From: Diadema setosum
Taxonomy: Eukaryota > Echinodermata > Echinoidea > Diadematoida > Diadematidae
Direction of reading: 5' to 3'
NCBI GenBank assembly: GCA_033980235.1
Contig: CM067064.1
Location: 31,895,170 to 31,959,169, forward strand
Length of the DNA: 64,000 nucleotides
In this document: piece after piece, positions 1-64,000 of the stretch
Layout of the letters: every line of letters begins with the position of its first letter
Numbering within the stretch: position 1 is the stretch's first letter
The notes under the pieces: model-generated
What the model was told of the DNA's origin: nothing
The model's database searches: none
What the model saw: the letters and a program-made list of their open reading frames with translations, nothing else
Position numbers and translations under genes: made by a program

Positions 1-1024
1 TTTGTCACAAATGTGTTGAATGTTCACCTTGACCTAGGTTTAATTGGATGAATAGGAGAGCATGTATTTTGGGATTTCAGGACTTTAACTTGACTCTGAC
101 CCATTCATACATTTATGCATTGAGTAATTTTCAAGGTATGGAGAAAAAGTGCAATTTCTGTATTGAATAGTAAATTGTTACCATTTTCATCTGGTCTTTG
201 ACCCTAAAATTCCTAAGATAATCACTGTCAGGCAGAACATGCATAAATGATTATATGTAGTACGTTTCAAGATAACCTGAGCCACTTCCGAGATATGGAG
301 GAAAAACTTAGTTCAGCACTTTCCCTTGATCTTTGACCTTTTGACCTTTGAGGCAAAAACAAAAGAAAAAAAAACTTTCCAGAGAATCTCTATTAGGTTA
401 TACATGCATACACCAAGTGTAAAAAAAAAAATAATCCTGCTGGCATTGCATAAACATGAGGGAAATAGTAAATTTTGAAGTGTTGTCCTTGATCTTTGAC
501 CCCTGACCTTTGACCCCATGAACCCTACCTTCTCTAGATAATCACTGCCAGTCAGTACATGTATATATACTATGTTCCATGAAGATACCTTGAACAATTT
601 CCAAGTTACGGAGAAAAAAGTGAAGTTTTAATATTTTTACTTGACCTTTTGACCTTTGACCTTTGACCTCATGACCCCAAACTTTCACCACAGAATCTTA
701 ATTGGGTAATACATGTATGCACTAAGTTTCAAGAAAATATCTTTAGGCACTGCATAGATATGGTGGAAATAGTGAAATTTTACATATTTGACCGTGACCT
801 TTTGACCTTTGACCTTGAGCATGTGCACCCAAAAGTTGATAGGCACAACTTCACCCCCTAATACACATACATGCCAAGTTTCATTAGGATACCTCAAAAG
901 GTTTTGGTAGTTACCCTGTCCACAAAATTCATTACGGACGGACGGAAGGACGGACGGACGGAAGGACGGACGGACAACCCGAAAACATAATGCCCCCGGC
1001 ACCACTTCGTGGCGGAGGCATAAA
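1..1024 (-). repeat. DR1-rich interspersed element, copy A (truncated by window edge)
   Basis: This is a reverse-oriented copy of the elements at 38746-40245 and 43516-44527. Its right end carries a GGACGGAC simple array (about 937-975) and the terminal motif CACTTCGTGGCGGAGGCATA; its left end runs off the window. The body holds many TGACCTTTGACCT motifs, in effect direct repeats of the nuclear-receptor half-site AGGTCA spaced by one base. There is no meaningful open frame, so it looks non-autonomous. The transposon class is not known to me. Confidence 0.8.
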
Positions 1025-1098
1025 AAAAATAAAAATCAGGCGAAAATAGGTTATTTGGGAATATGGAAAGTATATTTGTTACTCGTTGGTCTCTGGTA

Positions 1099-1644
1099 CA
1101 GTACTCTCCGCGTAATCGGGTATCGCTTAAACGGGTACTCCGTTTAATTGGGTAGTAATGTCAAAATCAGGTCCAATGCACATTAAATTTACCTGATAAT
1201 CGGGTTGCCTCTCCGCATAAATGGGTAAATAATTTTCTTCTAATATAATTCCTACCCACATTTTATCGCAAATAAAACACTTTAAGAAATCATGAATGTC
1301 AAATTTTCCACGAGTAATCGTATTCTCTGTAATTTGCAAAGAAGACCAATCATTTGGGGAATGATTAAACATGAGTTTTTTGAAGACATATTTGTCCGTA
1401 AAAAGAGTGTAAATTATTGCTCGTGACCCAGCAAGTGTAAGGTATGTATAATGTGCCGTGCAAGCATGCGTGTTCAAGCATACAGCGTAGGTGTTTGGTG
1501 CAGTGTACAATGCATGTATGATGTACATACACACATTGTATGTGTCAACTGTGAATGAGACGTGTTCTTCTGTTAATCGGGTACTCCGCTTAATCGGGTA
1601 AGAAACGCTCTGCCCGAGCCTACCCGATTATGCGGAGAGTACTG
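1099..1644. mobile_element. Pogo/Tigger-like non-autonomous DNA element
   Basis: The ends are inverted copies of CAGTACTCTCCGC with a TAATCGGGTA block just inside, and each end abuts TA, the expected target duplication for pogo/Tc1-mariner elements. CAGT-starting termini flanked by TA are typical of pogo/Tigger. The interior has no recognisable transposase; a 135-codon antisense frame inside it resembles nothing I know. Confidence 0.7.
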
Positions 1645-1714
1645 TACATACCGCTTTTTCTAGTGCTGTGTAATTCCTTAATTCTCTGAAATAAAGGAAA
1701 ATAAGAAGAAATAA

Positions 1715-2055
1715 AGGCATAATTTACCATTTGCAGATGAAACAAAAACCCAGCTTTAGTGCTTCAAAATAGTTCTAAAATATGAGTTATGGATAGAAAC
1801 AACTACTGTAAAAAAATTGAATTCGCATTATCGAAATGTTGTTAAATACACAAAATGTGAACAATAATTATGATAAAAATGTTTCCAGACTAAACCCTTT
1901 ACAGCTATGCATGGTTTATTGAGAAAAATACTGGTATCTCCTTATTTCATGTGGTATAGGATGTTTTGTGATACGACAGACCTATACATATGCATCAATT
2001 AATGTGATATCCTGATTTTTTTTTAAATCACTGGTCCCAATGGTAAATTGGATCT
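1715..2055 (-). mobile_element. TTAA-flanked MITE, family 2, copy 1
   Basis: It matches, in inverse orientation, the element at 34079-34439, sharing the end block AGGCATAATTTACCATTTGC and the inner stretch around ACACAAAATGTGAACAATA. The right end abuts TTAA; the left abuts ATAA, a decayed site. A 17-bp direct repeat, TTCTCTGAAATAAAGGA, lies just outside both ends (1682 and 2065). No coding capacity. Confidence 0.65.
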
Positions 2056-2254
2056 TTAATGGGTTCTCTGAAATAAAGGATTTAAACCTTAATTTTACAG
2101 ATTCTTCATGGGTATTTATTCTCTGCATTACAGATCCTGTTCTCCCTTATTAGATACATATTTTGATAATACAATTTTTATCATTAAAAACAAACGAAAA
2201 AGAACAGGTCAGCTTACTACCAAAAAAGAACCTCAACATTATGTATTGAGTAAT

Positions 2255-2392
2255 AAAACAACATTGGCTTTGATTTGGACTATTTTTGCCAAAACTCTAC
2301 ATTTTTTGTTTCTGGTTCTAAATATTGGAATTCCTATGTTAGCAGTTTAAACCAAGCTTTGCGTTTTATAATACAGTTTATGTCATGTTCAT
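2255..2392 (+). pseudogene. LINE ORF2 C-terminal fragment
   Basis: One frame reads NIGFDLDYF...SGSKYWNS followed by a hydrophobic tail. This matches the conserved G-P-K-x-W-N-S block near the C-terminus of CR1/Jockey-type LINE ORF2 proteins; comparable debris occurs at 6816-7030 and 9489-9560. Stops lie directly upstream in the same frame, so it is a dead fragment. Identification rests on one short motif. Confidence 0.4.
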
Positions 2393-2919
2393 AACTCATA
2401 TGAGTTTAAATAATAATTATATGTTATTTCTAGTCACCGTGGAAGGTTTTTATCCTGGTGTCTCTAAGGTTAAGGTTGTTATGTGTATGATGACCCATAG
2501 CTTAATGTTTCCCTTGTCACTTTCATTTTCACTTTCATTTTTATCATAATTATTGTTCACATATAATTATATCTGTTACACCTGGAGAATGAATTGTGGT
2601 AGTCTCTTAACCTTATCTCGAATCATCTGCCTCATCTTGCCATATCCTTCAAACTTTCTGAATTGGGTGTCACTGGAGTTACTCCACTTCTAGTCCCACG
2701 AACTGGATATCTTGCTCAGCATTTTGTAAGTTGAACAGTATCAGTACCATTTCAGTGCATGTACCGTATGCATACTCACCTTATTCGCTCAACCATGCCT
2801 TGAAGATCTTTGTATCTAACAGACATCGAATACTGTGCATACCAGAGTACTTACCTGAATAGCAGTGTCTTTCAATGCATCTTTGATGAGGTGAGTGTCA
2901 CTGAAAATATCTAGGCCAA
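2393..2919. other. No gene seen; possible LINE leader
   Basis: AT-rich sequence without a convincing gene. From about 2580 it becomes more balanced in composition and leads into the ORF1-like frame at 2920, so part may be the 5' leader of that LINE. No terminal structure is visible. Confidence 0.3.
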
Positions 2920-3222
2920 ATGGCAGTCACAAGAACAACAAAGAACCTTGTGAAAGAACTCTTGACAGATGACGAAGTCTGGTCCACAATCAAGGAGGCA
3001 GTGACCGAGATAATCACAAAGAAACTATGTGAACTTGGCGGTCGTCTGGAAAAACAGGAGGGACTCATCATGGACCTGCAAACAAAAGTGGTGGAGTCTG
3101 AGCAAGAAATTGCAGCATTAAAGACAAAGGAAGTGCAAAACAAAGATGCCATCTCAAATCTGCACTCACAGTTGAATAACTTGGAGCATAAAAGTTGGAA
3201 CATAAAAGTTGTAAAAAGAGTT
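2920..3222 (+). pseudogene. LINE ORF1-like coiled-coil fragment
   Basis: An ATG-started frame encodes about 100 residues that are charged and heptad-like. A short helical N-terminus (KNLVKELLTDDEVWSTIKEA) is followed by a leucine/isoleucine-spaced segment (GRLEKQEGLIMDLQTKVVES) ending in LNNLEH. This is the look of the N-terminal coiled coil of LINE ORF1 proteins, which form trimers and bind RNA. The usual RNA-binding part is absent: at about 3195-3215 the frame runs into a short direct repeat (CATAAAAGTTG, twice) and then reverse-transcriptase sequence. The rest of ORF1, the endonuclease and the start of RT were therefore lost. A host gene exon is possible but less likely given its position. 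Confidence 0.5.
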
Positions 3223-3752
3223 ATACATTGTACGTGTGATAGCAAAACGTTTGTGTTTGATATTTAATAAGTGTTTTGAATTTGGTATTTTTCCAGAAAA
3301 TATGAAAATTGCTAGAGTGATTCCTGTGTTTAAAAGTGGAAGTCCGGAACTTGTTTCTTATAATCGGCCAATTTCAGTCTTGCCAGTATTTTCAAAAATA
3401 TTAGAAAAGTGTATATATAATCGTCTTTTTAGTTTTCTTACACAGTGCAATATAATACATGAAAATCAACATGGTTTTAGGCCGGGGCACTCCACATCAT
3501 CTGCCATGGTGAATTTTGTGCATGAAGTTGTATCTGCGATTGAGAATAAAGAGTATATGATTGATGTATTTCTTGATTTAAGTAAGGCGTTCGACACGCT
3601 TGATCATAGTATATTGGTACATAAATTATATGCATATGGAATTAGGGAATTACCATTACAATTACTTAAGAGTTATTTGTGTGAACGTAAACAACATGTA
3701 AGTATCTGTAATGATAAATCGATTAATTTAGGCATAAGAACTTACTCTGATG
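3210..3752 (+). pseudogene. LINE reverse transcriptase, N-terminal half (CR1/Jockey-like)
   Basis: The translated frame shows RT hallmarks in order: ARVIPVFKSGS, a PISVLPVFSKILEK block (YNRPIS where NYRPIS is usual), HGFRPGHSTS, and motif A with FLDLSKAFDTLDHS, which supplies the first catalytic aspartate. It stops after INLGIRTYS, before the expected GVPQGSVLGP and (F/Y)ADD blocks, so it cannot encode active RT. A one-base frameshift lies near 3236 between VKRVIHC and IAKRLCLIFN. The copy continues at 4907 on the far side of a solo LTR. 5' truncation, internal loss and frameshifts mark it as dead. Confidence 0.85.
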
Positions 3753-4906
3753 TGTTACGACCAAAATCACTCTGAGAATGATCGCACAAAAGAAACCATC
3801 AACTAATGTTCAGGCGGTTTATTAACAGTGATATTGTGGGTACAGACTCGTAATCGGTTTTCACATCAGTACAATAATGATCAATAGAAACAATTATAAA
3901 TCGGTAATGGAATCACTTACAAGCATTACAGCCAAAGGTTAAATCACAGAGTCCCTACGGTTCCCTGGTAGTGTCCAGATAAGATGTTCGATGCACAGAT
4001 GAATGATCCGCGATGCACCGATGAATGATACCTCCGACGTAAACCCAGAGGCGCAGGTTGCGATAATCCTCGGTATTAATCCGGGGTAAAGATCCAGGAT
4101 ATGTACGTCCACGGCGAAATGTGCAGAATCCAACGTTATGACGACCACGTCCAGTCGATGCGTTGAATGATGATTCACTTTATATTGTCCAGCTAGGAAT
4201 CCAGCCCGTCACAGCTTTGCCGTAGCAATGTCCGTTTACATTAAAATATGGAGTCTATCTCCAACGTAGGCAAATTAATTCTCTGCAGGCAAAATGTCTC
4301 CCAGGCCTTATCTCCACAAACATAACAGGTCAGCAGGTAACACAGGACTGACTATAACAAGTCGCTTCAGAGCCAGAAGTGATGTAACTCTCAGAGCAGA
4401 GGTGTTTGGTACTCTGCCTACTGCAGACTTTCTCCGGCTTTTATATCCATACACCCCTTTCTAGTACATTCTGTAATTTTCTCCAACCTGGGGCCACACA
4501 CTTGAACATACTAGCAAGTCCAAGTTCCAGGAATCCTGGATGACTCACTGCCTAACTGTGTGCATAACATCATTGCCAAAAATAACTATCAATCACATTG
4601 GGCTACAGGGACAGTGCCTCACTCAGCCAAATATGTAAGCACTTCCCAGAGAATATTCTGGAATGGGTGAAATCATTCTAAATTGAGTGAGCTATAATGT
4701 ATTTCCTGTCACATACATGCACTGTAGTTACATTGTATACCACCTAGAAAATTCTCCACTGATCTGGTCAGCCTGTATGTACTATATCTATATCATATAA
4801 AATGTTCTCCATTAAATTTGGTCAACCTGTGTACATACTCATTAAAACAACGCTGCATATAGTACATCACACATGTACATAACTACTAGTGTGTACATTT
4901 GTGACA
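3753..4906. mobile_element. Solo LTR inserted in the LINE
   Basis: The block starts TGTTACGACC and ends TTTGTGACA, so it has TG...CA ends with short inverted TGTYAC/GTGACA termini. It is flanked by the 4-bp direct repeat GATG (3749-3752 and 4907-4910). About 1.15 kb long with no open frame of note, it fits a solo LTR left by recombination between the two LTRs of a Ty3/Gypsy- or BEL-type retrotransposon. A TATATCCATACACCCC stretch near 4444 could belong to its promoter. Superfamily is not determined. Confidence 0.75.
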
Positions 4907-6041
4907 GATGACAAAGTGGTTTTATTCAAATAAACTTACAATTAATGTTCAAAAAACTAATCATATGTTGTTTACTAAGAGAAAATGTAATATTGATGAT
5001 TTTTCTGTCAATATCTGTGCCTCTCAGGTAAAACGTGTGTCGGCTTTGAAGTTTTTAAAATTAATACTTGATGAAAATGTTACCTGGAATGCTCATGTAA
5101 ATAACCTTTGTAATGTGTTGGCAAAGAATATTGGTGTTATGTATAAATTAAAGTCAATGCCTAAAGTGTTTTTAAAAATGATTTATAATTCAATTGTTTT
5201 ACCACATTTTATACGGGATCATAATTTGGGGCAATGCATCAAAAACCCAGTTGAACAGAGTTTGTGTCTTACAAAAACGTGCAATACGCATTGTACACCA
5301 TGCTTCATATCTTGCCCATTCAAAACCAATCTTTCATTTGTATAAGATGCTGCAATTTTATGATATTTATCTTTTACAATTGGGTATTTTTATGTATTTA
5401 TGTTACAAAAAGTTCCTTACAAAATCCCTTTTAGATTATTTTTCGCTGAACAGCACTATCCATAATTACGGAACAAGAAATTCTGCCAACTATCATCTAT
5501 ATCACATGCGCACCTCATTTTTTAAAAATTCAGTTATATATCAGGGCCCTCATATATGGTATTCTATCCCTAGAGAAATTAAAGCATCAAAATCTATAAA
5601 TAATGTCAAAATTAAATATAAACATTTTTATTGGAAGATTACAAACATAGTTAATTCAAGGCGTATTTTTGTTGTTGCTGTTTTCTGTGTTGTTATTGTC
5701 CATACCTCCGTAGTTTTCTTTTGTAATGATTGCATTGGTCTGACTTGTTCTGTTTTATCAACTTAACTGACATTTTTTTTTTCTTAAATCTGTCAAAGGT
5801 ATGTATGTTACAGTACAATGGGTCAGCTACTCACAAGGGCTTTTCCTTTCTTGCTGCTTCCCCCACCAACGGCATTGTCTTTGTATGTAGTCAAAACGCC
5901 ACATTATTTCTATACTTGTATGTCGTATGTCCTATGAATTTTTTCTCTTTTTGTATCTCATTTTGTACCTTCATGTTTTATTGTATGCTCTGTATATTTT
6001 TAATGCTTGGTGCAAAATAAACTAAACTGAAACTGAAACTT
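4907..6041 (+). pseudogene. LINE ORF2 C-terminal half and 3' end
   Basis: After the solo LTR the LINE resumes with KWFYSNKLTINVQKT, the thumb-side block that normally follows the FADD catalytic motif by about 40 residues. It then shows TWNAHVNNLC and, after a frameshift near 5200, IIWGNA...LQKRAIRIV and HNYGTRNSANYHL. The frame closes near 5766. The 3' end is well preserved: AATAAA at 6016-6021 followed by a short AAACTG repeat tail, characteristic of CR1/Jockey-like elements that end in simple repeats rather than poly(A). The catalytic core is missing even when the LTR is ignored, so the deletion came before the LTR insertion. Confidence 0.85.
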
Positions 6042-6224
6042 TTCAAATTGTTACCAATAATTGTGTGTAAATAATATGATTTTGATTTGTTTTAATAAAA
6101 TATATAGATAGAAAAAAAAAGCTTTACGTTTTATTACGTCTTCCTTTAAATTCAAGACTTTTTAAAGAACACCTTATACAGCAGAATAAGTTATTCCTTT
6201 TTTTCACACATGCATGTTCACATG

Positions 6225-6815
6225 CATGTTTGGTTTTTTTTTTTAATTTTCATTTCCAATCAATATACACAGGTAATACACTTCAAATGATTACATATCT
6301 TGGAACATAATAATACATATTGGTTCTTAGAGAACTTCATGGAAATCAAAATTGAGGGGCTGCTAAAAAGCGAACTTGTATAGTGCAGTCCCCTCACTTA
6401 CGTTACATTACTGCAATACATTAATTATACATGGTTTTATACTACAATACTACGATACCTGTACCGTACAAGCTAATCATAGGAAGTATACAGTTTTCAT
6501 TCAATCGAATCGGATGGTAACATGAAGCATAAGCTTTCACACATACACATACACATACACACATACACACACACATACACATACACACAAACATACACAT
6601 ACACATACACAGAAGCACACACACATACACACACACATACGCACACACACGCACGTACACACACATGCATACATCCACATACATTGTGCACACACAGAAG
6701 AGAGTAGGGAAAGAGAGGGAGGGAGGGAGAGAGGGGGGAGTAGAGAGAGCGAAGGGCAGGTCAGCATTCTCGATGCAGGGTGAAGAAAAAAGAACAACAA
6801 TTCAAAACAGTCAAA
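6225..6815 (-). repeat. 3' untranslated tail of a minus-strand LINE with simple repeats
   Basis: This stretch lies downstream, on the minus strand, of the LINE fragment at 6816-7030. It ends in a GATTGGAAATGAAAATTAAA-type tail near 6235-6265. It contains a CACATA/CA microsatellite (about 6538-6690) and a GGGA/GAGA purine run (about 6700-6757). The long frames of Thr-His or Cys-Val-Tyr in the CA tract are simple-repeat artefacts. Confidence 0.5.
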
Positions 6816-7030
6816 CTAATCATGGGGTACATATGAGCTAATCAAATATTTCTTTAGATTACTAGAGAATGATTTAAAACTAATAGAATCTTTTATATTT
6901 GTCTCGAGGGAATTCCAAAATTTTGGGCCACTGTAAATAAACGTGTATTTTGTAAATAGAGTTCGGGTAAGGGGCAAATGACACTCATCTGTTTGAGGAG
7001 TAGGGTAATTTGCAAATTTATTCAGCTTGG
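6816..7030 (-). pseudogene. LINE ORF2 C-terminal fragment
   Basis: The minus-strand frame reads HLPLTRTLFTKYTFIYSGPK followed by FWNSLETNIKDS and FSSNLKKYLI, ending at a stop complementary to CTA at 6816-6818. The GPKFWNS block and the following SFKSFSSNLKKYL are the conserved C-terminus of CR1/Jockey-like LINE ORF2. Only about 70 codons remain; the 5' part stops abruptly where the 53-bp satellite begins. It belongs to a different LINE copy from the one at 3210-6041 because it is on the opposite strand. Confidence 0.7.
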
Positions 7031-7840
7031 AAAGATAACTTATGTCACCATGATGACATGTAACTTTTCAGATGTCGACTCGGCAAGATACGTTATGTAG
7101 GCATGACGACATGTAACTTTTTAAGATGTCGACTTGGCAAGATACCTTATGCACCTTGATGACATGTAACTTTTTAAATGTCGACTTGGCAAGATACATT
7201 ATATCACCATGACGACATGTAACTTTTTTCGATGTTGACTTGGCAAGATACCTTATCTCACCATGACGACATGTAACTTTTTAGATGTCGACTTGGCAAG
7301 ATACATTATGTCACCATGATGACATGTTACTTTTTAGATGTCGACTTGGCAAGATACATTATCACACCATGACGACATGTAACTTTTTAGATGTCGACTT
7401 GGCAAGATACCTTATCTCACCATGACGACATGTAACTTTTTAAGATGTCGACTTGGCAAGATGCCTTATGCATCATGATGACATGTAACTTTTTAAATGT
7501 CGACTTGGCAAGATACATTATGTCACCATGACGACATGTAACTTTTTTCGATGTTGACTTGGCAAGATACCTTATCTCACCATGACGACATGTAACTTTT
7601 TAGATGTCGACTTGGCAAGATACATTATGTCACCATGATGACATGTTACTTTTTAGATGTCGACTTGGCAAGATACATTATCACACCATGACGACATGTT
7701 ACTTTTTAGATGTCGACTTGGCAAGATACCTTATCTCACCATGACGACATGTAACTTTTTAGATGTGACTTGGCAAGATATGTTATGTTGCCATGACGAC
7801 ATTTAAATTTTTAGAAATCGACTTGACATGATAATTTTTG
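7031..7840. repeat. 53-bp tandem satellite, about 15 copies
   Basis: The unit carries the invariant phrases GTCGACTTGGCAAGATA, CCATGACGACATGT and AACTTTTTA and repeats about every 53 bp. Variants recur in register: the run beginning GATGACATGTAACTTTTTAA near 7158 is repeated, with the same sequence of variant units, near 7476. This gives a higher-order period of about 318 bp (six units). Units at the right edge (7790-7840) are more diverged. No coding function is apparent. Confidence 0.9.
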
Positions 7841-8430
7841 TCTCCATGTCAACTTATAAAGTTGATAAGTCGACATGATAGAGCTATTATGTTGACTTGA
7901 CAAGATAAATTATCTCGCCAAGTCTCGAAGTCGAATGGCACTTTAAAGCTTCCGTACGTATGAACCAGGGAATTGAGATGTACAAGTATACACTTGAACT
8001 CGGAATGCACTAATAACACGTTCTATCATCTCTAAAATGCCAGTTCTTCAATGTATCTGTTTGCAGCATGTATCAATGTCCATTTTCGTCATCTTCATTC
8101 AGATTTTGAAAATATATTAACAATTTTTCCTAGACACTGTGGAATGGGCGAATGCTTGTTTCAATTTATACGTCTCATATTTTTCGATCAATTTTGAAAC
8201 ACTTCCATTCAATTTTGTGCATGATCACCCGTTTCGTATAATTAAACTTGCAACTCGTCGGTCACAGCTAGTAGCTGATCACGAGACTGTATCATCCACA
8301 ACGTATTGACATTCATTTCCATCAAAGTTTCACCACTATAGGGCCTACAGTATAAAGATGTAACCATTGCCTTAATCGAATCGAATCATTAACTCATTAC
8401 ATTAATGTCACCTTAATTATACACACAAAT
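7841..8430. other. No gene seen
   Basis: AT-rich non-coding sequence. The first 80 bases still contain degenerate GTCGACATGATA-like pieces of the neighbouring satellite; the rest shows no open frame or element ends. Confidence 0.4.
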
Positions 8431-8584
8431 CAGAGGCGGATACAGGAATTCCGTAAAGGAGAGGCGCCTTTACAAAATTAAAGGGAGGCGCACGCGACCC
8501 CCCAATTTTTTCTTATTTCTTTTGTTTTAACAAAAAATAAAGAGGGGCGCGCGCCCGGTGCGCCCCCCTCTGGATCCGCCACTG
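8431..8584. mobile_element. 154-bp MITE with CAG..CTG ends (hAT-like)
   Basis: The ends are imperfect inverted repeats, CAGAGGCGGATACAG and CTGGATCCGCCACTG, and the directly flanking bases CAAAT are repeated (8426-8430 and 8585-8589). The interior is GC-rich with GGCGCGCGCCCGG-like palindromic sequence. CAG-starting ends with a 5-bp duplication fit a hAT-related non-autonomous element; the duplication is short, so the class is tentative. Confidence 0.65.
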
Positions 8585-8640
8585 CAAATCACACACACAA
8601 ACACACACACACACACACACACACTCACACATAAATACAA
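8585..8640. repeat. CA microsatellite
   Basis: A run of ACACAC units next to the MITE end. Confidence 0.9.
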
Positions 8641-9488
8641 CCAACAAACGAATAAAGATGTCCCGGTGTCTGAGAATATTGTGCTCTCATACTTTCACAA
8701 ATCGAGAGGTCGCCTCGTTTCCTTTTGCGGGGGCCGATTTCCCGAAGAAGTTAGCAGTTACTATGGCAACAGTAAGTAATCGACCAATAAGCTGCGAGCA
8801 TTTAAGTCATTGTAATGGTAACTGCAATCACGTCAAAGTACAATAGCTGCAGCGAAACTTAATCATTTTATTATGTTATGAAATGATCCTCGATGTGACT
8901 GTATCACAGTTTACCTTTTTCGAGTTTGGGCAAATTTTCATGCAACTCTCTCTAAAAAATGTTTGCTTTTCTCTATATTACATTGCATGAGAAAGCCAAC
9001 TCCGAGATATGTGTTCTGATTTTGTTGGGGAAAGAACTTCACCCCGTGTTAAGATTCATGCTTATGTCTCGGAGTTTTAAAACCACACACTCTTACAACA
9101 ATACAGCCCTCATAAAAATCAAACATCATTATGCAAGGAAGTTGTGACATTTTTAACCCTCAAATTTGTGGACTAAGAAATAACATCTACAGCAATCACA
9201 TTATGTCGTGTGCAAATCAGACATGGTGTTGATGTCTTTTTTTTTCATTAATTTGCATATCTTAAGTGATATGTAATATATAACTCATTTTATCAAGAAT
9301 TCAGCAAATTTTAACCATTGCAACTTCATCATGTTTGTATATATAAGTCGTTTCATATCCTCAAAACAATTTTTAGATAAAGAATGATGAAAACATTGCA
9401 GTTGAGGTATAATTAATCTGTTTGCAACCGTATTGCATACTCGTAAAATCACATGACTACTTAAACATAATGGATTAAGATGATTAAT
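8641..9488. other. No gene seen
   Basis: Non-coding by eye. Short frames such as 8658-8846 have no recognisable motif and no splice context I would trust. Confidence 0.4.
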
Positions 9489-9560
9489 TCTGCAAAATCA
9501 ATATATTTTCTTTTTCTGGCCCTAAACTTTGGAATTCTCGCAATGGCAGTATATAGATGA
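9489..9560 (+). pseudogene. Short LINE ORF2 tail fragment
   Basis: One frame reads FSFSGPKLWNS and then degenerates with a stop shortly after. The GPKLWNS motif is the same C-terminal LINE signature seen at 2255-2392 and 6816-7030. Confidence 0.4.
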
Positions 9561-10249
9561 AGCTTTAAGTCTCAATACTACTTTTGAAGTAAAGTTGTTT
9601 TGTTAGTTTTTTTTTTGCGTTCTTATACAGCAGAATGATTCGTTCTCTTTGCGCCCTAATTTCAAGTCCCCTTTTCATCATAATCATTTATGAATTATTT
9701 CAGAATAATCTCCCCTCTTTCTTACTATAGTGAGCCCATCATGCATCTAACTCGTGCATCGCATGCGTTGGTTTTCATCCTTCATTATTCGCTCTTTCTC
9801 CGTGTCCTCTTCAAACTCTTCATGTTGTTCCTTCCACTTTTATCATGTTTGTTTTTGTTTTTGTTTTTGTTTTAATCAGCCAGATATACATCTAGAGCCT
9901 TTTTGCATGGGTTGACAGCTATTTTATTCTTCATTCCTCTAGGGCAATACTTCCTTGTTTTAATGTTTTCCTGGACATGTGCGGGGTTCACAAGAATACG
10001 GCAATAACATGTTAGTTGACCCACATGATTCCCCATTACTCTAAATCTGTGTACGTGTGCCCTATAGTTCCATTGTTAGATATTCTCCGACCCTGTATTT
10101 CAGATTAAAAAAAACAAACATGTTTTTATATTCCTTGCTCGAATAAAACAATGATAATAAGCCATGAAGTTCCCAACACACACTAACCCAAACTGATATT
10201 AAAGAATCAGAGACCTTCTTTAGCGAGCTCCAATATAGTCGGGTAGAAA
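9561..10249. other. No gene seen
   Basis: AT-rich sequence with T-rich runs (TTTTTGTTTTTG near 9850) and no supportable feature. Confidence 0.4.
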
Positions 10250-11310
10250 ATTTGTCAGACCCGGTAAAGTTTTAGTTTTGTGTTCTAGAAGGGTATTGAA
10301 GTAAATTTACGGTAGCTTGGTTGCTACCCAGGCAATCTTATTCAACTTTTCTTTATCAACCTAATTAGCATAATCATGTAATTAGCATGATATGTAAAAT
10401 AATATACAATATATTTGGTAATCATTATCCAGGACGCCAGAAAACATGGATAACTACAATTTTTCGATGGTTTTACATGACGAGGATTTCACTAACAAGA
10501 GTTTCCATTCTGAAATGATGAAAGTGTATTAAAGGGGGTTTACAGTACTGGTTGAGGTAGGGATTCATGTTTTGAACATTCCTAAGTGAGATAATGAAAA
10601 GCCTCTTATGAAATATGAAAGAGCATGTAATTTTAAGAAGGATTCAACGTTTATTTGATGAAAATTGGTTTTCAAATGGCTGAGATATCCAAAAAAGTGC
10701 TAATAATAAAAGGCGACATGCCCCAACTTTATTAGTATCTCTTTGTTTCACCTTGTTTTGGGATATCTCAGCCATTTCAAAACCGATTTTCATCGAATAA
10801 ACTTTTGATACCCCTTAGAACTGCATGATCTTTGAAATCTCATATAGTGGTTTCTGAATATCTCACAAAACGTTAAAAGCTAAATCTTCACCTCGACCAG
10901 AACTGTACACACTCTTTAAATATCATGATTAGCACACAGAACTAATTTGCATATGTACCACAATCTAGTAAATGCTACCATAATTATATTAATTATGTAT
11001 ATTCGTGTTCTAGATGGGTACGAAGCAGGCCCATATTATAGCTGGTTGCCACCTTGGCAATTTTCCGTGGGAAGTTATCTTTGTTGGTCTAATTAGCATA
11101 TTCTGCTTAGTAACGTATTATGTAATTTGTTGCTAGTTTAAATCCAGGAAGCATGAAAGCAGGGATAATACGACTTTTCGAGGTTTTTTTAAGACGAGAA
11201 ATTCATTTATAACATTTCTTCCAATTTAGAAATTATAAAAGTGTCTTGAATATCTTAGTTGGCATAATGAGCTAATTTGCATATGATAAATGTACAATAG
11301 GCTAGCCATG
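10250..11310. repeat. Two tandem units of an ATTAGCATA-rich interspersed repeat
   Basis: Two related units start at about 10275 (TGTGTTCTAGAAGGGTA) and 11010 (CGTGTTCTAGATGGGTA). Both pass through GGCAAT, CTAATTAGCATA and CTAATTTGCATATG. The first is interrupted by the 383-bp MITE at 10533-10915. A third, reverse copy lies at about 16240-17400. No open frame. Confidence 0.65.
10533..10915. mobile_element. TTAA-flanked MITE, family 1, copy 1
   Basis: The ends read AGGGGGTTTACAGTACTGG and, inverted, CCAGAACTGTACACACTCT. Both abut TTAA (10529-10532 and 10916-10919). The same family occurs at 33781-34074 and 46867-47339. Inside is an inverted pair GGCTGAGATATCC / GGATATCTCAGCC. TTAA flanks suggest a piggyBac-type transposase in trans, though TA plus TA fits equally well. 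Confidence 0.75.
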
Positions 11311-11620
11311 TCCTGAAACAGTTGTGTAGTACAATTTTGTTTTCTCACTCAAAGTGTAATTTCGTCATTGTGGATATCATTGATTTATCCGCTGCTTACT
11401 ATATGATCACGTATCTACAAATCATCGTAAATTCCGAAGAGAAATGTGTTGGCTCGCAAGCACTGATGCAGCTTACACTCAAATTTGTTTGAGTTTTAAG
11501 CCCCTATCATTTACACAATGACTACATGTATTTACATTATGCTTTCCTCTTCATGCGAGCTAAAGATAAAATGCACCAAACTCAACTCTGTCAAATTGGT
11601 ACAGTTAAACTATAATTTGC
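11311..11620. other. No gene; contains a short repeat shared with 27424-27480
   Basis: Around 11410-11485 the phrases TCTACAAATCATCG and AAGCACTGATGCAGCTTACA recur in the same order near 27424-27478. They mark an interspersed repeat of unknown class. Confidence 0.4.
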
Positions 11621-11841
11621 CCGTATCAGGGCAATTACCCCCAGCTAAATACTCGTTGGTGATAACGTTAGAGTAAATATTAGGGTTAGGGTTAGGTTTA
11701 TGGGGTTTAGAGTTTGGGTTATAGGCTTAGGAATAGGTTCAGGATTGATTCGGATTAGGATTAGGATTAGGATTAGGGTTAGGGTAAGGGGAAGCGTCCG
11801 GGGTAATTGCCCAGGGAGTAATTACCCAAGACCCCTCTCAC
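11621..11841 (+). repeat. Left arm with telomere-like TTAGGG units
   Basis: The arm contains TTAGGGTTAGGGTTAGG and a later run of TTAGGATTAGGATTAGG leading into TTAGGGTTAGGG. It matches the reverse complement of 12884-13071, so the telomere-like tract belongs to the transposon arm and is not a true telomere. Confidence 0.8.
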
Positions 11842-12012
11842 AATCAAGATTTTTTTTTTTCTCTCTGGCTATCAATGAAATATCAACTCTTGAATAGACA
11901 TCTTGACAAGCTCCTGGTTTGGAAACTTCCGGGGGGAAAAGGCATATATACATGTACAATGATAATACAGAAGCCAATAAATCAAATCAAATCAAATCAA
12001 ATCAATCAAAAT

Positions 12013-12250
12013 TTCCACAGTGCTCGAAGTCCTGGTCAAGGCAGATGAGGAGCGTGCGGGTGGTTCCTATGGGAAGCCCATCTGTCCAAGCATTGACCGC
12101 AGCTGTGAGATCGTCTGACGGATGTCCCAGTACCAAAGGCAAACATCCCCTTAAACTAAAACAGCGGAAATATAGAGCTCTTTAGTCACTGGTGACAGAC
12201 TATACTGGTTGTCACAAATCTCTGACATATACAGCCAGTGCAGTGGTTTG
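12013..12250 (-). pseudogene. INTS15: Captured fragment of INTS15 (exon 2 plus end of intron 1)
   Basis: On the minus strand this follows 30085-30320. It includes the intron end (GAGATTTGTGACA, CAGTGACTAA, TATATTTCCGCTG), the acceptor AG, and the exon start GGGATGTTTGCCT, then TCAATGCTTGGACAGATGGG and CGCACGCTCCTCATCTG. Because intron sequence is included, the copy was made from DNA, not from spliced mRNA. It is broken: relative to the gene it has two extra bases after the ATGGGCTTCCCA stretch, which shifts the frame and gives an immediate TAG, and it carries several substitutions (for example W to C in the LIWLDQ motif). It stops near AATTTCCACAG, before the end of exon 2. The fragment cannot encode protein but could produce antisense RNA to INTS15 if transcribed rightward. 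Confidence 0.88.
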
Positions 12251-12316
12251 ATTATGGCAGGGCCCTCTGGTAGAGCAGTGGCAACACTGACCAGTCTACC
12301 CTGCATAAAAAGACGT

Positions 12317-12396
12317 TGTTATTATTATTATCATTACTACTATTATTGTATTCATACTTATTATTGTTATCATTATTATTACTATCATTATTATTA

Positions 12397-12447
<51 letters not shown>

Positions 12448-12532
12448 AATTACTACTATTATTTTTATTATTATCTTTATTATTATTATCATCATCATTA
12501 TCATTATTATTATTTCAAGCATTTCTGTATAC
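12317..12532. repeat. ATT/ATC trinucleotide microsatellite
   Basis: A long ATTATTATT tract with interspersed ATC and ACT units. Long frames of Ile, Tyr or Leu here are artefacts. Confidence 0.95.
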
Positions 12533-12883
12533 TTACAATAATTTGTAAACTTATCCTTTATTGTGTATTATGATGAAATCTATGTATTCAATCTCTGTAA
12601 AATATTTATATGTTTCTGTTGGAAATGGAAAAATGAATGGATCATCTGAAATTAGAAATATTCCTCGCCGTATCTGAATGCTTGGAATGGCGGCATCGCG
12701 CAATACGCCTCCGTCTGACGCTTAATTGGATGACCATTTTGGATAACAACATATTTTTTATTAACATATAGGGAATCGACTGATCGTAAATAAATTTGAA
12801 CTTCAAACCTGCCGCGCAACGGCCAAAGCTCACCAAATGGAATGATCGCGATATCAATAAGACTGGCGAACTTAAGAAATTAA

Positions 12884-13071
12884 CTGTGAAACGGGTCTAG
12901 GGCAATTACCCCCTGGGCAATAACCCCGGACCCTTCCCCTGGCCCTAACCCTAATCCTAATCCTGAACCTGATCCTAACCCTAATATTTGCTCTAACCTT
13001 GCCACTAACCAGTATTTAGCTGGGGGTATAGTTGCCGGGGGGGGGGGGGGGGGGTAATTGCCCGGATACGG
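12884..13071 (-). repeat. Right arm with telomere-like units and a poly-G run
   Basis: This is the reverse complement of the left arm at 11621-11841, with CCCTAATCCTAATCC and a G run at about 13037-13054. It closes the element with CCCGGATACGG. Confidence 0.8.
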
Positions 13072-13113
13072 TGAAAAACTTATATCTAATCACTGCCACG
13101 TCATCAAAATGGT

Positions 13114-13362
13114 TACAGCTCGTTATTCCGAAGGTTCGTTATTCCGAAGGCTCTTTAGTCCAAAGATTCGTTATTCCGAAGGTTCATTATTCCGAATTTC
13201 ATTTTCGAATTAACGAATCTCCGGAATGACGAAACTTCGGAATAACGCTACAAATTCGGATTAACGAACCCTTTTTCATTTTCGAGTTAACGAACCTCTA
13301 TGTATGGGGAATCGGAATAACGAACCTTCGGTCTAGCGAACCTTCGGAATAGCGAACAGCAC
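13114..13362. mobile_element. Palindromic MITE built of TTATTCCGAAGGTTCG modules
   Basis: The left part repeats CGTTATTCCGAAGGTTCG in direct order and the right part carries the complement CGGAATAACGAACCTTCGG. This gives nested inverted repeats over about 250 bp. It abuts the right end of the Pack-type element. There is no coding capacity. Confidence 0.7.
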
Positions 13363-14094
13363 CCCATCAAAATCAAGGTTGTCTGTTGTTGTTGTTGTTG
13401 TTTTGGTTTTAATGGTGTGTATCACTCAAGATTGAGTATTTTTGGCCAACCAAGGCACGGCTTATATAGTGGTAGGCTCCTACAAGATGATACAAAAAAA
13501 AAAATCCACTTTTGATCCGTAATAGGTCAGAAACTGTATATCAGATAGCATTTACACTGATATGAGCAATACCTGAAAAGTGCACGATTTTGTTGGAGGT
13601 GATCTAACAATGAAGGCATTAATCAGTTTCATTAAATTCAAGATTTATCTTTAAGTTAGGGTTCAGATTTTGCTCCATTTTCAACTCTCTGTACAAAACT
13701 TTGACATTCCACAAGGACCAGTAGGTGTGTATGGGAGTGTGTGGTTAACACTCAGACAATAGTCCTGATTATGAACAATGGCCAGAATTTGAATGCTCTA
13801 TTACATATTCATGGGAAATTCCACTTTCACTGTCTTTATTCATCCAGAGATGTATGTGTATGCAGGAACATGAAAACATGTGCTTATTATTTTCATGTGC
13901 GTACATTTTACCCTTTACATGGATTCAGACTATCATTTCCAAGGGTATTCAATCATGAATTATTAGTAAAGCATTCATGTGCCTTGGAGCAAGAGACAAG
14001 AAGCCTGATCAGCAGAGGTATAAAAAAATGGTATTCGTGGTATTTATGTCTATTAATTGTTTAGGGTCATTGTAAGCACACACCCACATACAAG
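13363..14094. other. No gene seen
   Basis: GTT microsatellite near 13385-13402; otherwise low-complexity AT-rich sequence with a 107-codon frame (13741-14064) that lacks any recognisable motif. Confidence 0.4.
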
Positions 14095-14710
14095 CCATGT
14101 TCAGACGTATTTCTAGTCGGAGTAAAATTTTATGGCGCAGCAATTAAAATTCAAATATATAGTTATCTTACCACGACCCTGTGTCCACACGACGGTTGTA
14201 GGAAGAAACTCCGACCAATTTACCACGGCCTTCGCCGGGATCACCTTGGAGGGTCGGTGTAATTTCTGGAAGTGGTAGCGCCGCGCACGTCGACCATACG
14301 ATTGTTTGTTTTGTTTGTTTTTGTTTTTTTATTTGTTTTTTTCGTTAGCTTCTTCGTCCCAATCGACTAGGTCAGAATTGCACTACACGCGTACGTGTAC
14401 TCGCAAAATGTCAACATTGCGATTTGCTCCCGGAAGTTTTACCTAGGTTGTAAATGTAAGGTAATGTAAGTTCAGAGATACTCCGAGGGCTTGTCCGCAC
14501 GGGCAATTTACCCCGACCGGCCATTCGTGGTAGCGAGATACTCCTGAGAAAACTTAGGAGTATCTTGGTCGGAGGAAGGGGTCGTGGCTCCGACCGGAGG
14601 AACTTACCACGACATTGTTCAGACGGGCACTACTCCGACCTTTCCTCCGAAGTTACTCCGACCCTTCCTCCGAAGTTATTCCGACCAAAACTGCCCTCGT
14701 CTGAACACAG
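14095..14710. mobile_element. MITE with TGTTCAGACG ends
   Basis: The left end reads CCATGTTCAGACG and the right end CGTCTGAACACAG. Inside, GTCGGAGTAA / TTACTCCGACC modules are repeated in both orientations (for example CTCCGAAGTTACTCCGACC near 14645-14665), so nested stem structures are likely. No open frame. Confidence 0.7.
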
Positions 14711-15023
14711 CTATTGAGGGTTCCAATTTGACCAAAATTTTGGATGTAACTTTAAAATCAATCATGGATTTAATGAAACTGATTCAGACTTTCATATTCA
14801 AATCACCTCCACATAAATTGCACTCAGCTAGTCCCTATGTATATCAATGACAGTGTTATCTGATACAATAATTTTCGAACTATTAAGGATCAAAAGTGGG
14901 AAATGTTTTTTGTAACACCAAGTATTCGTGTTTGTTGGAGATGAAATAACTTGGACATGAAGTTGAAAGTACTAATGGCAAAAAACATACAAACAAAGAA
15001 ACAATGAAAACGAAAACAACCCC

Positions 15024-15065
<42 letters not shown>

Positions 15066-16026
15066 ACAATAAAATGAATGTCAGACTTATCATTCAACAC
15101 GTGATATCCCAGTCTACTCATGACAGCATACTAATCCAAAGAATTAACCTTATTATTTTTAACGGGGGTTGGTGTATATAAAGCACATTGAATATGTCAA
15201 CTCTAAAATGATAGTGAAATTTATTGTTCTTTTGGATGCAAAAATGATTTATCTCGAGCAACACATTATACAGACTGCTCAAGACAAAAGGCCGATTTGA
15301 AGGTATAGAACATTATCTTAAATGGCTGAAATGCACGCGCGGACTTAGGTTGATGTATTATAAATTTCCTCTTCTATACGGTGTCTACATCGTCATAATA
15401 ATAGTTTGTTGTGTACACAGAAGTATAATATCGAGATTATTCACTATAATTTTGTTATTTTTATTATCTAGACGGACTATATTTCCATTCCAAAATGAAT
15501 CACAAGCAGTAATGTCATACATTGACATGATTGAGAGTTGAATTAAACGGCAGAAGCTCTGAGGCAGGACCATGATTTGTTTTGTATCCAAATACCACTA
15601 GAAAGGAAGCAGGCCCCCCCCCCCCTTTTTTTTTAGCAGATAACAAACTAAGCGATAAGAGGGAGTTATTGGAATAATCTGAGATCAGTAAATGACACGG
15701 TTGGACGATGCCAAACAAACAAGGAAACGAGCAACATCAAAAAAAAAAAAAAAAAAAAAATGCCGTGACATTGGTCTCCACTCATGTATGAAAGTATTCG
15801 ATATTGATGCTGGGAGTTGACAATAAAAAAAGCAACAACAACAATAACCACTTAACAGACAAACAAACACAAGCAAACAAACCAGAACCACGTGTAATGA
15901 CAAAATACCGTGATGTTTTGTGATAAGACATCATAGGGGATCACAAACAATATCTTAGCTGGTAGATGAAATCCGTGATAACACAACAACAACAATAACT
16001 CACACCTACCCACCCACACACGCACA

Positions 16027-16078
<52 letters not shown>

Positions 16079-16240
16079 GAATAATAATTGTGGGGCACCA
16101 TCTACTGTTTTATTCTATAGACCAAGCTGGAGAATTATCGAGAGTTACCATTGATTTACACTAAGGATGTGTTTTTCAAGTTAGCAAGAAATGTATTGTG
16201 ATATAATTATTTCCACTTATTGAGTTGTATCACCCATGTT
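14711..16240. other. No gene; microsatellite-bearing sequence
   Basis: Holds CA tracts at 15027-15067 and 16012-16077, a C run plus T run near 15617-15634, and a poly(A) run near 15739-15760. No gene, element end or RNA gene could be supported. Confidence 0.5.
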
Positions 16241-16482
16241 TTCAGTATTCCTTGACCGAAACTACATATAAATATAATATTATTACATATACAATGCATA
16301 CTAATCAGCTGAATATGCTAATTAACTAATAGAGATAGGCCCTAATCGCCCAAGCTTGCCATAAGGGAACAATCAATGAAATTATTTCAGTAGGCCTACC
16401 CATCTAGAACACGAATCAACAACAACAACGACGACGACGACAACAACAACAACAACAACAATAACAACAAAACCTTCTCCTA

Positions 16483-16564
16483 AATCCGTTCCATACGGGA
16501 ACCTTGTGGGCTGTGTATTAAGTCAATGGGGCGGATTTCAGAATTCGGTATGGAATGGGTTAAC
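16483..16564. mobile_element. Small palindromic element, about 82 bp
   Basis: AAATCCGTTCCATACGG at the left pairs with CGGTATGGAATGGGTT at the right, with about 45 bp between. A short MITE is likely. Confidence 0.45.
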
Positions 16565-16746
16565 AGCTTTTTCACGTTTTGAACATACTAGTAGATGGCA
16601 TCATTTACTAGACTATTGTACATACTAGTATGCAAATCAGCTCATTTTGCTAATTATCATAATTATCTGAGTTACTTGCGTCATTGCAAAATGGAAAGTC
16701 GTTATGATTGATTCCTCTTCATAGAACCCCCTCGAAAAGTTGTATG

Positions 16747-17309
16747 AAAGGACAAGTTCACCTTCATTAACATAAGGATTGAGAGAATGTAACAATATTA
16801 GTAGAACACATCAGTGAAAGTTTGAGGAAAATCGGACAATCCGTTCAAAAGTTATGAATTTTTGAAGTTTTTGTGCAGTCACCGCTGGATGAGAAGACTA
16901 CTGCAGTGTATGATGTCATATGAGTACAACGATATAAGGAAAATATAAAGAGAATTTCACAAAATTTCATCTTTTGAAAAAAGTACACATTCCCTTGACT
17001 CGTTACTGACATATGTTATGGGTAATATTATTCCCATTGCCTTTAGAAAGAGGCAAGTCAAGTACTCTTTTATTATGCGAAAAAAGTGAAAATATGTTGA
17101 ATTTTCTTTACATTTTCTTTATACTGTCGTACTCATATGACATCACGAGCCTTAGTAGTCTCCTCATTCAGCGGTTCCAACATAAAAATTTTTAAAATTC
17201 ACAACTTTTGCATCGATTGTCCAATTTTCCTCAAACTTTCACTGATGTGTTCTACTAATATTGCTGCATTCTCTCAATCCTTATGTTTATGAAGGTGAAC
17301 TTGTCCTTT
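16747..17309. mobile_element. Palindromic MITE, AAAGGACAAG family, copy 1
   Basis: The ends AAAGGACAAGTTCACCTTCA and TGAAGGTGAACTTGTCCTTT are perfect inverted repeats. The arms stay complementary for over 200 bp (AATATTAGTAGAACACATCAGTGAAAG against its complement). Related copies are at 21362-21856 and 45668-46187. Confidence 0.85.
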
Positions 17310-17400
17310 AAAAATATTTTCTGTCTTTATGGATTACGATTAGTGAATTTATTACATAAGTTACATATCATGCTAATTACACGATTATGCTAATATATTA

Positions 17401-17689
17401 GCCAAATTAAAAACAAACAAACAAACAAACGCCACAGTGGGAACCAAGTCATGGCCGGCAACACGTTTTCGTTGCGTGTGTGTGGGGGGGGGGGGGGCAC
17501 TTCAGTAGCTAAGAAGCAAAAAAAAACAACAAAGAAACAAAGAAAAAATATTTCTCCTTCCACTTCCGGGTTTCTTCTGTAAGTTTCTTCTCCTTAAATA
17601 CTCAATTTAGAACACGTCGTTTATAGCAACTGAAAACAAAAATTAAAGTACCGTACCCGACTAAATCGACGACGAGCTTTCAGGGCCAG
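17401..17689. other. Low-complexity sequence upstream of a promoter-like region
   Basis: Contains AAAC repeats and a G run (17484-17497); composition becomes more balanced toward 17650, where the stranded INTS15 5' region begins. Confidence 0.4.
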
Positions 17690-17736
17690 GGCCGAGGGCG
17701 CCATCTTCAGCTAGTTCATCTCGTTTGATCGGAAAC
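17660..17736 (+). promoter_or_regulatory. INTS15: Stranded INTS15 core promoter / 5' leader (candidate)
   Basis: A GC-rich stretch, GGGCCAGGGCCGAGG, is followed by GCGCCATCTT at 17698-17707, a good match to the YY1 motif often found at TATA-less housekeeping promoters just downstream of the start site. An ATG in good context follows 30 bases later. Sequence continuity with the true gene is broken by the 8-kb foldback element starting at 17757. Function is inferred, not shown. Confidence 0.5.
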
Positions 17737-17756
17737 ATGGCAGCTTACATGGAGGA
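17737..17756 (+). pseudogene. INTS15: 5' remnant of INTS15 coding exon 1
   Basis: ATGGCAGCTTACATGGAGGA encodes MAAYMEE up to the left end of the foldback element. The last eight bases, ATGGAGGA, are repeated at 25813-25820 directly after the element, where they continue into the intact remainder of exon 1. The first ATG has A at -3 and G at +4. Reading on into the element gives a frame that stops at 17803-17805, so on an uninterrupted transcript this would now be a 22-codon upstream ORF. The alternative, that this is an unrelated sequence matching by chance, is unlikely because the repeat sits exactly at both element ends. Confidence 0.75.
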
Positions 17757-18341
17757 ACTGCCCGTTAGCGATCGACGGAGTGCCATCCTCTCATTGGTCC
17801 GTTAGGGACGTGCGGAAGCACGAAAACAGTGCGATCCCGTACGTAGAATCCCCGGCGAATTACCAATAATTGCAACCGTACAATTTTAAAGGATCTAAAA
17901 CAGAATTCTAAGCAAATCAAACCTGGTTTTGGATCAGATACCAAGTACAAATATATCAATACAGCACTTAAAGTAGCGGTCCGAATGATATTATACCACA
18001 AGTTCACTGCCTCTAGCTCACGTTACTGTTGGATCGGCATATACGGCAAGTACGTGTGCTGCATAAACGAACGTACGTACGTACGTGCGAGCGGATCTAC
18101 TCATTAGACTTGACACAACAGTCGTTTCATTAGTGTACCGAAATAGAGAGTTTCGTTATGCTCCCAGTCTCTCACTCTCGGAGCCGACAGAGACATCTAG
18201 CAATCACATTAGGTCTATATGTCAGACGAACTGTATGAATAAAATCAATCAAACAAACTTCAAAGTAAGGCAAATAGACTTTGAGAGATATTGTAAGAAT
18301 TATGTGATTATAGGTCAACAGTCATGCCGGTCATCAGGGCC
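17757..18341 (+). repeat. Foldback outer domain, left arm
   Basis: Unique sequence matching the reverse complement of 25206-25812. It contains a CCTCTCATTGGTCCG block (inverted CCAAT) and ACGTACGTACGTAC near 18071-18085. The short frames in it are mirrored in the right arm with one change each and are not thought to be genes. Confidence 0.9.
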
Positions 18342-20350
18342 TACTGGATATCATATATGGCAACATGCCAGTCAGTCCTACTGAATATCAATATGGCAAC
18401 ATGCACCAGTTATCACCCCTACTGAATATCATATTGCAACGTGACGGTCAGTCTGACTGATACCATATGGAAACATGCCGGTCAGTCCTACTGAATATAT
18501 CATATATGCAACATGCCGGTCAGTCCTACTGAATATATCATATATGGCAACATGCCGGTCAGTCCTACTGAATATATCATATATGGCAACATGCCGGTCA
18601 CTCCTACTGAATATATCATGTATGGCAACATGCTGGTCAGTTCTACTGAATATATCATGTATGGCAACATGCCGGTCAGTCCTACTGAAGATATCATATG
18701 GCAACATGCCGGTCAGTCCTACTGAATATATAATTATGGCAACTTCTGGTCAGTTCTATATGGCAAAATGCCGGTCAGTCCTACTGAATATCATATGGCA
18801 ACATGCCGGTCAGTCCTACTGAATATATCATATGGCAACATGCCGGTCACTCCTACTGAATATGGCAACATGTCGGTCACTCCTACTGCATATCATATGG
18901 CAACATGCCGGTCACTCCTACTGAATATATCATGTATGGCAACATGCCGGTCAGTCTTACTGAATATACCATGTATGCATGGCAACATGCCGGTCAGTCC
19001 TACTGAATATATCATATATGGCAACATGCCGGTCAGTCCTACTGAATATATCATATATGGCAACATGCCGGTCAGTTCTATATGGTAACATGCCGGTCAG
19101 TCCTATACTGAATATATCATTATGGCAACATGCCGGTCACTCCTACTGAATATATCATGTATGGCAATATGCTGGTCAGTTCTACTGAATATATCATGTA
19201 TGGCAACATGCCGGTCACTCCTACTGAATATTTCATATATGGCAACATGCCGGTCAGTTCTATATGGTAACATGCCGGTCAGTCCTATACTGAATATATC
19301 ATTATGGCAACATGCCGGTCACTCCTACTGCATATCATATGGCAACATTCCGGTCACTCCTACTGGATATATCATGTATGGCAACATGCCGGTCAGTCTT
19401 ACTGAATATACCATGTATGCATGGCAACATGCCGGTCAGTCCTACTGAATATATCATATATGGCAACATGCCGGTCAGTTCTATATGGTAACATTTCCGG
19501 TCAGTCCTATACTGAATATATCATTATGGCAACATGCCGGTCACTCCTACTGAATATATCATGTATGGCAACATGCTGGTCAGTTCTACTGAATATATCA
19601 TGTATGGCAACATGCCGGTCACTCCTACTGAATATGGCAACATGTCGGTCACTCCTACTGCATATCATATGGCAACATGCCGGTCACTCCTACTGAATAT
19701 ATCATGTATGGCAACATGCCGGTCAGTCTTACTGAATATACCATGTATGCATGGCAACATGCCGGTCAGTCCTACTGAATATATCATATATGACAACATG
19801 CCGGTCAGTCCTACTGAATATATCATATATGGCAACATGCCGGTCAGTTCTATACGGTAACATGCCGGTCAGTCCTATACTGAATATATCATATGGCAAC
19901 ATGCCGGTCAGTCCTACTGAATATCATATGGCAACATGCCACTCAGTCCTACTGAATATCATATGGCAACATGATGCCGGTAAGTCTTACTGAATATACC
20001 ATGTATGGCAACATGCCGGTAAGTCTTACTGAATATATCATTTATGGCAACATGCTGGTCAGTTCTACTGAATATATCATGTATGGCAAAATGCCGGTCA
20101 CTCCTACTGAATATTTCATGTATGGCAACATGCCGGTCACTCCTACTGAATATCATATGGCAACATGCCGGTCAGTCCTACTAATATATGGCAACATGCC
20201 GGTCAGTCCTACTAATATATGGCAACATGCCGGTCACTCCTACTGAATATCATATGACAACATGCTGGTCAGTCCTACTGAATTTCATATTGCAATGTGC
20301 CGGTCAGTCCGACTGATATCACATGGCAACATGCTGGTCAGCCCTACTGA
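18342..20350 (+). repeat. 39-bp tandem array, left arm
   Basis: The unit is GGCAACATGCCGGTCAGTCC followed by TACTGAATATATCATATAT. Variants lack internal ATATATC pieces or carry CACTCC for CAGTCC or CTGGTCAGTTC. Blocks of variant units recur in the same order (for example CAGTTCTATATGGTAACATG near 19074, 19257 and 19477), showing higher-order amplification. The array is about 0.7 kb longer than in the right arm. Confidence 0.95.
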
Positions 20351-21361
20351 ACATATATGTATCTGAAATATCTGTATCTATTTATCTATTAAACCTACTG
20401 AATATATCACAGGCACACTCTTACGATAATACGATTGCATAATGACCTCATCATTGCCTGTTGCACCTTTAGATGCAATGAATGAACATTTTTCCTGCCC
20501 TTCATATTGCTGCTTCCACTGGATGAACGCTAGGTGAGGTAAAGAAACAACAGTAATAAATGTAATACATATGCATAATGTCACATAATGTACTTACACT
20601 GGCTAAACGCAATGGCTTTACCTTTTCTTACATTGTATATTACTGCATAATTATGGTATGTTCCACATAGTATTTCAATAGAAAACCACATTTGGAAAAG
20701 AAATCAGTGTGTTGACATTTTGCACTCACTAACAGTGCAAGTACTTGAAACGTGAACTTGCTTCCAACTGCCAGCCCAGATGACATCTATTCAACAAACG
20801 AAATGGAGAAACGAAATAGTAGTTGAGTTAATCCTATCAAACATACAATGTAGACAAGAAGACAACAAAAATCAAATCAATCTTCATTTGATAGATAACA
20901 TGGTAACTGAGTAACATAACAGATGAATGGATGAATGGATAAAGAACAAATTGATGTACAAATCGTAATGTGGCTATTAAAAACAGCTTTTAACTATCCA
21001 TAATGGATAAATCAAGCTACTTGCCAAATCTTACTTAAATCAATGATTTGTAGTACAATATACATCAGAGAAAAGCTTGACATTTCCTCGAAATCTTTGC
21101 TCGTTACATGTCCAGGGTAACAAAAATCTACAAAAGTTACATCGGTTTGAAACCAGAACGTTTTCTCAAAGCATGGCTGCCTTGCTACGTCAGAATAATG
21201 TGGAACACAGGAGGTATACACCATGGCACATAAAGAGTTAAAGGATTACTTAATCAGCATTACATCACTTATGGCTTTGCTCAGTATGGCTCAAAAAAAT
21301 TAAAACATATCTATTTACCTTCTCTGGATTCAAACGTGAGCTGAATCTCCTCCATGGATAA
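20351..21361. other. Foldback loop, left part; no gene
   Basis: Non-repetitive AT-rich sequence with no frame longer than about 70 codons and no transposase motif. Confidence 0.5.
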
Positions 21362-21856
21362 CTTTGGGCTACATGTCTATGGCAATAATGCTGGAGAATG
21401 CAGCAATATTAGTAGAACAGATCAGTGAAAGTTTGAGGAAAATCGGACAATCCGTTCGGAAGTTATGAATATTTTTAAGCATCTGAGCAGTCACTGCAGG
21501 ATGAAAAGACTGCTAAAGTGTATGATGTAGCCTGCATACAGCGATATATAATGAAAACAAAAAGAGAATTTCACAAAATTTAATTTTGAATAAAGTGATA
21601 TAAATTTTTATTTCTTTTTTTAAATTTGTTTAGACCATTTCAGTTCTTCATATATCGAAACACCTAAACATTTGGTGAACTGAACTATTCTAATCAGACT
21701 ACCATTCAAGAATTCACTTAGTTGTTGATGTTTGTAATTTTATTCATGGTTGATAAGATTGAACTGTTCAACTTTCCTCAAAATCACACCGACGTCTTCT
21801 ACTAATATTGCTGCATTCACTCGACCCACATGTCTATGAAGGTGAACTTGTCCTTA
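21362..21856. mobile_element. Palindromic MITE, AAAGGACAAG family, copy 2 (in loop)
   Basis: Shares GCAGCAATATTAGTAGAACA, GTTTGAGGAAAATCGGACAA and the right end TGAAGGTGAACTTGTCCTT with 16747-17309. The left terminus is decayed. Confidence 0.75.
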
Positions 21857-23342
21857 AAAAGCAGTCCTCCAGCTTCATTCTGTACACTCATCAAAGAAAT
21901 ACTTGATATGTACATGGAGAGATGTTTCAATGTAAAAAGAGAGAATTGCAGGACTACACATTTCAAAGATATTCCTAATTCTCCTGAATATCCATGTGCT
22001 CCAATTTTTGTCGGTGTGCGAGGTGTACCATAGCCATGAGGTTAATTCAGGCTTAAACTTAGTTTCAGCAAAAAGAACAATTTTGAATGAAATGCAAATG
22101 TACGCAAGAAACATTACATGTAGGACAATGAAAGAATACCAAATTGAAAACATGTAGCTGCATGTGGTTGTCAAACATTATTTGACCAGCAGTACTTTTA
22201 GACACTTAATTGGTACATTGTAAGTCTGATAGCTGTGTATTGCTTCATCCCTATTATATGAGACAACATCGAAACCTTCCTCCAAGAAAGAGAACCCTCC
22301 TCATAACTATGAAGGGCTTTGTCTACATGTGGGACTGTATGGGACACCTAACTGAGCTAAGTTACAGACACTAAGTACTGACAGCTGTATATTGCCTCAT
22401 CAACAACATTGAAACCTTGCTCCAAGAAAGAGAGCCCTCCTCAACTCCAAACAAAAGATTCCACAGTCAAAAACTTTTATCCACTTAATCCCCACAATGT
22501 ACAGAGCTGATTACATTCAGGGTGGCCACTCAAGCCAAAACAAAGCATTCCCCAGCCTGTGTGCATGAAACCTTTCCTGGCTACTATACAAAGAAGCTGA
22601 CATATTGTAAAGAGGTATTTAATTCTCCTATGGTGCTCACATTATCCTATCAAAACCACAGACTTCACCTGTGACTAAAATACACACCATCACTTACAGT
22701 GTCATGACTTTGTTGTCATGGTGCAGTACTGCAGTCCATGTTTTTAGCGGAAGCCAGTGACGACCAGAATGTCAGGATTTTTGTAGGGCTTCTGTGGAAA
22801 TGAAGTGTTCAAAACACAATTGAGAATGAAAAGATATGACTATAGTTGTTGCAGTTGATGCATGTGCATCATGACTAGAGTGCATTGTATTCATTGAAAC
22901 GTCCTGGGAACACCCACTGGCACATCCGCCACTGGGTGTGAAATGCTCAAGGGCCATTGTCCAAAAAAGTGTGCACTCATCTAGTTGTACAAATGACTAA
23001 AAACTCTAAATCAAAGATTTCATTCAACATTTAGCAATTATACGAATCAGAAACTTTAACAAATTCAGAAACAAATGTACAACAATCAATGGGTGATTTT
23101 TTTTTTAATAGTAATAGTTTTCTCCAGAAACGTTACCAAACTCTTAGTAATAAGTCATTTTAAACGTGTCAAATCCAAATGTCAGATACGTTACCACAGG
23201 TAGCATCTCAGAAAATTGTTTGATAGTTGTTTTTCACTTTCAACTGGGACAATTCTTGGAGTCAGCCTTCATCTAATCTGTAAAAAAAAATAATATTATG
23301 ATTTGTAAGATGAAGGCTAAATAAAAGTCAAGCTGAAGAACA

Positions 23343-23397
<55 letters not shown>

Positions 23398-23944
23398 TTT
23401 GGCTTAAAACATTTTTGTACTGATTATATGAACGGTAGACAATTTACTTGTGATAATTATGTAAGATGCATAATAATAGTGAACAAAAGTAGTGGTTTCA
23501 TTAGCTGGGAAATTGTGAGGGTTATAGGAAACTTCAGGTTGTTTCCAATATCCTGGGCATCCAAATAAAGCATAATTGCTAGGCCCTATATATTGAACAG
23601 GTCCAACCTCTCAGATTTAAACTAAACTAAAATGATGATTTGTAATTGACAAAATATCAATTTCAGCTGTATGAACATGCTGGCACAGTTGTTGGGAGAG
23701 TAGTACCCATGGCATTGTTTTTGTTTGTTTTTTTCTGATGAATAATGCAGAAAGCCAAAAAAAAAAAAAACACATGTGAATCCCAAATATGAATGTACAT
23801 TACTGTCTACAGCACAAATTACAGTCTAACTTTTGACACAAGTATTTGCAAAGATATTATCAAGTCCCTGCATGCCATGCCACCAAGTGATTGCACTGTG
23901 TAAGCCTTGTTGGCAGTTATATTTTGTTCATTGTGAGTGGATTC
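21857..23944. other. Foldback loop, right part; no gene
   Basis: Contains a local duplication about 150 bp apart (TGCTTCATC...CCAAGAAAGAGAACCCTCCTC near 22240-22300 against TGCCTCATC...CCAAGAAAGAGAGCCCTCCTC near 22393-22442) and an AT microsatellite at 23346-23390. No coding sequence recognised. Confidence 0.5.
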
Positions 23945-25205
23945 GTGGGGGGGCCGGCATGTTGCCATATGATATGCAGTAGGAGTGACCGGCATGTTGC
24001 CATATGATATTCAGTTGGAGTGACCGGCATGTTGCCATTTTATATTCAGTAGGACTGACCGGCATGTTGCCATATGATATTAGTTGGAGTGACCGGCATG
24101 TTGCCATATTATATTCAGTAGGACTGACCGGCATGTTGCCATATGATATTCAGAAGGAGTGACCGGCATGTTGCCATAATGATATATTCAGTGTAGGACT
24201 GACCGGCATGTTACCATATAGAACTGACCGGCATGTTGCCATATATGAAATATTCAGTAGGAGTGACCGGCATGTTGCCATGCATGATATATTCAGTAGA
24301 ACTGACCAGCATATTGCCACACATGATATATTCAGTAGGAGTGACCGGCATGTTGCCATAATGATATATTCAGTATAGGACTGACCGGCATGTTACCATA
24401 TAGAACTGACCGGCATGTTGCCATATATGATATATTCAGTAGGACTGACCGGCATGTTGCCATATATGATATATTCAGTAGGACTGACCGGCATGTTGCC
24501 ATGCATACATGGTATATTCAGTAAGACTGACCGGCATGTTGCCATACATGATATATTCAGTAGGAGTGACCGGCATGTTGCCATATGATATGCAGTAGGA
24601 GTGACCGACATGTTGCCATATTCAGTAGGAGTGACCGGCATGTTGCCATATGATATATTCAGTAGGACTGACCGGCATGTTGCCATATGATATTCAGTAG
24701 GGCTGACCGGCATTTTGCCATTTGATATCTTCAGTAGGACTGACCGGCATGTTGCCATACATGATATATTCAGTAGGACTGACCGGCATGTTGCCATACA
24801 TGATATATTCAGTAGAACTGACCAGAAGTTGCCATAATTATATATTCAGTAGGACTGACCGGCATGTTGCCATTTGATATCTTCAGTAGGACTGACCGGC
24901 ATGTTGCCATACATGATATATTCAGTAGAACTGACCAGCATGTTGCCATACATGATATATTCAGTAGGAGTGACCGGCATGTTGCCATATATGATATATT
25001 CAGTAGGACTGACCGGCATGTTGCCATATATGATATATTCAGTAGGACTGACCGGCATGTTGCATATATGATATATTCAGTAGGACTGACCGGCATGTTT
25101 CCATATGGTATCAGTCAGACTGACCGTCACGTTGCAATATGATATTCAGTAGGGGTGATAACTGGTGCATGTTGCCATATTGATATTCAGTAGGACTGAC
25201 TGGCA
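23945..25205 (-). repeat. 39-bp tandem array, right arm
   Basis: Inverted counterpart of 18342-20350, reading GACCGGCATGTTGCCATA with ATATATTCAGTAGGACT in between on this strand. Several variant blocks match the left array in mirrored order, which supports a common origin followed by unequal change. Confidence 0.95.
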
Positions 25206-25812
25206 TGTTGCCATATATGATATCCAGTAGGCCCTGATGACCGGCATAACTGTTGACCTATAATCACATAATTCTTACAATATCTCTCAAAGTCTATTTG
25301 CCTTACTTTGAAGTTTGTTTGATTGATTTTATTCATACAGTTCGTCTGACATATAGACCTAATGTGATTGCTAGATGTCTCTGTCGGCTCCGAGAGTGAG
25401 AGACTGGGAGCATAACGAAACTCTCTATTTCGGTACACTAATGAAACGACTGTTGTGTCAAGTCTAATGAGTAGATCCGCTCGCACGTACGTACGTACGT
25501 TCGTTTATGCAGCACACGTACTTGCCGTATGCCGATCCAACAGTAACGTGAGCTAGAGGCAGTGAACTTGTGGTATAATATCATTCGGACCGCTACTTTA
25601 AGTGCTGTATTGATATATTTGTACTTGGTATCTGATCCAAAACCAGGTTTGATTTGCTTAGAATTCTGTTTTGGATCCTTTAAAATTGTACGGTTGCAAT
25701 TATTGGTAATTCGCCGGGGATTCTACGTACGGGATCGCACTGTTTTCGTGCTTCCGCACGTCCCTAACGGACCAATGAGAGGATGGCACTCCGTCGATCG
25801 CTAACGGACAGT
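25206..25812 (-). repeat. Foldback outer domain, right arm; possible new INTS15 5' leader
   Basis: Reverse complement of 17757-18341 with a two-base indel near 25529 and about three substitutions. It ends one base before the INTS15 ATG. It carries CGGACCAATGAGAGG (a CCAAT box, about 25766-25780) some 35 bases upstream of that ATG, so it could supply a replacement promoter or leader; that is inference only. Confidence 0.8.
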
Positions 25813-25843
25813 ATGGAGGAGCAGAGTGGGATATTGAGTGCAG
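25813..25843 (+). CDS. INTS15: INTS15 exon 1 (3' part)
   Basis: Encodes MEEQSGILSA plus the first base of a glycine codon, followed by the donor GTAAAC. The first eight bases are the right copy of the duplication made by the foldback insertion. The phase fits exon 2 exactly. The vertebrate N-terminus is shorter here, so this exon is supported by splice phase and position rather than by similarity. Confidence 0.7.
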
Positions 25844-28800
25844 GTAAACTTCACTTTCTGACAGTGATATCAGGATTGATTTTACTTCCAGAGTTTTAAT
25901 TTGATAATTTTGCTTAAATTTCCTTGTATCTTGCTGACTGAACAGTCTTAGAAATGCTGTAATGTAGTTGCGCGGTGCATTAATTTATTATAATGGGTCA
26001 TGGGGGAAAGATCTCGGTCTGTGCAGTAGTCCCACACGTATCAAATAATGTAGGCCTATGGGTAAATTTTCGGTAATCATGTAGAAATGCACACCTACCG
26101 TTCGCTTAGCCGTTTGTCAATAAAATTTTGTGCAGCTCTTGGAGATGCTAAATTGAACCATATAAGAGAGTTTTTATTGAATTAGAAAGCCGAAAAGGAA
26201 AGAAAAATGAGAAATCGGAGTTGAAAAGTACGTCGGTCGCGATCATAGTTCCGACGTAGTAACTAGTGCATCGATTTCACAGAGAACTATGTCAACGATT
26301 ATAATCGATTCTGGTAGTCTCTAATTAGCCGCTTACTAACAATATTAACACGACTTGTGCAATACGTGTGGGCCCTAGTCTAGATCTACTTTCATTTTCG
26401 TATTTTTCTCATTCTTTTCATTGCCACTATCATGATTATCACTATTTAAATTATTGATACAGATTATTCATACAAGGATTTAGATGTCCTTTCTTTAGAA
26501 ATTGTGGCAAGTATTGATTCATGACAAAAGTTGATGATTTAATTTGAATAGAAGGGAAAAGAATGAAGTTGAAGGAAAAGTAGAAGAAAAGAGGAAGGCT
26601 GTTAGAAGGAGGGAGAGAGAGAAAGAGAGAGAAAAGAACATGAGGAGGAAGTTGAATTCGAAGGGGATTTGTTGTTTGTTTCTGGTGATGGTAAATGGTA
26701 TTAAATTCATGTTTTTAATTGATAAGTTCAATTTACAGTATAAATCATTGTTTTTATGATAACGCTATTCATTTTTCCATTTCATTTTATTAATTATGTA
26801 TACAAGAACTGCAACCCCAATATTTGCTTTTGTTTCGTAGTAAGGTCCTTTTTATTATCTTTTATTGTTTCACACATATTATCCTCCCATCATTCAGTCA
26901 GCAAAATATGTTGACAGATACAATGTTTGTATACAGTCAAACGCAGCACGCAGGAGAAAATTTATTAAAACAACAAAAAACAGACGCATCGAGATCACTT
27001 CAACTTTTTACTGTAAGCCGACGTAATTATTGTGGTTAAACACCAAACAAGCGGCTGTACCACAGACTTCAACGATCGATCATCATCATTATATCGCTTT
27101 TCCACATAATCGATCATCAATCACGCTACGCTGATACAGCCGTCGATCGGCGTACTTTTTGAGTCAAAATTAGCTAATTTTCTTCTGTAATTGGCTATGA
27201 AATTTCATGAAACCATCAGATATGGTTCATCTTGACATTTCTGATAGCCACGAAAAGTTTTATTGACAAATTAAGGAAGGAAATGGTAGGTGTGCATGGT
27301 GTGCATTTCTACACGATTACCAAATTTTCTGTTTGTTGAATAGGCCTACACCCGATAGAAATTAGAATGTCTACCAATAAATTTACTTCTCGATCTACAT
27401 CTAAGTTATTGAGGGAGAAGTTTCTACAAATCATCGGAGGAGACAAGTGTTACTTCTCAAGCACTGATGCAGCTTACACCCTAACTAAATCTAATTTTAG
27501 TAAATTAATGAGTTTAAAAGATTAAGCAGCTACCATTTTTGTTGACCGAAGGCGAAAGATTGGTCTGTATCTGGTCGTCGGGGAATGTTCCGCGGAGACT
27601 GTGTCTGGCTTCACGGATCCCCTCCTTATACAGACCGAAGTCAATGATTCTGGCTCCTGTGTGGATGCGCTGCCAGCGGTCGCGCACAGATCAAACGTTA
27701 CGATAAACCAAATTTCAGACAACTTTTTTACATTCAAACAAGTTTGACATGACATGCACTATGCAGCATATTTGGGGTAAATTTCTCATTGTGCAATCGA
27801 AATGCAGTAACTAGGTTATAATGCAGAAATTTTATCCATATCGCAACATTGCCGTTCGCTAGCAGTAAGTCGCCATTTTTAATCTGTTAGCCAATCACGT
27901 GCGTGGTACGTGTTTTAATAAAAAAAACACGTAGAAACTACCTTGCATGTGATTGGCTAATGGATTCATATGTTTCTGCAGTTTGAACGTGACGCCGCAA
28001 TGGGCTGGTTGATGTGTGTTTTACATTGAAAATTCTACCAAAATGTTTGATTATTCATTAATCTGGTGAGTGTAGTGCATTCTTGAAATGTTGATTTTGC
28101 TATACAAGCTTAAATTTGCCGACCTAGGGCCGTGAATTAGACGCAATCGAGAAGGGTGAGGTACCTCACCCAATTTTTCCATAGAGACAGGGGTTAAGAA
28201 CATCCACACAGTGATGGGTACTAACAACTTCCGTCTGTCTACGGAGGAGAGCGATAATGTCAAAAATACAAAAGACTCCTCCGGCCAGACAGATCTTTCT
28301 GTCTACCATTTTTGCATCACCAGCACCCAGCAGAGACCCCAACACATGTAGAAATCTACTGGTAGTACTGCCTTAGTTAGTACTGGTTAATACAGCAGCG
28401 CCCCGCGCCGGGGTTACAATATCACCATTATTGGTAACTACATTGTACTACGATTGCAATGTCATATTGATGCAAATTTCGCAATAAATAAGGAAATTAT
28501 TGCAATGATTATTGTCGAGTGCACACAAAAGTACTGGTAATGAGTACCAGTTCAAGACTAGCCTTTTGTCAAGGCCCTCTCGCTGTAATGGGCGAGCGAA
28601 GCGAGCCCAGCCGAGCGCGCCAGCGCGAGGGCCTTTTGAGATCTGCTTCACACATTATTATTCATGACACGTGAACCCTTCTGAATACTCATTTTAATGG
28701 CTTCCGGTCAACCAATGGAATGGCGCGCTCCCCGCATCCTCAGCCTTGGTGGTCATGCCTGTTCGCACGCATCACTGACGTATCCACCCGAGGAGGTCTG

Positions 28801-29949
28801 CCACGGAACTCTACACACACTCTGTGTGTAGAATTCTGTGAGAGTGTGTAGAGTTCTGTGAGGTCTGCGGCAGCGGCGTGCATTCGCTCTATTCAAATCG
28901 GGTTCGAGCAGACAGACACGCTGATTGGACCCCGACTTTTGCTCCCGAAATCGGGGAGCAAAAGTCGGTAATTCAAAGGGCTAACAAAAGGATGCGAAGC
29001 AGATCTCAAAAGGCCCTCGCGCAACCCCACTCAGCTGGGCTCTCTTCACCATACAGCGAGAGGGCCTTGACAAAAGGCTAGTTCAAGACTGACTTGCCAC
29101 TTATCACATGCATACACCCGTCTGCATGGTTGAGGTGAACATTCTGCTGAAATAGAATGTAGCCAGCAAATGTAATGAATATATTCGCCATCAGAATGTG
29201 CTTGCTTTGGTTACGTTTACTATTGGCCAGACACATGCCCTTTAGAAACTCAATTTTTCATGGAACTTCTCATCAAACACAAGTACTGTAGGCCCATCAT
29301 CAGAATCAAATGCAAAATTGCATTTGATTCATCAAAGTTGTACTTCATATTTCATATGAAACCAAATTAACCAATGCTCTCTGTAATGAACTTGCGTTTA
29401 GCATAAGATTTGGGGGACTTGCATTTTATTTTTTTTTAGTTTCTAGCAGTGGGGCCCAGGAGTGTTAGATGCCAGCTTTCAGTCAGAGTGGCTGGCTAAC
29501 TTTAGCAGATGATATGTGTTCTAGGGGTATGCACATTCCTTTTAGGAGCAGCGAGTGAGTGGCGAATCAGTAACTATGCGATTTCTGTAGGCATCCGACA
29601 ATATTTATGCCAATAATTTCAGAGTCAATAATGATTATTGAATTATGGTTCACAATGGCATCATGGAAAATGTGTGCCATTTCTGTGCTAAATTTAAGAA
29701 TCTGTGTGGACCACATCTGCTGATGTTCAAGGTGTTGTATTTAAAACAAATAGCGTATGATCTTTACTCGTGCAAAGGAACAAGATTTCGCACCCATTTG
29801 AAATCTTGTACCAACCCAGTTTTGATCATTCACTATTTACACTAGTTTTTCTGTTAGGATTTCAACCCCTTCTCAGTAATTCTCCAACTGTGTAGGCCTA
29901 AAGAGGAAATAGTAGATGATCATTTACAATTATTTATTTATATATATTT

Positions 29950-29980
<31 letters not shown>

Positions 29981-32900
29981 GCGTTTTCCATCACTCAGAC
30001 TTCTTGTGTTAATGTGTAATAGTTGGATTCATGTAAACGGAAATGATGTATTCCGTTTGATATGTTTTTTTTTTTTTCAGGTAATATAATCATACCATTG
30101 CATTGCATGTCGGAGATTTGTGACACCTATCGTCTCTGATCAGTGACTAATCTGAACCGTATATTTCTGCTGTTCTAAGGGGATGTTTGCCTCTGGTACT
30201 CGGACATCGGTCAGAGGATCCCACAGCTGCGGTCAATGCTTGGACAGATGGGCTTCCCAGGAGCCACCCGCACGCTCCTCATCTGGCTTGACCAGTACTT
30301 CGAACAATGTGAGAATTTCCCCCCGGGAAAGTTCCCGAACCAGGAGTATGTCAAGATGCTCATTCAGGAGTTCATCTTTTACAGATCGGCAGAGAAGAAT
30401 CTAATGGTAAGAGACAGGCGAGTATGCCATTATAGTCCCATTAGGCTTTGGCACATTTGACCATTGCTGATTTGAAGAGGAAGATATTGCACACAGTCAT
30501 CATGTATGAAGGATTTTGTCTAAATTTATAGTTATAGTATTGTATTGGTTCAATGTAGTTGCTATCTTTTTTTTCCTGATGTGATTTTCCTTGTATCATT
30601 CACTGCTGTTTATCATGGATAGAGTAACATCGTTCAAAGTCCTATGTACCAGTGAAAGGATTATGTTACATTTCATAACTCTGTAAAGCAGTCAGAAATA
30701 GAAAACAAAATGTACATGTTCCTTTAAGTTTACCCACAAATTACCAATATAAAAAGGTACTATCTGGCTTTAGATTCAGATTATTGTATCACATACACTT
30801 TGAACACACACATTTTCATAAATTTCAGGGCAAGCAAGTGTGTTGACAAATGTCAGTCATACGCAAACAGTCTTGCAAAAAAAGAAGAAGAAAAATCCTG
30901 TGATTAAAGTAAGCTGTGATATCTCGTTGTGCCAATTATGCAGCAAATGACTGCAGTGCAGGAGTTGCAGCTGTTGGAGGAGTTGTGCCATTTCTTCCAC
31001 GAGAACGGCAAGCTCGCCACCACCCACAACGTCTTCGACGCCCTCTTCGGCAACAGCGGGCACCCGCTGAAGGATGCGGATGAGCAGCGGCGCAAGGCAA
31101 TGATGCGACTCATTTCCCTGGCGATCAGCGTCGGATGCCACGATGTGTTGGATTGTGCAGCCGTGTGGCTTTATAATCAGGTATTTATCAGGATGTTAAG
31201 TCAGATAAGCAGAATGGTAAAAGTTGCATCAAAATCAGGCTTTAAAAGAGACTAACAGAATTTCCATTTTCACACAATGATGTTTGTCATTGACATTGAC
31301 AGTATATGCACATAAGATAATGTGACGTTTCCATTATCTCTCAGCTCTTGCATTTATTTGTGCACACTCAAAAAAAGTGTACAAATCATGTCTTTGGACA
31401 GCAATCTAGCAATTACAGTGTCTTCTAAGTCTTCATTTATTGGACATTGCAGCACAAGAAACAATTTCATGGGACAAATTAAATATTTACTTTTCAACTT
31501 CCTGTCAAGAAGGAAAATTTAGTGGAGACGTTTGTGTAGAGCAATGTGAGGACTTGTATCTTTTCGAGTTCATGAAATTGCCTCATTTATGTGCTAACTA
31601 CTGTGTATGACTGCACATAAAACACTTTTGTGCCAAGACATGAAACTTTGAAATTCCTCAACTTTTAGGTTGAATCTGACAATTTTGATGAAAATCCTTC
31701 CATTCTGTTTGATTCAAGCCAACTTGAACACCGCATGGAATTGCACATTGAATCTCTGTATGTTTAAGTGTCGAAGAAGGTAACACAATTTGATTAGTTT
31801 CTTTCTCTCTCTCTCTTCTTAATCAGACAGCTATTTTTTCTCTGCTAATTCATGTGTTGTTGGATATTTCATTTTCATTATGCTCACAACTGTAAAGTAA
31901 CCATTTTCAAAATGTATTACATTTAGAATCAAAAGATGAATAAGATGCTAGGCTCAGAAGTCAAGAAAGGCCAAGGTGCAGTTTTTTTTTTTCTCCAGTT
32001 CGGAAATGACCGTGGAAAAAAAATATTGAGGGCAGATTTTGCCCCCTCCTCCTTCAGTCTTTACTGAAAAAAGAAGACTTGAATCAGAAATGAAAAAAAA
32101 AAATCTGAAAAACGTAAGAGAGTATGAAAATGAGAAATATGAACAAAGATGTAAGATTATGGAGGTACATAAATCTTTCTTTCTACCTCCATGGTAAGAT
32201 CAATAGGGCACATCCTAGAATAGTGAAAGATTGGAAATGCTTCATGGAACTAACTGTCTTGGTATAGATGTGAAAAGGATTCAATTTTTTTTTTCCCTGC
32301 GCTGTGTAACCCTATGATGACGCTCTTGTGAACTGCTCCCTTAGGACTGCTCTGGCCACAGCATCAGCCTCGCTGACTCCGTGATGACCGACTTCTGTGA
32401 GCTGGTGCCAGGCACTCAGCCTGCCATCCAGTCTGTCGCCAAGATGTCCCCCCAGTTCACCTACCACCTACTCACCGCTCTCATGTCTCACTTCAACACT
32501 TACCAGAGTAAGGAACAATTGATGGTGAAACAAAGTTTATCAGGATTCAAAAATCATTTCCACCATTTTAGAATTAGCAATACATACAGTGTACAGTAAA
32601 CCTCGCATGAGTCGAAGCTCTCGGGACTGAAAAAAATGCGTCGACTTAAGTGAACTTGGACTCTCGCGAGAGTCGATTTTTTTTCGACTCACAGTTATGT
32701 ACATGTATATAGTACATTTGCATGCATGCATGTGTGTGTGTGTGTGTGTGTGTGTGCGTGCGTGCGTGTGTGTGTTTGCATTCAAATTTGTCTGTTCTTG
32801 AAGATAATGTTCTTATTTTGTTCTAAATTGAACATGGAATTTGTATGTAGTAGTTAAACGTAGTTCTGAGAATGTCTGCTCCCAATGTGCATGTGCTATG

Positions 32901-35900
32901 TCTATGGTGCAACATAGGTAGCCATTGCTGGCAGACACTCTCTCAGCTGCGTGCTTTCATCTCTGTCAACCCTGAGACAAAACACTCTCCCAGGCCCATC
33001 CCACCTCCATTGAACAAAACTATACAGCCAGCCGGGCACGCACAAACAAGCTCCGCCCACTTGGCCTGTCACTAAAATAATAAAGCAGCGATTGGCTTGA
33101 CCAAGGAGTTCTGGCTTGACATGGATAAAGTATGGATGTGCTGTGTGTATGGATAAAGTATGGATCGATGTGCTGTGTGTATACATGTGTATGTATTCGA
33201 CATGTGTGCGGAGCGGTACGGTGTGAGATTATTGAGTGTGCATGCTTACCTGCAGCAGGTCAGGGGTTCTGCGACATGCCAATTTTTTTGTTCTCCTCTA
33301 ATGTAATGAGAATGCCAGACAAATCTTCTTCGGCTCAAGTGATGTAAACTAAGTGTATTTTGTACAAAAGGGACCGAATGTTTTACTTCGACACAGCCGA
33401 AATTCGACTCTCGTACTTTGGCTTGTCCACATATTTCTTAGAGAAAATACATAGGGAAAAATCGGGAATTTTTATTTTGCTTCCAGTTAAGTGATTTTCG
33501 ACTCACTCGACGTCGACTTATCCGAGGTTTACTGTATATCAAAATGGTCTACCAAGAAACTTGTATGGCTGATGCAATTTGCCAAGATAATAAGTTGTTT
33601 TGGAGTATTTTGAAATGAAAAGTGTAAAATACTTGAGGTTGTGTACCTGACTTTTATTACACAGTACCCATACCAAGGAGGTTATGTTTTTTCAAGTGTT
33701 GGTGTTCTGTATGTAAAATAACTTTAAAAGTTGTAAACAGATTTGGATGAAAATTACAGGAAAAGTTACAATGATATTAAAGGGACTGTACAGTACTGGT
33801 TGAGGTGGGAATTCATGTTTTGAACATTCTTAAGTGAGGTAATGAGAAACCTCACATGAAATATGAAATATGAAAGAAGGATTCAACGTTTATTTAATGA
33901 AAATTGGTTTTCAAATGGCTGAGATATCCCAAAAAATTTATTCCATTTTCATCGAATAAACTTTTGATACCCCTTAGAACTGCATGCTCTTTGACATCTC
34001 ATAGAGTGGTTTCTGAATATCTTGAAAAACGTTAAAAGCTAAATCCTCACCTCGACCAGAAGTGTACACACCCTTTAAAGGTCCAGTTTACCTTTGGGAG
34101 CAGTGATTTCAAAAATGTTCAAGATATCACATTTGATGCATATGTGTAGGTCTGCTGTATCATAAAACATCCTACCATATTAAATATTTGCAATGAAACC
34201 TAAAAATATAAGGAGATATCAGGGTTTTTCTTCATAAACCGTAACTGTATACGGTTTAGTCTGGAAACATCTTTATTATAACTATTGTTCACATTTTGTG
34301 TATTTAACAACACTTAACATCGATTATACAGATTTAACTTTTGACAGTGGTCGTTTCTATCCCTAACTCACATTTTAGAACTATTTTAAAGCACTAATGA
34401 TGGGTTTTTGTTTCATCTGCAAATGGTAAATTATGCCTTTAACTCAGGGAAAAGATGATTAAATTTTGGAAGTGATCGTTCCAGGACATCATCTGGATCA
34501 ATAAATAAAAAATTTTAAAAAATGTGTTATGTGGTGAGGTGATCATACTTCTGCAACTATTAAAGGGTTAGTGTAAGATTTATGTTTACCGAACTCACTC
34601 GATGTACCCTGGATAATTTAGGCCGAGATGCACTGAAGGCTTTAACCCTAAAGGGGCCGGGCTTTTTTGGCTATGCTCAGACCGGGGGGGATGGATTCCG
34701 CCTCCCCCCCCCCCTATCGGTGGTGCGATCGCGATGAAATTTTGCATGCGTGAGACCCGCGTCATAGTCTACAAGCCTGTGTCATAAGATTTTTTGAAAC
34801 AATCAATTTCTAATTTTAATTAATTAATTATGCAAATTAAGCTCAAGATGATATTCTAGCCTAAGTAAAAGCATTGAGAGTCTAATTTTTGATCTGTAAA
34901 TCTGTTTTAGCATATTCAACAATTGTACATCACAAAAACTTCCAAAACTCATTTCAATTCTTATGTATTTTATTGTTTTCAGAATTTCTTATGTATTTCC
35001 ATGTTTTTCAACTTTTGTTTTTTTCTTTGTTTTTTCATTGGAAATTGTCACTGACCACTTTTCTACCATAATTAGCACAAAATTAATCGATGAAAGTGAT
35101 TGATTGTAAAAATAATCAGGTTTTTATGACTTTCATGACAGAGCACTGCTTTCCATAGGAAATGTACACAAAATCACAAAATTGTGCCCGTTTTGGGGCG
35201 ACATTCCGTTACAAAAATGGGCGTGGCTTCGCAAAAGTATGCGCGGACGTTGCAAATTTGGTCTCAAAAGTTGCGCAAGACTTGAACGAAGAAAGTCAAG
35301 AAGCCTCGCGATGAGGCCTTCTCACGTTACAGAATTATAGCGCGAAACGTCGAGGGGGGGGGGCGGATTCCGCCCCCCGTCCCTTTTAGGGTTAAGACTG
35401 TTATTTTGGGGGGTCTTTCAAGCATGTAAGTTTGCACTATACGTAGATATGGGAGTTTGGGTACCCAGTGTGTCATCAGACAGTGATTGCAGCTTGAAAA
35501 CTTACAGAAACAGACTATTGTTTTTCACCTGGTTTAAGCATTCAATCGTTGAAACAAGAGTCATTTTTTCACTGATATGGCTTCCCTAATCACATCTCTC
35601 GTAAGGCACATCTCAACCCATCAAGCTGATCCCACCAAGCCAGCTGGAGGTGATCGGTAACTGGATCGGGGAGCAGCCCGGCATGTGCCTCAGCCACACC
35701 CATTCCGACAGAAGCCCGCCTCCTCGCATCCCAGCCTTCCACATCCACCCTTCTCACAAGACGTCCCACGAACCCTCCGGCGCTGGGCCCCTCCCGGGCC
35801 TCATCTGGCAGAGCGTACTCTCCCCTCTCATCCTGGATGCCAACCGCAGCACCATCCAAAAGACTCTCCCCAAGGGCGTGTCCCTCCACGACTATACCCT

Positions 35901-37960
35901 GCTCTTCTCCAAGCTCCACCTCGGCATTCTGCAGGTGCTGTTTGCATCGTCCGACACGAAATCTGGAAGTGGTCCGACGACGTCTAAGGCAAAGTCGAAA
36001 GTCGGGGTCCTGACCCTGTTGGACATTGAGAGCGTGGTCATGCTGACAGTTCACACCATTCAGGACAATAAACTTGGCGAGGAGGCAGTGCAGACTGCAG
36101 TGGAGAGGATTGCCCAACTCCTGCAGGTATCCACAGCAACAGGGACACTACCGGTTACAAAAGGTACATAGTATAAACTTGAACTGTCCGACTCATTTCA
36201 TACGCATTGAATGCTATAGTTTACAAGTGATGCTCAGGGCTGAGTACATCTGTAGGAATTTGATTAATATTTTTATCATAGAATTGTTAAACAGACATGG
36301 GCAACATTTGTTTTATAGAACAGTGGAGACATTTTTTTTTTGATAATCATGTGTTCAATAACTACTGACACACTGATTATTTACTGGATGCATTTCCTTT
36401 TGGCCTGCCGTGAAGGTATGGCTAGCTGTACCATGCATCCTGTACATACTGGTACATACTGGATACGTTGTAATGGAAATACTGTACTGGATGCATTCTT
36501 AGCGAGCCAATAGCTAGTTTCTTGCTTAGTGTGCATACTCTTGCTACAAATGCTTAATAGCCTGTTTACAGTGGCTGTTGTCAGTGTTTGTATGTTCAGC
36601 CAGTAAGAATCCATGCACAACTCTCAGCAAATGAGTTTTCAAAATTTTCTCGATCTGTTGTATGAGAACCAATTCTGAACAAGATTTTGAAATTCGTATG
36701 AACTTTGTGCAGAACTGGCCAGATATTTGTCATTGAATCAATGTCAGCAGCTTGAGGGGGAGTCTTGGACCTGCCTTCTTTCAAGTCTGTCCACTATGGA
36801 GTGTCAGTACACCAAAAAAAAAAAGTACTTAAGTAGAAACTTTGGCAAGAATAAATTTCTTGAGAGGATTTCTTGAGAGAAAGTGAATAGTAGAAATATT
36901 GCCAAGATTGCTGCGCTTAGTTTGTAATAGTATTATGTGACCTTCTACTACAAAAGGATCCGAAAGTCAATGAAGGTTGATTTTTCTTAAAATGACATGA
37001 CATTATTCCCTTACTCTTCCGCTTTCCTTTCATATAAAACATGACTCATAAAAGTATGCAGTTGTGGAGATATTGATGATTTTATGAGACCATGTTGAGT
37101 GGTCTGGGAAAACAACGTTTTGGGAAAACAGCGTTTTGAGAAAACTGCCTTCAAAGTTTTGTTTCCAATGCAATCGTGTTCAAGGGAAGGTAAGACAGTT
37201 TTCACTTCTTGACAATAGAAGGTCCGCTCATATAGCAACCTCCGCAATGTTCATTCAAGCTTAGTGCCAGTGGTCTACACACGACCAATCACTAACCAGG
37301 ATGCCACGCACTGACCAATAAGATCACTCCCTCGTTTCTAGGGGCAGAGTCTACCTGCAGCGCTATATCCAAATTTTCGGAAACGTTTCTCTTCCGTTGA
37401 GTGTCAGAAAATCATGGCCTAGAAAGACACTAATTTCTTGCCTATACTCTGATCATTTAGCTTCAAAATTTTGGCAGATGGTAGACGATACATTAAACTA
37501 CATTATGCCACCAACAGAAATGTGATAGTTTTGACGGATTTTGATGATATGACTTCAAACTCGATTTTCTCAGCTTAATTAACCCGTTGAGGACGAGTCC
37601 CGAGTATACCCGGGCTGGTGTCTATGGAAAATGCGTGTTGTAGCAAAATCAAACCGTCCTCAACGGGTTAATCGTCAGCGACTTTAGGATCTTTTTGTTG
37701 TGATGGGTCACATATGTACTCTCCCTTATTTTTCAGTTTCACATACCACACTTGTCAGTAAGTGATATATTTACAGTGCAAAGTAGTTTTCAAACTCTTA
37801 TCTCTGAGAGGACTTCCATGAATATGCTCTCAATATCTTTTTGTTCCATGATGTTTCCTTGCTGTTGTGTGTTTCTCCAGATAAAGTCATCCCACTCTGC
37901 GAGGACCTACCATCCAATGCTTTGCTGTCACTGATTCTTCATGGTGAGCTGCCATCATGA
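25813..37960 (+). CDS. INTS15: INTS15, Integrator complex subunit 15 (C7orf26 homologue), six coding exons
   Basis: INTS15 is a nuclear subunit of the Integrator complex, which processes snRNA 3' ends and attenuates RNA polymerase II. In vertebrates it works with the INTS10/13/14 module. Exons are 25813-25843, 30180-30406, 30944-31180, 32345-32507, 35606-36163 and 37881-37960. All introns are GT-AG and the phases (1,0,0,1,1) match, giving 431 codons; human C7orf26 is about 450. Matches to the human protein recalled from memory include LLIWLDQYFEQ (human LYHLDIYFSSQ), VQELQLLEELCHFF (LQELQLLEIMCNYF), VLDCAAVWL (VLECAASWL), LVPGTQ, LIPPSQLEVIGNWI (LIPPMDLLEMIVTWI) and LLFSKLHLGILQVL (LLYSKLHLSVLQVL). 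The proline-rich vertebrate tail is absent. The ATG at 25813 has A at -3 and G at +4 but lies in the target duplication of the foldback insertion; the ancestral protein probably began with four more residues. Confidence 0.93.
26050..27350. mobile_element. Inverted-repeat element in INTS15 intron 1
   Basis: The arms pair over roughly 150 to 280 bp: GTAGAAATGCACACCTACC and TTGTCAATAAAATTTT at 26080-26135 are complementary to 27250-27317. Farther in, AAAAGTACGTCGGTCG (26225) pairs with CGATCGGCGTACTTTTT (27143). The right arm has an extra CATGGTGTG. No clear target duplication or transposase; ends are approximate. Confidence 0.55.
27532..27690 (-). pseudogene. Unidentified exon-like antisense fragment
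   Basis: The minus strand has an island of balanced composition with an open frame of about 53 codons, including RDRWQRIHTGARIIDFGLYK and EGIREARHSLRGTFPDDQIQ. It is bounded by AT-rich sequence and by a stop shortly upstream. The amino-acid mix looks like real protein, unlike the neighbouring frames, but I do not recognise it. It could be a captured host exon or transposon remnant. A repeat shared with 11410-11485 lies just to its left. An overlapping longer frame in another register (27522-27755) looks less protein-like. Confidence 0.35.
27889..27964. repeat. Short palindrome with paired CCAAT and CACGTG motifs
   Basis: TTAGCCAATCACGTGCGTGG is answered by ACCTTGCATGTGATTGGCTAA, with an AAAACACGT / ACGTGTTTT inner stem. 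It may be a tiny MITE. Confidence 0.6.
28559..29080. mobile_element. MULE-like non-autonomous element, 9-bp target duplication
   Basis: Inverted ends TAGCCTTTTGTCAAGGCCCT / AGGGCCTTGACAAAAGGCTA extend into arms of about 95 bp (GAGGGCCTTTTGAGATCTGC at both ends). The flanks carry the exact 9-bp repeat GTTCAAGAC (28550-28558, 29081-29089), the size typical of Mutator-like transposases. Inside are further small hairpins such as CCGACTTTTGCTCC / GGAGCAAAAGTCGG. No transposase. Confidence 0.85.
29945..29982. repeat. TG microsatellite
   Basis: A run of GTGTGT units in intron 1 of INTS15. Confidence 0.9.
30180..30406 (+). CDS. INTS15: INTS15 exon 2
   Basis: Acceptor TGTTCTAAG, donor ATG|GTAAGA. 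It encodes residues 11-86 (first codon shared with exon 1), including SDIGQRIPQLRSMLGQMG, LLIWLDQYFEQ and YVKMLIQEFIFYRSAEKN, the helical N-terminal region of INTS15. An antisense broken duplicate lies at 12013-12250. Confidence 0.92.
30407..30943 (+). other. INTS15 intron 2
   Basis: GTAAGA...ATGCAG; AT-rich, with no element recognised. Confidence 0.8.
30944..31180 (+). CDS. INTS15: INTS15 exon 3
   Basis: Acceptor TTATGCAG, donor AATCAG|GTATTT, phase 0 on both sides, residues 87-165. It contains the best-conserved block of the protein, VQELQLLEELCHFFHENGK, followed by MMRLISLAISVGCHDVLDCA and AVWLYNQ. Confidence 0.95.
31181..32344 (+). other. INTS15 intron 3
   Basis: GTATTT...CCCTTAG; a CTCTCT run near 31804-31818 and A/T runs, no element recognised. 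Confidence 0.75.
32345..32507 (+). CDS. INTS15: INTS15 exon 4
   Basis: Acceptor CCCTTAG, donor CAGA|GTAAGG (ends in phase 1), residues 166-219. It contains LADSVMTDFCELVPGTQPAI and SPQFTYHLLTALMSHF, matching human LVDDYCCLVPGS and SPRFCCQFITSVTALY. Confidence 0.93.
32594..33534. mobile_element. Pogo/Tigger-like element in INTS15 intron 4
   Basis: Ends CAGTAAACCTCG and CGAGGTTTACTG are perfect inverted repeats with AGTCGA-rich sequence just inside, and each is flanked by TA. It starts only 87 bases after exon 4. The interior includes a TG microsatellite (32731-32774) but no transposase. Confidence 0.85.
33781..34074. mobile_element. TTAA-flanked MITE, family 1, copy 2
   Basis: Ends AGGGACTGTACAGTACTGG and CCAGAAGTGTACACACCCT, TTAA on both sides (33777-33780, 34075-34078). 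It is a shorter version of 10533-10915, missing part of the middle. Confidence 0.85.
34079..34439 (+). mobile_element. TTAA-flanked MITE, family 2, copy 2
   Basis: Starts AGGTCCAGTTTACC and ends GGTAAATTATGCCT, with TTAA at 34075-34078 and 34440-34443. It shares its left TTAA with the preceding element. It is homologous to 1715-2055 in inverse orientation. Confidence 0.75.
34646..35391. mobile_element. piggyBac-like MITE
   Basis: Ends CCCTAAAGGGGCCGGG and CCCGTCCCTTTTAGGG with a conserved GGATTCCGCC/C-run sub-end, and TTAA duplications at 34642-34645 and 35392-35395. CCCT ends inside TTAA are the piggyBac signature. No transposase frame. Confidence 0.85.
35606..36163 (+). CDS. INTS15: INTS15 exon 5 (largest)
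   Basis: Acceptor CTCTCGTAAG, donor AAAAG|GTACAT, residues 220-405. It contains LIPPSQLEVIGNWIGEQPG, a long proline/serine-rich linker, LHDYTLLFSKLHLGILQVL, a TSKAKSK basic spot, and VERIAQLLQVSTATGTLPVT, matching human LDRLAQALQVAMASGALLCT. High GC content contrasts with the AT-rich introns; the long antisense frame here is a shadow. Confidence 0.95.
36164..37880 (+). other. INTS15 intron 5
   Basis: GTACAT...TTCTCCAG. It holds a small TTAA MITE (37583-37667) and a triplicated GGGAAAACA-CGTTTTG phrase near 37101-37145; otherwise no feature. Confidence 0.75.
37583..37667. mobile_element. 85-bp piggyBac-like MITE
   Basis: Ends CCCGTTGAGGACG and CGTCCTCAACGGG are perfect inverted repeats, flanked by TTAA (37579-37582, 37668-37671). 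Confidence 0.85.
37881..37960 (+). CDS. INTS15: INTS15 exon 6 (last coding exon)
   Basis: Acceptor GTTTCTCCAG. It encodes residues 406-431, KVIPLCEDLPSNALLSLILH followed by GELPS and TGA at 37958-37960. It matches human LRTLCSRLPHNNLLQLVISG, after which vertebrate proteins continue with a proline-rich tail that is absent here. Confidence 0.92.
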
Positions 37961-38600
37961 TTCACTAAGTGGACCAATGGGCAGGACATGTTGTGTATCC
38001 AACCTCTGAAGGGAAGAGAGAGAAGGAGTGAAATACAGGATTCCAGACTCCTATAGACACCAGACAACTGGAGCCTATGGATTCAGCTCTGAATAGCTCG
38101 ACAGTAGGAAAGACCGTCTTTGTGAAATCAGCCTGGGATTGGTGTTGAAAGGATAGGCATGCGGTACAGAATGTCCTGTACGACTTGTATCAAATCATTG
38201 CAAAGAATATGTAGCTGCAACTTGTGGGCTGTGTCACTATGGCAACAGAGAAAGCCGTGAATGTGCCAGGAGAGATAATGCAGGCATGCTCACACTTAGT
38301 GTGAACCGTGGTATGATAAATGCTGTGTAAATGACAGGAAAGCAGGAAGAACAACATTCTAACATTGGACTGCATGCCAAGAATATTCGCCGTGGGCTTG
38401 AGACGAAAAACATGGCATGCAGTGATATCAAGATGAATATCCTTCTGGTTTTTTTTACCATACAAGTGGCTGTGGGCATTCATTGCATGGCATGGGCATG
38501 TCTTTGATAATCCTGTAAGGAGCTGAAGAAATCCAGGATTGCTTAATACCTCCAACCCCCCTGTATGAATTATATGTAAATAAATGGTATACATTTTTGT
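37961..38600 (+). other. INTS15: INTS15 3' untranslated region
   Basis: Non-coding sequence after the stop, ending near AATAAA at 38579-38584, the first good poly(A) signal downstream. The antisense frame of 154 codons here has no recognisable motif. Confidence 0.6.
38579..38584 (+). terminator. Candidate poly(A) signal of INTS15
   Basis: AATAAA about 620 bases after the stop codon; T-rich sequence follows. Confidence 0.55.
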
Positions 38601-38745
38601 ACAAATTTGATGGTTTATTAGTGTTATCATTCTAGGTTGACTGTATAAATCCAATTCTTGTTATTACAAACTCGTTATGCCCATTGAAATTTACAGTCAT
38701 TGTTAAGTTGATTTTTTTAAAACTTAAAACAATAGAGCAAAAAGC

Positions 38746-40245
38746 TTTTTATGCCGCCACGAAGTGGTGCCGGAGGCATTATGTTTTCGGGTTGTCCGTC
38801 CGTCCGTCCGTCCGTCCGTCCGTCCTTCCGTCCTTCCGTCCTTCCGTCCGTCCTTCCGTCCGTCCGTAATGAATTTTGTGGACAAGGTAACTATCAAAAC
38901 CTGTTGAGGTATCCTAATGAAACTTGGCACGTATGTGTATTAGGGGGTGAAGTTGTGCCTATCAACTTTTGGGTGCACATGCTCAAGGTCAAAGGTCAAA
39001 AGGTCCAGGTCAAATACATAAAATTTCACTATTTCCACCATATCTAGTGAATGCCTGAAGATATTTTCTTGAAACCTAGTGTATACATGTATTACCCAAT
39101 TAAGATTCTCTGGTGAAAGTTTGGGTCATGAGGTCAAAGGTCAAAGGTCAAAAGGTCAGGGTCAAATACATAAAATTTCACTATTTCCACCATATCTATT
39201 GAATGCCTGAAGATATTTTCTTGAAAACTTAGTGTATACATGTATTACCCAATTAAGATTCTCTGGTGAAGGTTTGGGTCATGAGGTCAAAGGTCAAAGG
39301 TCAAAAGGTCAGGGTCAAATACATAAATATCACTATTTCCACCATATCTATTGAATGCCTGAAGATATTTTCCTTGAAACTTAGTGTATACATGTATTAC
39401 CCAATTAAGATTCTCTGGTGAAAGCTTAGGTCATGAGGTCAAAGGTCAAAGGTCAAAAGGTCAAGTAAAAATATTAAAACTTTTTTTTTCTCCGTACAAA
39501 ATGTACCTTGGAAAATTGTTCAAGGGTATCTTCATGGAACATAGTATATACATGTACTGACTGGAATTGATTATCTAGAGAATGTAGGGTTCATGGGGTC
39601 AAAGGTCAGGGGTCAAAGGTCAAGTGCAACACGTCAAAATTTTACTATTTCCCTCATATTTATGCAAGGCCAGCAGGGTTATTTTTTTTTACACTTGGTG
39701 TATGCATGTGTAACCTAATAGAAATTCTCTGGAAATTTTTTTTTTCTTCTTTTTTTGCCTCAAAGGTCAAAAGGTCAAAGATCAAGTGAAAGTGCTGAAC
39801 TAACTTTTTTCTCCATATCTCTGAAGTGGCTCAAGTTATCTTGAAACTTAGTACATATTATGCATGTTCTACCTGAAAGTGATTATCTTATGAATTTTAG
39901 GGTCACGGGCCAGATGAAAACGGTAACAATTTACTATTCATTTCAGAAATTCACACCAATTCTCCACACCTGTACCTTGAAAATTACTCAATGCCTAAAT
40001 GTATGAATGGGTCAAAGTGAAGTTAAAGTCCTTAAATCCCTAGATACATGCTCTCCTATTCATCCAATTAAACCTAAGTCAAGGAAGGTGAACATTCAAC
40101 ACATTTGTGACAAATTTGTTATTTCAATATTTTGCCAATTTGTGAAAATGTAGTCACACATTGTCCACATGTACTATCTAGACCTATTGGGAAAATCATG
40201 CATTATGGCGGAGGCATACCAGTCGCCAAAGCGACATTTCTAGTT
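38746..40245 (+). repeat. DR1-rich interspersed element, copy B (full length, expanded)
   Basis: Starts TATGCCGCCACGAAGTGGTG, then a GTCC/TTCC array (38797-38868), and ends CATTATGGCGGAGGCATACC and AGTCGCCAAAGCGACATTTC. Internally a 153-bp block holding GAGGTCAAAGGTCAAAGGTC is tandemly triplicated (around 39110, 39263 and 39416). It is about 0.5 kb longer than copy C because of this expansion. Non-coding. Confidence 0.85.
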
Positions 40246-40604
40246 ACAAACATAGAGTCAAGAAAACTGTTTAAGAAAATCTCATGAGAGTTTTTTGTGT
40301 CAGTGGTGTTTATGACGAGAGGCCACTGTATTAGGGACAATAAACATCAGCCATAGGAACAGCATAGGAACTTTAGAATTTGTGACATGTTAATGATGTT
40401 CAGCTACATGCTGTGAAATGGGAATGGAATGGGTGTGTTGGAGCTGTTGATTCAATCCCAGGAAGGCCATACTTTTTCTGTATCGATGTTGATGGTGGTG
40501 GTGTTGCAAGATACAGATGCAGCCACCAAACAGACGAGAGAAGATTACGCCCCCTGGTACTGAGTGGTCAGATTGCTGTGCATGTGTTGTGTCGAATCAT
40601 AATG
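40246..40604. other. No gene seen
   Basis: Sequence between the DR1 element and an ATT microsatellite; a SINE-like origin for 40413-40604 is possible but no tRNA-type promoter boxes were convincing. Confidence 0.35.
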
Positions 40605-40702
40605 ATAATATTAATAATTATTATTATGATAACAAAAATAATAATTTGTTATTGTTATTATTATTATTATTATCATCATCATTATTATTATTATTATTAT
40701 TA

Positions 40703-40734
<32 letters not shown>

Positions 40735-40738
40735 GTTG

Positions 40739-40773
<35 letters not shown>

Positions 40774-40776
40774 TGG
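40605..40776. repeat. ATT/ATC trinucleotide microsatellite
   Basis: Long ATTATT tract with ATC interruptions; frames through it are artefacts. Confidence 0.95.
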
Positions 40777-40906
40777 CAATTCAACATAAAGTACAAGCGG
40801 ACATAGACTACTAACAGAAAATCATATTGTATGATATAAAGATTGTGGTGATTCTAATGCTTGGGATGTATGCATTGAATGTCTCTTTGTTCTTTCTACA
40901 TTGCAC

Positions 40907-40942
40907 CATGGACCTACAACAACAGGTTGTTGTAGGTCCATG
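40907..40942. repeat. Perfect 36-bp palindrome
   Basis: CATGGACCTACAACAAC, a two-base centre AG, then GTTGTTGTAGGTCCATG. It stands six bases before a CA microsatellite. Confidence 0.95.
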
Positions 40943-40945
40943 ATT

Positions 40946-40948
<3 letters not shown>

Positions 40949-41000
<52 letters not shown>
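40949..41000. repeat. CA microsatellite
   Basis: About 50 bases of ACACAC directly after the palindrome. Confidence 0.95.
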
Positions 41001-41003
<3 letters not shown>

Positions 41004-42515
41004 ACAATGTACATACACGCACACACATTATAACACATACATGTACACACGAACAGTCCCCCACAGAGCAAGAGAGAGAAAGAGAGAGAGGTTTAAATTG
41101 CATTATTGATTGATTTACTTTTTTGTCAACAGTGGAAGAGAAAGTGAAATGAGGAATGGCAGATGAAAACGGTAGATATATACAATGGCATAGAGTGCTC
41201 AAGAAGAGACCGGAAAAATTTCTTTGGAATGAATAGGGCCTAAAATCTTTCATAGAGTCATGAACAGACAACGGAATGTATTACTGGTATATTGAATGCC
41301 AGAAAACATGTTTCTGTAGTTTTGTAAAGTACATTGTATCTATTCTAATTTTCACTATTAAATTTTGCTGTTACTGTTGCACGAGGGAGGGTTACGAGTA
41401 TTCGAGCCAGATTATCTTATTCGAGCCCTGTTGTATCATCAAAAACCACAGACAAGCACAGTAAAAAAAAAAAAAGAAGAAGAAGAAAGATCATCAGCTT
41501 AGCAAGCAGGCCAAGCCACCAACCAATTTAAATTACATATGTGCTTACATATCGACTGAATACAATCTTGAACTGTTTTCAGCTATGAACCCGATTTCAA
41601 CTCTGTTAGTTCAAAATTATATCCAACTTTTAACACTTTGCAGTAGGATTCACGTGGTGATTAGGCAAGGCTTTGCAGACATGTCCCCTCTTTTCCCAGC
41701 TTTTTTTTTCTTACTTGGTTCCTATTGCCATTTCCATACATCTGAAAAACTGATAAACTTCCTTGTAACTCTCTTCAAACAATTCTACCCTGACCTCATT
41801 TGTTTTGCTTTGTCTAATGTAAGTTCAACTCACTCTCAATGTTGCTGCTCAAATGGCAAATTCAATCGTACTATTGAATTACTTGCAAGTTAGAGACTTG
41901 AAAGTGCAGTAGCAGTGACAATATCCTGGATTCAACAATGTTATTTGGACATACAATGTGTATCTGATACTAGCTACTCAGATACCTTACCACTGACTTA
42001 TCATTTACAAACCACTGTGCTTTCCACATTTTACATGTATAAGGCTAGAAACTTTAAAGAAACTCTTATATACTCTAGAACTGCCTATACAATTATCAAA
42101 ATGTTTTGGAGCCAATTTTGATGCAGGGAGGAAAAGTATGAAAGAGAAAATAGAAAATACTGATGCAAGAACAGAATTGTCTATCTACATGCATGATACA
42201 TTGTATTTCAAACCAAATCTGTCTTGTCATCCACGGCAATCACGGCCTCTCACAGTTGCGCATCCCTCTCCCGCCGCGGCGTTTTCTCGCGTCCATTCCG
42301 TTTTGTCAATGGTGGTCTGAAATGTGATAACTGTGGCCCGGCCGGGATTATGATGTAAAGTAGCATTAGCTTTTAGCACCCCTCACTATGAAAAAAAAAA
42401 AGGGGAAAATGCAATCATAGGCTCAATTAGTTTATATACAATGAGTGTGAGAGATATTGGGGTGTTAGAGCTAATAAAGTATTTGTCTTTGCCAGGATTT
42501 ATGGACTTGAAGAGG
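41001..42515. other. No gene seen
   Basis: No supportable gene. GA run near 41070-41088, A/AAG run near 41462-41488. The frame at 41585-41893 has no recognisable domain. Confidence 0.4.
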
Positions 42516-43116
42516 AATCCAGTCCAAATATAAGTTAGTCTGATGAAAAAGAGTAGACTCTTACGAGTTCAACGGTAAAATATGACAGAAGTCGGATGAA
42601 AAATAAGGAAGATATGACATTTTGAAATTTTGCTGATTTCTGAAAAATAGTTCTTGTACAGTGGATATGAATACGCAAATAGATAAGCTAACCATGTCAT
42701 ACCCTCACAATTTTCCATTGATCGTGTATCCCCCCCCCCCCCCCAAAAAAAAGAAGAAAATTCTGAAACGATGATACTCCTGCATGGCTGAATAACTTCA
42801 GAATAGTGATCAGTTAGATAGATATACGAGGATTTTAGCCTTGGGCATAATTGCGTTTGAATGAAAAACTGGTAATGTTAAAATATTATGTACAAACTAT
42901 AATAATATGGTAAGTTGTGAGGGAATGGCATGCTACTTTGCCATATGCATATTCATATTGACTGTTCAAGAACCCCCCTCCCCCCCCCCAAAAAAAAATA
43001 GCGAAACTTCAAATTGTCATAACTTACTTATTATTCATCCGATATTGATCAAAATTATACTGTTGAACTCATATTTTACTATTTCCTATTAGACTAACTT
43101 ATATTTGGACTGGATT
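42516..43116. mobile_element. Palindromic MITE with AATCCAGTCC ends
   Basis: Inverted ends AATCCAGTCCAAATATAAGT / ACTTATATTTGGACTGGATT continue as imperfect arms (TTAGTCTGAT..., GTAAAATATGA, CGGATGAAAAATAAG). Homopolymer C/A runs lie at 42731-42752 and 42977-42999 inside. Non-coding. Confidence 0.8.
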
Positions 43117-43515
43117 TCCCGTTTGATAATGGAGTGCTTCCATTTGGGTGGAACAACCGAGGTTTTCTAAGTCAAACTGTTACAGGGAGCAAAGCATATA
43201 CTGTCTGTTAAACAATGACTTAATTGATTCCATCGGACCAAGGAGCTGAGTTCTGAGAAGCTTTGATCGCCGTTTCAAGCTCGTTTGCAGCGAAAGGAGC
43301 GTTGAGAGGAGAATCATTAAAACGACGAAAAATGAAGAAAAGGATGTCTGGAACGGAACCGATGTCAAGTGCTTATCCACTTGACAGTGTGTAGTCCTCG
43401 GTATTTTCGTTGTATAGCACGAATTCATATAATCTTACTTTTTATAAAATGTATGATAGGCGTTGGCTTCGAGCACGTAAACACGCATTTCCTTTTTTAT
43501 ATTGCCTTCTATTTT
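43117..43515. other. No gene seen
   Basis: Non-coding by eye between the MITE and the next DR1-rich element. Confidence 0.4.
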
Positions 43516-44527
43516 TATGCCTCCGCCAACGAAGTGGCCGGAGGCATTATGTTTTCGGGTCGTCCGTCCGTCCGTCCGTCCGTACCTCCGTCCGCACGTA
43601 CGTCCGTCCCGTTTTGTTTTTGTCGATATCTCAAGAACCGTGTGGTGGTTTTACATCAAACTTGGTATGAGGGTATATCCTGGGGGGATAATACTTTGTT
43701 TGGATTTTAGGGTCACGGGGTCAAAGGTCAAAGGTCACAGGTTATTTTGTGAAAAAAAAAGGTTGAAAATTCATGTTTTTCTCCATATCTCGCAAATGGT
43801 TCAAGGTATCTTCATGGAACTTAGTATATATGCTTGTTCCAATGGGCAGTGATTATCTAGGGAAGTTGGGGGTCATGGTTCAAAGTTTAGGGGGTCAAAG
43901 GTCAAGGTAAACTCCTCAAAATATCACTACTTTCCTTATATTTAAGCAGTGCCTGAAGGTTTTTTTTTTTTTTTTTAACTTGATGTATGCATGTATTACT
44001 CAATATATATTCTGTGGGAAGTTTCTTGCCAAAAGGTCAAAGGTCAAGTGAAAGTGCTGAATTGCACTTTTTCCTCCATATCTCGAAAGTAACTCAAGGT
44101 ATCATCATGAAACTTACATATTTATGCATGTTCAACCTAACAGTGATTCTCTTTGGAACTGTGAGGTCAAAGGTCAAAGGCCAGGTTTAGATAATGCTAT
44201 TTTCCCATTTGATACTGAAATTATACTTTTTTCTCAATACCTTGAAAATTACTCAATGCATAAACTTATAAAAGGGTCAAAAGACAAGTAAAAATCATCA
44301 GTTCCCCAAATACCTGCACTCTGACATTTTAATCATTCATCCAATTGAACCTAGTTCTAGGAAAGTGAACATTCAGCACATTTGTGGCAAACCTGCATGT
44401 CATTCTAATATTTTGCCAATTGTGTGAAACTGTCATCACACATTGTCAAGACATTGTACTATAGACCTATTAGGAGAACCATGCATTATGGCGGAGGCAT
44501 ATCAGTCGCCGTAGCGATATATCTAGT
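43516..44527 (+). repeat. DR1-rich interspersed element, copy C
   Basis: Starts TATGCCTCCGCCAACGAAGT, followed by a CGTCCGTC array (43560-43607) and several GGTCAAAGGTCAAAGGTC motifs. It ends CATTATGGCGGAGGCATATC and AGTCGCCGTAGCGATATATC. It is about 1.0 kb, without the triplication seen in copy B. Confidence 0.85.
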
Positions 44528-45660
44528 TTTATGTTGTTTTGGTGTTTTTTATTTATTTTTTTTTGGGTTTTGTTATGTTTTGTTTTGTCTTGTTTCTGTC
44601 TTTTCTTTTCTTTTTGCTCCTCCGTGGCTACGCCGGGGATACAGAATAACAGAAGGCTGAATAGATGGCTATGGAGCACGTAATAAGTTAAACGCCTTTC
44701 CTCGTACAAAGTATCATAGACGTTAATGACGGCCATCCCCTCGGTGAAATAGCTCTCAAACCAAAAGTGATACACTAGTCCCCCCTCGAAACTACTTGTT
44801 CAATACAACAATTAGAGTACTTTATGACGGATGGGGCACGCTGTTCACTGGTCGTTGAATGGATTGCCGCGGAGTATTGGCAAACATCCATGCAAAAGTC
44901 AATCATCATTCTGCCACTTTAACACGTGGCTGTCACAGTAGAGTGTTAATTATGCTCTTACTGAAGTGTGTATGCACCTATAGCTTGAAGTTGAGGTCGT
45001 GTTTGAACGACATGCGCTCTAGTGATGTTGAAATGTTAGGCGCTGAAGAAATGGCCCAGTAGTTATCTGGTTTTAATTCATCTCCATTTTTTGAAGTGTT
45101 ATTACTTTTACTATCGAAAATTTCATGATTTTGGAACCCTTGCTTCTGTAGTAGGTGAATTGCTTTTATTAGGGAATTCATCAAAATATCAGCACATTGT
45201 TTTGAAATCTAAACAGAACAATCAACTGGTTTTGTTTTGTTTTGTTTTCAATTGATCATTCCAATCTTCAGTTCGGTCTTAGAGGTAAACGCACATGAAC
45301 ATAATATTGCAGTGGTATTGTTTCTGCACGGTCTAGTAACACTTTATTCTTCCTGTGCTGTTCATTCTACCAATCTGTGGTGATGTTTGCAAAGTTTGAA
45401 TTAAACTGTCAAGCTTTCATACTGAATGAATCATCACAATACAATGGCGGAAAGATTTAGAAGAGAATGAAACGCAAATATATGTGGCCCATGAGGAAAT
45501 GCAGCTTTATTGCCCACTTGCAGGTTAACAGGTACAGTTGTATATCATGTTTGAGTTTATTTTGAGTTTGAGTTTATATATTTTACTACGGTAAAAAGCT
45601 TGCTATCAGCTAAAAGCTGTTTTTCAGCAAGGCCGTGAAATGATAACAAAAATAAAATGT
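44528..45660. other. No gene seen
   Basis: T-rich tract (TTTTGTTTTG) near 44525-44625, then sequence with only short frames and no recognisable feature. Confidence 0.4.
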
Positions 45661-45667
45661 TAATATA

Positions 45668-46187
45668 TTTACTAGTACGACACATCAGCAAAGCTTAATG
45701 AAAATTGAACAATCCGTTATAAAAAAGGGTTATGAACTTTTAAAGTTTCGATGCCGCTATCGCTGGATGAGAAGACTATACTGTATAGTTCATGGCATCT
45801 TGTAAGCGATATAAAGAAGAATATGAAGGAAATTAAACATATTTCACTTTTATAGCGTAATGGAAGAGCACTTGACTTACCTCTTTCAAAAAACAAGAGG
45901 GATGATATTGCCCTCAACATGTGTTATCATGAAGAAGTCGACGGCATGTGTACTTTAAAAAAAAATGACAATTTTGTGGAATTTTCTTTTTATTTTCTTT
46001 ATAATATCCTTGTAGAGACATAACGTCATTGAATTTAGTAGTCTTCCTATATATCCAGCGATGGTGGGACCGAAACTTGAAAAATCCAAAAATTTTGCAC
46101 GAACTGTTCGATTTCCCTCAATCTTTACTGATTTGTTCTACACTGTATACTAATATTGCTGCATTCACTCAACTCACATGTATAATA
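45668..46187. mobile_element. Degraded AAAGGACAAG-family MITE, copy 3
   Basis: Retains CACATCAGCAAAG, ATTGAACAATCCGTTA, CGCTGGATGAGAAGACTA and TTCTACACTGTATACTAATATTGCTGCATTCACTC in the expected mirrored order. The terminal AAAGGACAAG blocks are lost. Confidence 0.6.
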
Positions 46188-46536
46188 TTTGGGTTTAATT
46201 CCCTTTTAACAGTATACTCCACATTAGATTGCTACTATAACGCACACGTATTTCATCAACAAGTACTATTTGATAATAACTGAAGTGACTTTGTTTCCCA
46301 CCTTTTCTTTCATCAGCAATTCGTTGTATCCTGTGGTATTTGCTTTCTTTTTATCATATTCATTTTGTTGTTGCTGCTGTTTCATAAAGCATCAATAATC
46401 ACCAATCGACCTATTAAACAAAGGGGAGTATACTTCTTCCGCATTGGCTTGGTTTTCAGAGGCTCGTGATAAGCAGTGGCAGCAGCAGCATTAGAATCAA
46501 AATAAGTTCCAATTTCATTCCAGTTTTGTCTCTTCA
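46188..46536. other. No gene seen
   Basis: Non-coding by eye; GCAGCAGCAG near 46477-46489. Confidence 0.35.
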
Positions 46537-46656
46537 GGGCCCTGTTTTATGAAAAGATTTAATTGATTATATAGTTGATTTCAACTGTAAGTCTATGGCA
46601 GCCTGTGCGGTAAGGACATTTATAATCGATTTTATCTTTTGATAAAACGGGGCCCA
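46537..46656. mobile_element. 120-bp MITE with GGGCCC ends
   Basis: GGGCCCTGTTTTATGAAAAG pairs with CTTTTGATAAAACGGGGCCC, and GATTATA / TATAATC follow inside the arms. Confidence 0.75.
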
Positions 46657-46866
46657 GGTCTTTTCTCCCATCAAAGGTTGTCCCCCGTATAGCTGTCTGC
46701 AAATTTGAAAGCAATAATAACTGTTTTCGATGTGTTATTCTAGATTTATGATGGAAAAACTATATACCTTTATAGTTATGCTGATATCCAGTCACAGAGA
46801 ATGCTTGAGTCACCAGTAAGCATGTTATAGTGGGATACAATGTTTCAGGAAAGATATCGAAAATTA

Positions 46867-47339
46867 AAGGGTGTGTACAGTTCTGGTCGAGGTGAGGATT
46901 TAGCTTTTAACGTTTTGCGAGATATTCAGAAACCACTCTATGAGATGTCAAAGAGCATGGAATTCTAAGGGGTATCAAAAGTTTATTTGATGAAAATTAA
47001 TTTTGAAATGGCTGAGATATCCAAAAACAAGGTAAAACAAAGAGATCCTAATAAAAGTCGTGGCCTGTCACGTTTTATTATTATCACTTTTTGAATATCT
47101 CGGCCATTTGAAAACCAATTTTCATCAAATAAACGTTGAATCCTTCTTAAAATAACATGGTCTTTCATATTTCATACGATGTTTCTCATTATAGGTTTGT
47201 CAAAATAAGCGCCACTATTATATGTTTTTGTGTTTTATTTTGCCGAATAAATGACCTAAATTGGCCTCAATCAATCAATTATCTCATTTAGGAATGTTCA
47301 AAACATGAATCCCACCTCAACCAGTACTGTACAGTCCCT
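46867..47339. mobile_element. TTAA-flanked MITE, family 1, copy 3
   Basis: Ends AGGGTGTGTACAGTTCTGG and CCAGTACTGTACAGTCCCT, TTAA at 46863-46866 and 47340-47343. About 85 bases near 47195-47280 are absent from the other copies. Confidence 0.85.
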
Positions 47340-47343
47340 TTAA

Positions 47344-47591
47344 TACATTTGTTTGAAAAACAGGATAAAAAAGAAAACTTGTAAAGAATATGTGGGACGA
47401 ACGTTCTTTGCATGGGCAATTTTATTCAATAACACTTTCGGACTGCAACTGATTTAGCACTGGACCTACTCCCTGAGTTCCTTTGTCCATTGTCTATATG
47501 ACAGATCTTTTTTTTTTTCTTTGACAACGAGATGTAGATTCAAGGAATGAAAGCATTACCAGTGAAAGCTAGTCCCTATTGCTTAAGGAAT

Positions 47592-47643
<52 letters not shown>

Positions 47644-48139
47644 AAAAAACTGCCAGCAGCTGTGTGAGATCAAGTATCCCAGTTTAACACTTTTGTTACA
47701 TTAAATTTATGACTGTTGTTATGTCCTCTTCAAAATCGGACATTGATGTTGGGTAGACCTAGACAAAGAGTGAATGTTGTAAGGATGGAAGAGCAGGTTT
47801 CTTTTTCATAATACATGGTAATTTTCCAGAAAACCGTGTTACTTCACTAGTGGCGGGGGGGGGGGGGGAGGGGGAGATCTGGAGAGGCAGATCATGCCGC
47901 TGATACCAAGTTTCCTTTCGTTTAGAAGTAGCCTCGAGTCAACGTTTTCCTTTAAAAAAATTATATATGATGTATTGATGATAATAGAATCTCTGCTAGT
48001 TTTAGCATAATTCCTCATTTAAAAACCTCCACCCAAAGGATTGACAGCAGAATAGATTGAATGATAGATAGATAGATAGATAGATCGTTAAATAAATGAA
48101 AGAAATAAAAAAAAAATGAAAAGCTGATTAAACCCGGAA
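47344..48139. other. No gene; simple repeats
   Basis: CA plus A run (47592-47649), G run (47853-47867) and GATA repeat (48065-48085). Confidence 0.5.
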
Positions 48140-48272
48140 GTGGCACCAGGAATATTTTTTTTTGCGCCCCCCAATGTGCAGAATAACTGAGCAAAACATA
48201 AACTTGAACTAAAAATGTCCACTTTTTCTAATTCTGAACCTTCCCATGAAAATCTTAGTTACGGGCCTGGTA
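48140..48272. repeat. Degraded fragment related to the hAT-like element at 53213
   Basis: TTACGGGCCTGG near 48258 and GTCCACTTTTTCTAATTCTG resemble pieces of the 53213-57132 element ends (GGCCCGTAGCC, AAATTCTGAAAGGTCCACTT). The match is partial. Confidence 0.35.
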
Positions 48273-49070
48273 ACATGCATATAGGGGATTGATGTTCAAA
48301 CAGGAATTAACTTGCGTACAGGATCACTGAGTATAGGTCTTTGTTATACTGCCAGGAAAATATGCTGCAAACACCATTTACAAGGATTAGCCTGCATGAC
48401 TAGAATCATTACAGCATGGATGCTTATCTCAATTTCAATCTCAGTATTCAATGTCAATATTCCATTTACGAACCAGCATGCCTGTTTATATTTTTTATAA
48501 TATATATTTCATGATATTTTTTTACTGCTAAGATGTGAAAGATTAGGGCTTACGTACAATAATTTGATTACATTTTGCAAGTTAAAAGTTGCCAAAATTC
48601 ATTTCTGGAAAAGCAGTGTTGTCATAAAGTATTTTGTCATGTTTCTATGATTATTCTAAATATCACTGATCCTCATTGAACGTTCCCTTCGCACTGTATG
48701 AATGAGTCATAATTCATCGGTGTTTGTGGGTGTGTGCGTATGTGTGTGTGGCGGGCGTTGTGAGTCTTTATCTCCTCGATCCTTGTTGCTCTGGTGGAAT
48801 TCTTATATACTAGTATATGACATTCTATATGAAAGCAATCATTGTAGCCTATACAGTTTCATTTTTGCTCAAGTTTGCTTATACAAAACATGTACATGCC
48901 TATATTATGGCTTATATACAGGGCCTATACTATTGTTCATTTTGTCTCGAGACTACAAAAGTATATAGGCGTATATTAAGCTAAATTTTCAATATCGAAT
49001 AATCCCTTTATTGATGAAAGTGATGAAAGTGAAAAATATTGATGCATTGTCCTGTGCAGCATAACTTCCT
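48273..49070. other. No gene seen
   Basis: AT-rich; short GTGTGTG stretch near 48735. No supportable feature. Confidence 0.4.
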
Positions 49071-49420
49071 CTAGTGCAGGAGGCTACGATGATCAACCCG
49101 ACGCAATTCCAGCAACGTCGATACGGGGCGCCAGCCGCCTACCATCTCCGTGCAATCCTGCTTGCACGATGAACAAGAACGACCGGCTTCTCCGCGCGGG
49201 TGAATATCGACTTCTCATGAGCGCCCGCAACCGCGGCGTTCCCCCTCACGTGAGTGAAGCCATGTCCGTATTTCGTATCACTGTATGACTGACCTATTTA
49301 CCTCCCATTCTTCCAAGGTATCACTGGCCGCGACATCGCTTTTTACAATCTACGCAAAAATACCGTCTCGACACGAACCACGATCAGGGTCGTCTGTGTT
49401 CAGGTTTACTTCAAACCTGT
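49071..49420. other. Isolated GC- and CpG-rich island, exon-like
   Basis: An abrupt rise in GC and CpG content within AT-rich sequence. Both strands have short frames; on the plus strand two overlapping ones begin MINPTQFQQRRYGAPAAY and MNKNDRLLRAGEYRLLMSAR. A possible donor CCTCAC|GTGAGT is at about 49251. I do not recognise a protein. It may be a first exon, a promoter island or a captured gene fragment. Confidence 0.35.
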
Positions 49421-50565
49421 AGCTGTGAGAAAAATGATAAAAAGATTTAAAGAAAATGACGGTAACGGACTATACAGGTCAACAATCATAATTTTGTATT
49501 CACTCATGTTTCCATTTTCCAAGTTTTCTGTCTGTAGGCCCTACCATTTCCTAAAGTACGTTTAATTACATCTTCTGAAACAAGCCTTACAAATGAATAT
49601 TAATGCCAACACTTTGTTAAATTTTGGCATACTGTATTGAAAATGGAATGCAGAAATAAAACTGAATGAAAACTGAACTGCACAGCACTGAAATTGTTCC
49701 TTGTTCTACCTTCGCCGAGGTCCCCCTTTCATTTCCTATATAAAGGGACAGGACTTAATCATTTATGAAGAGGTGCAAAGTCCTCTTTTGACTATGTTTT
49801 AGGAGTGCACCATACACCATAGAATGACTGACGTCATACTCAGTAACTATCTTTGAACATTGGATTTGTAGGAACGTATTGTTTGATAGTCTTTACTTAA
49901 CAAGCTGTAAGATATAATATTGATTATGGTGAAAAGTTAACCCATATCCGCCTTCTGCTTTATACTTTGTAAACGCCATTTGTACCGAGCCACTACAGAC
50001 AAATATTTGCACTCAAAGCATTTTCAACTTCACATCTCTTTCAAAGGCACTAAGAAATAAAGGAAAGTTGACAAATTATGTATCAAAAGAAAGAGCATAA
50101 AATTACCTTTATTATGATATAAATTTCCATGCATTTTGACCTATCAAAAGAATTTACAAGTTGACAGAAGTCAGGCATGATTTAAGAAAATATTAATAAT
50201 AAATATCATATTTGATGTTTATTCATAAATCAAAAATATTTTCTTCCTTTGCATGTAGATCTTAATATCATTTTCAAAATATTCAAAGCAAGAGCTTTAC
50301 AGTGGTATATGATATTGTGATCTTTTAAGTAGGAATAATTGGAGAAGAAAAAAGATAATGCAATCGATCTGTTTGTGACAAATGGGTATTTTCCTTGTAA
50401 AAATATCATTGACTGATGTAAAGAGACTGTTCTTTGCAACCTTCTCTGAAATGAGATACCACACCCATCCAAATCAATGCATATTACTTCAGGAGAAATA
50501 ATATCACTTTGTGACCAAAATATCACACAAATATTATGTAAACAAATGTCATAATTACAAATGCA
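49421..50565. other. No gene seen
   Basis: AT-rich with no supportable feature; the minus-strand frame at 50230-50526 shows no known motif. Confidence 0.4.
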
Positions 50566-50569
50566 AAAA

Positions 50570-50612
50570 TGACGTCAAAATAACGTTAAAAATGACGTTT
50601 GAAATGACGTCA
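50570..50612. promoter_or_regulatory. Cluster of CRE/ATF motifs
   Basis: Two perfect TGACGTCA palindromes (50570-50577, 50605-50612) with a TGACGTTT variant at 50593-50600. Downstream are ACGGAATTTTCCGT and CTACGGGAAATCCCGTAG palindromes in locally CpG-rich sequence. A regulatory role is inferred only. Confidence 0.4.
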
Positions 50613-50699
50613 TTTCAGCGGCAAGCTCGACTACGGAATTTTCCGTACTTCGGTGATTGCAGCGTACGCGGCTTCTACGGGAAATCCCGTAGATCGGCG

Positions 50700-51830
50700 G
50701 ATATGGGTTAAATGATAATTTCGCCAAGAGCAACCTTTATTCAAATTTAAGGACAAGGATAGAGTAGGCTCTCGCTGAATTCAATGTTGAACATGCTCTA
50801 CAAGAACTAAATAAAAAAAAATATTTCGAGCGTCAACACATTTTCTTCAAAATCAATACGCCTGACAAAGAAACAACTAAACATCGATACACTACATAAT
50901 GACTACCTTAGATTTCTTGCTACCTATGTTAAGTTTGTTGGATAAGAAGTTCAATCATGGAGCTACAATCCATGGTTGAAATAAACAATTTCACTGCATG
51001 TACATAAGTTTACGGGCAACACTGAACATAATCAACGTTGTCTGGGTAGAAATAGTCTGTAATTAGTGCCCATACTAAAAGGTCCATGGAGGAACCATGG
51101 AGCCAAAAGTCCATGCTTCTGGTTGCACACACAATTCAACCAGTAGTATCCTGAATAGCGAAATAGTACGGGAAGAGGTCTGGAAACCAGACTGGTTATA
51201 CTCAACCAGGGAGGTGAGGAAAAGAACGCCCTGGATCCACTGCTCTTTCTCCCTCTCCCTCTGGCGCAGTCTCACATTCCAGCACGCTCCTAATACGCAG
51301 GTCATAGGGGGTTACCCCCGAAATGGACCGGTTCTGGCACGTGGAAGCAAGGAGCTTCAAGTTCCTCTGCGGCCTCTCGCCCACTTCCCTGGTGGAAGCA
51401 TGAACCTATTGAATAGGTCCATGGTGTAAGTGAACAAAAGAAGCGCCAGCGAAGCTTGAAAATGCGGAGGTGAAAATCCACTTGTCAAGGTGAGAAATAA
51501 TTATAAATGAGCACTTGGAGTGGGGTGTCCGTGTTCCGTGCGTGCGAATGGTTGTTGGTGAATGTGACGTCCCAAACGCAACTCATGCGTGTCAGGGACG
51601 TGTGCGACCGAAGAGATCGTACCTGCCTCTCGAATTTCGCCAGAGCCTTTTTCTGGATATCTACCCACATACTCCTATCTTGCAATCATTTTATGTGTCT
51701 TTGACCATTGAAGGTGTTCATAGCAGAGTAGACTGCAAATGTGATTTTATCGTCGACGAAGGGCAGGGAATAATCACCGCTTCATCTCTACAACTTAGCT
51801 GGTGCGAGAAATTTCCAAGCACCTGTTAGT
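50700..51830. other. No confident gene; CpG-richer patch at 51500-51800
   Basis: All frames at 51485-51829 are open for 65-104 codons on both strands, and none is recognisable. A pyrimidine tract CTTTCTCCCTCTCCCTCTGG followed by CGCAG near 51243-51267 resembles a splice acceptor. Evidence is too weak to call a gene. Confidence 0.3.
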
Positions 51831-53212
51831 AGTAAATTAAAATAGAGCCCCGGTACATACTGCCTACCAGTTTTTGTTTGTCACCCAAAGCTGATCCTGC
51901 AGTCCGAGGTAAGACTTTTAGTTTGCAAGACGAATCTAAACCCTTGTTTTTGATTTCTTTTTATAAAATGCCTGCTTTAAAGATTTTAGTAATCAGTATA
52001 GGCCCTATGTATGAATATGAAACAATGTTGTATTACATCAGGTAGGTTTCCACCTCCCTGATTACATTTTGCACGATCCGTGCCATAACTGTATAGCTCC
52101 ATGTGTCGTGCACAACTACGTGATTATAAGCATATTTTAGAGTAAAAAAATGAAATGGCCTTTAAACATGGTGAATGTCGAGTCCTTTGAAGGTTTTTGC
52201 TGCCCCTTATGCCTTTCAACTGATAGGTCATGGGATCCGAGTGTCCACTGCAATACACATGGAATGGCTTATTCGGCAGATGTGAGCCGATCCAACAGAT
52301 AGGTAAGTTTAACTGAGTGGCCTTCTGACTTCACACATAACATGACGGGAAATGTCAACGCTATGGTGTAAGCTAGGCAGATTTCACTTTGGAATAATTT
52401 ACCCTTGAGAATGATTTCGATTGATTTTGTGCTGTGTAAATGATATTTGTATATACTGAACTTATAACTTGCATGTGATTTATGTGTTGCTTTTACATTG
52501 TCAAAATGTCATGGATTGATCTTGTAAACACAGCTCTGTATGATTTGTGTGGAAACTTGATAAATGAAATGAAATGAAATTTAGAGATCACATTATAGAA
52601 GAGACTCAGGATAAACAGTTTTTTTTTTTTTTTTTTTAATGTTGATCAGTCATTGAGAGAATCTCTTGACAATGAAGAAATTGTTTTTAAAATTATTTCT
52701 TGAGTTAATCAGCTGCATTTTTACAAAATTGGGCCTTGGTAAATCACCCGACAAAATAGTTCCATATTAGTTTATTGGGCAAATATTGGCTCCCTTGCTC
52801 TTTGCAAAATCGGAATTGTCTGCAAGTCAAAAGCATAGTGTTATTACACTAATTTCAATACCTAAGAAAGTTTACTTATTTTTTTAGTATTATCGACCTA
52901 TGTCCTTGATCATTTACGTTGATGCAGAAGTTTGTTATAAGTACATGCAGCAAGGCTTCAAAAATTGTTATATTTAATAATTCATTATTCCAGATCAACA
53001 TTCCTTCATCAAAGGGAGAAATATATTACACAGGCTATATAAGAAACGCTCATGCTATGTTCTATCATTCAGATATCAGGTGTCTCAAAATCCGTACATA
53101 TAGTGATGCGTGACAAACTGAACACTCACATAAAAGACCGGCCGAGACAATTACTCGAAAACGTATGAATCCAACTCACCGATCACCCCTCTCTCAAACA
53201 GTCAGAACGTTA
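51831..53212. other. No gene seen
   Basis: AT-rich; T run at 52619-52638; GAAAT repeats near 52565-52580. Confidence 0.4.
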
Positions 53213-54470
53213 CAGGCCCGTAGCCAGGGGGGGTGCGTCGGGTGCGTACGCACCCCCCCAAATTCTGAAAGGTCCACTTTTTCATAATAACGGTTTTTAG
53301 CAATTCTCAAGATAACAATCCAAATAAATATAAAGACACATTATTATGCTACGTAAATGTGGAAGAGTACGTTTAACAATGTTAAAAATAATTGTACGAA
53401 ACCCTTTTGTTGTATGAACCATCGGATCGTCCCCATGCACACAAACACAAATGTTATGTATCAATTTGTGCGAGCTATTATTATATTGGCACTGCATGCC
53501 ATGTCCCTTGGCGCGTGTGACCGGTGTTTTTTTTTTTTTTTCACTGGCCGCCCGAGTACGTGCGATTCGTGGATGACATTGAGGTTGACACTTGCATTTT
53601 TTCACACGAACAGAGGTAAGTGGATGAAAATCTAATAGCCTCAAGTTTACGTATAATGTTTTTATTATGATAAGAATTAAAGAAATTTCCTCGAAATTAT
53701 AACTATAATCGAAAACCTGAGACATTTTATATCTACGTCTCACAAAGATATAGTACATGTATATAAGTACATGTTGGCATGATAATGCCTGGGGATAGAT
53801 TATTATGTCAACTATTTTCCATTATGAATGCATGCTCCAATCAAATTGTGAATAGGTGGTCATGAATTAGCATTTCTTACGAACGATCAGGAGAGACAAA
53901 ATGAGTCGGATTGGATTACAATTCTCACAGCTTTGTAGAAGTCTGAGTCAACAGTATCACACAGTACTTCAAGACGTGTTATAGTACAAACGATTTCTTG
54001 AGCCTGCACCGTTTCAGGCTCTGTTCTGGATACAGCGGTAGAAACTCATTCTTTTCTTTCTTTTTTATTTTATCATTATTTACTAATCTCTTTTCTAACT
54101 TACAGGTAGCGGATTTCTTTGCAGGCCAAATTCGGAAATGTAGTGTTGATTATTACTTATACATTTTCTCATGTTGTGACAGTTCTATTGGTTCTCATTT
54201 TAAAGTGAGCCAAAACCTAAAAAAATTTCACTTATAATTTCCAAAGAGTATTATGCAGGCACGCAAACTCATTTTAGTTGTATTTCATTTAAATGTAATG
54301 GGTAAGAGGGTATGAGAGAGAATGGAAAGTGCTGAGCTATGAAGTAAAATGGTAAAGTAAAAAGTTTGTCAGATAGTATTACAAAAGAAACTCATTCTTT
54401 TTTGTTTGTTTATTTTATCATTATTTACTTATCTCTCTTCTAACTTAAAGGTAGTGGATCTCTTTGCAGC

Positions 54471-56204
54471 CAGTGACGTATCTAGGGGGGGGGGGGGGGC
54501 AAGGGGGGCACGTGCCCCGGGCGCCACTCCTTGGGGGCGCAAAAAGCGAAAAAAAAACGAAGAAGAAGAAGAAAAAAAAAACGAAGAAGAAGAAGAAAAA
54601 AAGAAGAGAAAAAGAAGAAGAAGAAGAAAAAAAAAAAAAAACTCGCCCGAAAGGGGGAGGGAGAATGGTAAGGGGGGGGGGGGGGGGCAGAAAACCAAAT
54701 CAAACAAGATAAAAACAAAACATGATGATGACGCGGACAAAACGACAATGTTTATTGTGTTCACACAAACATTCTATGTTCTGTGAGCTGAAATACAAAA
54801 ATTTTCGGCTCGCTTGCTGCGCTCGCTCGCCAAAATTTGTATAAAAAAGAAGGTAAGAACAAAACGTGATGATGACAAAATGGCAGTCTCTATTGTGTTC
54901 ACACATGTCATTTTATATTTAGCAAGCAAAATGTTTCACGGAGCAGCGGCTGCAATTTCATTCCTTCTGAAGCGATCGCCCATTGGATCAAAAGAGGGCG
55001 TCAACGGTTTCGAACATACGGGGGGGGGGGGGCGCAAAAAAACAATAACAAATCAAACAAGATAAGAACAAAACGTAATGATGACGCGGAAATATACAAA
55101 TTTCGGCTCACTCGCTCGTACTAATGTAGAGTATTTTTTCAAGTCCTCAGTTTGTTGGTATAAATCGTTATCTATAAGGCCGTCACTATATTTTGATTAG
55201 AATTGTAAGATTTAATAAGCAAAAAATGACAAGAGTTTCATGATTTGTAAGCTGAAATACAAAAATTTTCTGCTCGCTCGCTGCGCTCGCTCGTCAAAAT
55301 TTGTTTAAAAAAGGAGAAGAAGATAAGAACAAAACGTGACGATGACGCGGACAAAATGATAATGTCTATTGTGTTCACTCATGTCATTTTATATTTAGCA
55401 GGAAAAATGTTACACGGAGCAGCGACTGCAATTTCATTCGTTCTGAAGCGATCGCCGATTGGATCAAAAGAGGACGCCAACGGTTTCGAACATACGGGGA
55501 AGGGGGGCGCAAGAAAAAAATCAAAAAAGATAAGAAAAAAAAAACGTAATGATGACGCAGAAATATACAAATTTCGGCTCACTCGCTCGTACTAATTTAG
55601 AGTATTTTTTCAAGTCCTCAGTTTGTTGGTATAAATCGTTATCTATAAGGTCGTCACTATAATTGTGAGATTTAATAAGCAAAAAATGACAAGAATTCCA
55701 TGTTTTGTAAGCTGAAATACAAAAATTTTCGGCTCGCTCGCTGCGCTCGCTCGCCAAAATTTATATAAAAAAAAATATAAGAACAATACGTGATGATGAC
55801 GAGGACATTTACAAATTTCAGCACACTCGCGCGCACTAATTTAGAGTACTTTTTTAAGTCCTCAGTTCTTTTGGTATAAATCGATATCTATAAGGCTGTC
55901 ACTATATCTTGATTAGAATTGTAAGATTTGGTAAGCAAAAAATGACAAAAATTCCATGTTTTGTAAGCTGAAATACAAAAATTTTCGGCTCGCTCGCTGC
56001 GCTCGCTCGCCAAAATCTATCAAAATTCATTACATTTAAATCACCCTCAAAAATATCCCTTTTAAGTGCTTGAAAAAGCATCATGCGGACTTTGTTTAAA
56101 GTCCCTGCCGGGATGGGGTAGGGGTTGAACACTTTTTTTTTCAGAAATTAGGGGCGCAGTTTTCGTGCTTGCCCCGGGCGCCGTTTTCCCTAGATACGCC
56201 ACTG
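54471..56204. mobile_element. 1.73-kb nested hAT element with 8-bp duplication
   Basis: Ends CAGTGACGTATCTAGG and CCTAGATACGCCACTG, flanked by the perfect 8-bp repeat TTTGCAGC (54463-54470, 56205-56212), diagnostic of hAT. It contains a G run, an AAG-rich purine tract (54556-54642) and internal repeats of a roughly 460-bp unit marked by CTGCGCTCGCTCGCC at 54816, 55281, 55741 and 55997. Frames in the purine tract (Lys/Glu-rich) are simple-sequence artefacts; no transposase. Confidence 0.92.
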
Positions 56205-56744
56205 TTTGCAGCCCAAATTCGAAAATGCCCAGAGACAGCTAGTAACCAAATAACCTACTATAATTTAATAGATAAGAAATAACCATTCCAGTATGTATCT
56301 TAGTGTGCACAGTAAGACAGATCAAATCAAATAGGAAAACATCTGAGCACTAAGCCTGAGGTCTGAATTTGCACTCAACTTCTTCCAATGGCTAACGGAT
56401 GTTTAATTTTTGAATTTCACTGACCTCCAAATTTCACAAAGAAAACCTTCTTAGCATGATGGTTAATATGACATTTGACTGATATTGGAGATGTTTGCGA
56501 ATCGGATCTACTACCTTTAATATTATTAATCTAAAATGATTATTTGAAAGTTCGGAAATGGTGGAAATATCCTACCACAAGGAGGCAAAATACAAATGGT
56601 TCACATTTACAATTCATTTTGTTTTAAAAATTTACTTATTTATTTTCGTTTTTGACAAACTCGCATACCAGGCTTCAGGCCTGCTAACGCGGGTATACAA
56701 TAGAAAAAATAAAAGTTAAAACAACACCAGGAAAATCACTATTC

Positions 56745-56955
56745 TCAATTTTGCGGCGCGCTACGCGCGCAGAGTCTCGAACACAATTAAACTTTGCAAC
56801 TTCCTGGCAAAATGAGTTTTTACTATTTCCTAGATGAAATACCGTAACGCGATTGCATGCAACAGACAAAAATACAAATTTCCTCGAGACTTTAAAACGT
56901 CATTAAAACAGTCAAAATTCACAATTTGCGGCGCGCTTCGCGCGCAAATTCTTAT
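56745..56955. repeat. Paired GCGGCGCGC-CGCGCGC stems
   Basis: TTGCGGCGCGCTACGCGCGCAG (56752) and TTGCGGCGCGCTTCGCGCGCAA (56926) are two small hairpins about 175 bp apart within the 3.9-kb element, each a self-complementary CpG-rich stem. Confidence 0.7.
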
Positions 56956-56982
56956 ACAACTTTTGTAGTTCGGTCGTCCAAA

Positions 56983-56983
<1 letters not shown>

Positions 56984-57055
<72 letters not shown>
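56984..57055. repeat. AT then GT microsatellite
   Basis: ATATAT run followed by GTGTGT run. Confidence 0.95.
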
Positions 57056-57056
<1 letters not shown>

Positions 57057-57132
57057 ATCATTGGTATTGGTACCGAAGGTCCGTTTTTTTAGTGACCGCA
57101 CCCCCCCTTGAAAAATCCTGGCTACGGGCCTG

Positions 57133-58245
57133 CGTTACTCTGCTCTGATAAGTCAGTGGGCTGCAGTAAGACACACACAGTGATGTAGAAACACGTCACA
57201 ATTCGAATTTGTCTCTTTTGGACCAAATGAATGCAAATTAGCATTATATGCAGACGATTTCTGTTGATTTTTATTTACATTATAATTCAGTTGGTGTGAT
57301 CTTTGATACACTGGAGCAATTCTATAAATGCTATGGTGTTTATCATAGAGAAAATTAATTGTAAAGGTCTGAAAGTTACGTTTTCGAATAACATTTCTCG
57401 GCCGGTCGTTTGTATGGGTGTTCCAATTGTCATCTCATTTGAGACACCTGTGTTTTGTGTGTGTACTAGTATGTGTGTCTGCGTGTTCTACTGGCGAAGG
57501 CATGGAAGGCGTTCATCGCACCACATATCAATACAAAACGCAAAAACTACCTTGTGTGTGTGTGGTGGGGGGGGGGGGATACCCCTCCCACGTTCTCCCA
57601 TCGCTTGCGTGTTCCCCAAAACCGAGCAATTATATTCTTGCACCCCATGAAAACATTTCGGTCTATGGTCATGAGTCAAGGTACGTCTCTTGCACTCCTT
57701 CAAATTCATCGTAAAGCAGGAAGTGACCAACTTCAAAGATGTGGTTTGAGATATCTTTAGCCGGACAAAGTCAAGAATGATTCTGAACCTGATGGAGATA
57801 ATAGATTAAAGCAATTCAGCATAATATATAGGTAGCATATAATAGGCGTGAATAAGATCGGCGACTTCTCTTCATTAGTTTTCCGCATAAGATAAGATGC
57901 TTTTCTTCATACGTCAAACCAAACTACCTGTATACGGTTAAAGAATCACATAAAAATCCCAGAAAATTGGTTAAAGACAACTTATAAAGACAACGAATGA
58001 TATGCACAGTGATATCATAACGTACAATATTCATACATAAATATGAGAGAAATATGAAAAGGTCGGATGAAAAGAGATGATTTTCAAGTAGGCAGTTGTG
58101 ACAGTCATGCTGGGAATACTCTCTGGGCTGCAAGTTATGCAGCATCCCTGGAATGGGAAAATCTGATTAAGGATACAGTTAATGTTGTGAAAACTTTCAT
58201 CCTGAATGGTTTTCCGTCAAACTTGTGAAATTGTACATCTCTTGA
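57133..58245. other. No gene seen
   Basis: GTGTGTGTGG and G-run sequence near 57552-57579; the overlapping frames at 57303-57760 lack recognisable motifs. Upstream exons of the membrane-protein candidate at 58268 could lie here but were not found. Confidence 0.35.
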
Positions 58246-58267
58246 ATGTCTTTTCACTTGTATACAG

Positions 58268-58497
58268 ATATCCCAATAACGCACCATACCACAACCACTA
58301 AATGGCCTAGCTTACTAACTACAACTCATTGGATAGACGCGATGACGACATCCGAGCCATCACACGGCACAACGTGGATTGTAGTTCTCTTCGTGGTCGT
58401 CCTTGCTTTCGTTGCTTTTGGTTTCTTTGGATGGTGGAACAAAAGGCGTATTCAAATTCATGAAATTCTTCCGTCGAGATGTTTTCATTGCAACTGA
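58268..58497 (+). CDS. Candidate last exon of a single-pass membrane protein, disrupted
   Basis: After an acceptor-like TTTTCACTTGTATACAG (to 58267) the frame runs through a Thr/Ser/His-rich stretch (ITHHTTTTKW, MTTSEPSHGT). A 20-residue hydrophobic helix, TWIVVLFVVVLAFVAFGFFG, follows, then WWNKRR, a basic stop-transfer signal. This is the layout of a type I receptor stalk, membrane span and start of a cytoplasmic tail. The frame then ends at 58495-58497 inside an inserted hairpin. The 13-base sequence CAAAAGGCGTATT at 58440-58452 recurs at 58681-58693, where the same register continues in the open (VACYRRVTTKWSKV...) to TAA at 58763-58765. That suggests the original tail was about 23 residues longer. 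The protein family is not recognised; an intronless small protein starting at 58246 is the alternative. Confidence 0.5.
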
Positions 58498-58683
58498 TTG
58501 AAAAATTGCCTTACATCGACGTAAATAAGCACTGAATTGATCAGTGTTTTAGTAGTAGCCATGTTAAAAAATCGAGTATGTACGCCCATGATTTTTTTTT
58601 TTTTTATCATGGCTACTACTAAAACACTGATCAATTCAGTGCTTATTTACGTCGATGTAGGGCAATTTGTCAATCAGTTGCAA
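58488..58683. mobile_element. Hairpin insertion with 76-base arms
   Basis: TTGCAACTGATTG...AGTAGCCATG (58488-58563) is complementary to 58608-58683 with about two mismatches; the loop includes a T run that can pair with AAAAAATC to lengthen the stem. A 13-bp direct repeat brackets it (58440-58452, 58681-58693), with 35 unexplained bases at its left. It looks like a palindromic MITE that interrupted the membrane-protein frame. Confidence 0.8.
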
Positions 58684-58693
58684 AAGGCGTATT

Positions 58694-58765
58694 GTTGCAT
58701 GTTACAGACGAGTCACCACCAAGTGGTCTAAGGTCTCGACTGATCCTTCCACATCTGACAATTAA
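58694..58765 (+). pseudogene. Separated end of the membrane-protein frame
   Basis: In the register carried by the right copy of the 13-bp repeat this encodes VACYRRVTTKWSKVSTDPST and SDN, then TAA. It is a basic, Ser/Thr-rich cytoplasmic-tail-like sequence. It is no longer continuous with the membrane span unless the hairpin is spliced out or absent in another allele. Confidence 0.4.
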
Positions 58766-58944
58766 AATGCAGTATTAGAAACCATTGAGACGACTCCCCT
58801 CCCAGATACTGTTGTGTAGTTTAAAAAAAAGGAAAAAGAAAAAGAAACAAATATCTGCCTTTGGAATGATATAGCACACCATTATATTAAGGGGGATTTT
58901 GATAACTTATCATAGTCTATTATTAAACTATTATCGTTTACACT

Positions 58945-59620
58945 GTAAAAAAAAAATCAGTGTAAGATTTAACACCATGTGCGTTAAATCTAACACCGAT
59001 CAAGTGTCAATATAGAGGACCACACTCACAGGTGTAGAAATTTTATGTTGTGATTGTGTTGAAAAGTGTTCACCTGACACTTCTTGGTGTTAATATGACA
59101 CTGTAGCTTGTGTTATTTTGACACAGCGCTGGTGTTTAATTGAACAATGACACCACATGGTGTTATGGTGATACCTGCACAGTGTCAATAGAAGACCACA
59201 CCAACTGGTGTTACTGTGGTGTAAATGTGTTCACACCTTTCTTTACAAAATTTAATACTTTATCGGAAAGTTCTTGATCGTTTTGTTGAAGTTCAAAATC
59301 AACAAGAAGAACACTGACTAACTAACTATTAAAAAATCAAAACAATTTTATCTTTTGAAGTGACAACCGATCGTGTTAATCTAACACCAAGTCTAACCAA
59401 ATCTAACACTAAGTGTACTATGTTACGCCTGGTGTAGAATTGTTCGATGAGGTGTATAATAATCTTGATCTATTGTCATGAAAAAAATTTAGTTTGTGGT
59501 TATTGTGGTTAACAGTTCGGCATCAAAAAGGAAAGCTGCAGAGTACGAAACTTTGATTGATGTGAGCAATCCAAAATGAGTCATCGCAATTCTGTGTTAA
59601 TTTGGTGTTAAAATAAAATC
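58945..59620. repeat. GTGTTA/TAACAC-rich interspersed repeat
   Basis: Begins CACTGTAAAAAAAAAATCAG and is packed with short inverted and direct motifs (TTAACACC, GGTGTTA, TGACACT, AGTGTCA). It ends near TTTGGTGTTAAAATAAAATCC. Non-coding; MITE-like with multiple small stems. Confidence 0.6.
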
Positions 59621-60312
59621 CTTAAAAAAATTAATTGCATGTTTCAGGCAATTTGCTTCTCATTCTGCTCAGACCATCGAGCTTGTAGTTCCATGCTCAG
59701 CCCCATAACTGATCCACTTTCCCATCCCATTTTAACATTCATGAGGCTAACCGAAATTCCTGGGGGAAAAAAGTCCCTGGCTTTGCAAAAAACACAATTT
59801 CTGAATAATAGGTTGTCTAAGTCTGATTGTCTTACTTTGCGTTCAACTCAAAATGAAAACATTTCGTCTCAAACACATTAGTTTCAAATATTTCCCTGAT
59901 CTCCTTTGCAGTATGACCAAACTTAGTACGTTTCTCTCCCTCTCCAAGCAATGTTTACTTTGTGCCCATAGAAGAAACAAACGTCTGTCTTTTATATTCA
60001 AAATATATAAGTATATAAGGCTAAACCCTCCACACTGATGTGCTATACTTATACTGTCCATACAGGGTGGTCAGAGTTCTCCTTGTACATATCCTGTACA
60101 GAGATTTAAATAGTATAAGTGCTTTGTTTTACACGGTGGGCGGAGTTCTCGTACATTTTCTGCACACAGATGGTATTATGTGCTGTATCGAATGCCCCCT
60201 CCCAAAAAAACAAAAAACAAAAAACAAAACACAACAACTTATAATCGGATTTTTGCATTGATAGCACCCAATGTGATTAAACTGTCTAAATGCTACGTCA
60301 GGGTTTAAAATA
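59621..60312. other. No gene seen
   Basis: Short frames on both strands without recognisable motifs; AAAAACA run near 60207-60230. Confidence 0.4.
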
Positions 60313-60582
60313 TAACATCTTAAATCTATTTTGCAGAAAACTCCATTAAATTTGGGTAAGAGATCACACAGAATTGTGGATTGTTGTAAAGCATGTCATG
60401 AGTCTGATTCTTCCAAGTTTAGCACTTGGATGCTCTTCAGACTGTGCTCTTGGAACTGCATATTTACGCGTAAACACGATAGACAGAACTTGGAGGTAAG
60501 GGATTCCTGACATGCTCTACAAAAATCCGCATTTCTCTTTGACCAGTGAAGCAAATTGAATGGGGTTTTCTATAAGATGTGG
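60313..60582. mobile_element. 270-bp imperfect foldback MITE
   Basis: ACATCTTA, GAAAACTCCATTAAATTTG and GTAAAGCATGTCATGA on the left are mirrored by CTGACATGCTCTAC, CAAATTGAATGGGGTTTTC and TAAGATGT on the right. Confidence 0.6.
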
Positions 60583-61616
60583 GCAATGAGTTATAGTTTC
60601 ATATCTTAAAATTGCGTTTGGATTGATTCACTATTTTTAAAGTTATCGTTGCGAAACTTACCGTTGATTTTTTGTTGTTGAAAACATACGGTATTTAACA
60701 GGATGGTCATAGTTTTCGTATATACATATTTAATATTCTCTGAGTGTTGAGAGAGATTGGAAGGGAACACTTATAACACTACGTCTTGTGTGATGTCATG
60801 CCTGAATAAAGCCTTAAGTTGAAGGATATAACATTGAATCTTCGTAGCAAATCTAGCAATCCTAATCTGATGTCTCCCTTACCGAGTATACAGCTGCCTC
60901 GCAGAAATCGCGATGCAAATGGTATTGACATAATCAATGACTGACTGTTTGCCTGTAGCGTGTAACTGTAAATGGGAAAATATTTAAGTTCTAAGTAAAA
61001 GCACATCTTTCACTAAACCAATGCTGGAAATCACGGTGGAAGATAGCAATGGATTTAAAGTTGGTGATAATTATTTTTTGTTTGTTTGGTAAATTCCTAG
61101 GAAATTATGATTGCAGCTTTGTTTTGCTTCTGGCTTTTAGCAATTCCTTGGATTTGGTTTGGTGGTCAATGAGGTTATGTTCATAGAGGAATCAAATAGG
61201 TGATGTTTATGATAGTTGTACATAATGAATTAACAGGGGATACACGGCTACTGATCTTGTTTTTCGGTGTCAGGTTTTTATTACTATACACGGACTGGAG
61301 ATTGTATTGTATTGCTCTGAATGAAATGACCATCCTGAATGTAATCAGGTCTCTAGTATTAATTTTGTCTGCAGAATCCAGATTTTGAGGGTTGTTTAGT
61401 GTGCACAGATTTCTTTCACCTCCCTGCTTTTGGCAAGGGGTGTCTGAAATTGGAGTTCAAGAAGTGCTGACTTGTCATAGGTAGCTCTCATTTTGAGTAT
61501 TTTTACCCAGCGTTGTTTAATTTTAAGTTGTGCTGAAATAAAGCTACCATGACCCGAAGTATACATAAAAACGAGATGAAGTTTGCCCATTTTTTAAAAC
61601 ATTAATTGTGTGATAT
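60583..61616. other. No gene seen
   Basis: AT-rich sequence without supportable features. Confidence 0.4.
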
Positions 61617-61679
61617 GTGAATGTATACACACACACGCGCACACACACCTACATTCTCTCTCTTTCACAGACGTATACA

Positions 61680-61716
<37 letters not shown>
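61617..61716. repeat. CA microsatellite, interrupted
   Basis: Two ACACAC tracts separated by a CTCTCTCTTTCACAGACG stretch. Confidence 0.9.
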
Positions 61717-61721
<5 letters not shown>

Positions 61722-61790
61722 CCCTATAGACTGTGGATGCTATGGACTCATGACCAAAGTATAATTATGACCATCTCAGTCCGTTTACCT

Positions 61791-61959
61791 GGGGGGTGTT
61801 TCATCAACGTTTGTCAGCGCAAAAAGTTGTCATCGCTGACAATCACCATAGTAACAGTCAGTGACCAAAGCATCTCAGCCAATCAAAACCAAGGATTTTG
61901 CTAAAATTGTCAGCGCTGACAACTTGTCAGCGCTGACAAACGTTGATGAAACACCCCCC
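61791..61959. mobile_element. 169-bp MITE with GGGGGGTGTTTCATC ends
   Basis: GGGGGGTGTTTCATCAACGT and ACGTTGATGAAACACCCCCC are perfect inverted ends, followed by TTGTCAGCG / CGCTGACAA modules repeated within each arm. Confidence 0.9.
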
Positions 61960-62599
61960 TGATGTTTCCTGATATTGAGTGTCCTATAACATTAATTACA
62001 AATTCAATCTTTTATTCTCCGCCCATTAAGACATAGCTTTCCTCTCCTGTGTGTGTCTCATACACATACAACATGTATAACAGATTCTGTTCATATAATC
62101 TAACTGCGTGAGTAATTCCACATGCATGCAGTAGATATATCTCTCTCTCCAAAGAGAGAGATATATGAAGAGAAGATAGAAGGGGAGAGAGAGAGATGGA
62201 GAGATAGACGGAGAGAGAGGTGGAGAGTGAGAGAGACAGGCAGACAGACAGAGAAAACAATAAAAGAAAGAGAGGGAGAGAAGGAGGGAGGAAGAGAGCG
62301 AGAGAGAGCCCCGCTCCAGTTCCACGTCCGTGTGGACATTCAGGCTAAAAATAGACACACTATTTCTTCAAAAAGCAAACACACAACAATCATTGGTGTC
62401 ACATTGAAAATGCATTTCCAGGTTGTTTCATGTACATCACCTATCGGTCATTCAACTAGACAAACATGTTTACGTGTAGGGATGACGAGACAAAGAGTGC
62501 GAGTGAGTGAGCGAGAGAGAAAGCGAGAGTGAGAGAGAGAAAGTGCTAGGACAAGTGTAAATGTTTTACAAGTCGCGCCATCGATGACCGAGAGGAGTT
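61960..62599. other. No gene; GA-rich tract
   Basis: CTCTCTCTCCAAAGAGAGAG hairpin near 62140, then GAGAGA-rich purine sequence (62155-62308) and another near 62498-62545. Arg/Glu-rich and Ser/Leu-rich frames here are artefacts. Confidence 0.6.
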
Positions 62600-64000
62600 C
62601 ATTTATTTTTGCATGTCAATTAATGTAGAAAGAAAAGACAGGAAATAGCTCCAGTTCCGGGAGAGTGCTGTATAGTCGAGTAGCAATTTAACAGAAGAGT
62701 TGGATCCTTTCGGGGCAGACACCATTTTGTTTTCACCGAGAGAACACTGAGTTAGCTCCGTGATGGCAGGAAACCAACCTGTCACACCCAGGCGCCAGTT
62801 GGCAAGATAATTTTGTGTCTAACCCCAATTTCGGTTGCGGCTAGGAGCCGTCCGTCCACCTTACCGTCAGCCTGTATACTGGCTGATTAGAGTTCAGATT
62901 TTGTTTGCTGCCAGGAGGCATATTCCAACAGCCTTTGCAGCCTTCCAGTAGACAAGAAGAAGAGGCATTTTGGTTATATTACACCGGTCATTGGTAAGTT
63001 AAATTGCGATTTGATTTCTGCTTTGTCGTGTACAAGGATGTGAATGTGTTTCAGGGCACCACATCCCCGGAGAACCCCGTGAATAAGTGATAAAGTATAT
63101 TATAATGGTGTACAGTTTTTGAAAACGATGCGGTGATGCTTGATAAGCTATGGACTGTTATATTTCCAATGTTTGAAACATTTCATTATGTGAATTTTGT
63201 ATGATAATGCAGTTCTCAAATTTTCGCTGTGATGTCAGGAGTTTAAGCTGAGAATCCTTTTTGTGTGCGTGAGTAGACCACACCCCATTGGTATATGTTG
63301 CATTTAAATAATTTTGTAGATGGCGCCGAGGCCGAGGTCGAGTCCACTCTCAGGCCGACGCATTCCCAGCCGAGTGACTGTGTCCGCCCCTCGCTAGGGA
63401 GAAACTTGGACGCCAGTGAATACGGAACGCGGGTCCTCGCGACACTTGGGAGCTAAAATAGCAACCTCGCATACAAGGACGCTCCTCCACCCACGAATCA
63501 GTTATGTTCTGGAAGCGAATAGCTTGACAATTAAGGTGACTCTGTGGACAACGCAGGTGAGCGATGAACCGGCGGGTGCACGACACCCTGTAGATATGAT
63601 TGATTATGACGTGGAAGTGTCGCTGAAGTAGAGAGATGAAGGTCATGTTAAATTGGTAAAAAGATGAATATAATATGCACATAATTTGAATATTGGTATT
63701 TATATACTCCAGGATAATTGCGGGTTAGCACAGAACCCGGATGTAAACGGAAGCAGTGTAATTGAAGCCAAGTGTTATAACCGCGGTAAACCGTCGTGCG
63801 TGCAGGCTGGTTATCTCAGGATCAGCACTACGGTGGTGTGAACCAAATAGTGTTGCGTTTGATAGCAGATAGTGGTATTGTCAGGGACAACGAATTGATA
63901 GTGAAGCTGTTATAAGCATTCTGAACAAGTGTCAAGCCAAAATTACAAGTGGAACCGGACCAAGGCAGGGTCCCGTTTACATGGTTGTCGAATATAAGAG
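62600..64000 (+). other. Possible 5' leader of a gene or LTR element running off the window
   Basis: Composition is richer than in the neighbouring sequence and there is little simple repeat. Potential splice donors occur at CATTG|GTAAGT (62993) and ACGCAG|GTGAGC (63558). GGTTATCTCAGGATCAGCAC and other GC-balanced sequence continues to the end. No long open frame is present, so it would be untranslated leader. Alternatively, TGTCACACCC...CACCGGTCA (62777-62990) has TG...CA ends and could be a short LTR followed by a retrotransposon leader. I cannot decide between these. Confidence 0.3.

Follow-up and report, generated by a model that had tools for sequence, protein, structure and literature searches.

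A foldback element family in Diadema setosum with a fixed spacing from a start-codon-like motif, and its insertion in the first coding exon of INTS15

In the Diadema setosum assembly, INTS15 has its first coding exon interrupted by a foldback element of 8,056 bp with long inverted arms (17757-25812, no strand assigned; positions are those of the window, that is, the whole 64,000-nucleotide stretch analysed). It is one of four copies, and in every one of them the target site duplication opens precisely 12 nt past the A of a AANATGGC[A/G]G motif, always in a single orientation. This constant distance to a motif resembling a start codon suggests homing to gene starts, and with the in-frame ATG at its ends the transposon may also bring in a replacement start codon. 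We consider it likely, from sequence comparison, that these copies represent a low-copy, non-autonomous family of foldback DNA transposons, which would be site-selective at this motif, insert in phase at codon 5 and carry promoter-like sequence and an ATG in their arms.

A previous sequence-only reading of this DNA had described a foldback element of about 8 kb with inverted termini at 17757 and 25812 and an exact 8-bp repeat outside both, and this description held. The termini are ACTGCCCGTTAGCG at 17757 (forward strand) and ACTGTCCGTTAGCG at 25812 (reverse strand), and the exact target site duplication ATGGAGGA is found on the forward strand at 17749-17756, beginning 12 nt past the A of the motif ATG, and at 25813-25820, where it contains an in-frame ATG. 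The left arm (forward strand) is made of an outer, non-array part of about 600 bp (17757-18356), starting with ACTGCCCGTTAGCG, and a tandem array (18357-20360) composed mostly of 35-39-bp units around ATGGCAACATGCCGGTCAGTCCTACTGAATAT. The right array (23950-25215, reverse strand) is an inverted copy of the left one and is followed by the outer part of the right arm (25215-25812, reverse strand), which terminates in ACTGTCCGTTAGCG. As is characteristic of foldback elements, these long inverted arms bearing tandem repeats flank a middle region (20400-23900, no strand assigned), and a target site duplication is present at all four copies (8, 8, 8 and 9 bp). No Rfam match was obtained over the whole window.

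Over their first 1,000 bp, only 4 substitutions and a single indel of 2 bp separate the two arms of the INTS15 element, a near identity that had been taken to suggest a young, possibly polymorphic insertion. This interpretation did not survive the comparison of the outer 600 bp of the eight arms (column 5 being left aside), in which 10 substitution columns and 4 indels were common to both arms of an element, versus 4 substitutions and 1 indel not shared between an element's two arms. Such sharing within elements implies that the arms have been homogenised, so that their identity gives no insertion date, and an age estimate from arm divergence was ruled out because the arms evolve in concert.

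The element separates exon 1 of INTS15 into a 5' piece (17737-17756, forward strand), which was assigned on the basis of orthologues and encodes MAAY, ME and a partial codon, and a 3' piece (25813-25843, forward strand), which encodes MEEQSGILSAG and is followed by a donor GT at 25844. Joining the flanks at a single copy of the repeat yields ATGGCAGCTTACATGGAGGAGCAGAGTGGGATATTGAGTGCAG, and joining the donor to the start of exon 2 at 30180 continues the frame as GDVCLWYSDIGQR. The remaining exons (30180-37961, forward strand) have approximate boundaries at ~30180-30405, 30944-31180, 32345-32507, 35606-36163 and 37881-37961. In Diadema antillarum the exon is unbroken, and an INTS15-like protein reads MAAYIEEQSGILSAGDVCLWYSDIGQR (query coverage 100%, identity 96%). 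Orthologues agree with the joined exon, with MAAYIEEQSGILSAG in D. antillarum, and MDAYMED and MDAYMEA in S. purpuratus and Lytechinus. The proposals that a transposon cut this exon and that the joined flanks form a continuous ancestral exon were supported by the D. antillarum protein, whose exon 1, in the orthologue check that had been suggested, is continuous and matches the joined flanks. It was equally correct that the duplication contains an ATG in frame and with A at -3. This codon 5 is Met in D. setosum and Ile in D. antillarum. A search for another copy of the exon 1 flank gave, among the 40 of 153 candidates scored, only the home locus for query bases 1-247, all other matches covering bases 248-438, a dispersed repeat. 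From the native start, the 5' piece reads into the left arm as MAAYMEELPVSDRRSAILSLVR followed by a stop, a 22-aa dead end. Removal of the element by splicing was considered and rejected, as inspection by eye gave no plausible acceptor at the right end.

With at most 3 mismatches allowed, the terminal 28 nt occur eight times in the assembly (885.7 Mb), compared with 0 for the reversed control. The eight ends pair into four elements, each with its own direct duplication, and these figures make the INTS15 observation more than a chance one. The duplication is of 8 bp at three copies and of 9 bp at the SETD6 copy, where it can also be read as 8 bp with a slip of one base within a run of A; duplications of 8 bp are also generated by hAT and P elements. 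The second copy splits exon 1 of SETD6, a gene identified by seven collinear tblastn hits, also at codon 5, and its junction once joined reads MAAPMTKRQRDD, the same as in a D. setosum protein from another assembly. That intact SETD6 protein is encoded on a contig of 48,786,125 bp, absent among the 22 pseudochromosomes of the present assembly, which indirectly supports the notion that this copy may be polymorphic within D. setosum. The third copy (C15) lies ~190 bp upstream of the first coding exon of CIAO1, with the motif in the CIAO1 sense and ANAPC10 placed head-to-head on the opposite side. At the fourth site (C21), to which no gene was assigned, a Pfam scan of 5 + 10 flank ORFs for a gene gave only sub-threshold matches, the best one being BRWD1_N (E 0.0027, 18.4 bits vs a threshold of 27). 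Stop-to-stop ORFs of at least 110 aa were listed for all four elements. No transposase domain was detected by Pfam in 10 ORFs of the INTS15 element shorter than 110 aa (eight in the middle region and two at the end of the arm), a scan confined to these ORFs that gave two matches, both far below the cut-off. An assembly-wide search for an autonomous partner, using the 28-nt pattern (at most 3 mismatches) and a query of 124 bp taken from the end, returned only the 8 known ends.

At INTS15, the target motif is GAAACATGGCAG (17733-17744, forward strand), a YY1/TISU-like sequence that overlaps the native start codon at 17737. Alignment of the four sites on the start of the duplication revealed invariant positions -15A, -14A, -12A, -11T, -10G, -9G, -8C and -6G, the SETD6 site being one base out if aligned on the element junction instead. 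The best 10-column window contained 8 invariant columns at the real sites and at most 5 in random quadruples, both in a set of 6,000 and in one of 60,000; quadruples were tried in all relative orientations, and 0 of 60,000 reached six invariant columns. The YY1 consensus is AAnATGGCG (PMC3680475) and TISU is described as SAASATGGCGGC (PMC6347283); the latter binds YY1 and, at its strict location, occurs in a single orientation (PMC2518114). SETD6 and C21 match the YY1 consensus fully, INTS15 and CIAO1 each deviate from it at one position, and the full 12 positions of TISU are matched at none of the four sites. The ATG of the motif does not begin a coding region at two sites, where stops appear after 10 and 14 codons. 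We infer from these four insertions, all of them non-autonomous, that the motif directs insertion and is read by YY1 or by the transposase; since host start codons carry the motif themselves, where it is read is indistinguishable from sequence. The motif at a fixed distance from all four copies had been absent from the sequence-only reading.

The end of the element facing INTS15 contains an outward ORF (25783-25812, forward strand; ATG GCA CTC CGT CGA TCG CTA ACG GAC AGT, MALRRSLTDS) in frame with the gene. This outward ATG recurs at all eight ends, at 30 nt from the terminus and in frame 0 with the duplication, and each has the strong context of A at -3 and G at +4. An insertion lying 12 nt beyond a start codon would therefore add MALRRSLT[D/G]S to the protein of the host gene. 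The in-frame fusion ORF MALRRSLTGSMTKRQRDD was seen at SETD6 and computed for INTS15, whose Tyr4 (MAAY), invariant across 8 aligned rows, would be lost in the fusion. The terminal-repeat ATG was noticed after the fact; in 20,000 shuffles of the end sequence, an open in-frame ATG occurred in strong context in 2.2% and in any context in 15.7%. A CCAAT box of the NF-Y type (GACCAATGAG, 25770-25779, forward strand) points to INTS15, and the last 143 bp of the right arm show a GC of 0.50 and a CpG o/e of 1.59, versus 0.35 and 0.32 in the middle. The downstream arm is devoid of ATG from 25532 to 25774, ATGs being rare on the inward strand too. A transcript starting in the arm upstream of 25783 would meet the ATG at 25783, inside the terminal repeat and overlooked in the earlier reading, before that of the duplication.

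These elements can be assembled into a model in which the motif (the YY1 consensus, overlapping TISU, a start-codon and core-promoter motif) would be recognised directly or via a bound host factor, and the cut would be placed so that the duplication begins at the observed distance 3' of the ATG, the motif being oriented towards the element. Given the 12-nt offset, insertion next to a true start codon would fall at codon 5, in phase. The downstream terminal repeat would then offer promoter-like sequence (CpG-rich, with a CCAAT box), and its ATG would be read into the host protein; transcription would presumably start in the arm and the fused protein would be made. In its full form, which we put forward only tentatively, the transposon would seek YY1/TISU start codons, invariably split genes in phase after codon 4 and spare its hosts, its own repeat replacing promoter and start, such that the essential housekeeping genes INTS15, SETD6 and CIAO1 stay expressed with a MALRRSLT[D/G]S N-terminus.

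An alternative to which we assign somewhat less than an even chance is that the insertion merely disables INTS15 (and SETD6) on the haplotype that carries it, while the protein comes from the other haplotype or another individual and the in-frame ATGs stay unused. The dead end reached from the native start, the presence of 298 ATGs and 5 AATAAA in sense orientation within the element, and the intact SETD6 of the other assembly fit this possibility, as do the heterozygosity of 2.11% and the purging of haplotypic duplicates reported for the assembly (PMC11066563). The CpG-rich downstream arm, with its CCAAT box and its ATG-free stretch, speaks against it, although the rarity of ATGs inward weakens the latter point. 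The site selectivity might also be the same with YY1 uninvolved, the transposase itself reading ATGGC, through its DNA-binding domain, in arms and target, which is possible but doubtful: each array unit carries ATGGCAAC and each end ATGGCACT, with ATGGCA in the units and near every end, but by eye these sites agree with only 7 of the 9 positions specified in the target, estimated as near chance for such a unit. With such a match, arrays or ends were also unconvincing as YY1 sites.

Three further explanations are far less probable. Wide insertion followed by retention of motif copies only, or a preference for open promoters rich in YY1 motifs, would suit the finding that three of the four sites lie at the 5' end of a conserved gene; an offset exact to the nucleotide and a single orientation are expected from neither, and we regard both as very unlikely. 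Slightly less credible still is the view of the sequence-only reading that an essentially random insertion landed in the exon and duplicated an ATG by chance. The duplicated ATG is indeed merely the Met of codon 5, replaced by Ile in D. antillarum, but the offset is fixed in four of four copies and SETD6 provides a second start-codon case. Finally, the mean HiFi read of 8,449 bp (PMC11066563) is near the element size, and inverted arms longer than many reads could have produced a false join; matching duplications at both ends of each of four elements and gene flanks that join cleanly make such an artefact extremely improbable.

If start-codon targeting through YY1/TISU at an exact offset by a TIR-type element were true, it would constitute a new targeting rule, account for the persistence of such an element in promoters of essential genes, and make the sites of new insertions and the resulting protein predictable in advance. 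The Diadema foldback would then be a test case for transposons repairing what they break. Single-nucleotide promoter targeting is known for the retrotransposon Tf1, through Sap1. Among sea urchins, the TU foldback elements of Strongylocentrotus purpuratus (Lieberman et al. 1983) reportedly have long inverted arms and 8-bp duplications.

The foldback element Tetris of Drosophila virilis shares the architecture, with long inverted arms, an outer flank, tandem arrays and a non-coding middle, three structurally complete copies, 8-9-bp duplications and no autonomous copy found; compared by description only, it differs in that neither a start-codon/YY1 target nor an outward in-frame ATG is described in the sections consulted (PMC4079207). 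Tf1, directed by Sap1, inserts in promoters at fixed positions (-9 and +19) next to the Sap1 motif, and the resemblance lies in nucleotide-exact insertion near a motif that a host DNA-binding protein recognises (PMC5741268). However, it is an LTR retrotransposon with an integrase, whereas the Diadema element is of the cut-and-paste type and uses one side only of a start-codon motif. The TISU/YY1 element shares motif, orientation and start-codon overlap, but is known, in the sections consulted, from host genes, in which it serves transcription and translation, and not as a transposon target (PMC2518114, PMC6347283). ProtoRAG of lancelet is a deuterostome transposon on which YY1 acts, its TR5 GCCATCTTG being a YY1-type site; in that case the transposon ends are bound by YY1, which controls both transcription and transposition, duplications are of 5 bp, and target selection is not reported in the accessible text (PMC7481187). 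Mutator-like elements similarly have long terminal repeats bearing promoters and transposase sites, with duplications of similar length, although of 9-11 bp versus 8-9 bp in the Diadema family (PMC3310237), where three copies have 8 bp and one has 9, and the 10 scanned ORFs gave no match to the MULE transposase. Titles and abstract openings among the top literature matches mentioned no DNA transposon targeted to YY1 or to a start-codon motif.

The copy near CIAO1 reaches 22.5 kb because ~12.9 kb lies inside its right array, and this insert sits between identical 247-bp array stretches.

The foldback element that splits exon 1 of INTS15 (17757-25812) measures 8,056 bp, and its inverted arms run inward from 17757 and from 25812. 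As the sequence-only reading had described, the repeat ATGGAGGA is present outside both termini. The outer 600 bp or so of each arm is unique sequence, followed by a tandem array, mostly of 35-39-bp units (48 and 31 unit matches at no more than 7 mismatches of 32), and a middle region of about 3.5 kb lies between the arrays. When as many as 3 mismatches are allowed, the terminal 28 nt occur eight times in the assembly and the control pattern 0 times; a 124-bp end search agrees, 8/8 candidates having the same ends. Four elements, named here after their contigs, carry them: C6, the INTS15 copy; C21, of 7,963 bp; C4, of 7,629 bp; and C15, of 22,498 bp, whose length includes a large insert within its right array. 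Identity between the C6 middle and the remaining three elements is 94-99%, and the duplications of the four are ATGGAGGA, AAACTTGC, TTTTGTCAT (9 bp, alternatively 8 bp with a slip) and AATAATAT. No transposase-like ORF was found among the ORFs of at least 110 aa in the four elements, nor a Pfam transposase domain in the 10 shorter ORFs of C6 that were scanned. The C15 insert is about 12.9 kb long (about 8,248-21,185 of 22,498; L010-L012), lies between identical 247-bp stretches of the right array and is rich in other tandem repeats. Within the C6 middle, 21394-21595 (995-1198 of the query 20400-23900) is a genome-dispersed repeat of 87-89% identity.

When the four sites are turned the same way and lined up at the first base of the duplication (flank in lower case, duplication in upper case), the C6 site reads gaaacatggcagcttac + ATGGAGGA, and the other three read atcaaaatggcggtggta + GCAAGTTT, aaaaagatggcagcgccc + ATATTATT and atcaatatggcggcgccc + ATGACAAAA. 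Invariant in all four are -15A, -14A, ATGGC from -12 to -8 and -6G, with a further isolated column at +27, and the distance from the A of ATGGC to the duplication is 12 nt in 4/4 sites. The best 10-column window holds 8 invariant columns, while random quadruples drawn from the fetched DNA, tried in all 8 relative orientations, reached at most 5 in 6,000 draws and again at most 5 in 60,000. This target rule is very probably real, and the family together with its rule is the secure part of our reading. In C6 the motif points at the ACTGC end, in C21, C4 and C15 at the ACTGT end. Judged against these end marks, the middle of C6 is inverted with respect to that of the other three; judged against the motif, the middle points the same way in 4/4, which with four copies could be chance (1 in 8).

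The motif ATG is the coding start at C6 (INTS15) and at C4, where seven collinear tblastn hits on the motif strand identify SETD6, whose first exon, MAAPMTKRQRDDREEN..., is closed by a GT donor. At C15 and C21 the frame that it opens runs for 10 and 14 codons before a stop. The C15 duplication lies about 190 bp before the first coding exon of CIAO1 (MDGKLDQVAELSGHQERVWCVSWNP), on the motif strand, with ANAPC10 (PF03256, 3.9e-57) head-to-head on the other side; a Pfam scan of flank ORFs recognised no gene at C21. The motif overlaps TISU, given as SAASATGGCGGC (PMC6347283), and equals the YY1 consensus AAnATGGCG (PMC3680475): C4 and C21 match it in full, whereas C6 and C15 have ATGGCA for ATGGCG. 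According to the first TISU study, the element is bound by YY1 and has only one orientation close to the transcription start, and where its ATG does not serve as the coding start, that ATG lies in another frame or soon runs into a stop (PMC2518114); all four motif ATGs fit this description. The reader of the motif may be YY1 acting as a tether, as Sap1 does for Tf1 (PMC5741268), or the transposase itself. ProtoRAG, a deuterostome transposon on which YY1 acts, offers a precedent for the YY1 reading, although there YY1 is described at the transposon ends, not the targets (PMC7481187).

Joining the C6 flanks at a single copy of the duplication restores exon 1 of INTS15, as had been proposed. A query protein assembled from the exons of the window found seven relatives (D. 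antillarum, Lytechinus pictus, S. purpuratus, three sea stars and one crinoid), that of D. antillarum, an INTS15-like protein, being 96% identical over the whole query. Judged from protein starts, the unbroken exon is the ancestral state and the insertion derived, because the N-termini of D. antillarum (MAAYIEEQSGILSAG), S. purpuratus (MDAYMED) and L. pictus (MNMNMDAYMEA) match the joined exon, the continuity that the earlier reading had suggested looking for in orthologues. Met5, made a potential start by the duplication, is Ile in D. antillarum. Intron 1 also holds a dispersed repeat (26060-26250; 94-99% identity to dozens of places) and a second, unrelated inverted-repeat element (28558-29081) with ends CTAGCCTTTTGTCAAGGCCCTCTCGCTGTA and TTCAAGA on either side.

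For SETD6, the D. setosum protein P0008 starts MAAPMTKRQRDDREEN, and the N-terminus is MAAPM in both L. pictus and S. purpuratus. P0008 derives from a 48,786,125-bp contig that is not among the 22 pseudochromosomes of this assembly as described (PMC11066563); therefore, another D. setosum assembly encodes the exon unbroken, as known from its protein, not its DNA. The SETD6 introns contain long retrotransposon-like ORFs recognised by eye, one of 1,175 aa, reverse-transcriptase-like (L028:5867-9391, +), and others of 612 and 335 aa (L030:59-2856, +).

The near-identity of the arms had been taken as a mark of youth, a view that does not hold. Over 600 bp, the two arms of each element differ by 3, 2, 2 and 1 substitutions, and different elements by 3 to 9; most variants (10 substitution columns and 4 indels) are common to both arms of one element, 4 and 1 are not, and so arm identity is no clock. 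Column 5, where the left end has C and the right end T in 4/4 elements though other variants are homogenised between arms, was set aside from this count. Exchange between long arms has likewise been argued for Galileo (PMC3573991). Recent activity is suggested by the duplications, which are intact, and by the unbroken SETD6 in another assembly, but neither dates the C6 copy.

That the terminal repeat rescues its host gene is the most daring step of the reading and the one with the least support. Read outward, every end gives ...GACCAATGAGAGG ATG GCA CTC CGT CGA TCG CTA ACG G(A/G)C AGT, followed by the duplication. In 8/8 ends the ATG, at -30, starts an open frame 0 and has A at -3 and G at +4; a second ATG, weaker and at -38, is in a different frame that closes within the element end. 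Because a start-codon target is duplicated from its codon 5 onward, the fusion necessarily keeps the frame: the predicted INTS15 product, joined computationally, is MALRRSLTDS-MEEQSGILSAG-GDVC..., and that of SETD6, MALRRSLTGS-MTKRQRDD, is one uninterrupted ORF in L028. When the last 60 nt were shuffled 20,000 times, an open in-frame ATG arose in 2.2% of cases with strong context and in 15.7% with any, percentages to be read knowing that the feature was noticed after the fact. From the native INTS15 start, translation stops after 22 codons, and the same strand then holds 298 ATGs and five AATAAA; any INTS15 protein from this allele should for these reasons start at 25783 or 25813. Outward ATGs are absent from 25532 to 25774, where the inward strand is equally ATG-poor. 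The right end of the element carries a CCAAT box and is CpG-rich, with a CpG o/e of 1.59 and a GC content of 0.50, the values for the middle being 0.32 and 0.35.
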